From Siphonodentalium dalli (Eukaryota > Mollusca > Scaphopoda > Gadilida > Siphonodentaliidae): a stretch of 64,000 nt of DNA. The DNA lies in the NCBI GenBank assembly GCA_032622095.1, contig CP136064.1, positions 189,953,794 through 190,017,793 on the forward strand, written 5' to 3'. The position numbers and the translations under genes were made by a program. Numbering within the stretch: position 1 is the stretch's first letter; every line of letters begins with the position of its first letter. Positions 1 through 64,000 of the stretch are shown piece after piece. The notes under the pieces were generated by a model. That model had not been told where the DNA came from. It searched no databases and saw only the letters and a program-made list of their open reading frames with translations.

Positions 1-410
1 AACATATTTAGACATCTCAAGACACGTAAGACCCAATAACTTAATATACAGAATAGATACATCTATTGCCTGAGTGACTAATATTTATATTTGTTACAAT
101 GGGGTCAAATAGTTGCGAAGCCAGCACCACAATTCTTTCACTCCATAGTAAATATTAAAACAACTTCTAAAGAATTATTTATTTACCTTATATTTGGTAT
201 GGAGCCTCCTTGGTTTACTGGAGTTCAGATTTGTTAACATCACGTCACCAAGTCAATTACTTGCGAAGCCACAGCCATAGTAATTCTCAAAACAACTTCT
301 TAAGAACAATTGACCAGGTCAGTCGCGCAATTATTGGAAGAGCCACGGTCAATCATTTTTTTTTAAACCAAATTTTACATTTAAATTATTCCTTTATTTA
401 ACCAACAAAA
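1..410. repeat. Fragment of a ~190-bp-period interspersed tandem repeat
   Basis: Two degenerate units carry the phrases TCAAATAGTTGCGAAGCCAG, ATATTTGGTATGGAGCCTCC and CAACTTCTTAAGAAC. The same phrases recur at 28480-29160 and 30660-31150. No coding potential is visible; short open frames here are chance. Confidence 0.7.
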
Positions 411-855
411 AAAATTAAATGAGAAAATTAACTTTTACTACTCGCTAAATTTTATCTTTTAATTATTTCATTTAAATTTTATACTAAAATAAAAAAATAT
501 ACAGTCCCAGTATTTACAGTATACTAAGTTCAAGTCTTTATAATCTGTTGAGTAATAATCATTTACTTGCTTTGTTAGTAATAATTTGAAGGATTACTTG
601 TTTAAACGCAATTGTTAGCAAAATATTTTATGTATTTTTTATAATTTCTATTTATATGTAATACTATAATCTTGGTGGCGTTACCATTTCTGACTATGGT
701 TTTCTTGTAATTATTACGGAGATGTTTACATCGACTGACACAGTGTGTGTTTTGTGGATATCAAATACACCTAGCGGGGAATCTAATTCAAATCTTGTGC
801 TTTAGTAACTAGGATCATAATCACACTTAATTTGTTTGCATTTTTCAGACAACAC
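411..855. other. AT-rich DNA, nothing recognised
   Basis: AT-rich intergenic sequence. The phrase TTTGTTTGCATTTTTCA near 832 also occurs near 23269, so the right part is probably an old repeat. Confidence 0.5.
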
Positions 856-863
856 CACAAACT

Positions 864-2038
864 CAGGGATGTGGCTAGAGGGTCTCCACTGGGGGGGTGT
901 CCACCTTGGGAATTTCCAACTAACTGCCCCCCCCCCCCCCTTGAGTCGGAATCACACCAACACAACTTTTTGCATAATTCCATTTGCACCCCCCCCCCCC
1001 CCCTTGAGTCGAAATCGCACCAACACAACTGTTTGCATAATTCCATTTGCACCCCCCTTGTACCTCATGCTCAGGCCTAATTTCCTATATATAAGCCATG
1101 CTTCTATTTTTCCAGTATGAGAACATTAAGATATTTTAACCTGAAAATTGCCCCCCAAAAAAACAACTAGTGATCTAATTCCAGACAAATGCACACAGCT
1201 ACCGACAACAGACCAGGAAACACCGGGCCGACCATGGTTGTTTGGCCCGGTGTGAGAAAATTTTGAAAACTATATACAAGAAAATCGCAAATCCTAGCAT
1301 CTAGACTGGCCTCAACTGAAGCTTTCCTAGTGTTGGAAATTTCAAATCTCATGCTCCCCCTCAGGTTGGAAAATTCTTCAACTGATGACCATTTATGTCT
1401 ACAAGTTTGACCAAATGTAGTAAAATATTGTTTTGCTAAACTAATTAGCAGTTTTGTATTGGCCATGTGGATGGGGCAATGACACACCGGGCCGACCATG
1501 GTTCGGCCCGGTGTGCGAATTTTTTTTAATCTGAACAAGAAAATCGCAAAATCCTAACATCTAGACTAGCCTCAAGCCTTCCTACTGTTGGAAATTTCAA
1601 ACCCTACACCTACACTTAGGTTGGAAAATTTCCAACTGATGACAATTCCAATGACAATGTTGACCAATTGTATGACAATATTGTTTTCTTATATTAACTA
1701 GAAGTTTTTGACTGGCCACGGGGGAGGGACCAGGACACAAGCTTTCCAAGTGTTGGAAATTTCCAACCTGTCACCCCCCTAAGGTTGGAAAATTTCCAAC
1801 TGATGTCCATTTCTGTCAAAAATTTTGACAAAAAATAGGAACATATGCAAATATTGGTCGAAAAACAATAAATTCCCCCAATAAATTGTTTTATAATCAA
1901 ACTACAAGAACATTTTCAACCTACTGTTGGTGTGAAATTTCGTTGTGGCAGGTATGAAATTTCCAACTATTGAAAATATAGCTCTCTGCTGGGGGGGGGG
2001 GTGAGACACCCCCACACCCCCCTCTGGCCACATCCCTG
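864..2038 (+). mobile_element. hAT-like non-autonomous DNA transposon, copy 1
   Basis: The left end reads CAGGGATGTGGCTAGAGGG and the right end is its near-perfect inverted match, CCCTCTGGCCACATCCCTG. The flanks CACAAACT at 856-863 and CACAAACT at 2039-2046 form a perfect 8-bp target-site duplication. CAGGG ends with an 8-bp duplication are typical of the hAT superfamily. Inside lie poly-C tracts (about 926-940 and 991-1003), a G tract near 1991, and two to three diverged ~260-bp units with palindromic GGAAATTTCC phrases and a CCGGGCCGACCATGGT hairpin (about 1223 and 1487). There is no transposase, so mobility would depend on a partner element elsewhere. A shorter inverted copy is at 16038-17008. 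Confidence 0.88.
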
Positions 2039-2046
2039 CACAAACT

Positions 2047-2250
2047 CCACTACAAGCGTTAAAGACATATCATGTGCTTATTTCACTATACTTAAAACTG
2101 GCATTTTACGACTCAGCCACTACACCCATTTTAAGAATGCGACATTAAACAATGGATGTACCTTTTCTTAAAACACAACATCTGAACTACCGGCACGCAC
2201 ACATACACAGTCCGCCAATCGTCCCGAACACATCGCCGATAACAAACGAG
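2047..2250. other. Intergenic, nothing recognised
   Basis: Short stretch between the hAT-like element and a LINE fragment. No ORF or repeat identified. Confidence 0.4.
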
Positions 2251-2275
2251 AGTTCGCCAACGAGAGTCACTATGT

Positions 2276-2578
2276 TTGATTTATAGTGAAAAAAAGAAAA
2301 CGATCAGTGGAAATAAAATACAAACGTATAGATTATTCAAGTCAAAGGATGAAATTGAACCATACATTGTCAATGCGCGATCTGGCAAAGCGAGAATTCT
2401 ATTCGCAAGATTGAGAATCAGTAATCATCGACTACAAATCGAAAAAGGGAGACACAAACAGCCCCCAAAACCTGCGAGAGAAAGATTGTGTTCTGCGTGT
2501 AATTCAAAACAAATTGAATCAGAATATCATTTCATCTTAGAATGTCAGTCATACGAAAGTATTCGTGAAGCTTATTAA
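2276..2578 (+). pseudogene. LINE ORF2 C-terminal fragment
   Basis: The 100-residue frame ends in a zinc-knuckle-like pattern (C-x2-C about 92 residues in, then H-x4-C). It is preceded by an LRISNHRLQIEKGRH segment that parallels LCKFRTSNHKLPIETGRW in the complete LINE at 6.5-15.4 kb. It is therefore the tail of a related CR1/Jockey-type ORF2. No reverse transcriptase precedes it, so the copy is strongly 5'-truncated. The start methionine is not a true start. Confidence 0.7.
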
Positions 2579-3000
2579 TGGACATAATTGCAACGTGCCC
2601 TCATTTCTTAGAAATGACAAATTATGAGAAGTTCAGATTTATTATGCAGAATGAACAAATTGCAACCGTTAACGTTATATGCGATATGATCCGGTCTTTC
2701 TTCACTATTCGAGACAATATACATATATCTAATAAAAGCAAGTATACCTGAGATTTTATGACAGTACATTCACGAGAACGTATATGCATATCGTATGTGA
2801 TTACTCATGTTAAATTATTCCTTATGTTGATATATGTTGTATTTATTATATGTGCAACTGCCCATTGGGTGTATTTTGCATTAAATTACGTTGTGTTCTG
2901 GCAATTTTGATACAAAGATCATTAAAATACTTGCTTTGAGCAAGTTTATTAGATGTGTGTCCCAGCGGAGTGTTTCACATCATTTTAACAGTCTTAGACA
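2579..3000. other. Probable 3' tail of the LINE fragment, then unassigned DNA
   Basis: AT-rich and without ORFs. The 5' half is probably LINE 3' UTR by position; no tail repeat is visible. Confidence 0.35.
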
Positions 3001-3009
3001 TTTATCATG

Positions 3010-3245
3010 TGTTTCAAATTGTCATCACATTTAAGCGATATTAACGCTCTTTATTGTTACCATATCAGTAATATGATGAACATGAACGCTCTTTTGTTGA
3101 TTCCTGTTGACGACTTGTTCTATGATTTGAATAGGTCATATTCTTGCAAACAATATCCATATCGAATATTTAGCGGACCCGGATTGCAGTATATATGCCA
3201 AAAGAGAACACAACTCAGTGAAAATAAGTGCCTTAAATCGTGCTG
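3010..3245 (+). repeat. Direct repeat, copy A
   Basis: About 230 bp matching 5310-5535 in the same orientation. Shared phrases include TTGTTCTATGATTTGAAT, TTGCAGTAT and AAAAGAGAACACAACTC. The 2.3-kb spacing resembles an LTR pair. No TG...CA termini, primer-binding site or gag/pol lies between them, so a segmental repeat is equally likely. Confidence 0.6.
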
Positions 3246-5305
3246 TTAAAGGCACGGGCGGCGTTGGTTTCAGAAATATTCATATTCGTTCAAATCGCCA
3301 TCAACGGAAGGAATATTAAAATATATATAGTTTTGTTCATATGTCAAACATAATCAGCGCGTAAATAGTATATTGTCGACAAGACGTACGATGTTGTACG
3401 TAAACAAGAACTTTCTCGTGTTACGTAAGTTTTGCTTCTGTTTACACAACAGCGCAATTCTATTGGTTAATCACACACAAATGATATAAACGCTCTTTAT
3501 TATTTACATATCAGGAAAACAGTAACAAATAGCGCTCTTTATGTTTACCATATCCGGATCTAAACAAAGCCAGGTTCTGTAACGTTTTTTTGCTTTTGTT
3601 TACATAACAAATGAAAAACATTTGACAATAACATACTGTTTATGCGATATTTCTGATTGGTATAAGAACAAGGTCTGTCTATATTTTACTATTATTTCTG
3701 TTAATGGCGGTTTTTGACGCAGCTGAATATTTTAACAGCATACCCACCGCCAACGTTGCCCCCATCTTTAACGTATCAATGTTAACGTTTCCAGACCAAA
3801 CTCACAAACAAAACAAAACAGATTCACAATCCGGGAAGTCATTGTTCGTCGATTGATAATATGCATATAACTACTTTGAATGTTTCAGGACAAGGTGCAT
3901 CTATTAGCAAAATCAACTGTACCTCACCGACAACTGCAGACAACATTACTATAATTACCCTCACAAAAGCTGCATGGTTTGGCAACTTGATGAACATCTG
4001 CCTCAACTACAGCTGGAAGTGGCGCTTCTGTGTCTCAAAGTCAGAGAGTTCCGTTGTCGTATACAATGAATCGAAACAACAACACACAAGCCAACACAGA
4101 TCGTGTTTCTTGGGAGTGACACAATCGATGAAAATACCGACTGTCGCCATCTGGACATTTCATAAGGAAAATTCGGCAACACTGTTTATCGTGCTACAAA
4201 TATCTCTGAAGAGTTGAGAAAAACATACTTTTCTATCGTTGGAAAGAAATCCTTAAGTATGTGCACCACTCTCAAAATGAATAATCTCCTATATACACAC
4301 GGTTATGCTTACAAAGGCGCTTTATGGCTCTGAACTCCTATATCAACAGACAACAGACGACAATGCTCTCTATATACATAATTGGAAATGGTTTCCGTAC
4401 CTGTAAAGAGCACATCCAGAATCTTCCAACAAGGGCGAGTACAAACCTCTCACTCAGTCTCATGTGAGTTCTACCGATGAGTCACCAACTACACACATGA
4501 GAAAACTTCTCTTCCTCAGCGAACTTATCCACTTGCCTGCGACTCGAGACTCCTTTGCGAATTTTCCTGAAAAACCTCTATATATGCACCATTTATTCAA
4601 TGCGAATACCACCGGTTATGTGAAAGACATCATCGATGTTCTAGAAATGTACAACCTGTCTTCTTATCATTAAGAATTCATATCGTCTGGACCATTCCCA
4701 AAAGAAGACAATTTGGAAACAACTCGTCAATTCGACCGCGAGAGCTCACTATATATAGTCAACGTGATGCATGGACTTCAGCAGTGGGCACCATCCATGT
4801 TCGCTCTGCAAATCTTCTCCTTATTCACAACCAGCATGCATCTCTCAATCTGGAGTTTGCACTTCTCGCTGCCCATTAATTCTAACAAGAGTTTGGAACT
4901 AAAAATCTTGATATATATTGCTGTTCGAGAACAATACCCGATGCATGTTGTGTGGCCAGTGGCCACATATATAGCAATGAAATTAGACATATTATGTACT
5001 GACTCGTGTAGATCTGCCACCATGTACAGACTCCGATATAATTATGGACAGGTGTATGGTTATCGATAGCTTGGATATCCAAATATCCAGTTACATGGAT
5101 GTCCTCCCAAATGGCCATTTAAATGCGCTGTTACTTGGCACGCAGTACCAAGCTTGGTCTTCATATCCCGACTGAGTCATGGGAGCAGGAACGATGACAT
5201 TCACATGCCATTTGCGGGTTAACATTACTACATGTAACAAGAACGCAATATACATTGAGCGCACGAGTTGCTGATTCTCATAAATAATATATTCTGTTTC
5301 TAGAT
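3246..5305. other. Decayed repeat DNA, no gene recognised
   Basis: Several short frames (for example 3861-4217 and 4713-5069) show no known domain. Short phrases such as CGCTCTTTATTATTTACATA and TTTGTTTACATAACA recur, suggesting old interspersed repeats. Confidence 0.4.
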
Positions 5306-5309
5306 GTCC

Positions 5310-5535
5310 TCACATAAGCGATATTAACGCCCTTTATTGTTACCGTATCAGTAATAAGATAAACGTGAACGTCTTTTGTTGATTCCTTTCCAGTAGACGA
5401 ATTGTTCTATGATTTGAATGGGTCATTCTCTTGTAAAGAATGTCTATATCGAATAGTTAACGGAGTTGAATTGCAGTATGCAGTATGCAAAAAGAGAACA
5501 CAACTCGGTGCAATTAGAAGTCTTAAACCAATGTT
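5310..5535 (+). repeat. Direct repeat, copy B
   Basis: Second copy of the repeat at 3010-3245, diverged by substitutions and small indels. It includes a duplicated CAGTATG. Confidence 0.6.
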
Positions 5536-6405
5536 ACCGTTCCCAACGTTCCCAACGTCCATTGATAATATGCATAACTATATCGACCTCAAGAATACAA
5601 CAGGGCAAACAGTGCTCCAAATACTGTCTTCGTTTCACGCATGAAACAAACTACTGCAGCTTCTTTACACGTGCTCATGCAGTTGCTGCATTCTTCGTTA
5701 ACACAATTTTGTTTGAATATTGATGTAGGCGCGATAACTCAAAGCTCAAGAGAAAACTGAAGGCTGCCTATTTGGTCGGCAATAATATTCCACGTAACAC
5801 CTTACACCGCTATATATAGTCAAAGAATAATATCTTTATGAGTTTCGATCTGTTTGTTATACTAGGATTAAGTATCTAGTATTGTACGCAAGATCATCAT
5901 CAGAGGCGAGCGTTTCATGTTAAAATAAATGTTAATTTAAATATGGTGACCAACTCTTGTGGATGGTGCGAGTGTAGTAGACATGCATATTAGTGTCTAT
6001 ATATCACTATAATCTTAGTGTGCGTTATTTGGTAAAACTTTACTGCATCATTGTGAGTGCATTGTATCCAACCCTAGATTTGTAATAAACTAGTTTCAGT
6101 GGAATAGTTTCGAATTAATTCGATTTTGTCTAGGATGGTGTTGGTTATATAGTGGTGGTTATAGCATACGAGTTGATATAATTAAAAACTAATTAAACCT
6201 GGCCCACGAGTGACATACAATTGTTCATTGCAATATGAATTCCGCCTTCTCCTAGATCGATTATTTCTGTCATTTTATGATAGTCTTGGAATGGAGTGCT
6301 TCTTAACAACTCAATAATGAATTAGCATGAAATGAGAGGTGAAGAAGGAACATGTATACACTATTTACAACATAGTCATCGTCATCTTCAATTTGTCCTC
6401 ACCGT
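5536..6405. other. Intergenic, nothing recognised
   Basis: AT-rich, without significant ORFs or recognised repeats. Confidence 0.4.
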
Positions 6406-6407
6406 CG

Positions 6408-6476
6408 ACTTTATCATCATCATCATCATCATCGTCGTCGTCGTCATCTTCGTCGTCGTCGTCATCGTCATCATTA
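6408..6476 (+). repeat. CAT/CGT trinucleotide microsatellite
   Basis: Imperfect run of ATC, GTC and TTC triplets immediately before the 5' end of the long LINE. Confidence 0.9.
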
Positions 6477-6492
6477 TTTAGGGCTTCCGGTT

Positions 6493-6503
6493 AAGATGGC
6501 GGC
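6493..6503 (+). promoter_or_regulatory. YY1-like motif at the LINE 5' end
   Basis: AAGATGGCGGC matches the YY1/Pho consensus and lies about 12 bp inside the inferred LINE start. Human L1 has a YY1 site at a comparable place, where it directs accurate initiation. Function here is inferred. Confidence 0.45.
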
Positions 6504-6774
6504 GACAGTTTGTTTATGAATTTCGGTCCCGAAGATTTTGATAAAAACCACACGATACAGTCAATCGGAGTGTGCAAACTAGCACAATTGGATAATCTTA
6601 ATATTGTAATTGAACTGTCAGAGATTTAGCTTCAAAAGATGTCTTCTAAGCTGAAAAGACCATTGACGGTTAAATTTCAAATTGGAAAGTTCACCAGAGT
6701 ACGCGAAGCCGACGTACTCAGGAGCGTTGAGCGAGTAGTCCCATTGGACGAAATCCGTGCTATTCTTGTTAATA

Positions 6775-6784
6775 AGGATTACTG
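6775..6784 (+). repeat. 10-bp target-site duplication, left copy
   Basis: AGGATTACTG here is repeated at 8759-8768. Removing one copy and the DNA between restores the LINE ORF1 frame exactly. Confidence 0.85.
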
Positions 6785-6879
6785 TAGTTCCGGGGAAACT
6801 CGAAAGATTTACACTCTTTTGAGTTTCGGCTTGCGTGTGTACATTTTGTATCTGATCCTCATACCTTTTCTATTTACAG

Positions 6880-6989
6880 GCGATAAAGGACTCCTGGCGC
6901 CAGATTCTGCTTGGTTCTCTTCTTATGGTGACAATAAAGACAAGATTCCACCAAAAGTTCCGAAATCCACACCTTGTTGTGCTAAATAA
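6880..6989 (+). pseudogene. Captured terminal exon of a cellular gene, copy 1
   Basis: A splice acceptor (polypyrimidine tract then CTATTTACAG) precedes a 110-bp frame of about 36 codons ending in ...PKSTPCCAK and TAA. The stop overlaps an AATAAA polyadenylation signal. An inverted second copy of identical length lies at 8550-8659. This copy has Ala and Ser where the other has Val and Tyr (GLLAPDSAWFSS against GLLVPDYAWFSY). The parent gene was not recognised. Confidence 0.55.
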
Positions 6990-7429
6990 AAGACATTTGT
7001 CATTTGTCAATTTTGCGCAAACACAATTTATTTCCTGGTTACGTTCGTTTTGACTTTCTGTTCCAGCATGTCAAATTGTTGTCATGCGCAGTGCCCTTAC
7101 AAATTGCACCGGATATCGGAGATACTATATACCGAGACCAACCAATAACAAACGCTAACTACCGAGAACAAGTCTAAATGTGATAATTAAGTCATAATAA
7201 TGTTTAATTATAGTGAATGTATCAGTCTTGAGTGGATATTATATCATATTTGACATTTAAAATGACATATTATGGGTATACCGATAACTTGAAACATCAT
7301 TTAAATTCTTTATTCTCATCACCCATTTAATGCATACACAAATATAATATAATGCATACATAAATAAACATATTTAATGATTTGTCAGGATACCTGAATT
7401 ATAATGAATAGCCAGGTTTATTAGATATA

Positions 7430-7562
7430 TATATATAATATATATTATATTATATAATATATATTATATTATATATGTTAAATATGTTATATATGTTTTT
7501 ACATATGACATATATATATATATATATTATATATATATATTATATTATACATATTATATATA

Positions 7563-7604
<42 letters not shown>

Positions 7605-7610
7605 TATATA
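7430..7610. repeat. AT microsatellite, left part
   Basis: Runs of TA and TATATTA form the centre of the palindromic element. They continue at 7972-8110 after the Helitron. Confidence 0.9.
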
Positions 7611-7971
7611 TCAACTATATATTTTGGGTTGGGACTTCTGCCTGTATGTGTGTGTGTTAGCTGTGGCCTGGAAAACTGCCCTACAGATTTTGACGAAATT
7701 TGATACCTAAGGGTATTTATTTCCGGGGATTGTTTTGGACGGGTCAAACGTAATCCCGACCTAACCTTGACCTTCAAAAGGGTCAATTCAAGGTCAAATC
7801 GGGTAAAATCAGACTGATTTCTACGGGTACTTTTGTCGGGTACTTTTGTCCGGGCAGTGTTTTGGACGGGTCAAATCGTGACCACACTGACCTTCAAAAT
7901 GGACAATTCAAGGTCAATTCGCCGAAAAGCAGAGGGGAAACAGCCCGGACGAAGTCGGGTCCACCTGCTAG
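7611..7971 (+). mobile_element. Short non-autonomous Helitron
   Basis: It starts TCAACTATATATTTTGGG after an A and ends with hairpin CCCGGAC-GAA-GTCGGG, then TCCACCTG and CTAG before a T. TC start, subterminal 3' hairpin, CTAG end and insertion between A and T are the Helitron signature. There is no Rep/helicase ORF. It sits inside the AT microsatellite of the palindromic element, which is itself inside the LINE: three nested insertions. Confidence 0.82.
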
Positions 7972-8549
7972 TTATATATAATATATATTATATAACATGT
8001 ATATTATATTATATATATTATAATATAATATATATATGATATATATAATATATATACCATATATAACAAATATGATATAATCTATATTAATATTTAATAT
8101 ATATATTCTATATATATCTAATAAACCTGGCTATTCATAATAATTCAGGTTTCCGGGCAAATCATTAAACATGTTTATTTATGTATGCATTATATTATAT
8201 TTGTGTATGCATTGTGATGAGAATAAAGAATTCAATTGATGTTTCAAGTTATCGGTATACCCATAATATATGTCATTTTAAATGTCAAACATGGTATAAT
8301 ATCCACTTAAGACTGATACATTCACTATAATTAAACATTATTATGACTTAATTATCACATTTAGACTTGTTCTCGGTAGTTAGCGTTTGTTATTGGTTGG
8401 TCTCGGTATATAGTATCTCCGATATCCGGTGCAATTTGAACGATGGCACTGCGCATGACAACAATTTGACATGCTGGAACAGAAAGTCAAACGAACGTAA
8501 CCAGGAAATAAATTGTGTTTGCGCAAAATTGACAAATGATAAATGTCTT

Positions 8550-8659
8550 TTATTTAGCACAACAAGGTGTGGATTTCGGAACTTTTGGTGGAATCTTGTC
8601 TTTATTGTCACCATAATAAGAGAACCAAGCATAATCTGGCACCAGGAGTCCTTTATCGC
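8550..8659 (-). pseudogene. Captured terminal exon of a cellular gene, copy 2
   Basis: Same exon as at 6880-6989 but on the minus strand: acceptor CTATTTACAG, 110 bp, open to TAA inside AATAAA. The encoded segment contains GLLVPDYAWFSYYGDNKDK. Aromatic and Pro/Lys-rich composition suggests a genuine protein C-terminus, but no family is assigned. Confidence 0.55.
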
Positions 8660-10077
8660 CTGTAAATAGAAAAGGTATGAGCTTCAGATAGACACTGATA
8701 GTACGGAAGTAGAGTCTCAATACAGATGTATATCATGTATTGTGACTCAATAGGGTCTAGGATTACTGCTTTATCACTGTGAGTACGCCAGATATTAAGC
8801 ATGACATTATGAGTAAGGGGTTGAGATTATATGGTCAACAAATCCGCCCAGCTGATGTTGATGGGAACCTGACATAATTAACTCTGAAAGATGTCCCTTT
8901 CGAACTTGGTGATGAGGACCTGCTGAAAGCTCTATCTGATTTTGGAACTGTTATGTCAAAGACAATGCGTCATGGTCGTGTATTTGACACTATTATTGAT
9001 AACTGTACCAGAACTGTGCAAATAATGGAATGTAAAGAGATCCCCGCCATTATTCACATTCAAGGAATCGACATCAGAGCATTCTCTGATAAAACTAAGC
9101 AAGAATGTCAGGACTGCGATCAATGTCACTTCCCGAATGAATTGTGTAATGCAGCTATCGAGTCGCGACGCAAATGCGGAAACTGCTTATCTAGGTCACA
9201 TAGTACTATGGAATGTCGCAACCCAACTGTGTGTAGGATATTTGGCCTAGAAAACCACAAATCGTATCAATGTGATCAACGTGCCAGAAACGGACAAAGC
9301 CAATATGGCCATTCAGACCACACTGACGAACGCTCACAGCAGTCGAGTAACACTGGAGGCACTCATCCAATTGGTCACACTAATAACAAGACCAATCAAG
9401 TTTTCAATACAACCGCTACGCCAATCACGATCAAGCCCGATGGCAACAAGAATAAGAGCAAGCCAATAATAGACTCATTGGTTTTGGGAGCAAGTAATTG
9501 CAGAAACATAATTATTGACAAGCCGAATGTGAGAGTAGTGTATTCGTCAGGAGCTTCTTTTCAACACGTCAGCAGACTCGTTGGGAAAGCCAAAGCTTAC
9601 AGGGATGTTATACCTGATAACATCTTGAGCGTGACAATCCATCTGGGCACAAACGACTTGACGGACTCAAATGCTAACGCTAGTAGAGTAACGCTATGGT
9701 ATAACACAGCTCAGGAAATGGTGAAAAATGTTTTCCCAAACTCCAAAATAAACATTTGCTCCATACCACATCGAAGGGTGGTCGACGGGAAGTCGCAACC
9801 GCACAATGCAGAGGCCATACAAATAAATGGCTACATGAGTATGCACTGTGATGCTGACGAGAGATTCAATTTTGTTGACAATGACTTTATCTTCATGAAA
9901 GATGGTAACGTCAGAAAGACTTTTTTCAATGGCGAGCCAGATGTAGTGCATTTGAGCCCCAAAGGACAGAGTGCATTGATACACTCATTGAATGGCATCA
10001 TCCCCGATGCTGATGAGAATGAGAGGAAACGACGACGTGTTCAATCAACAGGTGGGGATGACACAATATGCACCGAA

Positions 10078-10080
10078 TGA
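10078..10080 (+). other. Single TGA separating LINE ORF1 and ORF2 in one frame
   Basis: ORF1 and the ORF2 endonuclease frame are the same reading frame. The codons from 10081 to the first ORF2 methionine at 10147 contain no stop. The TGA context is GAA-TGA-ATT. It may be a normal ORF1 stop with reinitiation, a readthrough site, or a nonsense mutation. Confidence 0.6.
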
Positions 10081-10146
10081 ATTATCTCATCCAATACAAT
10101 TGACAATTCAACAAAGGCATGTGGAAAATTTGAGCATGAAGGTTGC

Positions 10147-13100
10147 ATGTGCGTGTACAATTATACCCTCATTGACAATGTCCTCAACTCCGAAAATGTC
10201 TGTCCCTCTCGCTTAGAAAATGTAAACACAGCGCCAAGTAGTACGGGTGCACGTGGGAATTGTTTTGATCATTGCCACAACAAACAGCACGTGACACGTG
10301 AACGTGCCAATCAAGTTCCCTACAGTTCAGGACCGCATGGAAATAGTTTTGATTCCAACGATAACACACTGCACGTGACAGAATATATAATTTCAAATGA
10401 CACGCCCAAATCTGATAATCGCCCATTTGAAATCTCACACGAATATACGTATGATGTCGGCCATGACCTATTTGATACCAAGAGTACGCACACATGCAAC
10501 GCTATTGATCAACCACATACCCACAATGAAGTGTCGGACATTCTCAGATGCGTTCGAGAAAACTTAGATGTTTTAGAAACTATTACCAATAGCGGCGAAA
10601 ATGTATATGATTGTTTTGATCATGTACATATTGAACAGTCTGGTAGTAGTGACACGCCTACTACTAACAGCTTCAATGACCTCCCGTTCATGTATAATCT
10701 CTCGAGCGCCGTTAGCCAATTCGATACCGTTACAGTTGATTGTACTCAGCGAGAACAAAGTTTGCATACGTTACGTGCCGACACATGCGACTCAACGCAA
10801 ATTTGTTTTGATTATCACAGTGACAAGAATCACGTGTCCATGAGCGCTTCTTCGCATTCAAACTCGAGTATATCTGGTTCGATTCATACGCAGCATTTAA
10901 ACGTGAACTGTAACTATATTGACTTGCCACCTCCATTAGAAGCACCGTACGTCTTACGAAATGTTCTAGAAACTATGTCATGTCAAGAAAGTATCACAGC
11001 AGACCACACACCACGCGAATGTATACAAAACCTGTCCAATGCAGACTATTTTTATTCAGACAATAAAGCAATCAGTGCAGATAATAAACATTTACCGCTA
11101 GCATTGTACACAACAGAAGTCAGGGACGTGGATTCGGGTAAAACACACACATCCGAAACCGACTACGAATACAATATTATACGGGACAGAATAATGAACT
11201 ATGGGCAAGTGACAAACAGTGATGAATCCAATATGTTATATTTATTATCCGATGGAAAAGTTGATGTTTTAACATTTAATTCCGATATAAAACTGAACTC
11301 GCGCACGAGTAGCACATGCATTGCACCTACGGTTTCGGTTATCGCCGATAATATTTCGCTGGATCCTCACAAACAAAATGACGAACCACGCATGTGTAGT
11401 ATTAATTATGAGCTGTCGAATGTCCTCCGAGAAGCTCGAGAAACTATATATGACTCAATTGATACATGTACACCGATAACAGATACACATACAAGCAACA
11501 CATATATGATTGATTCAGATCCGTCAATTGTATCGCACCACTTGAAAATACTTACCTTGAACGTGTGTGGCCTTAGACGACGGTTGAAATATCCTGAATT
11601 TTGTAATTTGTGTGAAAATCATGACATACTGTGTTTCGTAGATACAAAAACGGACGATTGCGACCAACATGTATTAGAATTATCGGGTTTCACGTTATTC
11701 ATGAAAAATAGAAAAACACTGTCAAACATTCGATCAGGTGGTATTGTCATCGGATTGAGAAATGAAATAATTAGTTTTTCAAATATTATAGATACTGATT
11801 CTAAATACGTCAGCTGGGTAGAGATAAAGAAAATTAACTCATCAACTGGACTTGTCTCTCATATTATAATTGGAGTTGTGTACATACCTCCCGAAGGAAG
11901 CAGATATACAGCTAAGGACTCTTTCGATGAAATAGTGAGCGAATGTATTGCACTGACTAACCGAACGAATAACATTTTTCTTACAGGTGATTTTAATGCT
12001 CGAACTGCTTCCGACCTCGATGTTTGTATTGATGACACCGAAGAAAATATGTTAGGGGCTAATTTACCACCTGTGCTTAACTTGAGCTACGAACAATTAT
12101 TTTATCTTGACATCACAAACACACCCTTAATAAGAGAGAGCCAGGATGGCTCTATGGATCAATATGGGCGATTACTCCTAAATACATGTCAACACAATGG
12201 ATTTCTCATACTAAACGGTAGATTTGGTAGCGATTGCGGAATTGGAAACTTGACATGCCGCGATGCTTCCGTAGTTGATTATACAATTTGTTCGGCTGTA
12301 GCCCTCCCATTGGTTAAAGACTTTCAAGTATGTCCGTTCAGCTCAGTGTTTTCTGATGTTCACTGCCCATTGTCTACGCATTTGGTCTTTGCAGATAATA
12401 GGGAAACCATACCTGAACCATCAGTGCACGTGAACCATAATAGACAATGGGACACATGTAAAATATCTGATTTTTTATCGAATATCGATGTAACTACACT
12501 AAATGAGATACACAAGACGCCAGATTCCTACTCATCGAATAGTGTGACGCCAGTACAAATTAATACGATTGTTAAATCTGTTACCGGTGTGTTCATTAAA
12601 TCAGCCGAGCATTCATTCGGCACACGCACGCCCCTCCACGTAAAACTAAGAACTCGCATACAGCAAACAAGCCATGGTTCAATAAAGCATGTCGAGACGC
12701 ACGCCGAGCTTATCGTAAAGCGATACGTGAATATAAATCGCGACGAGATACTCCCACTGAAATAGAAATGAAACGAACCTCGCGTGCTTATAAACAGCAA
12801 ATGGACAAAGCTATAAATCATCACCGCGAGGCAATATCTAGAGATATGGCGGAAATGAAACGTTTTAATTCTCGAGAATTCTGGAGAAGATTTAAAGATT
12901 TTACACCACAACGGCGTCTGAATATAAATTTGACCACTCTCGAAAATTATTTCCGCCGCATTAATGCTATTACTTACGAAGATGACGTTGCTCTAGATAT
13001 ATATATTGGTCAGAATTCGAATCTGAATCCAAACACAGACCTGAATAAAGTCATTACCCGCGAAGAAATAAGCCACGCCATTAAAAGCTTAAAAAATGGG

Positions 13101-15026
13101 AAATCCTCAGGTCATGATGGTATAATGAATGAGTATATAAAATGTACTTCTGAAATGATGATGGAACTTTATTACAAGCTTTTTAATGTAATTCTTGATT
13201 CTGGTGTAATACCAGAATATTGGGTACTGGGATCGATTATTCCCTTATACAAGAACAAGGGCGAATCTACTGATCCTAATAATTACAGGCCAATCACGAT
13301 TCTCAGTTGTCTCGGTAAAGTCTTTACAAAAATTTTGTCAAACCGTTTAAGTATATACACCGAGGAACATAGTACTATTTCTGAGAACCAAGCGGGATTT
13401 AGAAAAAATCATTCCACTGTGGATAATATTTTCATATTACACCTTATTTCTGAGATTAACAGGAAATTAAACAAGAAACTAATATGCGCCTTCATCGATT
13501 TCAAAAAGGCATTTGACATGGTATGGAGGCAAGGATTATGGTATAAGTTGATTAAATCTGGAATTAATGGAATTTTTTTGAAAATAGTTCAAAATATGTA
13601 CCAACACATTATGTCTTGCGTTCAGTTAAATGGCAACCGTTCTGAATATTTCCCATGTTTATCTGGTGTTAGACAGGTCACAAGGAGAAATCTATCACCT
13701 CTCCTCTTCTCGTTATACCTCAATGATATGGAATGTTACTTGTCCAAACAAAATGTGATCGGCTTACGTAAAGTTAACAGTGAAATTGAGAACAGGCTGG
13801 GCTGTTACCTGAAAATATTCTTAATATTATACGCTGATGATACTGTAATCATGGCCGAGACACCAAAGACACTACAAAAACAATAAAATGAATTTGAAAA
13901 ATATTGCAACAAGTGGAAGTTGACGGTTAATACTGATAAGACTAAAATTCTGAACCTGTCGAAAAGTAGCCTCCCAAAGAAAACGAAATTCATATTTAAA
14001 GGGAGTAAGATTGATATTGTCAAACAGTTTAACTACCTAGGTATAAGTTTCTGCAAATCTGGCTCATTCAACCCAACTAAAAAGATATTAACGGACAAGG
14101 CCACGCGAGCCATGTATTCCATTGTAGGTAAGTCACGGAAACATTGTTTATTCATCAGTAATCAGCTCGACCTATTTGATACATACGTGACACCCATTCT
14201 CCTTTATGGCTGTGAGGTATGGGGGTTCGATAATAATGACATACTCGAGAGCGTACAAAGAAAATTCATAAAACATATTCTTGGACTGAGACCGTCGACC
14301 CCAAATTTTATGATATATGGTGAAAGTGGCAAACTACCACTTGAAATAATGATTAAAGTCAGAATGGTTAAATATTGGTGCAATGTTGTCAATAGTGGCG
14401 CTGATCGATTTCCCAAAGTTCTACTGAAATTGGCACAATCCATATCTGACGACCCCAATTTTCAAGATAGCAGTTTCCCCTGGCTAAACCGAATACAGGG
14501 GTTACTAGATGATTTTAATCAGCCACACATTTGGTGCCCAGGACGTGTAACTGACGTTAACCAATTAGTCTCATACGTGAAATGCGGTCTAATATCAGAA
14601 TTCAGAGATACACGGGAGAGAGATATCCACAATAGCAGTCGGGGTAGAATTTACCGAATATTTAAACACAGTATATCCTTTGAAAGTTATCTCGACATCC
14701 TGAATCACACCAATAGAAGTTTATTGTGTAAATTCCGTACGAGTAACCATAAACTACCAATCGAGACAGGGCGGTGGAATGGCTCTGATCGCCGTGACCG
14801 GATTTGCCCATTATGTGACTCTGGGGAAGTAGGAGACGAATTCCACTACCTTTTTAGCTGCACAGATCTAAAAATTCATCGGAATCGCTTGTTATCCCAA
14901 CTCATGGGAAGACCAATAAATACCATAGTGATGAGCGAACTCATGAATGAACAAAATCCGAAGGGTCTCCGCAAATTATGCGATTTCATCAAGTTAGTAA
15001 ACCGCAAAATTTCTGACAGTCAGTGA
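10147..15026 (+). pseudogene. LINE ORF2: APE endonuclease, reverse transcriptase, C-terminal zinc motif
   Basis: Residues 1 to about 460 form an Asn/His/Ser/Thr-rich N-terminal extension with loosely repeated CFDH/CFDY phrases and no known domain. The APE endonuclease starts near 11551 (LTLNVCGL) and continues with YIPP, GDFNAR (about 11986), SVVDYTICS and SDVHCPL (about 12352). A frameshift between about 12580 and 12650 moves the product to a second frame, where NKPWFNKACRDARRAY leads into the RT. RT motifs are YRPITILSC, FIDFKKAFD (about 13492) and YADD (13830-13841). A damaged region reads RQVTRRNLSP where the sister LINE has RQGANLSP. An in-frame TAA at 13884-13886 follows, then the thumb/connection and a C-x2-C...H-x4-C zinc motif (about 14806-14863). 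The copy is inactive. Translation start at 10147 is the first ATG in the frame and is not certain. Confidence 0.93.
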
Positions 15027-15450
15027 ATAAGCACTTAAGTTAACTTAGATTTATTTCAGAGTTGTTGTTGCTGCTGTTGTTGTTGATATTATTATTACTA
15101 TTAGTAGGGTTCTTTATGATACTATCGTTTGTGCTAATCAAATCACCGATTAAGATCCCAAGCATAAGGACTTATTGATAAATGATTTGAAGTTAATATA
15201 TATAGACTCGTGGCAGTATACAAGAATATATATACATAATTATGTTAAATTATTTATACACATCTGCGGATGCATGTTTGTTTATATTGAATGTATTTGA
15301 CGTATATAACACTTATATATAGTGACGAAAATTGTTCACCGGAAGTCCACATGTTATTGTATATAATGTACATATTGTAAATGTGTTTTCTCCATACCAT
15401 TATTATAAGGTGATGAGAATAAAGAATTGAATTGAATTGAATTGAATTGA
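15027..15450 (+). other. LINE 3' UTR and GAATT-repeat tail
   Basis: AT-rich, with a TTG/CTG-like run at 15061-15085. It ends GATGAGAATAAAGAATTG followed by about five GAATT units to 15450. The tail phrase is shared with the arms of the palindromic element at 6785-8758. Confidence 0.8.
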
Positions 15451-16029
15451 CTCTGTAACCCACAGCTTGTTCGCGAGTCTGATTTTGATTCGACTGGTGA
15501 GTAACATAATTTTTGTTTGCAACAACCCCTGAAGACTTGTTCATTTGAGTATATCTCTCGTCTCAGTTGCATGCAAATGTGTTTCACTTCTAGTAGAACG
15601 ACCGATCTCTTTCATTTCATCGCAATCACCATCAACATTTGATTGCTTCAAAGAAACAAGTAGATTGCATGAATAAATGACTCGCTTGCGTTCTATTTCT
15701 CTGCATAGTTACCGTCCATCACTTTCTTCATCTCTGTATATTTCCTCTTGGTTTCTGCTCTTGATACCACCATGAATGAGTGGGAAACTGAAAATGGAAC
15801 TAGGTCTGAGCTCCCTAAATAAAAACAATACATATCAACAGGCATTTAAAGAATTTCGGGGTTCTTATACGGATGACATGTGTCGTTGCTGATGGATCTA
15901 AATCAAACGAATCTGGCCATAACATAAATCATCAGGCCATGTAGTCTCGTCGTATTTCGGAGTTCGTATACGGATAAGACAGATGTCGTCGCTGATGGAT
16001 CTAAAACAGACTTACAAGGTTTATGCAGG
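15451..16029. other. Intergenic, nothing recognised
   Basis: Unique-looking sequence with two short similar phrases (TCGTCGTATTTCGGAGTTC and a near copy of GTCGCTGATGGATCTAAA at about 15885 and 15990). No gene seen. Confidence 0.4.
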
Positions 16030-16037
16030 CACATACC

Positions 16038-17008
16038 CAGAGACGTGGCGACAGGGGGGGTGTTTCCCCCCAACTTTGGTCAAATTTTTCAACAGTTGGA
16101 AATTTCATACATGCCAAAACATTAGTTGGAAATTTCAGACCAACAATGGGTTGAAAATGTTCTTGTAGTTTGCTTTTCTAACAATTTATTGGGGGGAATT
16201 AATTGCTTTTGGACCAATATTTGCATATTTTCCTATTTTTTGTCAAAATTTTGGACTGAAATGGTCATCAGTTGGAAATTTTCCAACCTTAGGGTGGGGG
16301 TGACAGGTTGGAAATTTCTAACACTTGGAAAGCTTGTGTCCTGGTCCCTCCAGTCAAAAACTGCTAGTTAATTTAAGAAAACAATATTGTCATACATTTG
16401 GTCAACATTGTCATCAGTTGGAAATTTTCCAACCTAAGTGGGGGTGTCAGGTTTGAAATTTCCAACTCTAGGAAGGCTTGAGGCTAGTCTAGATGCTAGG
16501 ATTTTGCGATTTTCTTGTTCAGATTTCAAAATGTCATTGTTGGAGAATTTTCCAACCTGAGGGGGCGTATGAGGTTTGAAATTTCCAACACTATTGGAAA
16601 GCTTCAGTTGAGGCCAGTCTAAATGCTAGGATTGGCAATTTTCTTGTATAGTTTTCAAAATTTTCTCACACCGAGCCGAACAACCATGGTCGGCCCGGTG
16701 TGTCCTGGTCTCTTGTCCGTAGCCGTTTGCATTTGTCTGGTGTTAGACCTAGATGTTAGGATTTATGCAAATTTTCAGGTTAAAATATCTGAATGTTCTC
16801 ATACCGGGAATATAGAACCATGGTTTGTGAATATATATGATTTAGGCCTGAGCACTGAGGTGCAAGGGGGTGCAAATGGAATTATGCAAAAAAAACTTGT
16901 GTTTGGTCTGATTCTGATTCAGAGGGGGGGGGGGGGGGGTGCAGTTGGAATTTTGGAATTTCCCCAAGGTGGGTACCCCCCAACGGAGACCCTCTAGCCA
17001 CGTCCCTG
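16038..17008 (-). mobile_element. hAT-like non-autonomous DNA transposon, copy 2
   Basis: Inverted relative to the copy at 864-2038. Ends are CAGAGACGTGGCGACAGGGG on the left and CCCTCTAGCCACGTCCCTG on the right. A perfect 8-bp target duplication CACATACC lies at 16030-16037 and 17009-17016. It keeps the G/C homopolymer tracts near both ends, the GGAAATTTCC phrases and the CCATGGTCGGCCCGG hairpin (about 16684). No transposase ORF. Confidence 0.88.
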
Positions 17009-17019
17009 CACATACCGGG

Positions 17020-17240
17020 CTTGTTTTTTTCGTGTGTGATAGTTTCGCTTTCATGGTTCATGCGAAAGTCATTTACGTTCCGCATGCGACGCGTGTTCCA
17101 AAACGAATTTATAAATATGGAACAGGAACACTGGATTTTAACAAGCGTGTAATATATACAACAACATTTAATCGTCCGACTTATTTTAATACCCGGCACC
17201 CAACCGGGGTGTAACGAAGTCGAGCATCAGTAAGTACAAT
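17020..17240 (+). other. Possible upstream exon region
   Basis: A frame containing MVHAKVIYVPHATRVPKRIY runs to a TAA at 17212-17214, and a good donor (CA/GTAAGT) lies at about 17228. The open frame does not pass cleanly across that donor to the next exon-like block, so a gene model is not supported. Confidence 0.25.
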
Positions 17241-17295
17241 TTGATTATTTACATATCCAAGCTCCATTATATGTAGAGTTCTCTTTCCTCCCACA

Positions 17296-17508
17296 GGATG
17301 TCATGACACTGAATTTATCTTGTACCTTCGACCAAAGGATAGGAATCACGGAACTAAATGGTTTCCCATAGGCGACAGTGTTAACGTTTCGGCCAAATTC
17401 GCTGAATTGAAGCCTGCAGGCCATACCAGTGATGTTTACACAGCTAGATTGACACCAGTTGATCACGAAAATGCAAGAAAAATCATAGGTCATGTGTTTA
17501 CTTTTTAA
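17296..17508 (+). CDS. Exon-like open frame, function unknown
   Basis: A strong acceptor (CTCTTTCCTCCCACAG) is followed by about 70 codons ending in TAA. The frame begins CHDTEFILYLRPKDRN and ends ARKIIGHVFTF. The biased composition and acceptor argue for a real or recently functional terminal exon. No family was recognised and no compatible upstream exon was found, so it could also be an old transposon fragment. Confidence 0.35.
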   Translation, partial: GCHDTEFILYLRPKDRNHGTKWFPIGDSVNVSAKFAELKPAGHTSDVYTARLTPVDHENARKIIGHVFTF

Positions 17509-18405
17509 AATAAATCCCCAAGTGTATGACAGGGCTATCTCACAGCCAAATTTGATCTGGAAAAACCCAGATCTACAACAGCTAGTTAAATACATTTCCC
17601 GCTCACAAAAATCCGTTCCCCCATTCATTCACCAGTTTAAATTATTTAGATATTATGTACAAATCAAATAAACGCGATGTCATCCTTTAATAACGTGTCG
17701 CATGTATCAGGTGAAGGTCATTCTTCAGTTACCTTCACCTTTAGCATTCCACGGTGTACTCGCTCCCCGACTCTAGAACACATTTAGCTCCCTGATTCCA
17801 GGAAGGAGGTCGCTTACTCAAAATCGTCTCTTTAGTAGTGTCCACGTACGGTTCGTTTTTAAATGTCAGTGGTATATGCAGCATGCAGGACTAAAATTAT
17901 CACATGTATACATACATTATATAAAGAGGTACTATACACTACATCCGATCATTTATGGGACCATCTTATTTTATACTCAACATAATATATGCAAGAAATG
18001 AATGAATTTGAGCCATGTTTAGTGTCCAGTCAACCTTTAAGGACAAAACCACATTACATTTGCAACCGCATACCGTGGACCCAGAGCAATTTGCAAACTG
18101 GTAATTCTCATAAATATAGGATTCGAATACCCTACTCATACAACAAGCGTTGTCTTTGTCGCATTTCTTATAGCCACACTGGAACACACACGAAATAAAT
18201 GGTGACACTGTGGTTTATGCAATACAAATTGTTTTTCCATGCATATTCAACAAACATTATCGTCACTGTAGCTCTGAGTGCCTCATAAAATAAATGACAA
18301 AAAAATATAGAAATAGTACCACACTTCGAGGTGTTGTGTGTGGGGATACTTTCACTCGTGTCTGCACTTAATAATCACCGAAAGTTACCCCTAATTGGAT
18401 AAATG
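17509..18405. other. Intergenic, nothing recognised
   Basis: No convincing ORF or repeat. Short frames at 17966-18208 overlap on both strands without known domains. Confidence 0.4.
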
Positions 18406-18409
18406 TATG

Positions 18410-19850
18410 ATTCGTGCATTAATATAATTAATCATAAAATTTGTCATGGCTGTTGAAATTGGAATGTAGATGGGAACGAACCATTTTGGGGTCATTCGGA
18501 CAAAAAACATGGCCGCCAGTGGCCATCTTGGATTTCAAAATTTAATCCATTAGCACGGGCCACAGGTCGTACTGTTCGTCTGATCATCATGAAATTTGTC
18601 ATGGATGATAATATTGACATGTAGATGGGAATTTTGGGGTAATTCGGCCAAAAAACATGGCCACCAGCAGCCATCTTGGATTTTACTCTTTGTACGACTA
18701 AATTCCTTAGCACGGGCTGCAGGTCGTACCTTTAGTCTGATCATCATAAAATTTATCATGGATATTAAAGGTACTCATCTCAACAGATTCCAACAACAAC
18801 AATCCGACCAGAGGGTCCTATATTACTATTTCTTTGGCTTTGGGGGTAAAACATATTTGATTCGAGTCGAGGAACCCATCAAACAAAGCTCAGAGTTATT
18901 AGATATTGATTTTTGAAATTTGTTATTTACTCGAGATGAGTACTAATAATTGCCTTCAACTGCCTTAACCTGCTCGGGATGTGTACACCAAAATCTATTC
19001 AAACAGACAAGGATGGATAACTCTAAAATCAAGTGGTAATAATAACGCAATTTTGACTGAGTTCTGGGCCAGAAAGTATTCCCGATAATGAAAAATATTA
19101 GATTATAAAATCGATATCTAACAAATCTGAGCTTTGATTGGTGACTTCCTCGACTCGAATCAAATATTTTTTACACCCGAAGCCATTGAAATAGTAATTG
19201 AGAGGAGTTTTATCGGATTGAGTACCTTTAACAATGACTGTAGATGGGAACGAGTAATTTTGGGGTCATTCGGCCAAAAAAACATGGTCGCCAGCAGCCA
19301 TCTTGGATTTTACTCTTAATAATAGTGTATGACTAAATCCTTTAGCACGGGCTACATGTCCTACTTTTGGTCTGATCATCATAAAATTTGTCAAGAATGT
19401 TAATAATGACATGTAGATGGGAAAGGAGTCATTTTGGGGTCATTCGGCCAAATAACATGGCCGCCAGCAGCCATCTTGGATTTTGCTCTTTGTATGACTA
19501 AATCCTTTAGCATGGGCTACAGGTCGTACCTTTAGTCTGATCATCATAAATTTTTTCATGGCTGTTGAAATTGGAATGTAGATGGGAACGAGTCATTTTG
19601 GGGTTATTCGGACAAAAAACATGGCTGCCAGCGGCCATATTGGATTTCATAATTCAATCCATTAGCACGGACTACAGGTCGTACTGTTCATCTGATCATC
19701 ATGACATTTGTCGTGGGTGTTAATATTGACTTGTAAATGGGAACGAGTTATTTTGGGGTCATTCGGCCAAAAAACATGGCCACCGGCAGCCATCTTAGAT
19801 TTTACTCTTTGTATGACTAAATCCTTTAGCATGGGCTACAGGTCGTACCC
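18410..19850 (+). repeat. ~155-bp tandem repeat array with GCCATCTTGG motif, split by a MITE
   Basis: Units carry TAGATGGGAACGAG, TTTTGGGGTCATTCGGCCA, AACATGGCCGCCAGCAGCC and CATCTTGGATTTTACTCTTT, then CAGGTCGTAC and CTGATCATCATAAAATTTGT. The first two starts are at 18469 and 18621, a 152-bp period. Related single units occur at 22600-22790 and 31900-32320. The array is interrupted at 18765-19231 by a foldback MITE. Non-coding. Confidence 0.85.
18765..19231. mobile_element. TTAA-flanked foldback MITE, copy 1
   Basis: Flanked by TTAA on both sides (18765-18768, 19228-19231). The right end TCGGATTGAGTACCT is inverted relative to the left end AGGTACTC. The interior folds back: TTGATTCGAGTCGAGGAA (about 18847) mirrors TTCCTCGACTCGAATCAA (about 19146). 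A TTAA target suggests a piggyBac- or Kolobok-type source transposase. A second copy lies at 36779-37266. Confidence 0.82.
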
Positions 19851-20585
19851 CAAACAGCTATCAATGCTTTATTCTCTCATCCAAGTTAATACATGTATAA
19901 CATAAGGATATTGAGATATAGAATTATATAAACAATAGATATATAGAAATATTATACAATAGATATGTACATATGGTTCCGGGTCGATGGTATGTTGAAA
20001 TTCGATGAATGTATTCCGAGTTTTATTCTGACATCGCTACTATAGCTTATTTTCGCCAAGAGTAATGGCGGCGCAATCTCGTGTGAAACCTTGTTGGTTG
20101 GAGTAAACTATTTAATCGCAACGCTGTTGATGTCTTCACAGTCACAGGTGTGTTTAGATTTAGGTACAAATAATATGGTTACTACATGTAGGTCGTCAAT
20201 TTTAGTATTTATACCATCGATGATTGCCATATCGTTCACTAGTGACTATCGTATAATTGATTCCGGGAACCATACATATATACTAATATACCTACATAAA
20301 AGCCAAGTATTAATGTCATACCGTATGACTATTTAAATAATCAATTATAACTGATATAAATGTAAATATACTTGAATCTTCATTGCGCTTATTGGCAGGT
20401 ATTTACTTTAATTCTTGGTTCACATCCATTCATCAATGTGGATGCTCAGCTAGCTAAATTCAGCAGAAAGTTTGAGACTTTCTGTCAAATCCCGCATCTG
20501 ACCATCACCATAGATGAATGAATGTTAATCCGTGTCGAATATACACATATATCATAGCAGATCAGAATTAGACAGATTCATGACG
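19851..20585. other. Intergenic, probably includes LINE 3' flank
   Basis: AT-rich, no gene. The part just left of 20601 should hold the 3' UTR of the minus-strand LINE, but the GATGAGAATAAAG tail seen in the plus-strand LINE was not found. Confidence 0.4.
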
Positions 20586-20600
20586 AGAGATTTTGATGCA

Positions 20601-22580
20601 TTAATTGTGATCTGAGAATACGTTCGTGATGATCCGAATGAAAGAACAAAGTCTGCGTAGTAATATGGGATTCTTCATATTGAGAATTTCATTTATCGCG
20701 GTAGCATTTATTCGTCTACTATATTTTGGTTGTAAAAAGCGTTTTCTTACATCCGCAAAGAACTCACATTCCAATAAATAATGAAATTCATCAGCAATGT
20801 ATTTGTGACACTTTGGGCATATTCTGTCAGCGATATCAATATTATTCCATCGGCCCGTCTCTATAGGTAGCTGGTGGTTACATGTACGGAATCTGCATAA
20901 TGTTAACCGGTTTCTGGTATCAAGAATGCTCAAGTAATCTTCAAAATTGATATCTTGTTTGAACATTTTGTATATAATTCCCCTACTGCCCGAGGCTTCT
21001 ATATCATTTTTCCATTTATTACGGAATCTACAAATAAGGTTGCACTCAATGTATGTGAGTAATCGCTCAGTACAGGGAATTTTACCTATATCCATTAAGT
21101 GGATCTGACCACATTCTGTTAAAGTTTGCTTAACTTTGTTTATCCACGTGAAATTAGAGGATGAGACATTACTGAGTTTTAGCGCCAACATATATAATAT
21201 TTTACAATATCTATTACAATTCATATTTACTACTTTCAACCAATACTTCACCACGCGCATGTTTATTAATATATCAATTGGCATACGGCCGCTCTCTCCA
21301 TACAACATATAATTGCATGTGGATGGTTTTAGCCGTAAAATAAACTTACAAAATTTTCTATGTATATTCTCAATTATATCATTATTTCCTGTACCCCAAA
21401 TTTCAGATCCATAAGCAAGTATGGGTACAACTTGTGCATCAAATAAATCAAATTGGTCCTTTACCGAAAGGCAGTGTGCTCTTGATTTGGTGATTATAGC
21501 GTACATTGCTCTAGTGGCTTTATCTACAAGCACCTTCTTTGCCTCCGTATATGAACCAGATTTAGTATGTATTATTCCCAGGTAATTAAATTTTTTAACA
21601 ACTTCAATTTCCCTCCCATTATAGAAAATTTTTCTCTTTTTTGGAAGGCTACGCTTTGATATCAACATTATTTTAGTTTTATCGACATTAACTGTTAATT
21701 TCCACATTTCACAGTACTTATAGAATGAATCCAAAGCAGTTTGCAATTTTGCAGGTGTTTCTGCCATTAGTACAGTATCATCTGCATACAAAATTACAAA
21801 AAGTTTCATATAGATGTTTTCAATATCATTCGACAATTTTGGCAGACCAATAACTCCTGTATTTGTCAGATAAGATTCCAAGTCGTTTACGTACAGTGCA
21901 AAGAGTATTGGTGAAAGATTTGCACCTTGTCGGACACCAGATAAAAATGGAAAGTAATTGGAGTGCTCATTTCCTAGTTGAACTTTGGACTTAATGTTCG
22001 AGTACATATTGCAAATGACTTTAAATATTTTTCCATTAACACCGTTAGATAGAAGTTTGTGCCATAGTCCCTGTCTCCATACTTTATCAAATGCTTTTTC
22101 AAAATCAATGAATGCACAATATAAGCTTCTGTTGAGTGACCTAGTAATTTCTGTCAGCATGTGAAGAACAAAGATATTATCAACTGTGGAATATCCTTTT
22201 CTGAAACCGGATTGATTTTCTTTCATTACTTCATGTTCTTCTAGATATTTGTTGATCCTATTTGATAATATTTTGGTAAATAATTTCCCAAAACAACTGA
22301 GTAAAGTAATTGGTCTATAGTTTTCAGGGTCGCTTGAATCTCCTTTATTTTTATATATGGGGATAATGGTTCCAATTCCCCATGAATCAGGTATACACCC
22401 AGAATCCAAGACTAGATTAAAAAGTTTACAGTATATGTCTTTAAGTGTATCAGCCGAGGCTTTTATAAATTCATTTAATATTCCGTCATCTCCAGGTGAT
22501 TTATTATTACTGAGACTAGCGATCGTCATTTTTATTTCCTCGTCTGTAATAGGTTTGTTAAGTGTGTCATTCCCATGCGT
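20601..22580 (-). mobile_element. 5'-truncated CR1/Jockey-type LINE with intact RT frame
   Basis: A 642-residue frame (22529 to 20601) begins in the RT fingers and runs without stops to the end. Motifs are NKSPGDDGILNEF near the start, YRPITLLSC, FIDFEKAFD (about residue 140), RQGANLSP, YADD (residues 248-251, at 21777-21788) and NYLGI. The C-terminal zinc motif C-x2-C...H-x4-C lies near residues 570-590, preceded by QLPIETGRW. In-frame residues (DTLNKPITDEEIK) continue upstream to about 22580, where the sequence passes into the ~155-bp repeat, marking the truncation. It is the same clade as the plus-strand LINE but a separate subfamily by eye. The first methionine is internal. Lacking the endonuclease, it is not autonomous. 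Confidence 0.93.
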
Positions 22581-23030
22581 AGATGTGTACCTTTAGTCTG
22601 ATCATCATAAAATTTGTCATGGCTATTGAAATTGACATGTAGATGGGAACGAGTCATTTTGGGGATATTCGGCATTAAAACATGGCTGCCAGCGGCCATT
22701 TTGGATTCTACTCTTTGCATGACTAAAGATATCAAATGTTTTTGAAATGTTGGAAAACATAGCCGCCAGCAACCATCTTAGATTTTACTTTTATATACAT
22801 GTATATATATATCTCTTCATGTTGATAAACTAGTATTAGACATTCAACTTTCCACATTCCTAATAACTCCATCGACAGTAACACATTAAATTATTCCCTT
22901 TCCAAATTGAGCTACAGTGTCATTGACACTTTCATTATGCATTGCATTGTTAGCATACTGCCTTTATTGGTGTTTATGCAAATAAATCGTACCGTATCGT
23001 ATCTTTTCCATTTACCGATCATATATCCAC
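22581..23030. repeat. Remnant of the GCCATCTTGG repeat family and its 3' flank
   Basis: Contains CTGATCATCATAAAATTTGT, AGATGGGAACGAGTCATTTT and GCCAGCGGCCATTTTGGAT, with a second part near 22754-22785. The following TTGAGCTACAGTGTCATTGA also recurs near 32478, so the 18.4, 22.6 and 31.9 kb loci belong to one family. Confidence 0.7.
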
Positions 23031-23455
23031 ATATGTTGAATATTACTGGTTGTTAGTAGGCGAAGAAACTGCTTTCTCTTGTTTCACCGGTTTCAGAACT
23101 TTAGGAATCTCTCCTAATATGAATGCTTTGAGAAAACTCTCTCTCAATTGAAATACCACCATGACTACGTTCAGGACAAATAAGTGACTAAAATTGTCAT
23201 ATAAATTAACGTCACGCCGTAATTCCATTACCCCCCCCCCCCCCCAAACCCACAACCAAATCTTCAATTTGTTTGCATTTTTCAAACAAGGTTTATGATG
23301 GGTGTGTGATTCCCGTCGATGCATTTGATAACTCCCTCATACCGATCTCGTTGTGAAATGTTGAATTTAAAATCGAGGCCGTGTTCTGTTGGCATTCTGT
23401 ATGAAATACCCATATGTCGGATTAGCGCATGTCACTATTCAACTTACAGAGAGGT
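23031..23455. other. Unassigned, with poly-C tract
   Basis: A run of C at 23231-23245 and TTTGTTTGCATTTTTCAAAC at 23269 resemble DNA flanking and inside the hAT-like copy at 830-1010. No gene. Confidence 0.4.
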
Positions 23456-23457
23456 CG

Positions 23458-23612
23458 GTATCTCACATGAGTTTCTATTTTATACGGAATTTATCAACCG
23501 AGTTCACTAAATTCGATTTGAGCCGAGGTTTACCGAGGCTCAAATAGAATTTATTGGACGAGGTTGATAAATTACGTATAAAATAGGATGAGTGTGAGAT
23601 ACTTTTTATCAC
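23458..23612. mobile_element. Small foldback (MITE-like) inverted repeat
   Basis: The left arm, with GTATCTCACA and TATTTTATACGGAATTTA, is mirrored by TAAATTACGTATAAAATA and GTGTGAGATAC on the right. Arms are about 70 bp and meet at GAGCCGAGGTTTACCGAGGC. No clear target duplication. Confidence 0.55.
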
Positions 23613-24100
23613 ATGATCAAATAAACGCGAAGCAATGCGAAATATCCATCGAAAACAATGATAACTAGAATGCAATCAGAGAGATGCCAACGTGCGCAAA
23701 AATGTAATAAACAATAATTTAAAAAATAATTTCACTGTATTTTACTTAATTTATTTAATTTAATTTAATGTTAGCAAAAAAAGACAATTATCATTTCTCA
23801 TTTCATCACAGATAAAAGGCAAATTACTATATTAATCATTTAAGTAATTAAAACCAATTCCATGTTGCCGAAAGGATGAGACTTTAATATCGATTACATT
23901 TTTTTCAGCGGCATATTTTCATTTTCCGATAGTCAAAGTTGACCAAAGGAGCAATTATAAGAAATAATTAATACTATTTGTGTAAATATTGATAGCAGCC
24001 AATATGCAACAATAAATATCAATAATTAATCAATAATTAATCAATAACGATCATTTTATGTAATAATAAACTCTTCAAACGGTGTTTGTGTCAACAAATG
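23613..24100. other. AT-rich DNA, nothing recognised
   Basis: Homopolymer-rich sequence with repeated TCAATAATTAATCAATAA. No gene. Confidence 0.4.
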
Positions 24101-24109
24101 CGTTTTGTT

Positions 24110-24725
24110 TTGTGTTACGTCATTCGTCGTATTTGACCCGGAACTCGGCTGAAGGTTAGGCTATTCAGCCTATTGCGTCGAATTACGAAATCGCGTTTTG
24201 AATGTCTCTCTTTTCCCGCACGATAAAAAGAGGTCTTCGCACGAACCAAAAATGATAGAACTTCCCAATTATAAGTAAAAATACCCAAATGAAGGAGTCT
24301 ATGTAGGTCCCGAAGGAGTCTATAGACTCTTTGATGTAGAGTTCTGATGGAGAAAATGTAGGTCGATCTATTTTTGTCATAACTCTGACGTATTTTGACC
24401 TGGGAGATAAAATCGAAATCGAGGCTCACTACGAGCATGCCAGTTTTAAATATAGAAACAGGGAATCCCGACAAATGGCGATATCGGCGACAAACACATA
24501 ATCGAAAACAACACATAAAATTAACATAACAAAAACGCGGCACAGTAAAAATGTCAGAACGCCACGAGGTTTTGCGTCGTTTTTGGTGACGTCATGGAGT
24601 GAAACGGAGTAGGGTGACACCAACCTACGAATCTGTCTGATCGCCATACTGTTGCGCGAGCGCACGTAAAAACCGCAGCGATCGCAAGCCATTTGAAGAA
24701 CGATGTGACGTCATCGCACGCGCTG
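24110..24725. promoter_or_regulatory. CpG-richer segment with two perfect CRE palindromes
   Basis: TGACGTCA occurs at 24591-24598 and 24707-24714, and a half-matching TTACGTCA near 24115. The segment is richer in CpG than its AT-rich neighbours, with CGCACGCGC-like runs at the right end. No transcript or first exon could be defined, so promoter function is a guess. Confidence 0.3.
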
Positions 24726-26480
24726 ATATTAAACGTGTCTCTTATTGATAATTATGAAACTGCATTTATGGGCAAATTATGTGATAAATATATATATAGT
24801 TTGAAAAATTAAGAAAGGTATCCGTTCATTGTTGAATATTTATTACATGTATGTACATACAGCTCTACCGGTTTCGGCACATCTTGCCTTTTCAATAGCT
24901 TGGAGACAGTTTTTCTCGAGTCTATATTGCACCAACAATTTTCTTGAAAGGAAATGATTTTGCCGTTCTGAATATACACGTATATACGTAGAACTCTAGT
25001 ATCAGTTTCTTGTTGTATCTCCATTATTCGATACACGTACACGGTGTTTTATACACATGGACAACAAGCGACTGGTGTCTATATCCTGCACATATTATAG
25101 TGGAGAAATATCGCTCACAAACGTTTTTTCATGAGTTATTTTACAATATAACTCTTTCTAATAGTTTGCTGTACTCTCCAAACTCAATGTTGGATGCACT
25201 AACTCATTCATCGAAACAAAATCCAAGGAGAATACAAATTATTCAGAATGCCCCATTGAGGCTTAACCAAAGCAGTCCAATATGGCCTCCAGGGATATGT
25301 TTATCAAATTTTAAAATTGGTAGAAAATTATCAAAAATGTCACAAAATTTGCAGAAAACAACTAGCAATATTATCATATGTAGTAAATAACACTATACTG
25401 GTATCAGAATTATAAAATATGTGCCACTTATTTACCAACAAAATCTGACTTTGTGCGCACGTACGGACATAGTCGTCAGATAATTTCCATAGGAGAAAGT
25501 ACATTTTGATTCAGGAAAACTCCATAAGAAACGCTTTGTTGAGAAATCCACATTTTATAGTACAAAAACGTTTTTATTTTCCATTTTCAAAAGTGAGTGT
25601 ATGAGTTTTGACTCAACTTCAACAGAAAGTAAACAGCCATGTTTGGTACCGACTGTGGTGGCTTGTTTATACAGTAGGCCAAGTTCACTCAACCACCCAA
25701 GCATACAATTTAACATATAGCAAACCTGGTCCAAATCCCAATCAGGATTAATCAAGAGATTGTTCAATGTATGCCCACTGGCAGAAAGAAACTGAATACA
25801 GTTATAGTCAAACAGAGCTGTGTGATACCATGGTTGTGGCATTTCAAATTTCAAACACTCACTTCAAGAACATGAGAACAAAGTCATGTTCTGTGGCATG
25901 ATGTATGGATTTCTCGAAAAAGCATTCTTCATAGAGATCTCCCAAATCAAGATTTACTTTTATTTATGGAAATTGCTCAACTACAAACCCTGTGCCTGCG
26001 CACAAAGTCGGATTTCAATTGGGAAGAAAGTATCACATGTTTCCAATTTCTGTCAGATGTAAAGTGTTATTTACTCTATAATAATGCATGTATTTAGCCA
26101 CTTCTGTAAAGTTTGTGCCATTTTTCTTCTATTTAAAATTTTTATCCAACTTGTTCTCGGAGTCCATATTGGAGTGGTTTGGTTATATCTTAATCTCCCT
26201 GAAATTTTAAATGCCTCGAAATATGTGGAAAGCGATAAGTAATAAGTCGATGGATATACCGCAGAGTTCTACAATGTTTTCTTGAAAGCCATATCTGTTA
26301 CTTATCTATCAACGAAGCATATTAAAAACTATGTCAATCTCACAATGTCAGGGTATGATAAAGTGTTTACCCAAATCTGACAAAGGTAACACTTTTATTA
26401 ACAAATTAAGACCCACAATTCTGCTAAATATAGACTCGAAAGGTATATGAACACGAAGCAATCAAGCAAAAAAGGTATAT
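24726..26480. other. Repeat-derived intergenic DNA, no gene recognised
   Basis: GCTCTACCGGTTTCGGCACA (about 24861) resembles phrases common in retroelement 3' regions. Short frames at 25010-25390 and 25555-25854 show no known domain. Confidence 0.35.
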
Positions 26481-27800
26481 TTATACTCGATTATTGGATT
26501 TTTATTAGATTTTGGTGTATGTTTGCTACACAAGCAGGGTCCTTTCGTGGACTATATCTAATATATATTTTGGGACTTCTGTCTGTTTATCTGTGTATCT
26601 GTTTGTCTGTTTGTCTGTCTGCTAGCTATAGCCGGGAAAATGGATTTCGACGAAATTTGATACCTAGGGGTATTTTTGTCCGGGTCAAATCGTGACCCGG
26701 ACCTGACATTGACCTTCAAAATGGTCAATTCAAGGTCAAATCGGGTAAAACCGGACATATTTCGACTAAATTTGATACCTGGGGTACTTGTGTCTGGGGG
26801 TGTTTTGGACGGGTCAAATCGTGACCCCGACCTGACCTTGACCTTCAAAATGGTCAATTCAAGGTCAAATCGGGTAAAACTGACGGATTTCGACGAAATT
26901 TGATACCAAGGGGTACTTTTGTCCGGTGAGTGTTTTGGACGGGTCAAATCGTGACCCCGACCTGACCTTGACCTTCAAAATGATCAATTCAAGGTCAAAT
27001 CGGGTCTAATTTCGCATGCGACCGTGTCCTTGCTCATATACGCTCATATAGTCGTGTTTCTGGCAAAGAAATCCCTAAATAGCCCGGACGAAGTCGGGCC
27101 CACCAGCTAGTACTTATATAATTAAAACTGGTAGTTTCGGAAGCGAGACACAAACCTACTGATGCTATCAACGATTCACTCAAGCGTTGTGCACAAACAA
27201 AAAATGAAGAAATATTTATTATTATTATTAGTAGTGTATCATGGAGTAATATTGTATCATTTCGGAATATAAAATGAAATGTTATGTGTGGATGTTTCTT
27301 TTCATAATTTATTGTTCTATTATATTGCTTATTGTCGTTGTATAGGGGGACATGCCTAAAGAGGCGAAGTAGTTTCTGGTCTTCCATTATTTACGCGAAA
27401 AGTTAAGAGAAAAATGTATATATGCAGCCTATTGGCGATCAAGGAGGTAATTGGTAAACTCATTGTTGATTTATTCGGGAAATCATCGTTGGATAATTCT
27501 AGTTGAACATCAGCTTCTAGATTTTGAGCGATTAAACTATATAGAGCACCCAGTTTTTGAGAGCAGCGATACCCCAGTGTAGGGGAGATATGGTTCCCAT
27601 AGAATTACGCTACACCTACGATACATTATGTAATAAAATTTCTACCCTTTTTGCCCAACTCTCGGGTGAATCGTTGATAGCATCAGTAGCTTTGTGTCTC
27701 GCTTCAGAAATTTCATTTTTGAATTAGTCCACAGAAGGACCCTGCTTGTGTAGCAAAAATATATACACAAATCTAATAAAAATCCAATAATAGAGTAATA
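26481..27800. mobile_element. Foldback element interrupted by a Helitron
   Basis: The left arm in two pieces (26481-26556 and 27111-27189) is inverted relative to the right arm (27656-27800). For example GCTACACAAGCAGGGTCCTT mirrors AAGGACCCTGCTTGTGTAGC, and GATGCTATCAACGATTCAC mirrors GTGAATCGTTGATAGCATC. The Helitron at 26557-27110 lies within the left arm, so the foldback is older. No transposase. Confidence 0.72.
26557..27110 (+). mobile_element. Non-autonomous Helitron
   Basis: Starts TCTAATATATATTTTGGGAC after an A. Ends with hairpin GCCCGGAC-GAA-GTCGGGC, then CCACCAG and CTAG followed by T. Internal ~125-bp units repeat CAAATCGTGACCCCGACC and TTGACCTTCAAAATGGTCAA three times. No Rep/helicase. 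Confidence 0.85.
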
Positions 27801-28325
27801 CGTTTCTGATCTCTTTTGATCCATCCTTGTTTGGATGCTAAAATGTCTTAAATATCTTCGGAGAGAATCAGGGTTGGATTCGGAGTATCAGGGTTTGGTC
27901 TTCGGAGAATCGTTGGTTTATTCTAAGAATCAGATAAACTAGTATACAGTATGACACTGAAGACTTGTAGCTTGGCAAATCCGCAACGGATAGATTGGGT
28001 TGAAGCACTGAAAGACTATGAAGGGACAGTATTATCAACTAACAAACGTACACAACAGACAAGCTATATATGCAACACACACGAGGATATCAGGATAATT
28101 GTTGAGAGCTGCAGTTGCGTGTAGTATTATAATCACACTTAACTATGCCGTTCGGTCCCAACATCGGATATCGGTAGTTATACTCCCGTTATGTGTGTAA
28201 AATGGCGCGTAATTCAATTTAATTATATAGTACTTCTTCATTTCTACCAACATATAGGTTCCGTGTTGTTATGAAACAGCACCTATATATATGTGAAATT
28301 CCAAATCGAACACTAGAAGAAATGT
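27801..28325. other. Intergenic, nothing recognised
   Basis: Contains short repeats of CTTCGGAGA and ATCAGGGTT at 27856-27915. No gene. Confidence 0.4.
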
Positions 28326-28329
28326 CATC

Positions 28330-29165
28330 ACTTTTTAGCTCACCTGAGACAAAGTCTCCGGTGGAGCTATAGTCATCACTCCTCGTCCGTCGTCCGTCCG
28401 TCCGTCCGTCTGTCCGTCTGTCCGTCAACTTTTTTTAAAAACATCTTCTCCTCTGAAACCATCATACCAAATTGGTTCATATTTGGTGTGGATGTTCCCT
28501 AGGTGACTCTCTTTCAGATTTGTTCAAATGAGGTCACTGGGTCAAATAGTTGCGAAACCAGGGCCATAATTCTATTCCTCCACAGTAATTCTTACAACAA
28601 CTTCTTGTCCATAACCATTGTGCCGATTTAGCTAATATTTGGTATGGAGGGTCCTTTGGTGACTGGTGTTCAGATTTGTTCAAATGAGGTCACCCGGTCA
28701 ATTAGTTGAGAAACCAGGGCCATAACTCATAGTAATTCTTACAATGACTTCTTCTACAAAAATGTTGGGCCGAATTAGCTTATATTTGGTACTGAGGGAC
28801 CTTGGGTGACTGGGAATCAGATTTGTTTAAATTGGGTCACTGGGTCAATTAGGGGCAGAGCCAGGGACATAACTCTAAAAACCAAAAAATTACATTTTTG
28901 CATTTTGATCATATTTGGGGTGGATGTTCCCTATGTGACTGTCATTAATATTTGTTCAAATGAGGTCACTGTGTCAAACAGTTGCGAAACCAGGGCCATG
29001 ACTATATTCCTCCTTGGTAATTCTTATAACGACTTCTTGTCAATAACCATTAAGCCGATTTAGTTTATATTTGGTATGTGGGGTCATTGAATGACTGGGG
29101 TTCAGATTTGTTCAAATGGGGTCACTGGGTCAAATAGTGGTGGAGCCAGGGCCATAATTCCCCAA
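28330..29165 (+). repeat. Mollusc-type interspersed repeat with ~190-bp units
   Basis: Begins TTTTTAGCTCACCTGAGAC, passes a CCGT/CTGT microsatellite (28383-28425) and continues as units with CAGATTTGTTCAAATGAGGT, TCAAATAGTTGCGAAACCAG and ATATTTGGTATGGAGGGTCC. Same family as 1-410 and 30660-31150. Non-coding. Confidence 0.75.
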
Positions 29166-29540
29166 AAAATAATAAAAAATTCAGGAACTCCTTGATCAAT
29201 TTAACATACTAACAAAATATATCACCCCCCCCACATGACCCAGAACCCCACCCCCAACCAACAGCATTCCACCCTATCTCATATCCTAACTCACAGGTAA
29301 ATAAAGTATATTTATTTAAATTCCCATTACAAGGCAACTCTCCTATGAACTGATAGACATGGCAAGGCAGATAGAGAGATAAAGATTCTGCAGCCTTAGA
29401 CAGAGTCCCCAGGGAGTGTATTCATGTCATCCATAATTTAAATGAGATTAATGGTGTTATCAATGAAGCACCCTTGTTGTTTATATTATCACTCAGTGGT
29501 CATTAAAATCAGATTAATTTCATTTTCTCAGAGTGCCTGA
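29166..29540. other. Unassigned, low-complexity C-rich segment
   Basis: Contains CACCCCCCCCACATGACCC and purine-rich stretches. No gene. Confidence 0.4.
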
Positions 29541-29544
29541 CAGA

Positions 29545-30660
29545 GCCAGAATGAGGTTCCCAGAGGGTGAATTTAGTGACGCTATCCTACACAGCAGGCT
29601 AGCATAACCAAATACACCCTCTGAGAACCTTATTCCGCTTAGGCCTCATCTTCTGGGAAGTATCTAGAGTCTCAAGATCTCATTCTGCTTAGGCCTCATC
29701 TTCTGGGAAGTATCTATAGTATCAAATTTACATTGTTGTTAGTTAAATTTCCCTTCTAGGAAGTTTCTGTATCCCTTAATTTGCAGAAGATAAAATTCAT
29801 GATTGAGGTGCCCAATGGGTGAACATCACCAATTTCAACTGGGGAACTTCAATCTTATTCTAGGTCTTCCATAGCAGCTGAGGGCCTTATCAGAATGAGG
29901 TCCCCAGAGGGTGAATTTAGTGATACTAGCCCGCTGTGCAGGATAGCCTCACTAAATTCACCCTCTGGGTACCTCATTCTGCAAATAACAGACAGACTAT
30001 TTCAAAGCTTGATTCAAGGCTAGCATCACCAAATTCACCATTTGGGGACCTCATTCTGCTTAGGCCTCATCTTCTGGGAAGTATCTATAGTATCAAATTT
30101 ACATTGTTGTTAGTTAAATTTCCCTTCTAGGAAGTTTCTATATCCCCTAATTTGCAGAAGATAAAATTCATAATTGAGGGGCCCAATGGGTGAACATCAC
30201 CAACTTCAACTGGGGAAATTCAATTTTATTCTAGGTCTTCCATAGCAGTTGAGGACTTTATCAGAATGAGGTCCCCAGAGGGTGAATTTAGCGTCACTAA
30301 ATTCACCCTCTGGGGACCTCACTCTGCAAATGACAGACACACTATCACACCATTTCAAGGCTTGTTGTATAATACATTGTGTTGCTTGAGGCCAGGCATA
30401 TACAATGTAGGAACAGACACGCTTTTTGTGATGCTATCCGGCACAGCAGGCTAGCATCACCAAATTCACCCTCTGACGACCTCATTCTGCTTAGGCCTCA
30501 TCTTCTGGGAAGTATCTATAGTATCAAATTTACATTGTTGTTAGTTAAATTTCCCTTCTAGGAAGTTTCTATATCCCCTAATTTGCAGAAGATAAAATTC
30601 ATAAATGAGGTGCCCAATGGGTGAATATCACCAAGTTCAACTGGGGAACTTAATTTTTAT
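29545..30660 (+). repeat. ~370-bp tandem repeat with hairpin-forming phrase
   Basis: About three units carry AATGAGGTCCCCAGAGGGTG followed by its inverted match CACCCTCTGGGGACCTCA, then GCTTAGGCCTCATCTTCTGG, TAAATTTCCCTTCTAGGAAG and GAGGTGCCCAATGGGTGAA. Landmark positions are about 29551, 29895 and 30266. The inverted phrases could form hairpins once per unit. Non-coding. Confidence 0.75.
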
Positions 30661-31250
30661 CCTTATCAGATTTGTGAAAATGGGATCACAAAGTCAAATA
30701 AGGGCAGAGCAAGAGACTTAACTATTTCACTACATAGTAATTCTTAAAATATGTTTGCAAGAACTAGTTGGCTTATATAGAATGGAATGTTCTTCCTTGA
30801 CTGCAATTCAGATTTTTTTAATGGGGTCACCTGGTCAAATAGGGGCCAAGCGAAGGACAGTTTCCCTCTTAATATGCTTCCTTCACAAGGACCATCAGGT
30901 CTATTTGACTGATATTTATGATATGTATGAAGGGTTCTTTGGTGTCTGGGATTCAAATTTATTCAGATGGGGTCACCAGGTTAAAAGGGTGGGACCAGGG
31001 ACATAACTATATGTCTCTATAGTAATTCTTAAAATGTCTTCTCAAGGGATTTTGGACAATTTAGCTTACATATAGTATGGAGGAATCAGGAAGATCCTTT
31101 AGTGACTGAGATACAGATTTGTTAAAATGAGCTCAACCTGTCAAGAAATGGCAGTCTATGGGGAGTTAACACTTTTGTGTCCAATAAAATCATAGAAATA
31201 CCAAATTCATTAAAACATCTACCTTGGAACCACCTGACTGATTGGTCTGA
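30661..31250 (+). repeat. Diverged ~190-bp-unit repeat
   Basis: Units with TCAGATTTGTGAAAATGGG, GGGGCCAAGCGAAGGACA and GGTTCTTTGGTGTCTGGG, the older end of the family at 28330-29165. Confidence 0.6.
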
Positions 31251-31316
31251 CATACATGTATTGTGTTTTGGGTCCATGGATAGTTGGGCTTCAAACATGT
31301 TTAAATGGTTTTAGAA

Positions 31317-31528
31317 AAAGGCGCTTGTGAGATTGGAAATTTCCAACAATTGAGAAAGTTTGAGGTGTCGGTTGTGAAATTCCAACCTAAGACTTGGGAG
31401 TCTGGATCCCGGTCGGGAGGGGACTTGTTGAGCTGGAGGAGGGGGGTGATCAGTAGTGTACAGTTGGCAATTTCAAGGTGGTTTTTTACCAAGCTACATA
31501 CTTGAAGTCTCTCTAGCCACATATCCTG
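31317..31528 (-). mobile_element. Degenerate hAT-like remnant
   Basis: GAGATTGGAAATTTCCAAC near the left and CTCTCTAGCCACATATCCTG at the right match the hAT-like copies at 864 and 16038. The left terminal repeat is lost and a target duplication is not certain. Confidence 0.45.
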
Positions 31529-31689
31529 TTTAAATCTACTTCTTTTAAAGTGATTATGAAAAGTGCTCACTGTTTTGGTCTCCAGAGTCCCAGTCTTATC
31601 AGTCTTTGCAGTCTGGTGAGCGACCCCACAGTCATTGACTGTCTTGTTTGTATACAGTTTCGCCGCAAGAGTTTTTTATATTTAGTTTA

Positions 31690-32510
31690 ACTTGACGAAG
31701 TTAAGTTTGAGCTATTGTCGCGGGTTGGGGCGCGTCCGTTGTCCGTGTGTCCTCCCATGATTCGTCATCAATTTGCTTTGGCGTACCCTACATGCAGGCC
31801 ACACCCCTTATCCAATCATCACCCGAAATTTTTTTTGAAAATATACAGGCATGCATGTTTAGGATGACCTCTATAGATGGAGCTATCGAATTTGAATGAA
31901 TTTCGAAGAAAAACAATGTCGCCACCAGCTATCTTGGATATTACCATTTGTATGACAACAGCTGCAGACTAGATCCCTCATACGATCATCACCAACTTAT
32001 GGATCTTCAGGGTGACCTTTAGATCCTTGCTACGAAATTCGTTTAAAAACATGGCGACCAGCATGCAACCATCATGGGTTTCAATTTTAAATCCATCGGC
32101 ACACCCTGCAGCCCGTATTTATCGGATAAATCTTTTGAAAATTTACATGCATGTTTAGGATCACCTCACGATTTTCGATAAAAAACATGGCCGCCGGTAG
32201 CCATCTTGGATTTTACTCTTTGCATTACTAAATCCTTTAGCACATCCTTTTATAAATTTCAGTGAAAAAGATGGCCGCTGGCAGCCATCTTGAATTTTAC
32301 TCTTTGCAGTGACAAAATACTGCGGCATGTCCTACAGTGAACAATCTCAACATGTTCATCCAATTGATCCAAAACTTTTTATGGCTCTTTGGGTAAGCAT
32401 CTGACTTTTTTCCTGTTTTTTTGTCATTTCATTAACTGCAATGCATACAAATCTGCCAAATTATCCCCTCTCCAAGTTGAGCTATATTGTCATTGATAGT
32501 CTTTCATTCT
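31690..32510 (+). repeat. Copy of the GCCATCTTGG repeat family
   Basis: Starts GTTTAACTTGACGAAGTTAA. Contains AAAACATGGCCGCCGGTAGC, CATCTTGGATTTTACTCTTT and a second unit ending near 32310. The tail TTGAGCTATATTGTCATTGA matches 22911. Non-coding. Confidence 0.7.
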
Positions 32511-33000
32511 CATTGTTGGGTGGCGTTAACGATGCTTGCATTTTCATTTATCAGTTGATCTGATCATTTATTTGTGCACCAAAATCACTACCGTTGTCAA
32601 CATTATGTATACCCGGTGTTGTAATCTTTGACTGAAGTAAATGCTCCGTTCTTCAAATATCACTATATATGGTTTGTGTTCAATCGTGGGGCTTGATTAA
32701 CACCGTGCAACAATAACAAGCGACAATTCTGGTGGGGATGTCTATATAAGAAAATAATGACATTTCGTTCCAGTATTCGAATATAACTTTCGTATGGTTG
32801 CGACCAACTATGACTCAATATCTGGTATACTTTGTGGAATAAAGAATTAATAGAAATGTGCTCAATTTTGTTTTGAAATTCAGCAGCGCAGAAAAAGTGC
32901 ACACCGAGAACGGGCGTATAACCACGAGAACTGGATTTGGGACCGAACCTGATTCAAGTGATTACAGAGTCACTATAAGGAGGTATATTCACAAACTGGC
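32511..33000. other. Intergenic, nothing recognised
   Basis: Lies downstream of the minus-strand cyclase gene. No ORF with a known domain and no clear polyadenylation signal for that gene. Confidence 0.4.
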
Positions 33001-33004
33001 CAAA

Positions 33005-33466
33005 TATGTGACCCGCCATATCAAATCCAGTCGGAAGTCGGGATTTGTTTACCCTGTGCCAATGCATTCTCTTATATATGCGAGTCGACCATATGTCGCC
33101 TCGCATATATAAGAGAATGCATTGGCCTAACATTTTTTTATCATGTTTTTTAAATAAATGTTTCTTACAATTTTTAGGACATAAAATAAAAAACATCCAT
33201 TACCCTGCAGGGATCCCCACACATATATAGAAGAATATAGAAGAGTGTCGTCTGCTCATGTATGTCTGGGGCTCTGTATGGGTGAAATTATAAAATTGTT
33301 AAAGAATACAAGAACAAATTATTAAAATTGTAAAAATTTGTTAGGCCAATGCTTTCTCTTATATATGCGAGGCGACATATGGTCGACTCGAATATATAAG
33401 AGAATGCATTGGCACAGGGTAAAAAAATCCCGACTTCCGACTGGATTTGATATGGCGGGTCACATA
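33005..33466. mobile_element. Double-hairpin element, copy 1, with ~120-bp inverted ends
   Basis: Outer inverted repeats run TATGTGACCCGCCATATC...GTTTACCCTGTGCC and back GGCACAGGG...GATATGGCGGGTCACATA. Each encloses a 69-bp self-complementary hairpin: 33058-33126 and 33345-33413, both starting GCCAATGC and ending GCATTGGC with TCTCTTATATATGCGAG stems. TA at both edges would fit a Tc1/mariner-type target but is weak evidence in AT-rich DNA. It sits 25 bp downstream of the cyclase stop codon. Confidence 0.75.
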
Positions 33467-33490
33467 TATGCAAGATAAATATGAACCATC

Positions 33491-34169
33491 TCATCTCACG
33501 AATAGCATGGCCAGCGCGATTGACAACAAATTGACAGCAGACAGTGCAACAACACTACTGGCTGTGTTCATAACACTTGAATCGAAAACTCCAAGAACCC
33601 TGGAAGGGGACCCGGAACCTTGAAAAAATTTAACTGTGCCAACAAAGATTGTTGCTCCTCGAGGAGGGAGCTGGTCGAGCCCGGCGACATTCTCCAGACC
33701 AGGAATGTTGTTCTTGCCGGTGTATCTGTGAACCGGAAACATAGATGTCTGTCCATATTCAGTTGACGGGGTGTCCGTGCCAAACATATCCAGGTTGCGC
33801 TCTGTGTGCAACCACTTAACAGCTTCAACACCAAATCCAGGAAAGTGGTAAGAACGACTATCATTCAGGTTATCCGTGTTGAAGACCAGTGACTTGTTGT
33901 CGTACCGTGACTCCCAGCCCGAATTCATCAGAACAATTGCGTTGTCAGGTATGCGTCCGTGCTTTTCCTCCCATTGTTGCAGATGTTCTACTTCTACCTG
34001 GAAGTCGTGATTGTTTTTGGCGTGCTCTTTGACGTCTATGATAACACCGGGACCGATTAGTTTCTTCACAGGCACCTCGTGTTGTCTTTGTGCTCCCTTC
34101 CATGAATGGGACGGTGCGTCCATGTGCGTTCCCGAGTGATCAGCTCCATTTAACGTATTCCATTCGGAC
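33491..34169 (-). CDS. Cyclase / kynurenine-formamidase-like hydrolase, exon 2 (terminal)
   Basis: The exon starts after acceptor TGTCGCTTCAG and supplies residues 59-283. The metal-binding signature H-S-G-T-H-M-D-A-P-S-H is complete (H69, H73, D75, H79 in the spliced protein), as in the PF04199 cyclase family of Mn/Zn-dependent amide and isatin-type hydrolases. Further family landmarks are PGVIIDV, IVLMNSGWESRY, YHFPGFG, GTDTPSTEYG, IPGLENVA, LPPRGATIFV and a GSGSPSRV segment. The last ~25 residues are hydrophobic (SSVVALSAVNLLSIALAMLF), suggesting a GPI-anchor signal or membrane tail, so the enzyme probably faces the outside of the cell. An ATG at 34232-34234 also opens this frame, but it lies in intron sequence and is not the start. 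Substrate is unknown. Confidence 0.9.
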
Positions 34170-34439
34170 CTGAAGCGACATTGAGCCGATATAATAAACG
34201 AAGATGAGACTGATCGGTTTTTGAATATATTCACGTCCGATTTGGAACCAAATAATTAAGATTTTCCAAACCCATAATTGTCAACGGGTATACATTTTGA
34301 ATCTGAAATTTGGATAAACGAGATTGAGCGATAGTTTGAACGAAATTCTCATCTCACATGCCACACAGGAACATTATGCTATGCTATGCTGTATTGTAAA
34401 CATCCACTTATATATAGATGTATCTCAGATCTAGTTAAA

Positions 34440-34620
34440 ATATCCCGAGATCTCGAGATAATATGTCGAGATCTGGAGATAATATATATGTCGAGATCTC
34501 GAAAAAATATTTCGAGATATCAAGATGTGTATGTCGAGATCTCAAGAACATATGTCGAGATATCGAGATGCGTATGCCGAGATCTCGAGATGCCAGTGTC
34601 GAGATTTCGCGATAATATTC
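34440..34620. repeat. Palindromic minisatellite of TCGAGATCTCGAGAT
   Basis: Five to seven imperfect ~30-bp units such as GTCGAGATCTCGAGAT and ATATGTCGAGATATC, followed by a 10-G run at 34621-34632. Each unit is self-complementary. Confidence 0.8.
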
Positions 34621-34639
34621 GGGGGGGGGGGGTCGAATG

Positions 34640-35865
34640 TATTGACCATTTCGTAAATGAGCTAGCAACCGTAATGAACAACCATGTGAGAAACGTTCAT
34701 TTGTTTTCGTTGAGTTATGGGATTTACAATTATATTTTTGGGATCTCTGCATCGCAGTCATGTTTGAATGACCTTTAGTGTGCTCACGAGGCAGCATGAA
34801 TTTGTGCTTCTTAGAGTGTAAATATGCCCATCCGTGTATCTACGTCATCTTAGATGGGATGTGAATGATATGTTTGGTATATTACTAATGAGATGTACGG
34901 TATCTATATGCTACATCTTTTGTTCAGTCATCACAGGCCAGATTAAATAATCTTTCGAATTAAGTTACATCAGAGCATTAATAAAACATCAGAGGAAAGC
35001 CACATCTGCGAGGGATACAATGTGTGGGGCATTTGTAACTCCACAAATGTGCTGCATTTACTATGTTCTCAATTCGTTCAAAATTGCAATACTATTGGGT
35101 GAACAGCATTGGATATACTGTGTATTATATGATAGGGGAACTTACGTTTTTGAGGATAATATAACAGCAATATAAGACTGGATACTCGGTTCGGAATTTA
35201 GACCGAGAGCATCAGCCCAGCATGATAACAAGACGTCATATGCACGCCATCGGTTCAGACCTGGCAATGTTGGTTATTTGGTTTGTTTTTCACGTTGATA
35301 TCAGCATCTATATCATGACATTGTCAGTGTCAAGTCGAGTACTGGAAGAAACACCTTAGAGAGTCAATGAAAATCTTGTTACATTAAAACAACAACTTGT
35401 CCAGATACATAAATTAGGTTACTGTCCATTTGCGTGCAACACCATTTAAGGGTTATTGGGTATCAAACCCGTATCTCTAAAGCTGGACATTGCATGACAG
35501 CCCCATGACCTATGCAGCTTTCCAGCACAATCACAAGGGATAGTGAATTTTGTAGGAGGAAATGTATGCCAACTTATTTTCTCATGCTTGAATGTTGGCA
35601 TGGGAGATGTTGGTCATTATCAACACGTTAACTCGTATCCCTACCAGCATTGCAGACGCATGTAGCGAATTATATTAACACAAAAATGCTTTCCTTTGAC
35701 TACAAGAGACCCCCTCTAAGATAATGCATGTTATTATCTCGATTATCACATGTTTTCACAAATATGATTATCTTTCACGACATGGTATGTAGTTGCATCA
35801 AGAGATACTACACTTTTTTGTATCAATAAATTAGTTATTTAGCCTCTGATCATTAGTATTTGTCT
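34640..35865. other. Intronic DNA, nothing recognised
   Basis: Unique-looking AT-rich sequence without gene or clear repeat. Confidence 0.4.
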
Positions 35866-35867
35866 AC

Positions 35868-36775
35868 TATAGACTATAGTCGGATTCCTTATGTCGCAAA
35901 AAATGGTCGCGCGTTTTCGGAATGTTAAAAGCGATATGAGAACAGTTTCTATACCACCAGTGTGTCTATTTTCAGAATCTACCTGTTTCCAGCTTGATAT
36001 TTTAGTGGAAACAGGTTTGTGTGGGGCTTTTGATTGTGTACCCCTCTATTTTTTTTCCCGTCCACCTGGTAATAAAAACATGCTATTACGCATAGCAAGT
36101 TCGGTAAGTGGCTTTCTTTGTTCTTGGAAATCGAAAAAGATGGGGAGATCTTGCCACAAATTACTTAATTACATATCTTAATGTGGAATTTTATCAAAAA
36201 TCATCAGACGAATTGCATTTATGACTGCATTTTCAATTTTCTTTCCCAAATAGTAAGGTATTGTATATTCTTAAATTGAGCTATATCACATATGGACGAA
36301 CATGAACAATCTACAAGGATATCTTGATCATATGCCACAAACAAAACTTCGATACATCGATTTTTGGTAAAGATATCGCAGAAAAGCTACCCATACCCCC
36401 ACCCTCGCTGATTTCACAAGTCAGATTCCTTTGGTCGAAAACAACGGTCGCGCCATTTCGGATTGTCTAAGACGACATACGAACGGTTTATTTATCAATA
36501 TCGTGTCTACTTTCAGAGTTTACCTGTTTCCAGTTGAAATTTTATTGGAAAAAAAGGGTTTTTGGACTGTTTTAATAATTTAAAGAGCGTTTGCTTATTA
36601 TACAAATATTAATCCTCATAACTAACCTTCTGGTGGACTGTGCGAGTTGAAATTAACAAAAGTATCAAATATGGCGGTCTCCTTTCAGGGTCTACTTGTT
36701 CCAGTCTGACATTTTAGTGGAAACAAATTGTTTGGACGGTTTAAAAAAATTAAAGAGCGTTTCCTGATTATACAG
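35868..36775 (+). repeat. Interspersed repeat, two to three diverged units
   Basis: AGTCGGATTCCTTATGTCGC with TTAAAAGCGATATGAGAAC, CTACCTGTTTCCAGCTTGA and TTTTAGTGGAAACA recurs near 36414 and 36690. An inverted relative lies at about 41280-41355 (GACATAAGGAATCCGACT). Units end near TTAAAGAGCGTTTGCTTATT. Non-coding. Confidence 0.65.
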
Positions 36776-36778
36776 ATA

Positions 36779-37266
36779 TTAAAGGTACTCAATCCGAACA
36801 GAGGGTCCCCATCTCAACAGATTCCAACAACAACAATCCGACCAGAGGGTCCTATATTACTATTTATTTGGCTTTGGGGGTAAAAAATATTTGATTCGAG
36901 TCGAGGAACCCATCAAACAAAGCTCAGAGTTATTAGATATTGATTTTTGAAATTTGTTATGTTCTCGAGATGAGTACTAATAATTGCCGCCAATTTCGTA
37001 TCCTGCTCGAGATTTGTACACCAAAACTCTATTCAAACAGACAAGGATGGATAACTCTAAAATCAAGTGGTAATAATAACGCAATTTTTACTGAGTTCTG
37101 GGCCAGAAAGTATTCCCGATAATGAAAAATAATAGATTTCTAAAATTGATATCTAACAAATCTGAGCTTTGATGGGTGACTTCCTCGACTCGAATCAAAT
37201 ATTTTTGACCCCCGAAGCCATTGAAATAGTAATTGAGAGGAGTTTTATCGGATTGAGTACCTTTAA
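36779..37266. mobile_element. TTAA-flanked foldback MITE, copy 2
   Basis: TTAA at 36779-36782 and 37263-37266. Ends AGGTACTCAATCCGA and TCGGATTGAGTACCT are perfect 15-bp inverted repeats. The interior matches copy 1 at 18765-19231, with the left end partially duplicated (CAGAGGGTCC occurs twice). Non-autonomous. Confidence 0.87.
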
Positions 37267-37753
37267 TGACTCTGAAATGTATTTTTGAGAATGGTGTCGT
37301 CAGATAAGTCTCCGCTGGTACAGTACCACAGTTGCGAACAAAACTAACGTTGGATCCTATAGAGAGTTTGACAATTTACTCAAATGTTCACAGTGGTGGA
37401 ACTAAATGGCTATCATATATGCATGGCTCTTACATGTAATCTATCGTAGCTACATGTGATTTTACCAAATTAACATGCAATATAGTCAGGCCACCAGATA
37501 CAGTAGTTGAAAAAATGTGGTTCACATCAATCATATACATCACAATCACGTGCTTCAGTGGTAATGTCCACTATTATACAAATGCAATGTTTATCAAGAC
37601 TAAAGTTTCAGGATGCCGTTGTAAAATTGATTGATGGTGTTTTTTCATCAATTGACAAAATTAATGTTTATTGCCAGGACGAAGTACCGCATAATACGGA
37701 GTTGTGTGCTAACAAATCTGGGAGTCATATTTATGTAAGTGTCAGTCAAAACT

Positions 37754-38941
37754 TTTAGGACATGGGAATATTTTTTAATTGCGTGGCCATGAAATACTAA
37801 GTTATTTCGTGGCCACGAAATAAATAATTCATGGCCACTAAATAATTAATTGTCATATACGATCATCAGTCACTGTTGTAATGGAAGCGGATAGAGATGA
37901 TCTGGTTGTAGTTGTCCACATCTTGGCATGAGCCACGGCGATTTGAGATAAAGCGTGTTGTAGGGTGGCCCGTAAAACAAATTAAGTAAATCACCCCTTT
38001 CACCAACCCGATCCAAAATTGCCGCCGTCCTGGGGTGGGTTACATGGGCACCCACGACATTCAGTATATCTTGGGGGCTACCATACAGCAGCAATTATAC
38101 CACATCAAACGGTTAAAGGGTCGAGAAATTGTATAGGTGTCATATTTGAACCCATCTGGGGGTGGCCATTTTGGATCGGGGATGGTGAAAGCGGGTGAAC
38201 ATGTAGTTTGTCTCAGGGGTCACCCTACAACACACTGTATTCGACCTAAAATGGGGGGGGGGATTGCACGGTACCATATATGGACCCATCTGATCAGTTA
38301 TCATTTTCGCTCGAGTGGGCTGAAGGTGTGAAAATTTAGCTTTCTTTGTGAACCACGGTACAACACTCTTTATTTGATCTATATCGGTCAAGTGACCGAG
38401 AAATAATGTGTACCCCATTTGACCCCTTATGAGCGACGACCATTTTGGATCGGGTATGGTTGAAAGGGGTGAATATTTATAAGCTTGTTTTGGGCCCACC
38501 CTACAAAACCACTTATTTGACTTAAATCGGCCAATATGCCGAGATAAATGGCATTCCCATTCGATCACTTGTGGTAAAAACTAATGAATAGTCAGTTTGT
38601 CTTGGAGCCACCTGACCCGTGTTTCTCTCTGGGCTAGTTTATATCAGACGTTCATATCCCCATAGAGCCCGGGTCCCACGCCATAAGGGTTTATAGTAGC
38701 TTCTCTGCGATCGTACGCATTGTTTCTAAAACATCGTCAAGTTAGTGTAATCATACCGTAAAGGTATCTGGATATATATGCAAAGGTTAATCAGTTATTT
38801 CGTGGCCACGAATTCGTATTTCGTGACCACGAATTAGTTATTTCTTGGCCACGAATTAGTATTTTGTGGCCACCAAATTAGTTATTTCGTGGCCACGAAT
38901 TAGTATTTCGTGAAATAAAAAACAAATTCTCATGTCCTAAA
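37754..38941. mobile_element. Inverted-repeat element with arrays of TTCGTGGCCACGAA palindromes
   Basis: Terminal inverted repeats TTTAGGACATG at the left and CATGTCCTAAA at the right. Just inside each end lie tandem palindromes TTTCGTGGCCACGAAAT and variants (37785-37850 and 38795-38915). The interior has units with GGTGGCCATTTTGGATCGGG and TGAAAGGGGTGAATATTT. No transposase and no obvious target duplication. Confidence 0.72.
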
Positions 38942-41280
38942 CCAGGCACCGTAGCTTATGGAACATTCTGTTTTAGTATTAAATTTGGAGAAACCCGACC
39001 AGCACCAATGTAACAACTACAACAACTCATCTATGCAAATGATATGTTTAGCCAAATAGATGTGGATAGGGTGGTATTGTTTAAAAATGTTAAACAATGT
39101 TATCATGTCCATGTTTATTGCTAAATATTGCTGGGCTTATATGGATGGTTGTTCTATAATTCCTGGTCGGGTTTATCCAAATTGGGAGTTTAAATTATGT
39201 TCATCTGAGTATAAAGAAAACACTTTCTCCGTCCACTCGATACCTCCCCCGGGATACATGTTTCTTAGTAACATAACAAATCTCTCCCTCAAATACATTG
39301 CCACAAGAATAAAAATGAATTGTCAGTATAAATAGGCAAGACATCTCTGGACACTTTCTAAGAGATAATTTATTTATAAGAAGATAAACATGTGCATTAT
39401 TTGCTTGGTCTTAAAAATTATATAGTACAACACAGTAAGATACAAGTGACACCGTGCGGGGACAAAACTGTGTTGAAGAACATAGTTAAGGGGACCCTCC
39501 CGTCATCCTTCATAATGTATCATGAATCCATCTGTTGTGAACAAACCATCGACTTAGGCTTAATGGATCGTTCTCCCCCAATAATATACTTGGCTTTGAA
39601 CCGGCCATGGTATTTTCCCGTAAATGAGATAGTGTCTATAATCAGATGGTATTGGTTATGTTCAAATGGTGACACAGATATGAAACTGTACATGTTTGTG
39701 CCCCATGGGCCATTGATCATTATAAGATCGAGAAACTTAGTCTAGGAAATTACCAGGAATTCACTGGAAATTGCAATTATAGCTTATAGGGTCGTAATTC
39801 AACGTTTGTGTTTCCGATACAGTTAATACCCAAATGTGAAATTTAAGATATACCTGGTCGTCAAAGTGAACCAGATGTCTTATTTAAGGTTAGCAACGGT
39901 TGCTAATCAAATACCACAATTGTGTACTAACCATTTATTGGTATTGCCTTAATTTAGTCAGTGTCTATATAATCACATGGTGCTGGCTTTGTTCAAAGTT
40001 GGGCACATCATGCATGTCTAAAACTATATATGCAGCCATGTTCTGCATAGGCCACTGATCATTATATAAGATCGGGGAAATTTGCCACCGGACCCGATAG
40101 CTCATTAGTAGTGGTTACTAAGCACCTACTCGGATTGCAGGAAAATGCATCTATGGTTGATACCTATTTTACTCATTAAGCTCTACTCTAGTGGAAGTTC
40201 GAATTTACTTTATTTTCACAGCTATACACGAAGCGTGGAGATTAACTGTGGTCAGAATATTGATGGTGAATGTTGGGTTTCAGTCGCTGCACTGAAGTTG
40301 GTCAAATGTAACTGGCGTGGGAAGCGTGAAAGCAAAGCATATACCGCTATAGTAAAGATCTCAGCTGCACCGAAATGTCCGTTTATCAGTAGCACAAATC
40401 CTGCGAAAACACAGATTCTCTCAGTGCATGTGGGATAGACTCATATGACAACGATTGAGTTAATGACAGCGAACAACTGCCATCTATACTTGTGTATTTG
40501 TGACAATACATCCCGTTATGATCAACGATGTGGTTTTAAAACTAGTCAGTGGACAACAATACAGACAAGTATCAAATAAAACAATGATATAATATGTAAT
40601 CACATCGTGAACAGTCTTGTTGTGAATATTTTCATTTGATTGAACAGGCTGCATATTATCGAAACTACAAAACCATCGACACTTACTTTTGCCAATTACT
40701 GTATATTGAGGCATAACTATATCATATGTTGCAACTATTAAATCACGGATAGTTACAGTGGGTCAAACACGAGTGTTAAACTTCATATATTTGCGCACGA
40801 TTGCCAATAAGTGACATTACAATCAACGTTTGAGCATAACACGAAATTCTCCACAGGGTTAAGTGTTAAATTTTGATCGCAACTGTAGCCTGCAAGAATC
40901 ATCTGATCACATCCATTCCTTTTAAAACTACGTCTGTGTTTCATACTTAGTATTTTTTTTAGGAATATCAGTACGCGCATATCATCATACGCGAAATGGC
41001 GCCATCTATCCAAAGTACTAGAATCTCCATAGGGCTCAGTGTTAAATTTTGATCACAACTGTAGCCAACAAGAATGAACCGATCACATCAAAAATACATG
41101 TAATGGTCATATCTAGTAGTTTGGAGAAGTTTCAAATCGCACCGATCACCATACGCCAGATGGCACCATATACCGTTTTCTGTAAATACGAAACGCTCTC
41201 TAAATGATGTTGACCCCGATTTAGGCCGACCCGCCAAAATTCGAGAATGGAAACAAGTCAATCCCCAAAACACACCTACT
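38942..41280. other. Intronic DNA, no gene recognised
   Basis: Frames at 39060-39335, 39392-39745 and 40145-40438 lack known domains. A pair of related phrases (GTGTTAAATTTTGATCGCAA near 40862 and GTGTTAAATTTTGATCACAA near 41039) marks an old ~180-bp repeat. Confidence 0.4.
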
Positions 41281-41737
41281 AGGCATACATAATCCGTTTT
41301 CAGATCGCTTTTAACAAACCAAAAATGCAAAATGACATAAGGAATCCGACTACTAGGAGAAGTATGTGCTAGCATGTTCTATAGTGCAAGCAATATAAGC
41401 GCACGTGCGATATACGAGTCATATGCTTTTGTTTAAACATATTTTGTTGTAATATAATATCACAAGAGGGATTGGGGCACAAGTTTTGACAACCTACATG
41501 TGTTTATATTTACACACAACTAATATTCCTTCAACTTTTCCTATCGGCATATTACTCGGATATGGTATCCATTGGGTTTTAACAAGTATCCCTTCCTTCC
41601 TATGGAAAGTACAGTAATCATGAACGTAAGGCCACCACGCGAGAAAGTTACCAAAGGGAACATATCGTGGTGCAGGGGTTCTCTTAGGTTTTCAATACAT
41701 GTGTGACAAGGGGTAGATAGTAGAACTGCAAACTCAC

Positions 41738-41910
41738 CACAAATCTTTGTCTGTGAATTCGTGTCGCGTAATTGTGAACGCTGGATAGCCAGGCCAGAAC
41801 ACCGATTTTTCGGAGAGGTTATGTGACAAGTCAACAATCATTTCTTCGCCCATCGATACGCACACAAGCAGCACTGCTACCAACGCTATCTGGCAGTATA
41901 CCATCTTCAT
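41738..41910 (-). CDS. Cyclase / kynurenine-formamidase-like hydrolase, exon 1 (signal peptide)
   Basis: Codes 57 residues plus two bases of codon 58. Residues 1-21 (MKMVYCQIALVAVLLVCVSM...) form a signal peptide with a hydrophobic core. Residues 24-42 (MIVDLSHNLSEKSVFWPGY) match the conserved N-terminus of the cyclase family, where D-L-S/T-H and W-P-G are typical. The donor is a strong G/GTGAGT. Start ATG at 41908-41910 is chosen because it begins the signal peptide; a second Met is at residue 3. Upstream at 41944-41946 an acceptor (TTTTTACTTCTTCAG) leaves a 33-nt 5' UTR segment, so a further non-coding exon probably lies beyond 42 kb. Spliced product 283 residues, a usual length for the family. 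Confidence 0.88.
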
Positions 41911-41946
41911 TCTGTTGAGAGGTAGTCCACGCTATTGGAGATTCTG

Positions 41947-43480
41947 AAGAAGTAAAAAGGAATTTAGCACAAAACCACATTGGAAGCATAGTCGAATTAA
42001 TGGCTGGTAAAAATTGAATGTCAGTAAATCAGAAGCTATTTGCATATCACGCAAACTGAGTAATTGACTTATTGAACTGTGTTCCATTAAACACCATATT
42101 CAGTCATACAAACCTTGACGTTTGAGAATTTGTTTTTATTTTGCTTGAAGGCCCATATCGAGTCTATAACTATATCTAAACGAGAGGCCGATCACGATCG
42201 CCAGATGTTTAACCCATTCCTCGAGTTTTGATGTTGAACATATATGTTGAGTATACTGGTATGTAATAAATTAGTATAGACAAATGTACACAATAATACA
42301 CATTCGCAAATTATTGGAATGTATGGGGTCTAGTGCCAATTTTGCACTAGTTGTGTCATTTTGTCATTGGTAGGCAAAAAGTAAAATTAGAATATCTTAG
42401 GACCCGTAACCGGAGATAAATGAACATAGTTCATACCCTGGTGTTCAGTATAGTTCTCAAGAAAATAGTTTTTATACCATAAACAATTATTATCCAGAGC
42501 ATTCTGGCCCCTGTGATCCCTATCCCCAAATAGATTACCACATTTCATATAAAAGACAGTAAGTAGCCCCCGAATAGAATGATATCACACATTACAATGT
42601 TTTACAAGTAGCTTGGACGCTAAATCAATAATATTCAACGGTAATCTTATAAGCGCTCTGTGGCCTCTAACATTTAATCAACCATTACAGTATGAACACA
42701 TTGGAAATTATTTTTACATGGCAATAATCCACAACAACATCTGCCTTCTTGGACTGGAGAAAACAAATTTTGAAGTACTTATTCTATTTAAAGTTATCTG
42801 ACCCATTTGTTGCCTCCTGTCTAGGACCCCCTGAAGCCCCTGACGTGCTAAACTGAAGATAACCCTTTCCAAAAATGCTCTATAACACTCAAAAGATTCG
42901 TTTCGTTTACAGAAAAGCATTGATTTATGTTCTCGACACGAAATGCATGAAAACCCATAGCCCTCAATGTTAGTCGTCTGACCTCTCGGTGTCCCCAAAA
43001 ATTCACTCAACCATGACCATATGAACAAATTATAACATGTGTCTTATGTCAATGCTCTATACCAAATAATTTGGAAATCTACCCAGTGAGACAGCAGAGG
43101 AATTTTGAATTATTTAAATTGCTGCTTCTAAATGGGGGTTCTCTCTGCTCATATTGTGAACTTGAAAACATTCCTATAAATGAACAATGGACTACTCCAA
43201 TTTATACTTTGTGTGACAGCTAATTATATGAACTCTATTTCAATAAATCACATTATCTGCTGGTGATAAAAGTTATCTTATATTTTAATGTGAAGCGATA
43301 ATAAAAAATTAAAAGTTACTTGTTATTGTGTTATCACCAGGAAACCTCAAATCTTGGTAATTCTAAATCGAAAAAGGTCCATAACTCCGTTAATAAAATT
43401 CGAATTTAACCCATATTCGAACTCGATCTGTATTTTGAGCTCAGAAACCTACATATCAAATTTGGTTCAGATCAGATATA
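41947..43480. other. Region upstream of the cyclase gene, nothing recognised
   Basis: Should contain the non-coding first exon and promoter of the minus-strand gene, but neither can be placed. Sequence is AT-rich and unique-looking. Confidence 0.35.
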
Positions 43481-43486
43481 AACTGT

Positions 43487-43753
43487 TTGGAGCAACCGGG
43501 GGAGCAATGCAGATGGAATAAAAGTACATGTAAAGACACGAAATGCCCGTTATGTGGCGAAAATGTCTGTGATGAATACCATTTTGTTATTTTGTGTACA
43601 GAACTTAACGACCTGCGAGAAACCTATATCCCGAAGCACTACTGGGAAAATTCTAACAGAAATAAATTCTACAGATTGCTGTCACTGCTTAATTTAAGTA
43701 TATTGAAAAGAGTGAGCATTTTCTTAAAATTAGCGTTTATAAAGTTACCATGA
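43487..43753 (+). pseudogene. LINE ORF2 C-terminal fragment
   Basis: 88 codons containing the zinc motif C-P-L-C...D-E-Y-H-F-V-I-L-C and a helical tail (RLLSLLNLSILKRVSIFLKL), as in the C-termini of the LINEs at 14.8 and 20.8 kb. Upstream RT is absent. Ends 16 bp before a Helitron start. Confidence 0.7.
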
Positions 43754-43769
43754 CGCAAGTATTACATTA

Positions 43770-44053
43770 TCTATTATATATTTTGGGAAATCTGTGTGTG
43801 TGAGGGTGTGTGTGTGGGGTGTGAGGGTGTGTGTGTGTGTGTGTGTGTGTGTTCGCGATTGACTCGAAAACGGCCGAGCAGATTTAGATGACACTTGGTA
43901 TGTGGGGATACTTTCGACCGGTGAGTGGGCCTATTAATTTGCCCGTGCGACGTGACATTGACTTTGAAATCGGGTCATTTCAAGGTCGAACGCCCGAGTA
44001 TCACGGGATTTCGATGAAAATTAGTGTCTGTGGATACTTTCGTATGGGGAGTG
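43770..44053 (+). mobile_element. Helitron, left part (split by the giant palindrome)
   Basis: Starts TCTATTATATATTTTGGG after an A, then a TG microsatellite (43795-43852) and TTCGCGATTGACTCGAAAAC. It is colinear with the uninterrupted Helitron at 61449-62137 up to GGGGAGTG, where the palindrome begins. It resumes at 57962. Confidence 0.85.
44048..44053 (+). repeat. 6-bp target-site duplication, left copy
   Basis: GGAGTG, repeated at 57962-57967. The uninterrupted site in the sister Helitron reads GGGGAGTGTCGTAAGCCC at 61743-61760. Confidence 0.93.
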
Positions 44054-44107
44054 AGTAGTATTAAGTAGAGGGAATATTGATATATATATAACTGAGCCTT
44101 AGGGTGT

Positions 44108-44310
44108 GGTCGTCATTGAGAATCCCCACCCCCACGGGATTTCATAAATACTACTTATCGAATGTTAAACGATACAATACCGACTAATTTATATAGGTGT
44201 AGTCGTCGTCTGATAATCCCCACCCCCACGGGATTTCGTAAATAGTATTTAACGAATGTAAACGTTACAATAACGACTAATTTATATAAGTGTATCAAAA
44301 ATGAGCTGTT
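44108..44310 (+). repeat. Subterminal ~85-bp tandem pair in the palindrome
   Basis: Two units share AATCCCCACCCCCACGGGAT, TTTCATAAATA or TTTCGTAAATA, and GACTAATTTATATA. The mirror pair lies at 57705-57907. Possible transposase or terminal-protein binding region. Confidence 0.75.
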
Positions 44311-44313
44311 TTA

Positions 44314-44560
44314 CTAGGCAGATGATATAGTCAGACTAACTAGTAACTATTTGAAGGCATAGATAAGCTACAATACGCGCTTCTAGGCAGATGTTATAGT
44401 CAGACTAACTAGTAACTATTTTAAGGCATAGATAAGCTACAATACGAGCTATTTTATGTTAGGTAATGATGTATATCTAATAGGCAGATGGTATAGTAAA
44501 GCAAACTATTTCTAGGCAGATGATATAGTCAGACTAACTAGTAAATATTTGAAGGATTAG
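44314..44560 (+). repeat. Subterminal iterated TAGGCAGATG repeats in the palindrome
   Basis: Four units start at 44314, 44383, 44481 and 44513 with TAGGCAGATG followed by TATAGTCAGACTAACTAGTA in three of them. Mirrored at 57455-57701. Confidence 0.8.
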
Positions 44561-44957
44561 TACGCACGATTGAATACATGTATTGATATATAGGTTAGTT
44601 ATGATAGATTAGTAAAATAATAGATATGAATTATCCGCTAGTGAATAACCTCGTGCATGTAAAAAACCACAAGGCTAAAACACATGGAATATTTGTTAGT
44701 TTCGGAACTTTGTCTTCTTTATTGTAGATTTGTAGGTAACACTATTCGATCTCATAAAACTCGATATTACAGAGTCTCGTAGAAAACGAAATGTGGAACC
44801 CTTCACACTTTAGTTCATTTAATGAATATAAATGGTTGAATAAATCTTAGTATACAAACAGATATAAAAAAAAAACATAATCAAATCAATCTTTTTTAAG
44901 AAATGGACAGTCTGGTCTCCCCGTCGAAATATCTTCTGGCAAAAAAATGTATCAATA

Positions 44958-45330
44958 TTTAAAGTCAGACTAACTATTTCTAGGTTGGTGTCTAAATACC
45001 TCTTCTAGGCTATACTCAAACAAACAATTTCTAGGTTATTCAAACATTTCCAAAAATATACTGAGTAAATCTACAAATATTAATTGGAATATAAAGAACA
45101 GAGTTAGATCCCCTGTGAATTGTAACAGTATTAAAATTAATCATTATTTAAAGTCAAACTATTTATTTATAAGTTGGTCATAAAATTACTACTTCTAGGC
45201 TATGGGTTATACTCAGGCAAACTATTTTTAGGTTAATCAAAAATATCAGAGTTGTAAACTAAATCTACAAATATTAATTGGAATATAAAGAACAGAGTTA
45301 GCTCCCCTGTGCATTTGAATAATCTGTTTT
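44958..45330 (+). repeat. ~187-bp direct duplication inside the left arm
   Basis: Units from 44958 and 45147 share TTTAAAGTCARACTA, TTCTAGGCTAT and AATATTAATTGGAATATAAA with the following AGAACAGAGTTAG. Mirrored near 56685-57057. Confidence 0.75.
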
Positions 45331-46146
45331 ATTAAGTTCAATATAGATGTTAAACGATTGATATATGTTAATGAATGATACAGTCATTTATTCGTTAGCG
45401 AATAAACCTATGCATGTAAAACCACAGGTCTAAACACATTGAACTTTTTTAGGAAAGTTCTTCTGTAGATTAGTAGGCAACACATTTCAAAAACACCATT
45501 TCATAGTGATAGAAATCGAAATGTATAACCATTATCGGTTCCTTTAATGATAATGAATGACGCGAGTATTTTCGGTTTATATGAAGACAACGTATTTCAG
45601 TTCCAACACAAATTCAATATTTCAAAAATATAAAAAAATATCTCCCTTTTAATGAAATATTAAATGTAAAATCACGATAAAGCAATTAAAACACAATTTA
45701 ATTTACTTTTTCGTCAACAAAATTGAAGTTATATGTTATAATGCTTCAAAATCAATCAAAATATGAAAATCAAATATCTCAATTGAAAGCCAAATTTAAA
45801 AAAAAACAATTTCAATGTTAACGGAAACAATTTAACAACAAAAAAATCTTTATCTGTTTTGCTAGCAAGTATCAAAAGTCCTTTTTCATTCCCACAATAA
45901 TCGTAAAACACAATAAATGTTTTGTCTTTAATAAAAAAAAATATAAAAATATCATAATCATAGTAAAAAAAATTCAAGCACAAACTGTATATGTAAAAAA
46001 AAATATGAAAATTAAATAAAACTTTAATCCATTTATTTGCAAAACAAATTTTTGAAACATTGTTGACTGTTAACGCAAACAACTGATATTCCAAATCTTT
46101 TTAAACATCAAAAGTCGCACAACCAACGTTAAATAAATGTTTTGTT
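45331..46146. other. AT-rich part of the left arm with 112-codon chance frame
   Basis: A minus-strand frame at 45756-46094 (mirror copy on plus at 55921-56259) is Phe/Tyr/Ile/Lys-rich and looks like translated AT-rich DNA. Part of 45365-45560 is a diverged copy of 44620-44830 (both hold ATGTAAAACCAC-like and TCGAAATGT-like phrases). Confidence 0.5.
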
Positions 46147-46575
46147 TTAACATAACAAGATTTACTTGCCTACTAAAGAACAGATCCATCGAAGTACAAT
46201 TCTCTCTCAATTTTTACCTATGCGAATGTATCTGTTTATATAAGGAAAAATCATTCTATCTTTAGTCCCAAGCAAATGATGTCATTCGAGGAATCTTTCT
46301 TTAAGTCGAATAATCTACCAACATATATCACAAAACATGATGAGGTCTTCGTCGAGAATTCATGTCCGACTCTGTTTAACATAACAAGACTTACTTACTC
46401 ATCAAAGAACAGATAATCCATCGAAGTATAATACTGTCTCAATTTTACCTATCCGAATGTATCTGTTTATATAAAAAAACATTCATTCTATCTTTACTCT
46501 CAACAAAATGATGTCATACGACCCAAGTCGAATAATCTAATATCATTCGTCGAGAATTCATGTCGAGCTCTAGTT
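46147..46575 (+). repeat. ~229-bp direct duplication inside the left arm
   Basis: Units from 46147 and 46376 share TTAACATAACAAGA, GAATGTATCTGTTTATATAA, TGATGTCAT and GTCGAGAATTCATGTC. Mirrored at about 55440-55868. Confidence 0.78.
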
Positions 46576-47121
46576 ATATACAGTAACACATTATTTTACT
46601 CAATCTATCTATAGTCACAAAAAGTGAAGTCGAGCTATCTTGTTAAATGTCCTCGTATGCCTATCATAATGTACCCTCCCATTTTATCCCACGACATGAA
46701 TAATATAATTCATGTCGACATATATCTGTACAAGGCGACTAATTTATTCAACTAGGCTACCTAGCTTGGATCATATTTCAAAGAACGCATCCGTTAACGA
46801 CCCGTCCTTACAAAACGAATAATTTATACTACACCTGTCAAATTTGCATATTTAAGGTATGTTACGGTAAACATTCCAATGTATTCTATATAAGCCAGCT
46901 AAAATAGGAAATCAAAGCATGGATTCAATAGTCAGATAAGTTTATTATATTATGATTTCAGATAACTTTTAATTAATTATTATCTTGTTCAACATATATT
47001 CTATGTAATTTAAAACAATAAATTATATAAAGTTTCTATATTAATCGGAGCGAAACATATTGAGGAAGTTTAAAGCAGTTGTCTTAAAGTGACACTAAGA
47101 TTTATTTTCTTATTTGCGCAC
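46576..47121. other. AT-rich part of the left arm, nothing recognised
   Basis: No gene or clear repeat. The position 46876/55139 difference between arms lies here. Confidence 0.4.
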
Positions 47122-47757
47122 AGTATACTTTGTTTAAACCAGATGTCTTAAAATGGCACTAAGATTTATTTTATTATTTTTTATATCTCACACTATTTAT
47201 AAACAAGATGTATTAAAGGGGCACTAAGATTTCATTTTATAATTTCAATACCAAAAGTGTTTGAACATCACAGCCAAAAATTTAACCTCAGAATTGTTAA
47301 TAAATAAGTCTTCTTCGCATCTTAATTCTTAAAAGGGCGCTAATAATTTAACTTAAATATGGTTGAAAATTTATCGTTAAAGAGCGTTTATTATCTGCTT
47401 GTATGCAACTCTTTCAATCCCTCGTAATATTCGGATACAGTATACTTTGTTCATCCCATATGTCTTAGAATGGCACTAAGATTTATTTTATTATTTTATC
47501 CATCTATTTATAAACAAGATGTCTTAAAAGGGCACTAAGATTTCATTTTATAATTTCAATACCAAAAGTGTTTCAATATCACAGCAAAACAAAAATTGTA
47601 ATAATTTTACCTCAGAATTGTTAATAAATAGGTCTTCTTCGCATCATAATTCTTAAAAGGGCGCTAATAATTTAACTTAAATATGGTTGCAAATTTATCG
47701 TTAAAGAGCGTGTATTATCTGTTTGTATGCAACTCTTAATTATCAAAAACGGATACT
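47122..47757 (+). repeat. ~318-bp direct duplication inside the left arm
   Basis: Units 47122-47438 and 47439-47757 share AGTATACTTTGTT, GGCACTAAGATTTATTTTAT, TTTCAATACCAAAAGTGTTT and CGTTAAAGAGCG. Mirrored at 54258-54893. Confidence 0.82.
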
Positions 47758-48850
47758 GTTACACTATAATACACAAATTTTTAGATAGTATATTACAGTA
47801 TCCAAATTAACATTGTTACAATTCAGATTCTACGGAAAGTTATCTTTAAACATGCAAATAAAAACAATAATCATAGTTTTACAATTGTTTTTTTATGTAA
47901 AATTTTATTTGTCTACACGTTGTGGCTAAGCATATCATAACAGTATATTTACATTTATCTAGCAAATGCGCTCTAATTTCTACAAATTAACATTCCAATT
48001 CATAAATTGTTTTTTTTTGAAAAAAAAAATACTGTAACAGTTTTGTTTACATACCAACTCGTATAGTTTAATAAATAAAGATAACACTTACCTGATTATG
48101 GCAAATAATTCTCCCTTAATCATAATGGCAACACGATTTGGAAAAACAAATGCTGATGAATCCGTACGCAATTTAGCATCAGATGTAAACATGCTCGGAC
48201 AGAAACAATTCCCGGTCGTTCGTTTTTAAACTTACAATTGATGCAGGGTGAAGTGCCAAGCGTTAAGTTTCAACAAGCAGTGAATGGCCATTATATATCT
48301 GATTAATTTACCTTTGTATATAGCATAACGCCCGTGTTGGCATCTGCACGCACGCTTAAAACTCATTAGTCATTGAAATTTGAAAATTTAGAATAATTAT
48401 TTATCGCGCATTCATCGTACAGATTTATACGATGAAAGCAAATATAAACTACGTATGTGCACACGACTAATATATACTTTCAATGCTATGCCTATAAATA
48501 GTATGCAATTATCTCGCAGAATCAATCAAACAATAATATTAAGCTAATTCTGTTAGTTACACCATTGCATCTGAAATTGCTCGATGTCGTTAGACTATAG
48601 GTTAATGTGTGTTTTATATGCATGTTCCCGTTCATTATCTGCACATTTTTAAATCGTCACGGAAATCTACCTACTAACATATTTGAACGCACATTATAAT
48701 TTTGGATAGTTAAATCATACATCTTATCACTGGAAAAATATGAATATATGCTCTAAATCTGTTGGCAGGGCTATTTCAATATACAACATCATATGTATTC
48801 AATGTTTCTAATATATAAATTATACCCCAAATTATCATACAAAAAATATG
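47758..48850. other. AT-rich part of the left arm, nothing recognised
   Basis: No ORF or internal repeat identified. Mirrored at 53165-54257. Confidence 0.4.
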
Positions 48851-49965
48851 TTTTCAAGATGGCATCCAATATGGCTATTCAGAAATGTGAGCTTCAAAAT
48901 ATATCCTGATAAAATGTACACATTTACTGTGATCATATATCGTACACACTGGATGTATTAACGTTTATAGCGTAATACCTATGCTATCTCCATTACAAAA
49001 GATGGCTGCCGAAATGGCCATCGTTTACTTCAAGATACAGGGCTTAAAAATGTATTGCATTTTTACAAAGGCTCATATGCATCATTTAGGTTTGTAGTTT
49101 GTATAGTATATGCTAAATTATCATACAATTTGTCATCACAAAAAAACAATATATATTTTCAAGATGGCGTCCAATATGGCTATTCAGAAATGTCAGCTTC
49201 AAAATATATATTGATAAAATGTACACATTTGCTGTGATCATATATCGTACACACTGGATGTATTAACGTTTATAGCGTAATACCTATGCTATCTCCATTA
49301 CAAAAGATGGCTGCCGAAATGGCCATCGTTTACTTCAAGATACAGGGCTTAAAAATGTATTGCATTTTTTACAAAGGCTCATATGCATCATTTAGGTTTG
49401 TAGTTTGTATAGTATATGCTAAATTATCATACAATTTGTCATCACAAAAAAAAACAATATATATTTTCAAGATGGCGTCCAATATGGCTATTCAGAAATG
49501 TCAGCTTCAAAATATATCTTGATAAAATGTACACATTTGCTGTGATCATATATCGTACAACTGGATGTATTAGCGTTTATAGCGTAATACCTATGCTATC
49601 TCCATTACAAAAGATGGCTGTCGAAATGGCCATCGTTTACTTCAAGATACAGGGCTTAAAAATGTATTGTATTTTTACAAAGGCTCATATGCATCATTTA
49701 GGTTTGTAGTTTGTATAGTATATGCCAAATTATCATACAATTTGTCATCACAAAAAAAACAATATATATTTTCAAGATGGCGTCCAATATGGCTATTCAG
49801 AAATGTCAGCTTCAAAATATATCTTGATAAAATGTACACATTTGCTGTGATCATATATCGTACAACTGGATGTATTAGCGTTTATAGCGTAATACCTATG
49901 CTATCTCCATTACAAAAGATGGCTTCCAAAATGGCCACCTTTACTCTAAAATACAGAGCTTAAAA
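48851..49965 (+). repeat. ~305-bp tandem repeat, four units, in the left arm
   Basis: Units start at 48851, 49156, 49464 and 49769 (TTTTCAAGATGGCGTCCAAT). Each also has ACAAAAGATGGCTGCCGAAA and GGCTCATATGCATCATTTAG. A diverged unit lies at 50563-50760. Mirrored at 52050-53164. The 60-98-codon frames here are by-products of the repeat. Confidence 0.88.
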
Positions 49966-51000
49966 TTACATGCATAATTTAGAAAGTTGATTTTGATTAG
50001 TTATACTACTTATTTCTTCAAAGAGTTAATATTTCCTTATTCTTATCACAGTTTTAAAAACAATCAACAAAAATCTTCATTGTGTATCATATAATGAGTT
50101 CTTGGTAGGCTATCTCATTGTACAACATATACGTATTCATATTTGTTTGTAATTTCCAATGGAGTATTTCGTAAATAAAGTTGTCAAATGCTATAATATA
50201 ATATAAACTCTCAATATCAAAGTATTAAACAAACGAAAAAATAGTCACAGAACCGTCCCATGGGGTAGAATCCCTCTAATACATATCTCATACACAATAT
50301 TACTTTGTTTTAAACCGAGTTGTGTGGAACATCGTCATTTTAATATCATTTTAATCAACCGTTCTAGAACAAATTACTTACACAATCTTTTCTTAAAAGC
50401 TGTTAAAAAAAAATTGTCTACCTAATTCACAATTATTTTTTTGCTAGGTTCGTAGTATTATCATATGGAGCGTAGGTTCGAACACGAAATTAGTAAGAAT
50501 GCTTTTTTTTGGTAGTGGGAATGTGTCAGGGGTAAATTCTGCTATAATTCACTTAATGCTATGTTTTCAAGATGGCGTCCAATATGGCAACTGAGAACTG
50601 TGAGCTTCAAAATATATCTGATAAATTGTATGCCTTAGTTAATATGATCACATAATTATGCGCTTGGCTGTCTTCGCGTTGATAACGTATTAGCAACGCT
50701 GACGCCATTATAAAATGGCAAACATTTACTTCAAAATATACAGCTTCAGAGAAATGTTCGGTATTTTACAAAATAAGACCGAGTGATATTTTGTCTTTCT
50801 TCTCGAAATGTATGAACAAAACAAGAGATGATATACATTACAAACAACTGAAATGTAGTCAGTTGACGACCACTATACACAAAAATAAATTTGATTACTG
50901 CCAACACAGTGTCAGAATTGAAAAATAAATAGTAAATGTGTATCATAAACACTATAATATCGCATTGAATATTCATTTTATTTATTTATATTATGCCGAC
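49966..51000. other. Inner part of the left arm
   Basis: AT-rich. Contains a diverged AAGATGGCGTCC unit and, at 50746-50976, a 76-codon frame mirrored at 51039-51269 without known domain. Four of the six observed arm differences (50154, 50411, 50483, 50810) cluster here near the centre. Confidence 0.5.
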
Positions 51001-51014
51001 CCGTTTTACATAAG
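51001..51014 (+). other. 14-bp asymmetric centre of the giant palindrome
   Basis: CCGTTTTACATAAG between ...ATGCCGAC and GTCGGCAT.... The axis at 51007.5 is also the exact midpoint of the element ends. Confidence 0.93.
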
Positions 51015-54000
51015 GTCGGCATAATATAAATAAATAAAATGAATATTCAATGCGATATTATAGTGTTTATGATACACATTTACTATTTATTTTTCAATTC
51101 TGACACTGTGTTGGCAGTAATCAAATTTATTTTTGTGTATAGTGGTCGTCAACTGACTACATTTCAGTTGTTTGTAATGTATATCATCTCTTGTTTTGTT
51201 CATATATTTCGAGAAGAAAGACAAAATATCACTCGGTCTTATTTTGTAAAATACCGAACATTTCTCTGAAGCTGTATATTTTGAAGTAAATGTTTGCCAT
51301 TTTATAATGGCGTCAGCGTTGCTAATACGTTATCAACGCGAAGACAGCCAAGCGCATAATTATGTGATCATATTAACTAAGGCATACAATTTATCAGATA
51401 TATTTTGAAGCTCACAGTTCTCAGTTGCCATATTGGACGCCATCTTGAAAACATAGCATTAAGTGAATTATAGCAGAATTTACCCCTGACACATTCCCAC
51501 TACCAAAAAAAAGCATTCTTACTAATTTCGTTTTCGAACCTACGCTCCATATGATAATACTACGAACCTAGCAAAAAAATAATTGTGAATTAGGTAGACA
51601 ATTGTTTTTTAACAGCTTTTAAGAAAAGATTGTGTAAGTAATTTGTTCTAGAACGGTTGATTAAAATGATATTAAAATGACGATGTTCCACACAACTCGG
51701 TTTAAAACAAAGTAATATTGTGTATGAGATATGTATTAGAGGGATTCTACCCCATGGGACGGTTCTGTGACTATTTTTTCGTTTGTTTAATACTTTGATA
51801 TTGAGAGTTTATATTATATTATAGCATTTGACAACTTTATTTACGAAATACTCCATTGGATATTACAAACAAATATGAATACGTATATGTTGTACAATGA
51901 GATAGCCTACCAAGAACTCATTATATGATACACAATGAAGATTTTTGTTGATTGTTTTTAAAACTGTGATAAGAATAAGGAAATATTAACTCTTTGAAGA
52001 AATAAGTAGTATAACTAATCAAAATCAACTTTCTAAATTATGCATGTAATTTTAAGCTCTGTATTTTAGAGTAAAGGTGGCCATTTTGGAAGCCATCTTT
52101 TGTAATGGAGATAGCATAGGTATTACGCTATAAACGCTAATACATCCAGTTGTACGATATATGATCACAGCAAATGTGTACATTTTATCAAGATATATTT
52201 TGAAGCTGACATTTCTGAATAGCCATATTGGACGCCATCTTGAAAATATATATTGTTTTTTTTGTGATGACAAATTGTATGATAATTTGGCATATACTAT
52301 ACAAACTACAAACCTAAATGATGCATATGAGCCTTTGTAAAAATGCAATACATTTTTAAGCCCTGTATCTTGAAGTAAACGATGGCCATTTCGACAGCCA
52401 TCTTTTGTAATGGAGATAGCATAGGTATTACGCTATAAACGCTAATACATCCAGTTGTACGATATATGATCACAGCAAATGTGTACATTTTATCAAGATA
52501 TATTTTGAAGCTGACATTTCTGAATAGCCATATTGGACGCCATCTTGAAAATATATATTGTTTTTTTTTGTGATGACAAATTGTATGATAATTTAGCATA
52601 TACTATACAAACTACAAACCTAAATGATGCATATGAGCCTTTGTAAAAAATGCAATACATTTTTAAGCCCTGTATCTTGAAGTAAACGATGGCCATTTCG
52701 GCAGCCATCTTTTGTAATGGAGATAGCATAGGTATTACGCTATAAACGTTAATACATCCAGTGTGTACGATATATGATCACAGCAAATGTGTACATTTTA
52801 TCAATATATATTTTGAAGCTGACATTTCTGAATAGCCATATTGGACGCCATCTTGAAAATATATATTGTTTTTTTGTGATGACAAATTGTATGATAATTT
52901 AGCATATACTATACAAACTACAAACCTAAATGATGCATATGAGCCTTTGTAAAAATGCAATACATTTTTAAGCCCTGTATCTTGAAGTAAACGATGGCCA
53001 TTTCGGCAGCCATCTTTTGTAATGGAGATAGCATAGGTATTACGCTATAAACGTTAATACATCCAGTGTGTACGATATATGATCACAGTAAATGTGTACA
53101 TTTTATCAGGATATATTTTGAAGCTCACATTTCTGAATAGCCATATTGGATGCCATCTTGAAAACATATTTTTTGTATGATAATTTGGGGTATAATTTAT
53201 ATATTAGAAACATTGAATACATATGATGTTGTATATTGAAATAGCCCTGCCAACAGATTTAGAGCATATATTCATATTTTTCCAGTGATAAGATGTATGA
53301 TTTAACTATCCAAAATTATAATGTGCGTTCAAATATGTTAGTAGGTAGATTTCCGTGACGATTTAAAAATGTGCAGATAATGAACGGGAACATGCATATA
53401 AAACACACATTAACCTATAGTCTAACGACATCGAGCAATTTCAGATGCAATGGTGTAACTAACAGAATTAGCTTAATATTATTGTTTGATTGATTCTGCG
53501 AGATAATTGCATACTATTTATAGGCATAGCATTGAAAGTATATATTAGTCGTGTGCACATACGTAGTTTATATTTGCTTTCATCGTATAAATCTGTACGA
53601 TGAATGCGCGATAAATAATTATTCTAAATTTTCAAATTTCAATGACTAATGAGTTTTAAGCGTGCGTGCAGATGCCAACACGGGCGTTATGCTATATACA
53701 AAGGTAAATTAATCAGATATATAATGGCCATTCACTGCTTGTTGAAACTTAACGCTTGGCACTTCACCCTGCATCAATTGTAAGTTTAAAAACGAACGAC
53801 CGGGAATTGTTTCTGTCCGAGCATGTTTACATCTGATGCTAAATTGCGTACGGATTCATCAGCATTTGTTTTTCCAAATCGTGTTGCCATTATGATTAAG
53901 GGAGAATTATTTGCCATAATCAGGTAAGTGTTATCTTTATTTATTAAACTATACGAGTTGGTATGTAAACAAAACTGTTACAGTATTTTTTTTTTCAAAA

Positions 54001-57000
54001 AAAAACAATTTATGAATTGGAATGTTAATTTGTAGAAATTAGAGCGCATTTGCTAGATAAATGTAAATATACTGTTATGATATGCTTAGCCACAACGTGT
54101 AGACAAATAAAATTTTACATAAAAAAACAATTGTAAAACTATGATTATTGTTTTTATTTGCATGTTTAAAGATAACTTTCCGTAGAATCTGAATTGTAAC
54201 AATGTTAATTTGGATACTGTAATATACTATCTAAAAATTTGTGTATTATAGTGTAACAGTATCCGTTTTTGATAATTAAGAGTTGCATACAAACAGATAA
54301 TACACGCTCTTTAACGATAAATTTGCAACCATATTTAAGTTAAATTATTAGCGCCCTTTTAAGAATTATGATGCGAAGAAGACCTATTTATTAACAATTC
54401 TGAGGTAAAATTATTACAATTTTTGTTTTGCTGTGATATTGAAACACTTTTGGTATTGAAATTATAAAATGAAATCTTAGTGCCCTTTTAAGACATCTTG
54501 TTTATAAATAGATGGATAAAATAATAAAATAAATCTTAGTGCCATTCTAAGACATATGGGATGAACAAAGTATACTGTATCCGAATATTACGAGGGATTG
54601 AAAGAGTTGCATACAAGCAGATAATAAACGCTCTTTAACGATAAATTTTCAACCATATTTAAGTTAAATTATTAGCGCCCTTTTAAGAATTAAGATGCGA
54701 AGAAGACTTATTTATTAACAATTCTGAGGTTAAATTTTTGGCTGTGATGTTCAAACACTTTTGGTATTGAAATTATAAAATGAAATCTTAGTGCCCCTTT
54801 AATACATCTTGTTTATAAATAGTGTGAGATATAAAAAATAATAAAATAAATCTTAGTGCCATTTTAAGACATCTGGTTTAAACAAAGTATACTGTGCGCA
54901 AATAAGAAAATAAATCTTAGTGTCACTTTAAGACAACTGCTTTAAACTTCCTCAATATGTTTCGCTCCGATTAATATAGAAACTTTATATAATTTATTGT
55001 TTTAAATTACATAGAATATATGTTGAACAAGATAATAATTAATTAAAAGTTATCTGAAATCATAATATAATAAACTTATCTGACTATTGAATCCATGCTT
55101 TGATTTCCTATTTTAGCTGGCTTATATAGAATACATTGAAATGTTTACCGTAACATACCTTAAATATGCAAATTTGACAGGTGTAGTATAAATTATTCGT
55201 TTTGTAAGGACGGGTCGTTAACGGATGCGTTCTTTGAAATATGATCCAAGCTAGGTAGCCTAGTTGAATAAATTAGTCGCCTTGTACAGATATATGTCGA
55301 CATGAATTATATTATTCATGTCGTGGGATAAAATGGGAGGGTACATTATGATAGGCATACGAGGACATTTAACAAGATAGCTCGACTTCACTTTTTGTGA
55401 CTATAGATAGATTGAGTAAAATAATGTGTTACTGTATATAACTAGAGCTCGACATGAATTCTCGACGAATGATATTAGATTATTCGACTTGGGTCGTATG
55501 ACATCATTTTGTTGAGAGTAAAGATAGAATGAATGTTTTTTTATATAAACAGATACATTCGGATAGGTAAAATTGAGACAGTATTATACTTCGATGGATT
55601 ATCTGTTCTTTGATGAGTAAGTAAGTCTTGTTATGTTAAACAGAGTCGGACATGAATTCTCGACGAAGACCTCATCATGTTTTGTGATATATGTTGGTAG
55701 ATTATTCGACTTAAAGAAAGATTCCTCGAATGACATCATTTGCTTGGGACTAAAGATAGAATGATTTTTCCTTATATAAACAGATACATTCGCATAGGTA
55801 AAAATTGAGAGAGAATTGTACTTCGATGGATCTGTTCTTTAGTAGGCAAGTAAATCTTGTTATGTTAAAACAAAACATTTATTTAACGTTGGTTGTGCGA
55901 CTTTTGATGTTTAAAAAGATTTGGAATATCAGTTGTTTGCGTTAACAGTCAACAATGTTTCAAAAATTTGTTTTGCAAATAAATGGATTAAAGTTTTATT
56001 TAATTTTCATATTTTTTTTTACATATACAGTTTGTGCTTGAATTTTTTTTACTATGATTATGATATTTTTATATTTTTTTTTATTAAAGACAAAACATTT
56101 ATTGTGTTTTACGATTATTGTGGGAATGAAAAAGGACTTTTGATACTTGCTAGCAAAACAGATAAAGATTTTTTTGTTGTTAAATTGTTTCCGTTAACAT
56201 TGAAATTGTTTTTTTTTAAATTTGGCTTTCAATTGAGATATTTGATTTTCATATTTTGATTGATTTTGAAGCATTATAACATATAACTTCAATTTTGTTG
56301 ACGAAAAAGTAAATTAAATTGTGTTTTAATTGCTTTATCGTGATTTTACATTTAATATTTCATTAAAAGGGAGATATTTTTTTATATTTTTGAAATATTG
56401 AATTTGTGTTGGAACTGAAATACGTTGTCTTCATATAAACCGAAAATACTCGCGTCATTCATTATCATTAAAGGAACCGATAATGGTTATACATTTCGAT
56501 TTCTATCACTATGAAATGGTGTTTTTGAAATGTGTTGCCTACTAATCTACAGAAGAACTTTCCTAAAAAAGTTCAATGTGTTTAGACCTGTGGTTTTACA
56601 TGCATAGGTTTATTCGCTAACGAATAAATGACTGTATCATTCATTAACATATATCAATCGTTTAACATCTATATTGAACTTAATAAAACAGATTATTCAA
56701 ATGCACAGGGGAGCTAACTCTGTTCTTTATATTCCAATTAATATTTGTAGATTTAGTTTACAACTCTGATATTTTTGATTAACCTAAAAATAGTTTGCCT
56801 GAGTATAACCCATAGCCTAGAAGTAGTAATTTTATGACCAACTTATAAATAAATAGTTTGACTTTAAATAATGATTAATTTTAATACTGTTACAATTCAC
56901 AGGGGATCTAACTCTGTTCTTTATATTCCAATTAATATTTGTAGATTTACTCAGTATATTTTTGGAAATGTTTGAATAACCTAGAAATTGTTTGTTTGAG

Positions 57001-57961
57001 TATAGCCTAGAAGAGGTATTTAGACACCAACCTAGAAATAGTTAGTCTGACTTTAAATATTGATACATTTTTTTGCCAGAAGATATTTCGACGGGGAGAC
57101 CAGACTGTCCATTTCTTAAAAAAGATTGATTTGATTATGTTTTTTTTTTATATCTGTTTGTATACTAAGATTTATTCAACCATTTATATTCATTAAATGA
57201 ACTAAAGTGTGAAGGGTTCCACATTTCGTTTTCTACGAGACTCTGTAATATCGAGTTTTATGAGATCGAATAGTGTTACCTACAAATCTACAATAAAGAA
57301 GACAAAGTTCCGAAACTAACAAATATTCCATGTGTTTTAGCCTTGTGGTTTTTTACATGCACGAGGTTATTCACTAGCGGATAATTCATATCTATTATTT
57401 TACTAATCTATCATAACTAACCTATATATCAATACATGTATTCAATCGTGCGTACTAATCCTTCAAATATTTACTAGTTAGTCTGACTATATCATCTGCC
57501 TAGAAATAGTTTGCTTTACTATACCATCTGCCTATTAGATATACATCATTACCTAACATAAAATAGCTCGTATTGTAGCTTATCTATGCCTTAAAATAGT
57601 TACTAGTTAGTCTGACTATAACATCTGCCTAGAAGCGCGTATTGTAGCTTATCTATGCCTTCAAATAGTTACTAGTTAGTCTGACTATATCATCTGCCTA
57701 GTAAAACAGCTCATTTTTGATACACTTATATAAATTAGTCGTTATTGTAACGTTTACATTCGTTAAATACTATTTACGAAATCCCGTGGGGGTGGGGATT
57801 ATCAGACGACGACTACACCTATATAAATTAGTCGGTATTGTATCGTTTAACATTCGATAAGTAGTATTTATGAAATCCCGTGGGGGTGGGGATTCTCAAT
57901 GACGACCACACCCTAAGGCTCAGTTATATATATATCAATATTCCCTCTACTTAATACTACT
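51015..57961 (-). repeat. Right arm of the giant palindrome
   Basis: Reverse complement of 44054-51000 throughout. All internal repeats described for the left arm recur here in mirror order. Position x in one arm pairs with 102015 minus x in the other. Confidence 0.93.
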
Positions 57962-58537
57962 GGAGTGTCATAAGCCTATTAGTTTGCCCGTGCGACGTGA
58001 CCGTGACCTTGAAATCGGGTCAATTCAAGGTCAAATCGCGAATTTTTATGGGATTTCGACGAAATTTGATACGTGGGGTTACTTTTGTCCACTGAGTGTT
58101 TTCGACGGGTCAAATCGTGACCCCGACCTGACCTTGACCTTCAAAATGATGAATTCGATGTCAAATCGGGTAAAACCGGATGGATTTCGACGGACACTTT
58201 TGTCGGTTACTTTTGTCCGGGCAGTGTTTTATACGGGTAAAATCGTGACCCAACCTGACCTTGACCTTAAAAATGGACAATTCAAGGTCAAATCGCGCAA
58301 TTCGCCGAAAAGCAGAGGGGAAACAGCCCGGACCAATTCAAGGTCAAATCGGGTAAAACCGGATGGATTTCGACGGGTACTTTTGTCGGGTACTTTTGTC
58401 CGGGCTGTGTTTTGGACGGGTCAAATCGTGACCCCACCTGACCTTGACCTTCAAAATGGGCAATTCAAGGTCAAATCGCGCAATTAGCCGAAAAGCAGAG
58501 GGGAAACAACCCGGACGAAGTCGGGTCCACCTGCTAG
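57962..58537 (+). mobile_element. Helitron, right part after the giant palindrome
   Basis: Starts with the second GGAGTG (57962-57967), then TCATAAGCCTATTAGTTTGC as in the intact sister at 61750. Ends with hairpin CCCGGAC-GAA-GTCGGG, TCCACCTG and CTAG at 58534-58537. A partial duplication of the end (GCCCGGACCAATTCAAGG at 58327) shows one internal rearrangement. Confidence 0.85.
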
Positions 58538-59106
58538 TCTCATATATATTTTGAAGACCTCTGTCTGTCTGTATGTCCTTTATAGAATCGAAAACGGGTT
58601 GACCGATCGAGACCAAACTTCCTATCCACTCCACTCTCAGTCACAAAAAACGGAACTGCGGTGGTTAATCAAGTGATAATTTAATGAGCGTTTGTTTTTG
58701 ACGCATCGCTATAAAGAGCGTTTGTTTACCATTCAACGTTATTAGCATCTGCAGAGAGATATACGGGAACAATACTGCAGACGAGATCTCGGAAACGGGT
58801 GGAGCTATCGACTTGAAGTTTGGTATGTGAATGTATCTTGCCCCGGATACGAATTTTATCGGGTCGCCGAGCCCGTGCGACGCCAGCTTCGCGCATGCGT
58901 AGACCAGATCTCGGAAACTGGTGGAGCTGTCGACTTGAAATTTGGTATGTGAATGTATCTTGCCCCGGATACGAATTTTATCGTGTCGCCGAGCCCGCGC
59001 GACGTCAGCTTCGCGCATGCGCAGACCAGATCTCGGAAACGGGTGGAGCTATCGACTTGAAATTTGGTTTTTGAATAGCCCGGACAACGTCGGGCTCACC
59101 GGCTAG
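58538..59106 (+). mobile_element. Helitron in tandem array, type B end
   Basis: Begins TCTCATATATATTTTGAAG directly at the CTAG of the previous Helitron. Ends with hairpin AGCCCGGAC-AAC-GTCGGGCT, CACCGG and CTAG. Includes two to three ~122-bp units with GATCTCGGAAACGGGTGGAG and ATCTTGCCCCGGATACGAAT. Confidence 0.85.
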
Positions 59107-59195
59107 TATTATATATAATGTAAATATTATATGAGTTATACCATTTAAGAACAAATATTCTTGAATTTATTAGCATTTTTTGTATTTATTATTAA

Positions 59196-59822
59196 TCTCA
59201 TATATATTTTGAAGACCTCTGTTTGTTTGTCTGTCTGTCTGTATGTCTGTCATTTATCCAAATCTACGATTCTCGACCGATCGGGACGAAACTTGGTACG
59301 TGTGTGTACTTTGACCAGGCGGTCGACGTTGTCGTATTGGCGAGCCGTTCGGTGCCCGCTTCGCGCATGCGCAGACGAGATCTCGGAAACGGGTGGAGTT
59401 GTCGACTTGAAATTTGCTATGTGAATGTATCTTGCCCCGGATACGAATTTTATCGGGTCGCCGAGCCCGTGCGATGCCAGCTTCGCGCATGCGCAGACGA
59501 TATCTCGGAAACGGGTGGAGCTATCGACTTGAAATTTGGTATGTAAATGTATCTTGCCCCGGATACGAATTTTATCGGGTCGCCGAGCTAGTGCGACGCC
59601 AGCTTCGCGCATGCGCAGATGAGATCTCGGAAACGGGTGGAGCTATCGACTTGAAATTTGGTATGTGAATGTATCTTGCCCCGGATACGAATTTTATCGG
59701 GTCGCCGAGCCCGTGCGACGCCAGCTTCGCGCATGCGCAGACGAGATCTCGGAAACGGGTGGAGCTATCGACTTGAAATTTGGTTTTTGAATAGCCCGGA
59801 CAACGTCGGGCTCATCGGCTAG
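59196..59822 (+). mobile_element. Helitron in tandem array, type B end
   Basis: Starts TCTCATATATATTTTGAAG after an A and ends GTCGGGCTCATCGGCTAG. Four ~122-bp units lie inside, each with CGCGCATGCGCAGACGA. The preceding 59107-59195 is AT-rich filler. Confidence 0.85.
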
Positions 59823-60522
59823 TCTCATATATATTTTGAAGACCTCTGTCTGTTTGTTTGTCTGTATGTTTGTATGTTTGTCTGTATGTTTGTCATTTAT
59901 ACAAATCTACGATTCTCGACCGATCGGGACCAAACTTGGTACGTGTGTGTAGTTTGACCAGGCGGTAGACGTTGTCGTATTGGCGAGCCCGTGCGGCGCC
60001 CGCTTCGCGCATGCGCAGACGATATCTCGGAAACGGGTGGAGCTATCGACTTGAAATTTGGTATGTGAATGTATCTTGCCCCGGATACGAATTGTATCGG
60101 GTCGCCGAGCCCGTGCGACGCCAGCTTCTCATATGCGCAGACGAGATCTCGGAAACGGGTGGAGCTATCGACTTGAAATTTGGTATGTGAATGTATCTTG
60201 CCCCGGATACGAATTTTATCGGGTCGCCGAACCCGTGCGACGCCAGCTTCGCGCATGCGCAGACGAGATCTCGAAAACAGGTGGAGCTATCGACTTTAAA
60301 TTTGGTATGTGAATGTATCTTGCCCCGGATACGAATTTTATCGGGTCGCCGAGCCCGTGCGACGCCAGCTTCGCGCATGCGCAGACCAGATCTCGAAAAC
60401 GGGTAGAGCTATCGACTTGAAATTTGGTTTTTGAATAGCCCGGACAACGTCGGGCTGGGTAGAGCTATCGACTTGAAATTTGTTTTTTGAATAGCCCGGA
60501 CAACGTCGGGCTCATCGGCTAG
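59823..60522 (+). mobile_element. Helitron in tandem array, type B end duplicated
   Basis: Starts at the CTAG junction. The 3' hairpin is present twice (about 60438-60458 and 60493-60513), only the second followed by CATCGGCTAG. Four internal ~122-bp units. Confidence 0.8.
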
Positions 60523-61448
60523 TCTCATATATTTTTTGAAGACCTCTGTTTGTCTGTCCGTATGTCCTTTATAGAATCGAAAACGGGTTGACCGATCGAG
60601 ACCAAACTTCCTAGCCAAAGGTAAAATCCCACGGACACCGTCGGCGTCGCGGTTTGGAGAAGCTCAGACCACCCGTTCTCCACTCTCAGTCACAAAACAC
60701 GGCACTGCGGTGGTTAATCAAGTGATAATGTAATGGGCGTTTGTTTTTGACGCATCGCTATAAAGAGCGTTTGTTTACCATTCAACGTTATTAGCATCTG
60801 CAGAGAGATATACTGGAGCAATACTTTTGAGTGGTTTCCTATGCGGGGAGATTTATTGGATGCCATAGTACTCTTACAACATCATTGTTATAGTATGTAT
60901 GGCACTTAGGTCAGGGCTTAGGGTGTAGTTAGTGTGGATATAGGCATAATTCTTCTCAGAAATCCCGGTTACAAACCAACACTAACAATTTCGTCTTTTG
61001 CATCAGATACCAACACCTCGACCGATCGGGACGAAGCTTGGTACGTGTGTGTAGTTTGACCATGTGGTCGTCGTCGTCGTATTGGCTAGCCCGTGCGACG
61101 CCCGTGCAGCGCATTCGCAGACGAGATCTCTGAAACGGGTGAAGCTATCGACTTGAAATTTGGTATGTGAATGTATCTTGCCCCGGATACGAATTTTATC
61201 GGGTCCCCGAGCCCGTGCGACGCCAGCTTCGCACATGCGCAGACCAGATCTCGGAAACGGGTGGAGCTATCGACTTGAAATTTGGTATATGTGAATGTAT
61301 CTTGCCCCGGATACGAATTTTATCGGGTCGCCGAGCCCGTGCGACGCCAACTTCGCGCATGCGAAGACCAGATCTCGGAAACGGGTGGAGCTATCGACTT
61401 GAAATTTGTTTTTTGAATAGCCCGGACAACGTCGGGCTCATCGGCTAG
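60523..61448 (+). mobile_element. Helitron in tandem array, composite
   Basis: Starts TCTCATATATTTTTTGAAG at the junction and ends GTCGGGCTCATCGGCTAG. The middle (60840-61000) is unrelated single-copy-looking DNA, followed by a second internal start-like CGACCGATCGGGACGAA, so it may be two Helitrons fused or captured flanking DNA. Confidence 0.7.
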
Positions 61449-62137
61449 TCTATAATATATTTTGGAAGAGCTGTGTGTGTATGTGTGTGTGTGTGTTTGT
61501 GTGAGAGAGAGAGGGTGTGTGTGTGAGGGTGTGTGTGTTTATCTGTGTGTTCGCGATGGACTCGAAAACGGCCGAGCCGATTTCGATGAAACTTGGTATG
61601 TGGGAGTACTTTCGGCCGGGGAGTGGCATGGGCCTGTCAATTTGCCCATGCGACGTGACCTTGAAATCGGGTCATTTCAAGGTCAAACGCCCGAGTATCA
61701 CGGGATTTCGATGAAAATTAGTGTAGGTGGATACTTTCGTATGGGGAGTGTCGTAAGCCCATTCGTTTGCCCGTGCGACGTGACCTTGACCTTGAAATCG
61801 GGTCATTTCAAGGTCAAATCGCGAATTCTTATGGGATTTCGACGAAATTTGATACGTGGGGTTACTTTTGTCCACTGAGTGTTTTGGACGGGTCGAGTCG
61901 TGACCCCGACCTGACCTTGAACTTCAAAATTATCAATTCGAGGTCAAATCGGGTAAAACCGGATGGATTTCGACGGGTAGTTTTGTCGGGTACTTTTGTC
62001 CGGGCTGTGTTTTGGACGGGTCAAATCGTGACCCCACCTGACCTTGACCTTCAAAATGGACAATTCAAGGTCAAATCGCGCAATTCGCCGAAAAGCAGAG
62101 GGGAAACAGCCCGGACGAAGTCGGGTCCACCTGCTAG
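61449..62137 (+). mobile_element. Helitron with the uninterrupted target of the giant palindrome
   Basis: Starts TCTATAATATATTTTGGAAG with a TG/GA microsatellite (61470-61545). Ends GTCGGGTCCACCTGCTAG. At 61743-61760 it reads GGGGAGTGTCGTAAGCCC, the empty version of the site split at 44053/57962. Confidence 0.87.
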
Positions 62138-62534
62138 TCTCATATATATTTTGAAGACATCTGTCTGTCTGTATGTATGTCCTTTATAGAATCGAAAACG
62201 GGTTGACCGATCGAGACCAAACTTCCTATCGGAAGGTAAAATCCCATGGACACAGTCGGCGTCGCGTTTTGGAGAAGCTCAGACCACCCGTTCTCCACTC
62301 TCATTCACAAAAAACGGCACTGCGGTGGTTAATCAAGTGATAATTTAATGAGCGTTTGTTTTTGACGCATCGCTATAAAGAGCGTGTGTTTACCATTCAA
62401 CGTTATCAGCATCTGCAGAGAGATATACGGGAACAATACTGCAGACGAGATCTCGGAAACGGGTGGAGCTATCGACTTGAAATTTGGTATGTGAATGTAT
62501 CTTGCCCCGGATACGAATTTTATCGGGTCGCCGA
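62138..62534 (+). mobile_element. 3'-truncated Helitron, last of the array
   Basis: Starts TCTCATATATATTTTGAAG at the junction and resembles 58538-58870, but breaks off at GGGTCGCCGA without a 3' hairpin or CTAG. Confidence 0.75.
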
Positions 62535-63105
62535 ACTGTTTATTTAATTGAACAAACGTGTGCTTAATGTAGACTATATCTAATAATTTAGTGAAGAAAT
62601 TGTCTGTTACGGTTGACGTCGCCAATGACGTTGTTGACGTAATCGATCTGTATTCTTCAAGAACAATACACAATTGTTTATTGAACGTTTTGAAATCTTC
62701 TGTATTTTGCTGTATTTCCCACATATAAGCCATTGGGTGTGCAATACAAAATATTATGTAACTTTAACCGTTTTCAATCTTCCCCTGAGAACAGACAGCT
62801 CTAGAACTTTAGAAACTATTTAAAATCGCAGCTATACTATACGGGTATATACAACACACGGGTATTTACGGAGCTTTTTCTCTATACTTGGAACAAAACT
62901 GTTCGTGATTGCATCGTGTAATTGCAGAGAAACGGTTCTTGCACAATATCTCAATTTTTCACGGTATGATTCACTCACCAAAAATTACTTCATAATTTCC
63001 TGGTGGAGCTTTGAATTCACGTGAAACATTCTTTTGCGATATCTCAAAAAAGGGGCTGGAGATTTCATATTTTCAAGGAATGGTGTTAACCCTTTACCCA
63101 ACAGA
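62535..63105. other. Intergenic, nothing recognised
   Basis: No gene or repeat identified. Confidence 0.4.
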
Positions 63106-63108
63106 AGG

Positions 63109-63315
63109 GCCCTGTGCCAATGCATTCTCTTATATATGCGAGTCGACCATAGGTCGCCTCGCATATATAAGAGAATGCATTGGCTTAACACATATTAAAG
63201 AAAAAATGGTAAAAAGTGTTAAAAAAAAGTTTTGTTTAGGCCAATGCATTCTCTTATATATGCGAGGCGACCTATGGTCGACTCGCATATATAAGAGAAT
63301 GCATTGGCACAGGGC
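63109..63315. mobile_element. Double-hairpin element, copy 2
   Basis: Ends GCCCTGTGCC and GGCACAGGGC. Two inverted 69-bp hairpins at 63116-63184 and 63240-63308 match those of the element at 33005-33466, with the same stems (TCTCTTATATATGCGAG) and near-identical loops. The longer outer repeats of copy 1 are absent. No clear target duplication. Confidence 0.75.
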
Positions 63316-64000
63316 ATAACTGTAACTATCACAATGTGCTCAATGAGCCGGTTCCAATGATACCCATATTTCCATGGTTTTATTGAGACAGACCGAAGAT
63401 AATTTAGGCTGTTAGGGCGTTTCTGGGCGTTCTGTTGGGTTTTTATGTGTAACCAATCAGGTAAGTGGGTGTCAGACCAGGTAACACGAGTTCCAGGGTA
63501 AGCAACACCAAACCTAGCACACCAGAATGACAGAAAACAAGTCAAAGTGAAGCACTGGCAGGTAGACCATAAATGGCCTATTTGTTAGTCAACATAGGTT
63601 TTAGTAAGAAAGAAAAACGCCTCAAACATATTCGTCATTTTACCCACATAATATTGGCGGAGCAAAAATGTAATGGATGTCAAGAACAAGAGGAGAGTGT
63701 CTGCAAAGTATATGAAAGAAAGGGGATATATTAGGGTCAGGGTCCCAATCACATGCAGACACTGTGTTCCTCGTGTTCTTGGCATAAAATTTTGAGTCGG
63801 AGAGCAAAGTCACGGAGCGGCTGGAAATATTTTGAAAAGTAATTAAGAACGTACAGATCGAAAGAGGGTAATTAAAATCAAAGATACCTAAGAATTTGTA
63901 ATTTAAGGAAAAAGGTAAAACTTTAAAATTTTAGAAGACCAAAGAGGTAAAGTTTTTGAAAAGTCAAAAGAAAGATACAACCAATAGGATCTTCCTCAGT
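63316..64000. other. Window end, nothing recognised
   Basis: No convincing ORF or repeat; purine-rich toward the end. Confidence 0.4.

Follow-up and report, generated by a model that had tools for sequence, protein, structure and literature searches.

The genome of Siphonodentalium dalli very probably hosts a family of gene-less palindromic satellites of Maverick/Polinton elements, of which the element described here is one member. The window analysed, a stretch of 64,000 nt, corresponds to positions 189,953,794-190,017,793 of contig CP136064.1 (assembly GCA_032622095.1, forward strand), and coordinates given below are those of the window. The element spans 44054-57961 (13,908 bp), and consists of two arms of 6,948 bp each, the left at 44054-51001 (plus strand), the right, an inverted copy of it, at 51014-57961 (minus strand). 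The arms differ by 6 mismatches and no gaps, and chance is far too small to account for a self-match of such length. A GCCGACC/GGTCGGC stem encloses a central loop of 12 bp, CGTTTTACATAA (51002-51013), which recurs in other palindromic copies in either orientation. The original prediction had taken the terminal inverted repeat for the whole element, which is correct except for the 12-bp loop; the organization is that of foldback-type elements. Its bounds (44048-57967) had included both copies of the flanking duplication (TSD), and its arm length of 6,947 bp was off by one. The ends, AGTAGTATTAAG...CTTAATACTACT, are exactly AGTAGT/ACTACT, and the GGAGTG pair flanking them (44048-44053 and 57962-57967) is exact as well, both as first described. 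Tandem repeats of ~324 bp (1.9 copies, 47120-47737) and 305 bp (3.7 copies, 48846-49965) reside in the left arm on the plus strand, and the 305-bp array has its mirror copy in the right arm (52050-53169, minus strand). The longest ATG-started frame in the whole element measures 97 aa, and a search of the 64-kb window against Rfam at gathering thresholds gave no matches.

Removal by script of the element and one GGAGTG leaves a sequence colinear with a sister repeat, in which a single GGAGTG occurs at 61745-61750. The empty site had been correctly recognized, though placed at 61743. Long palindromes are a known product of folded reads, and a misassembly, for instance fusion of a read with its reverse complement, could mimic the structure described. 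Such an origin is extremely improbable here. The sequences flanking the element are different from each other and, once joined, form an empty site with a single GGAGTG, 30 other palindromic copies are present in the assembly, 11 of them with both flanks read and exact 6-bp duplications, and copies feature specific differences on both arms, plus private ones on one arm. The initial rejection of a folded artefact had been based on the flanks.

At least 30 palindromic copies have been found besides that of the window, 29 by searching the assembly with two arm-internal probes, and one (E11) through its ends. The best 40 of 226 and the best 40 of 174 candidates obtained with the two probes correspond to 32 loci, and at 30 of these the arm occurs in inverted head-to-head copies, either evident from the search rows (25 loci) or revealed by an inverted mate in the locus DNA (5 loci). 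The remaining two are a non-palindromic hybrid and C3:9170155 (L112, L116, L117), where the arm has a proper end but stops at arm position 6030, beyond which other DNA follows. Exact 6-bp duplications flank all the 12 palindromes for which flanks were read (the window element, E10, E11, E12, E15, C9:191392045, C3:83780721, C1:247734038, C5:243148413, C3:80166303, C5:170507781 and C3:239266429), which vary in size from 9,818 to 17,326 bp. In 14 of 17 palindrome centres the spacer does not exceed 12 bp. At L103 (C1:212158013), the +2000 probe matched neither arm nor Maverick genes. All three findings anticipated at first are thus made in the host assembly: the element end recurs elsewhere, additional full palindromes have 6-bp duplications, and the ends are shared by gene-bearing Mavericks. 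Lack of any other genomic copy, which was to refute the proposal, is not observed. A literature search found no description of a palindromic gene-less Maverick satellite family.

The relationship to Mavericks is seen at the ends. The outer ~780 bp of the arms (44054-44833, plus strand; 57182-57961, minus strand) share 97-98% identity with the TIRs of E2 (98.1%), E3 and E7 (97.6%), all of which hold PolB and integrase matches; in E7, domain matches are to rve integrase (E 4.9e-17) and DNA_pol_B_2 (E 1.1e-52). Gene-bearing relatives also encode a double-jelly-roll capsid protein of 435 aa, whose model resembles virophage, mavirus and iridovirus capsid proteins; a PDB sequence search with this protein gave no matches. 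All 12 gene-bearing elements read, five of which were assigned to the class by one probe, are flanked by 6-bp duplications. Both ends of the window element are a Maverick terminal repeat, and its insertion made a 6-bp duplication. Foldback elements of other superfamilies have long terminal inverted repeats too, and most seem to be Mutator elements, with exceptions such as Galileo, as reported in PMC4079207 and PMC3573991. That the palindrome belongs to Mutator, P/Galileo or another superfamily, and resembles Mavericks at the ends by chance, is hardly credible in view of the terminal identity to elements holding PolB and integrase matches, of the 6-bp duplications found in 12 of 12 palindromes, and of the (AGT)2//(ACT)2 ends, which together with 6-bp duplications are described for vertebrate Mavericks (PMC8097293). 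No Mutator or P transposase was found among 7 scanned frames of E7.

The window element does not itself encode PolB, integrase, ATPase or capsid genes, and is classified among non-autonomous derivatives rather than complete Mavericks. Shared ends, 6-bp duplications and lack of coding capacity thus support the gene-less Maverick-like derivative originally proposed. Nothing in the arm interior convincingly resembles genes of complete Mavericks. Captured Maverick genes were sought by tblastn, for which 4 gene-bearing elements supplied the queries (frames of 80 aa or more, taken from 8 loci), and discarded, as matches were short and weak (best E 0.003 over 10 residues); the PolB query had no match in the arm. 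Palindromes made of Maverick gene halves, looked for by eye as pairs of oppositely oriented rows no more than 20 kb apart, were missing both among the best 40 of 90 integrase candidates and the best 40 of 62 PolB candidates.

Complete, half-hybrid and palindromic forms coexist in one genome. The hybrid class, like the central loop, arm homogenization and exchange of ends with Mavericks, goes beyond the original description. Hybrids combine a Maverick structural half with an arm-like half, and the one read carries a 6-bp duplication. In blocks of 100 bp, positions 1-700 of the window arm are 96-100% identical to E2/E3, positions 700-1200 are 98-100% identical to E10, and the two window arms are identical to each other there. 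Starred branches force 3 label changes in the TIR tree; the interior tree has one. As read from these alignments and trees, the ends have been repeatedly exchanged with Mavericks, and the palindrome interior is one lineage. Recurrent formation of palindromes is unsupported for the interior sampled, in which a branch at 100/100 sets 9 palindrome rows opposite 6 hybrid rows; this tree leaves out L119 and L063, where the stretch is too short, and counts C3:9170155 among palindromes. A tree of 640-bp centre arms had no starred branches, and was not used.

The same data bear on direction. In the hybrid read, identity of the arm-like half to the window arm ranges from 83 to 98.7%, being highest towards the end and lowest inside. 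Such a mosaic-like pattern would be expected if the palindrome were older, and hybrids had originated from its recombination with complete Mavericks. This reversed order has somewhat less than an even chance; it affects no more than the origin, and does not conflict with the satellite nature of the family. Palindromes and hybrids fall into separate groups in the interior tree, but the direction is not given, rooting being at the midpoint for drawing alone, and nothing decisive speaks against the reversal. The hybrid may derive from the palindrome instead of being its source, and hybrids so derived would be uninformative on palindrome origin.

Arms are homogenized, as substitutions separating the full-length copies compared sit on both arms. 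Between the window element and E10, arms agree but copies differ at 66 sites, 7 differences are private to one arm, and none splits the arms alike in both copies; between the window element and E11 the corresponding figures are 206, 12 and none. One gap departs from the both-arms pattern, in that L036-L043 have it on both arms but L032 on one. Within copies, arms differ by 6 mismatches in the window element, by 10 mismatches and 2 gaps in E11, and by 8 mismatches and 20 gaps in the L066 centre, where each difference is counted twice by self-alignment. L032 and L033 have similar centres, and L067 and L068 have a common break at arm position 2787/2788. Asymmetric variants hence appear, from sequence comparison, to have been copied, which argues against the notion that the second arm is obligatorily resynthesized from the first at every cycle.

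Homogenization could alternatively be the work of the chromosome. This hypothesis retains the Maverick satellite, and attributes growth of the palindrome to chromosomal recombination: a break in one TIR would have been repaired by copying the other end, with synthesis continuing into the interior, and similarity of the arms would be preserved by gene conversion in the chromosome, with no hairpin replication. PMC3573991 proposes this route for the long repeats of Galileo; asymmetric centres fit repeated recombination, and TIRs are near-identical within most complete Mavericks compared. However, private one-arm differences have escaped correction in the window element, E11 and the L066 centre, and their persistence in resident copies implies that chromosomal conversion is at least not fast. 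Moreover, simple tract extension would not be expected to leave spacers of at most 12 bp, as most centres have. Chromosomal recombination is accordingly a possible but rather doubtful source of the palindrome.

The replicative model is slightly favoured for its hairpin and snap-back steps taken jointly. Movement by Maverick machinery is well supported, though deduced from shared ends, equal duplication length and absence of coding capacity: Maverick integrase and PolB would act on the shared ends, inserting and copying the palindrome in trans. As the whole element is self-complementary, the displaced strand could fold into a 6.9-kb hairpin, a panhandle spanning its full length, in which arm pairing and repair would keep the two arms identical. 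Replication may be protein-primed, as the shared ends suggest. A single origin of the palindrome may be sought in fold-back (snap-back) synthesis, for which the gene-less half of a Maverick-like element, such as those surviving as hybrids, would have been the template, but this is a weaker inference. Symmetric spacer-less centres were dropped as proof of snap-back, because plain deletion between two GAATATTC copies explains them equally well. In length (13.9 kb) the window copy departs from its helper (about 14.4 kb) by no more than about 4%, and other palindromes measure 9.8 to 17.3 kb. More speculatively, and with less probability than the hairpin steps, the palindrome could be a heritable satellite-virus genome, a self-complementary linear DNA copied by the protein-primed polymerase of Mavericks, homogenized as a hairpin at each cycle, packaged in Maverick capsids, reintegrated via Maverick integrase, and swapping ends with the active Maverick subfamily.

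MITEs and other non-autonomous DNA transposons are moved in trans via shared ends, and the palindrome plausibly resembles them in this respect; unlike MITEs, it is nearly as long as a complete element, and fully palindromic. The palindrome has in common with Mavericks/Polintons (polintoviruses) of the same genome the ends, the exact 6-bp duplications and the ~780-bp terminal repeat, but lacks genes, and its inverted repeat covers all but 12 bp, vs the TIRs of ~780-795 bp in the six complete elements compared. Foldback-type elements likewise combine long terminal inverted repeats and internal tandem repeats. Galileo TIRs are 98-100% identical within a copy, and the first known copies were made of long TIRs only (PMC3573991); Tetris is non-autonomous, with TIRs of up to 1,735 bp (PMC4079207). 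These elements belong to other superfamilies (P for Galileo), whereas the family of the window has Maverick ends, 6.9-kb arms and, in most centres read, 0-12 bp between the arms. Snapback genomes of adeno-associated virus, as described in PMC8235507, are self-complementary, symmetric or asymmetric, carry the terminal repeat, and replicate with helper functions. The likeness lies in self-complementarity with the same terminal repeat at both ends, the palindrome being known from sequence only. Snapback genomes are, however, subgenomic parvovirus particles, and palindromes are inserted, inherited and multi-copy, with Maverick ends and gene-less arms. Maverick particles have not been observed so far, according to PMC8097293.

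The family would be the first known palindromic, gene-less Maverick satellite. The link between transposons and many DNA viruses that Mavericks may represent is under discussion, and the replication mode and particle formation of Mavericks are, to our knowledge, open questions. A self-complementary derivative, with arms homogenized between insertions, would be a sequence record of strand folding in the Maverick life cycle. The presence of complete, half-hybrid and palindromic forms in the same genome would make module exchange and parasitism directly testable. Palindromes of this size and spacer (13.9 kb, 0-12 bp) are usually considered hard to maintain in chromosomes, and the dozens found in S. 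dalli would provide natural material on palindrome decay in an animal genome.

The element under study (44054-57961 of the window, 13,908 bp) is an almost perfect palindrome: the left arm (44054-51001, 6,948 bp) pairs with its inverted copy, the right arm (51014-57961, 6,948 bp), with 6 mismatches over 6,948 positions, no gaps and a 12-bp loop between. It starts with AGTAGTATTAAG, ends with CTTAATACTACT, and is abutted at each side by GGAGTG. Once joined, the flanks are colinear with the adjoining sister repeat, where GGAGTG is found just once, at 61745-61750. G+C content is 29.6% in the left arm against 38.6% in the remaining window. The element contains tandem repeats with 305-bp and ~324-bp units, and no ATG-started frame longer than 97 aa in its whole length. 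The repeat hosting the palindrome carries a ~122-bp tandem repeat in several arrays (58777-61408). Elsewhere in the window, long frames resembling LINE-type retroelements, with endonuclease and reverse transcriptase motifs recognised by eye, reside at 8878-15026 (plus strand) and 20601-22592 (minus strand), and a fragment of a cyclase-family gene (isatin-hydrolase type, PF04199 relatives) at 33494-34165 (minus strand) is closest to sequences of the limpets Patella caerulea and P. vulgata (48-54% identity), which makes a mollusc, perhaps related to limpets, the most likely host.

Exact 6-bp target-site duplications flank 25 of 25 elements read in the host assembly, which include 12 palindromes, one hybrid and 12 gene-bearing elements, five of which (E13, E14, E16, E19 and C8:143227277) were classed as gene-bearing by a single probe of 401 bp located 2 kb in from the left end. 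Vertebrate Mavericks are reported to have (AGT)2//(ACT)2 ends and 6-bp duplications (PMC8097293). Ends and duplications indicate that the window element was inserted by a Maverick-type integrase. Since it has no genes, the necessary proteins would have to be supplied from elsewhere.

Searches for further copies covered the assembly of the window (2.2 Gb, 9 contigs); because only the best 40 matches were scored in each, counts of palindromes and loci are lower bounds. With the terminal 247 bp as a probe, the best 40 of 158 candidates are mostly plus/minus pairs spaced 12-19 kb. Two arm-internal probes (best 40 of 226 and best 40 of 174 candidates) led to at least 32 loci. A head-to-head arm was directly visible among the matches at 25 of these, and the inverted mate was found in the DNA of five of the remaining seven (C1:247737254, C8:48823631, C4:52140502, C3:217669196 and C9:13550283). 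C4:214435331 is a hybrid, and C3:9170155 was assigned neither to palindromes nor to hybrids. Palindromes, including those with a damaged centre or arm, account for 30 of the 32 loci; a 31st copy, E11 (C5:150495314), was located through its ends. The 12 palindromes read at both ends measure from 9,818 to 17,326 bp, nine of them 12.7-14.6 kb. About 200 bp in the flank of C3:9170155 (L116:511-708) match the left flank of the Maverick E7 (L018:103-300) at 94.9%, so that one dispersed repeat adjoins or contains both insertions.

Centres were read in 17 copies (the window, E10 and L029-L043). In eight, a GCCGACC/GGTCGGC stem carries the loop, which is 12 bp long and in either orientation in seven, and shorter in L029; the stems of L036 and L037 have one mismatch each. 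In six (L038-L043) the arms are separated by 0 or 1 bp at GAATATTC, and three (L032, L033, L034) are asymmetric or decayed. Among six further loci, L065 and L066 have near-symmetric centres, one arm ends early at the centre in L063, L064 and L067, and L068 is symmetric at its centre but has lost a large piece of one arm. No symmetric centre is present in E11.

Complete gene-bearing Mavericks share the ends of the palindromes. Six of the eight end pairs first compared (E2, E3, E6, E7, E8 and E9) delimit elements of ~14.4 kb whose terminal inverted repeats (TIRs) align over 781-793 columns; the remaining pairs, E10 and E11, belong to palindromes. Seven frames of E7 were scanned for domains: one matches the rve integrase (E 4.9e-17), a 1,308-aa protein matches the polymerase domain DNA_pol_B_2 (PolB; E 1.1e-52), one has a sub-threshold match to SidE_DUB, and four gave no domain match. 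For one of these four, a protein of 435 aa, 111 relatives were found, several labelled F54H12.2-like, and its predicted model (mean pLDDT 77.8) resembles virophage, mavirus and iridovirus capsid proteins. The outer ~780 bp of the window arm are common to these Mavericks, at 97-98% in E2, E3, E7, E8 and E9, and lower in E6. TIR divergence within one Maverick copy is 0.13-0.25% in E2, E3 and E7-E9, versus 1.3-1.8% in E6 and E4. Identity to the integrase probe is 99-100% throughout the best 40 of 90 candidates, and to the PolB probe 92-100% over the best 40 of 62; the two Maverick halves seem to have had separate histories. The right end of E3 is doubled 2.9 kb apart (C2:120663148-120663393 and C2:120666030-120666275), each copy being followed by AACCTATAATTATGC, as if the end and its flank had been tandemly duplicated.

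Compared in blocks of 100 bp, the window arm has 96-100% identity to E2/E3 over positions 1-700, where it shares with them 65 bp or more of sequence missing from E10, E12, E11, E4 and E6, and 98-100% identity to E10 over positions 700-1200; the two window arms do not differ there. A tree built from the outer 560 bp (21 rows, of which 13 are different; four palindromes, E12 by one end, and seven gene-bearing elements) places the palindromes at three points, the window with E2/E3, E10 and E12 near E4, and E11 with E6, and its starred branches require three label changes. A further end type (probe L057) is likewise present on palindromes and gene-bearing elements: of 20 such end pairs, six are palindromes by their centres and, judged 2 kb in from the left end, nine are gene-bearing and five arm-like. 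One of the arm-like pairs, C3:253011252, also has an integrase match, and thus looks like a hybrid. In the tree of a 453-bp interior stretch (15 rows, 13 different), a 100/100 branch sets palindromes on one side and hybrids on the other. Blocks and trees together therefore indicate that the sampled interior behaves as a single lineage, and that ends have been exchanged with Mavericks, on both arms alike.

Arms are more alike within than between copies. They differ at 6 of 6,948 sites in the window, 1 of 6,893 in E10 and 10 of 5,727 in E11 (plus 2 gaps), versus 1.0-4.8% between copies (E12 by its left arm only). Between the window and E10, counting substitutions only, 66 sites distinguish the copies with both arms agreeing, none splits the arms identically in both copies, and seven are private to one arm; for E11 the figures are 206, 0 and 12. 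In the table of the 17 centres, inspected by eye up to the last columns, where fixed-length slices end, no substitution confined to one arm turns up in a second copy. An exception is a gap on one L032 arm, which reappears on both arms of L036-L043. Private differences in resident copies show that arms drift once inserted, so that levelling acts either chiefly from one insertion to the next or gradually within the inserted copy.

In hybrids, a class of half-Mavericks, a gene-less, arm-like half is joined to a Maverick's structural, integrase-bearing half. The one at C4:214432657-214446229 (L118, L114, L113, L115) is 83-98.7% identical to the window arm in the former and 92-96.5% to E7 in the latter. 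Its gene half has an integrase match, a 435-aa frame resembling the capsid protein, and an ATPase-like frame; a 237-aa frame matches Adeno_IVa2 (E 1.3e-6, passing the cut-off) and AAA_14 (under the cut-off). PolB was not found within the pieces read. The hybrid ends are AGTAGTGTATAAG, and the duplication is TCTGAT, read at both ends in this one copy. Its 848-bp junction is present, at full length or nearly, at 14 loci or more, itself included, and the junction middle (232-741) is a dispersed repeat (4,286 candidates in the junction search). Six further junction loci were compared with the hybrid: all six match it on the gene side and on the near arm side (85-97%), and four on the far arm side, where one of the other two matches over no more than 44 bp of the end and one not at all. 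Among the matches of the junction search, a dispersed repeat recurs many times across ~125 kb at C4:182898230-183023696, mostly at multiples of ~7.7 kb, an arrangement resembling tandem copies of a 7.7-kb unit.

The Maverick polymerase would copy the palindrome family from the common ends. A displaced palindrome strand may fold on itself along its full length, which would provide a simple route to keeping the arms alike; in complete Mavericks the same folding would affect the ends only. Asymmetric forms apparently common to two copies (L032/L033 and L067/L068) argue against full resynthesis at every cycle. Two scenarios may account for the origin of the palindromes. Arms may derive from fold-back synthesis on a gene-less half. 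Alternatively, the terminal repeat may have been enlarged through repair, by analogy with Galileo, a foldback element of the P superfamily for which repair-driven growth has been proposed (PMC3573991).

Other superfamilies are known to include foldback elements that have long inverted repeats (PMC3573991, PMC4079207), and adeno-associated virus is reported to yield symmetric and asymmetric snapback genomes (PMC8235507). Palindromic Polintons were not encountered in titles and abstract openings among the matches listed, nor were the wordings tried for a non-autonomous Polinton or Maverick in the literature covered, which includes few subscription journals. Half-Mavericks, with no polymerase in the pieces read, would rely on complete Mavericks as the palindromes do.
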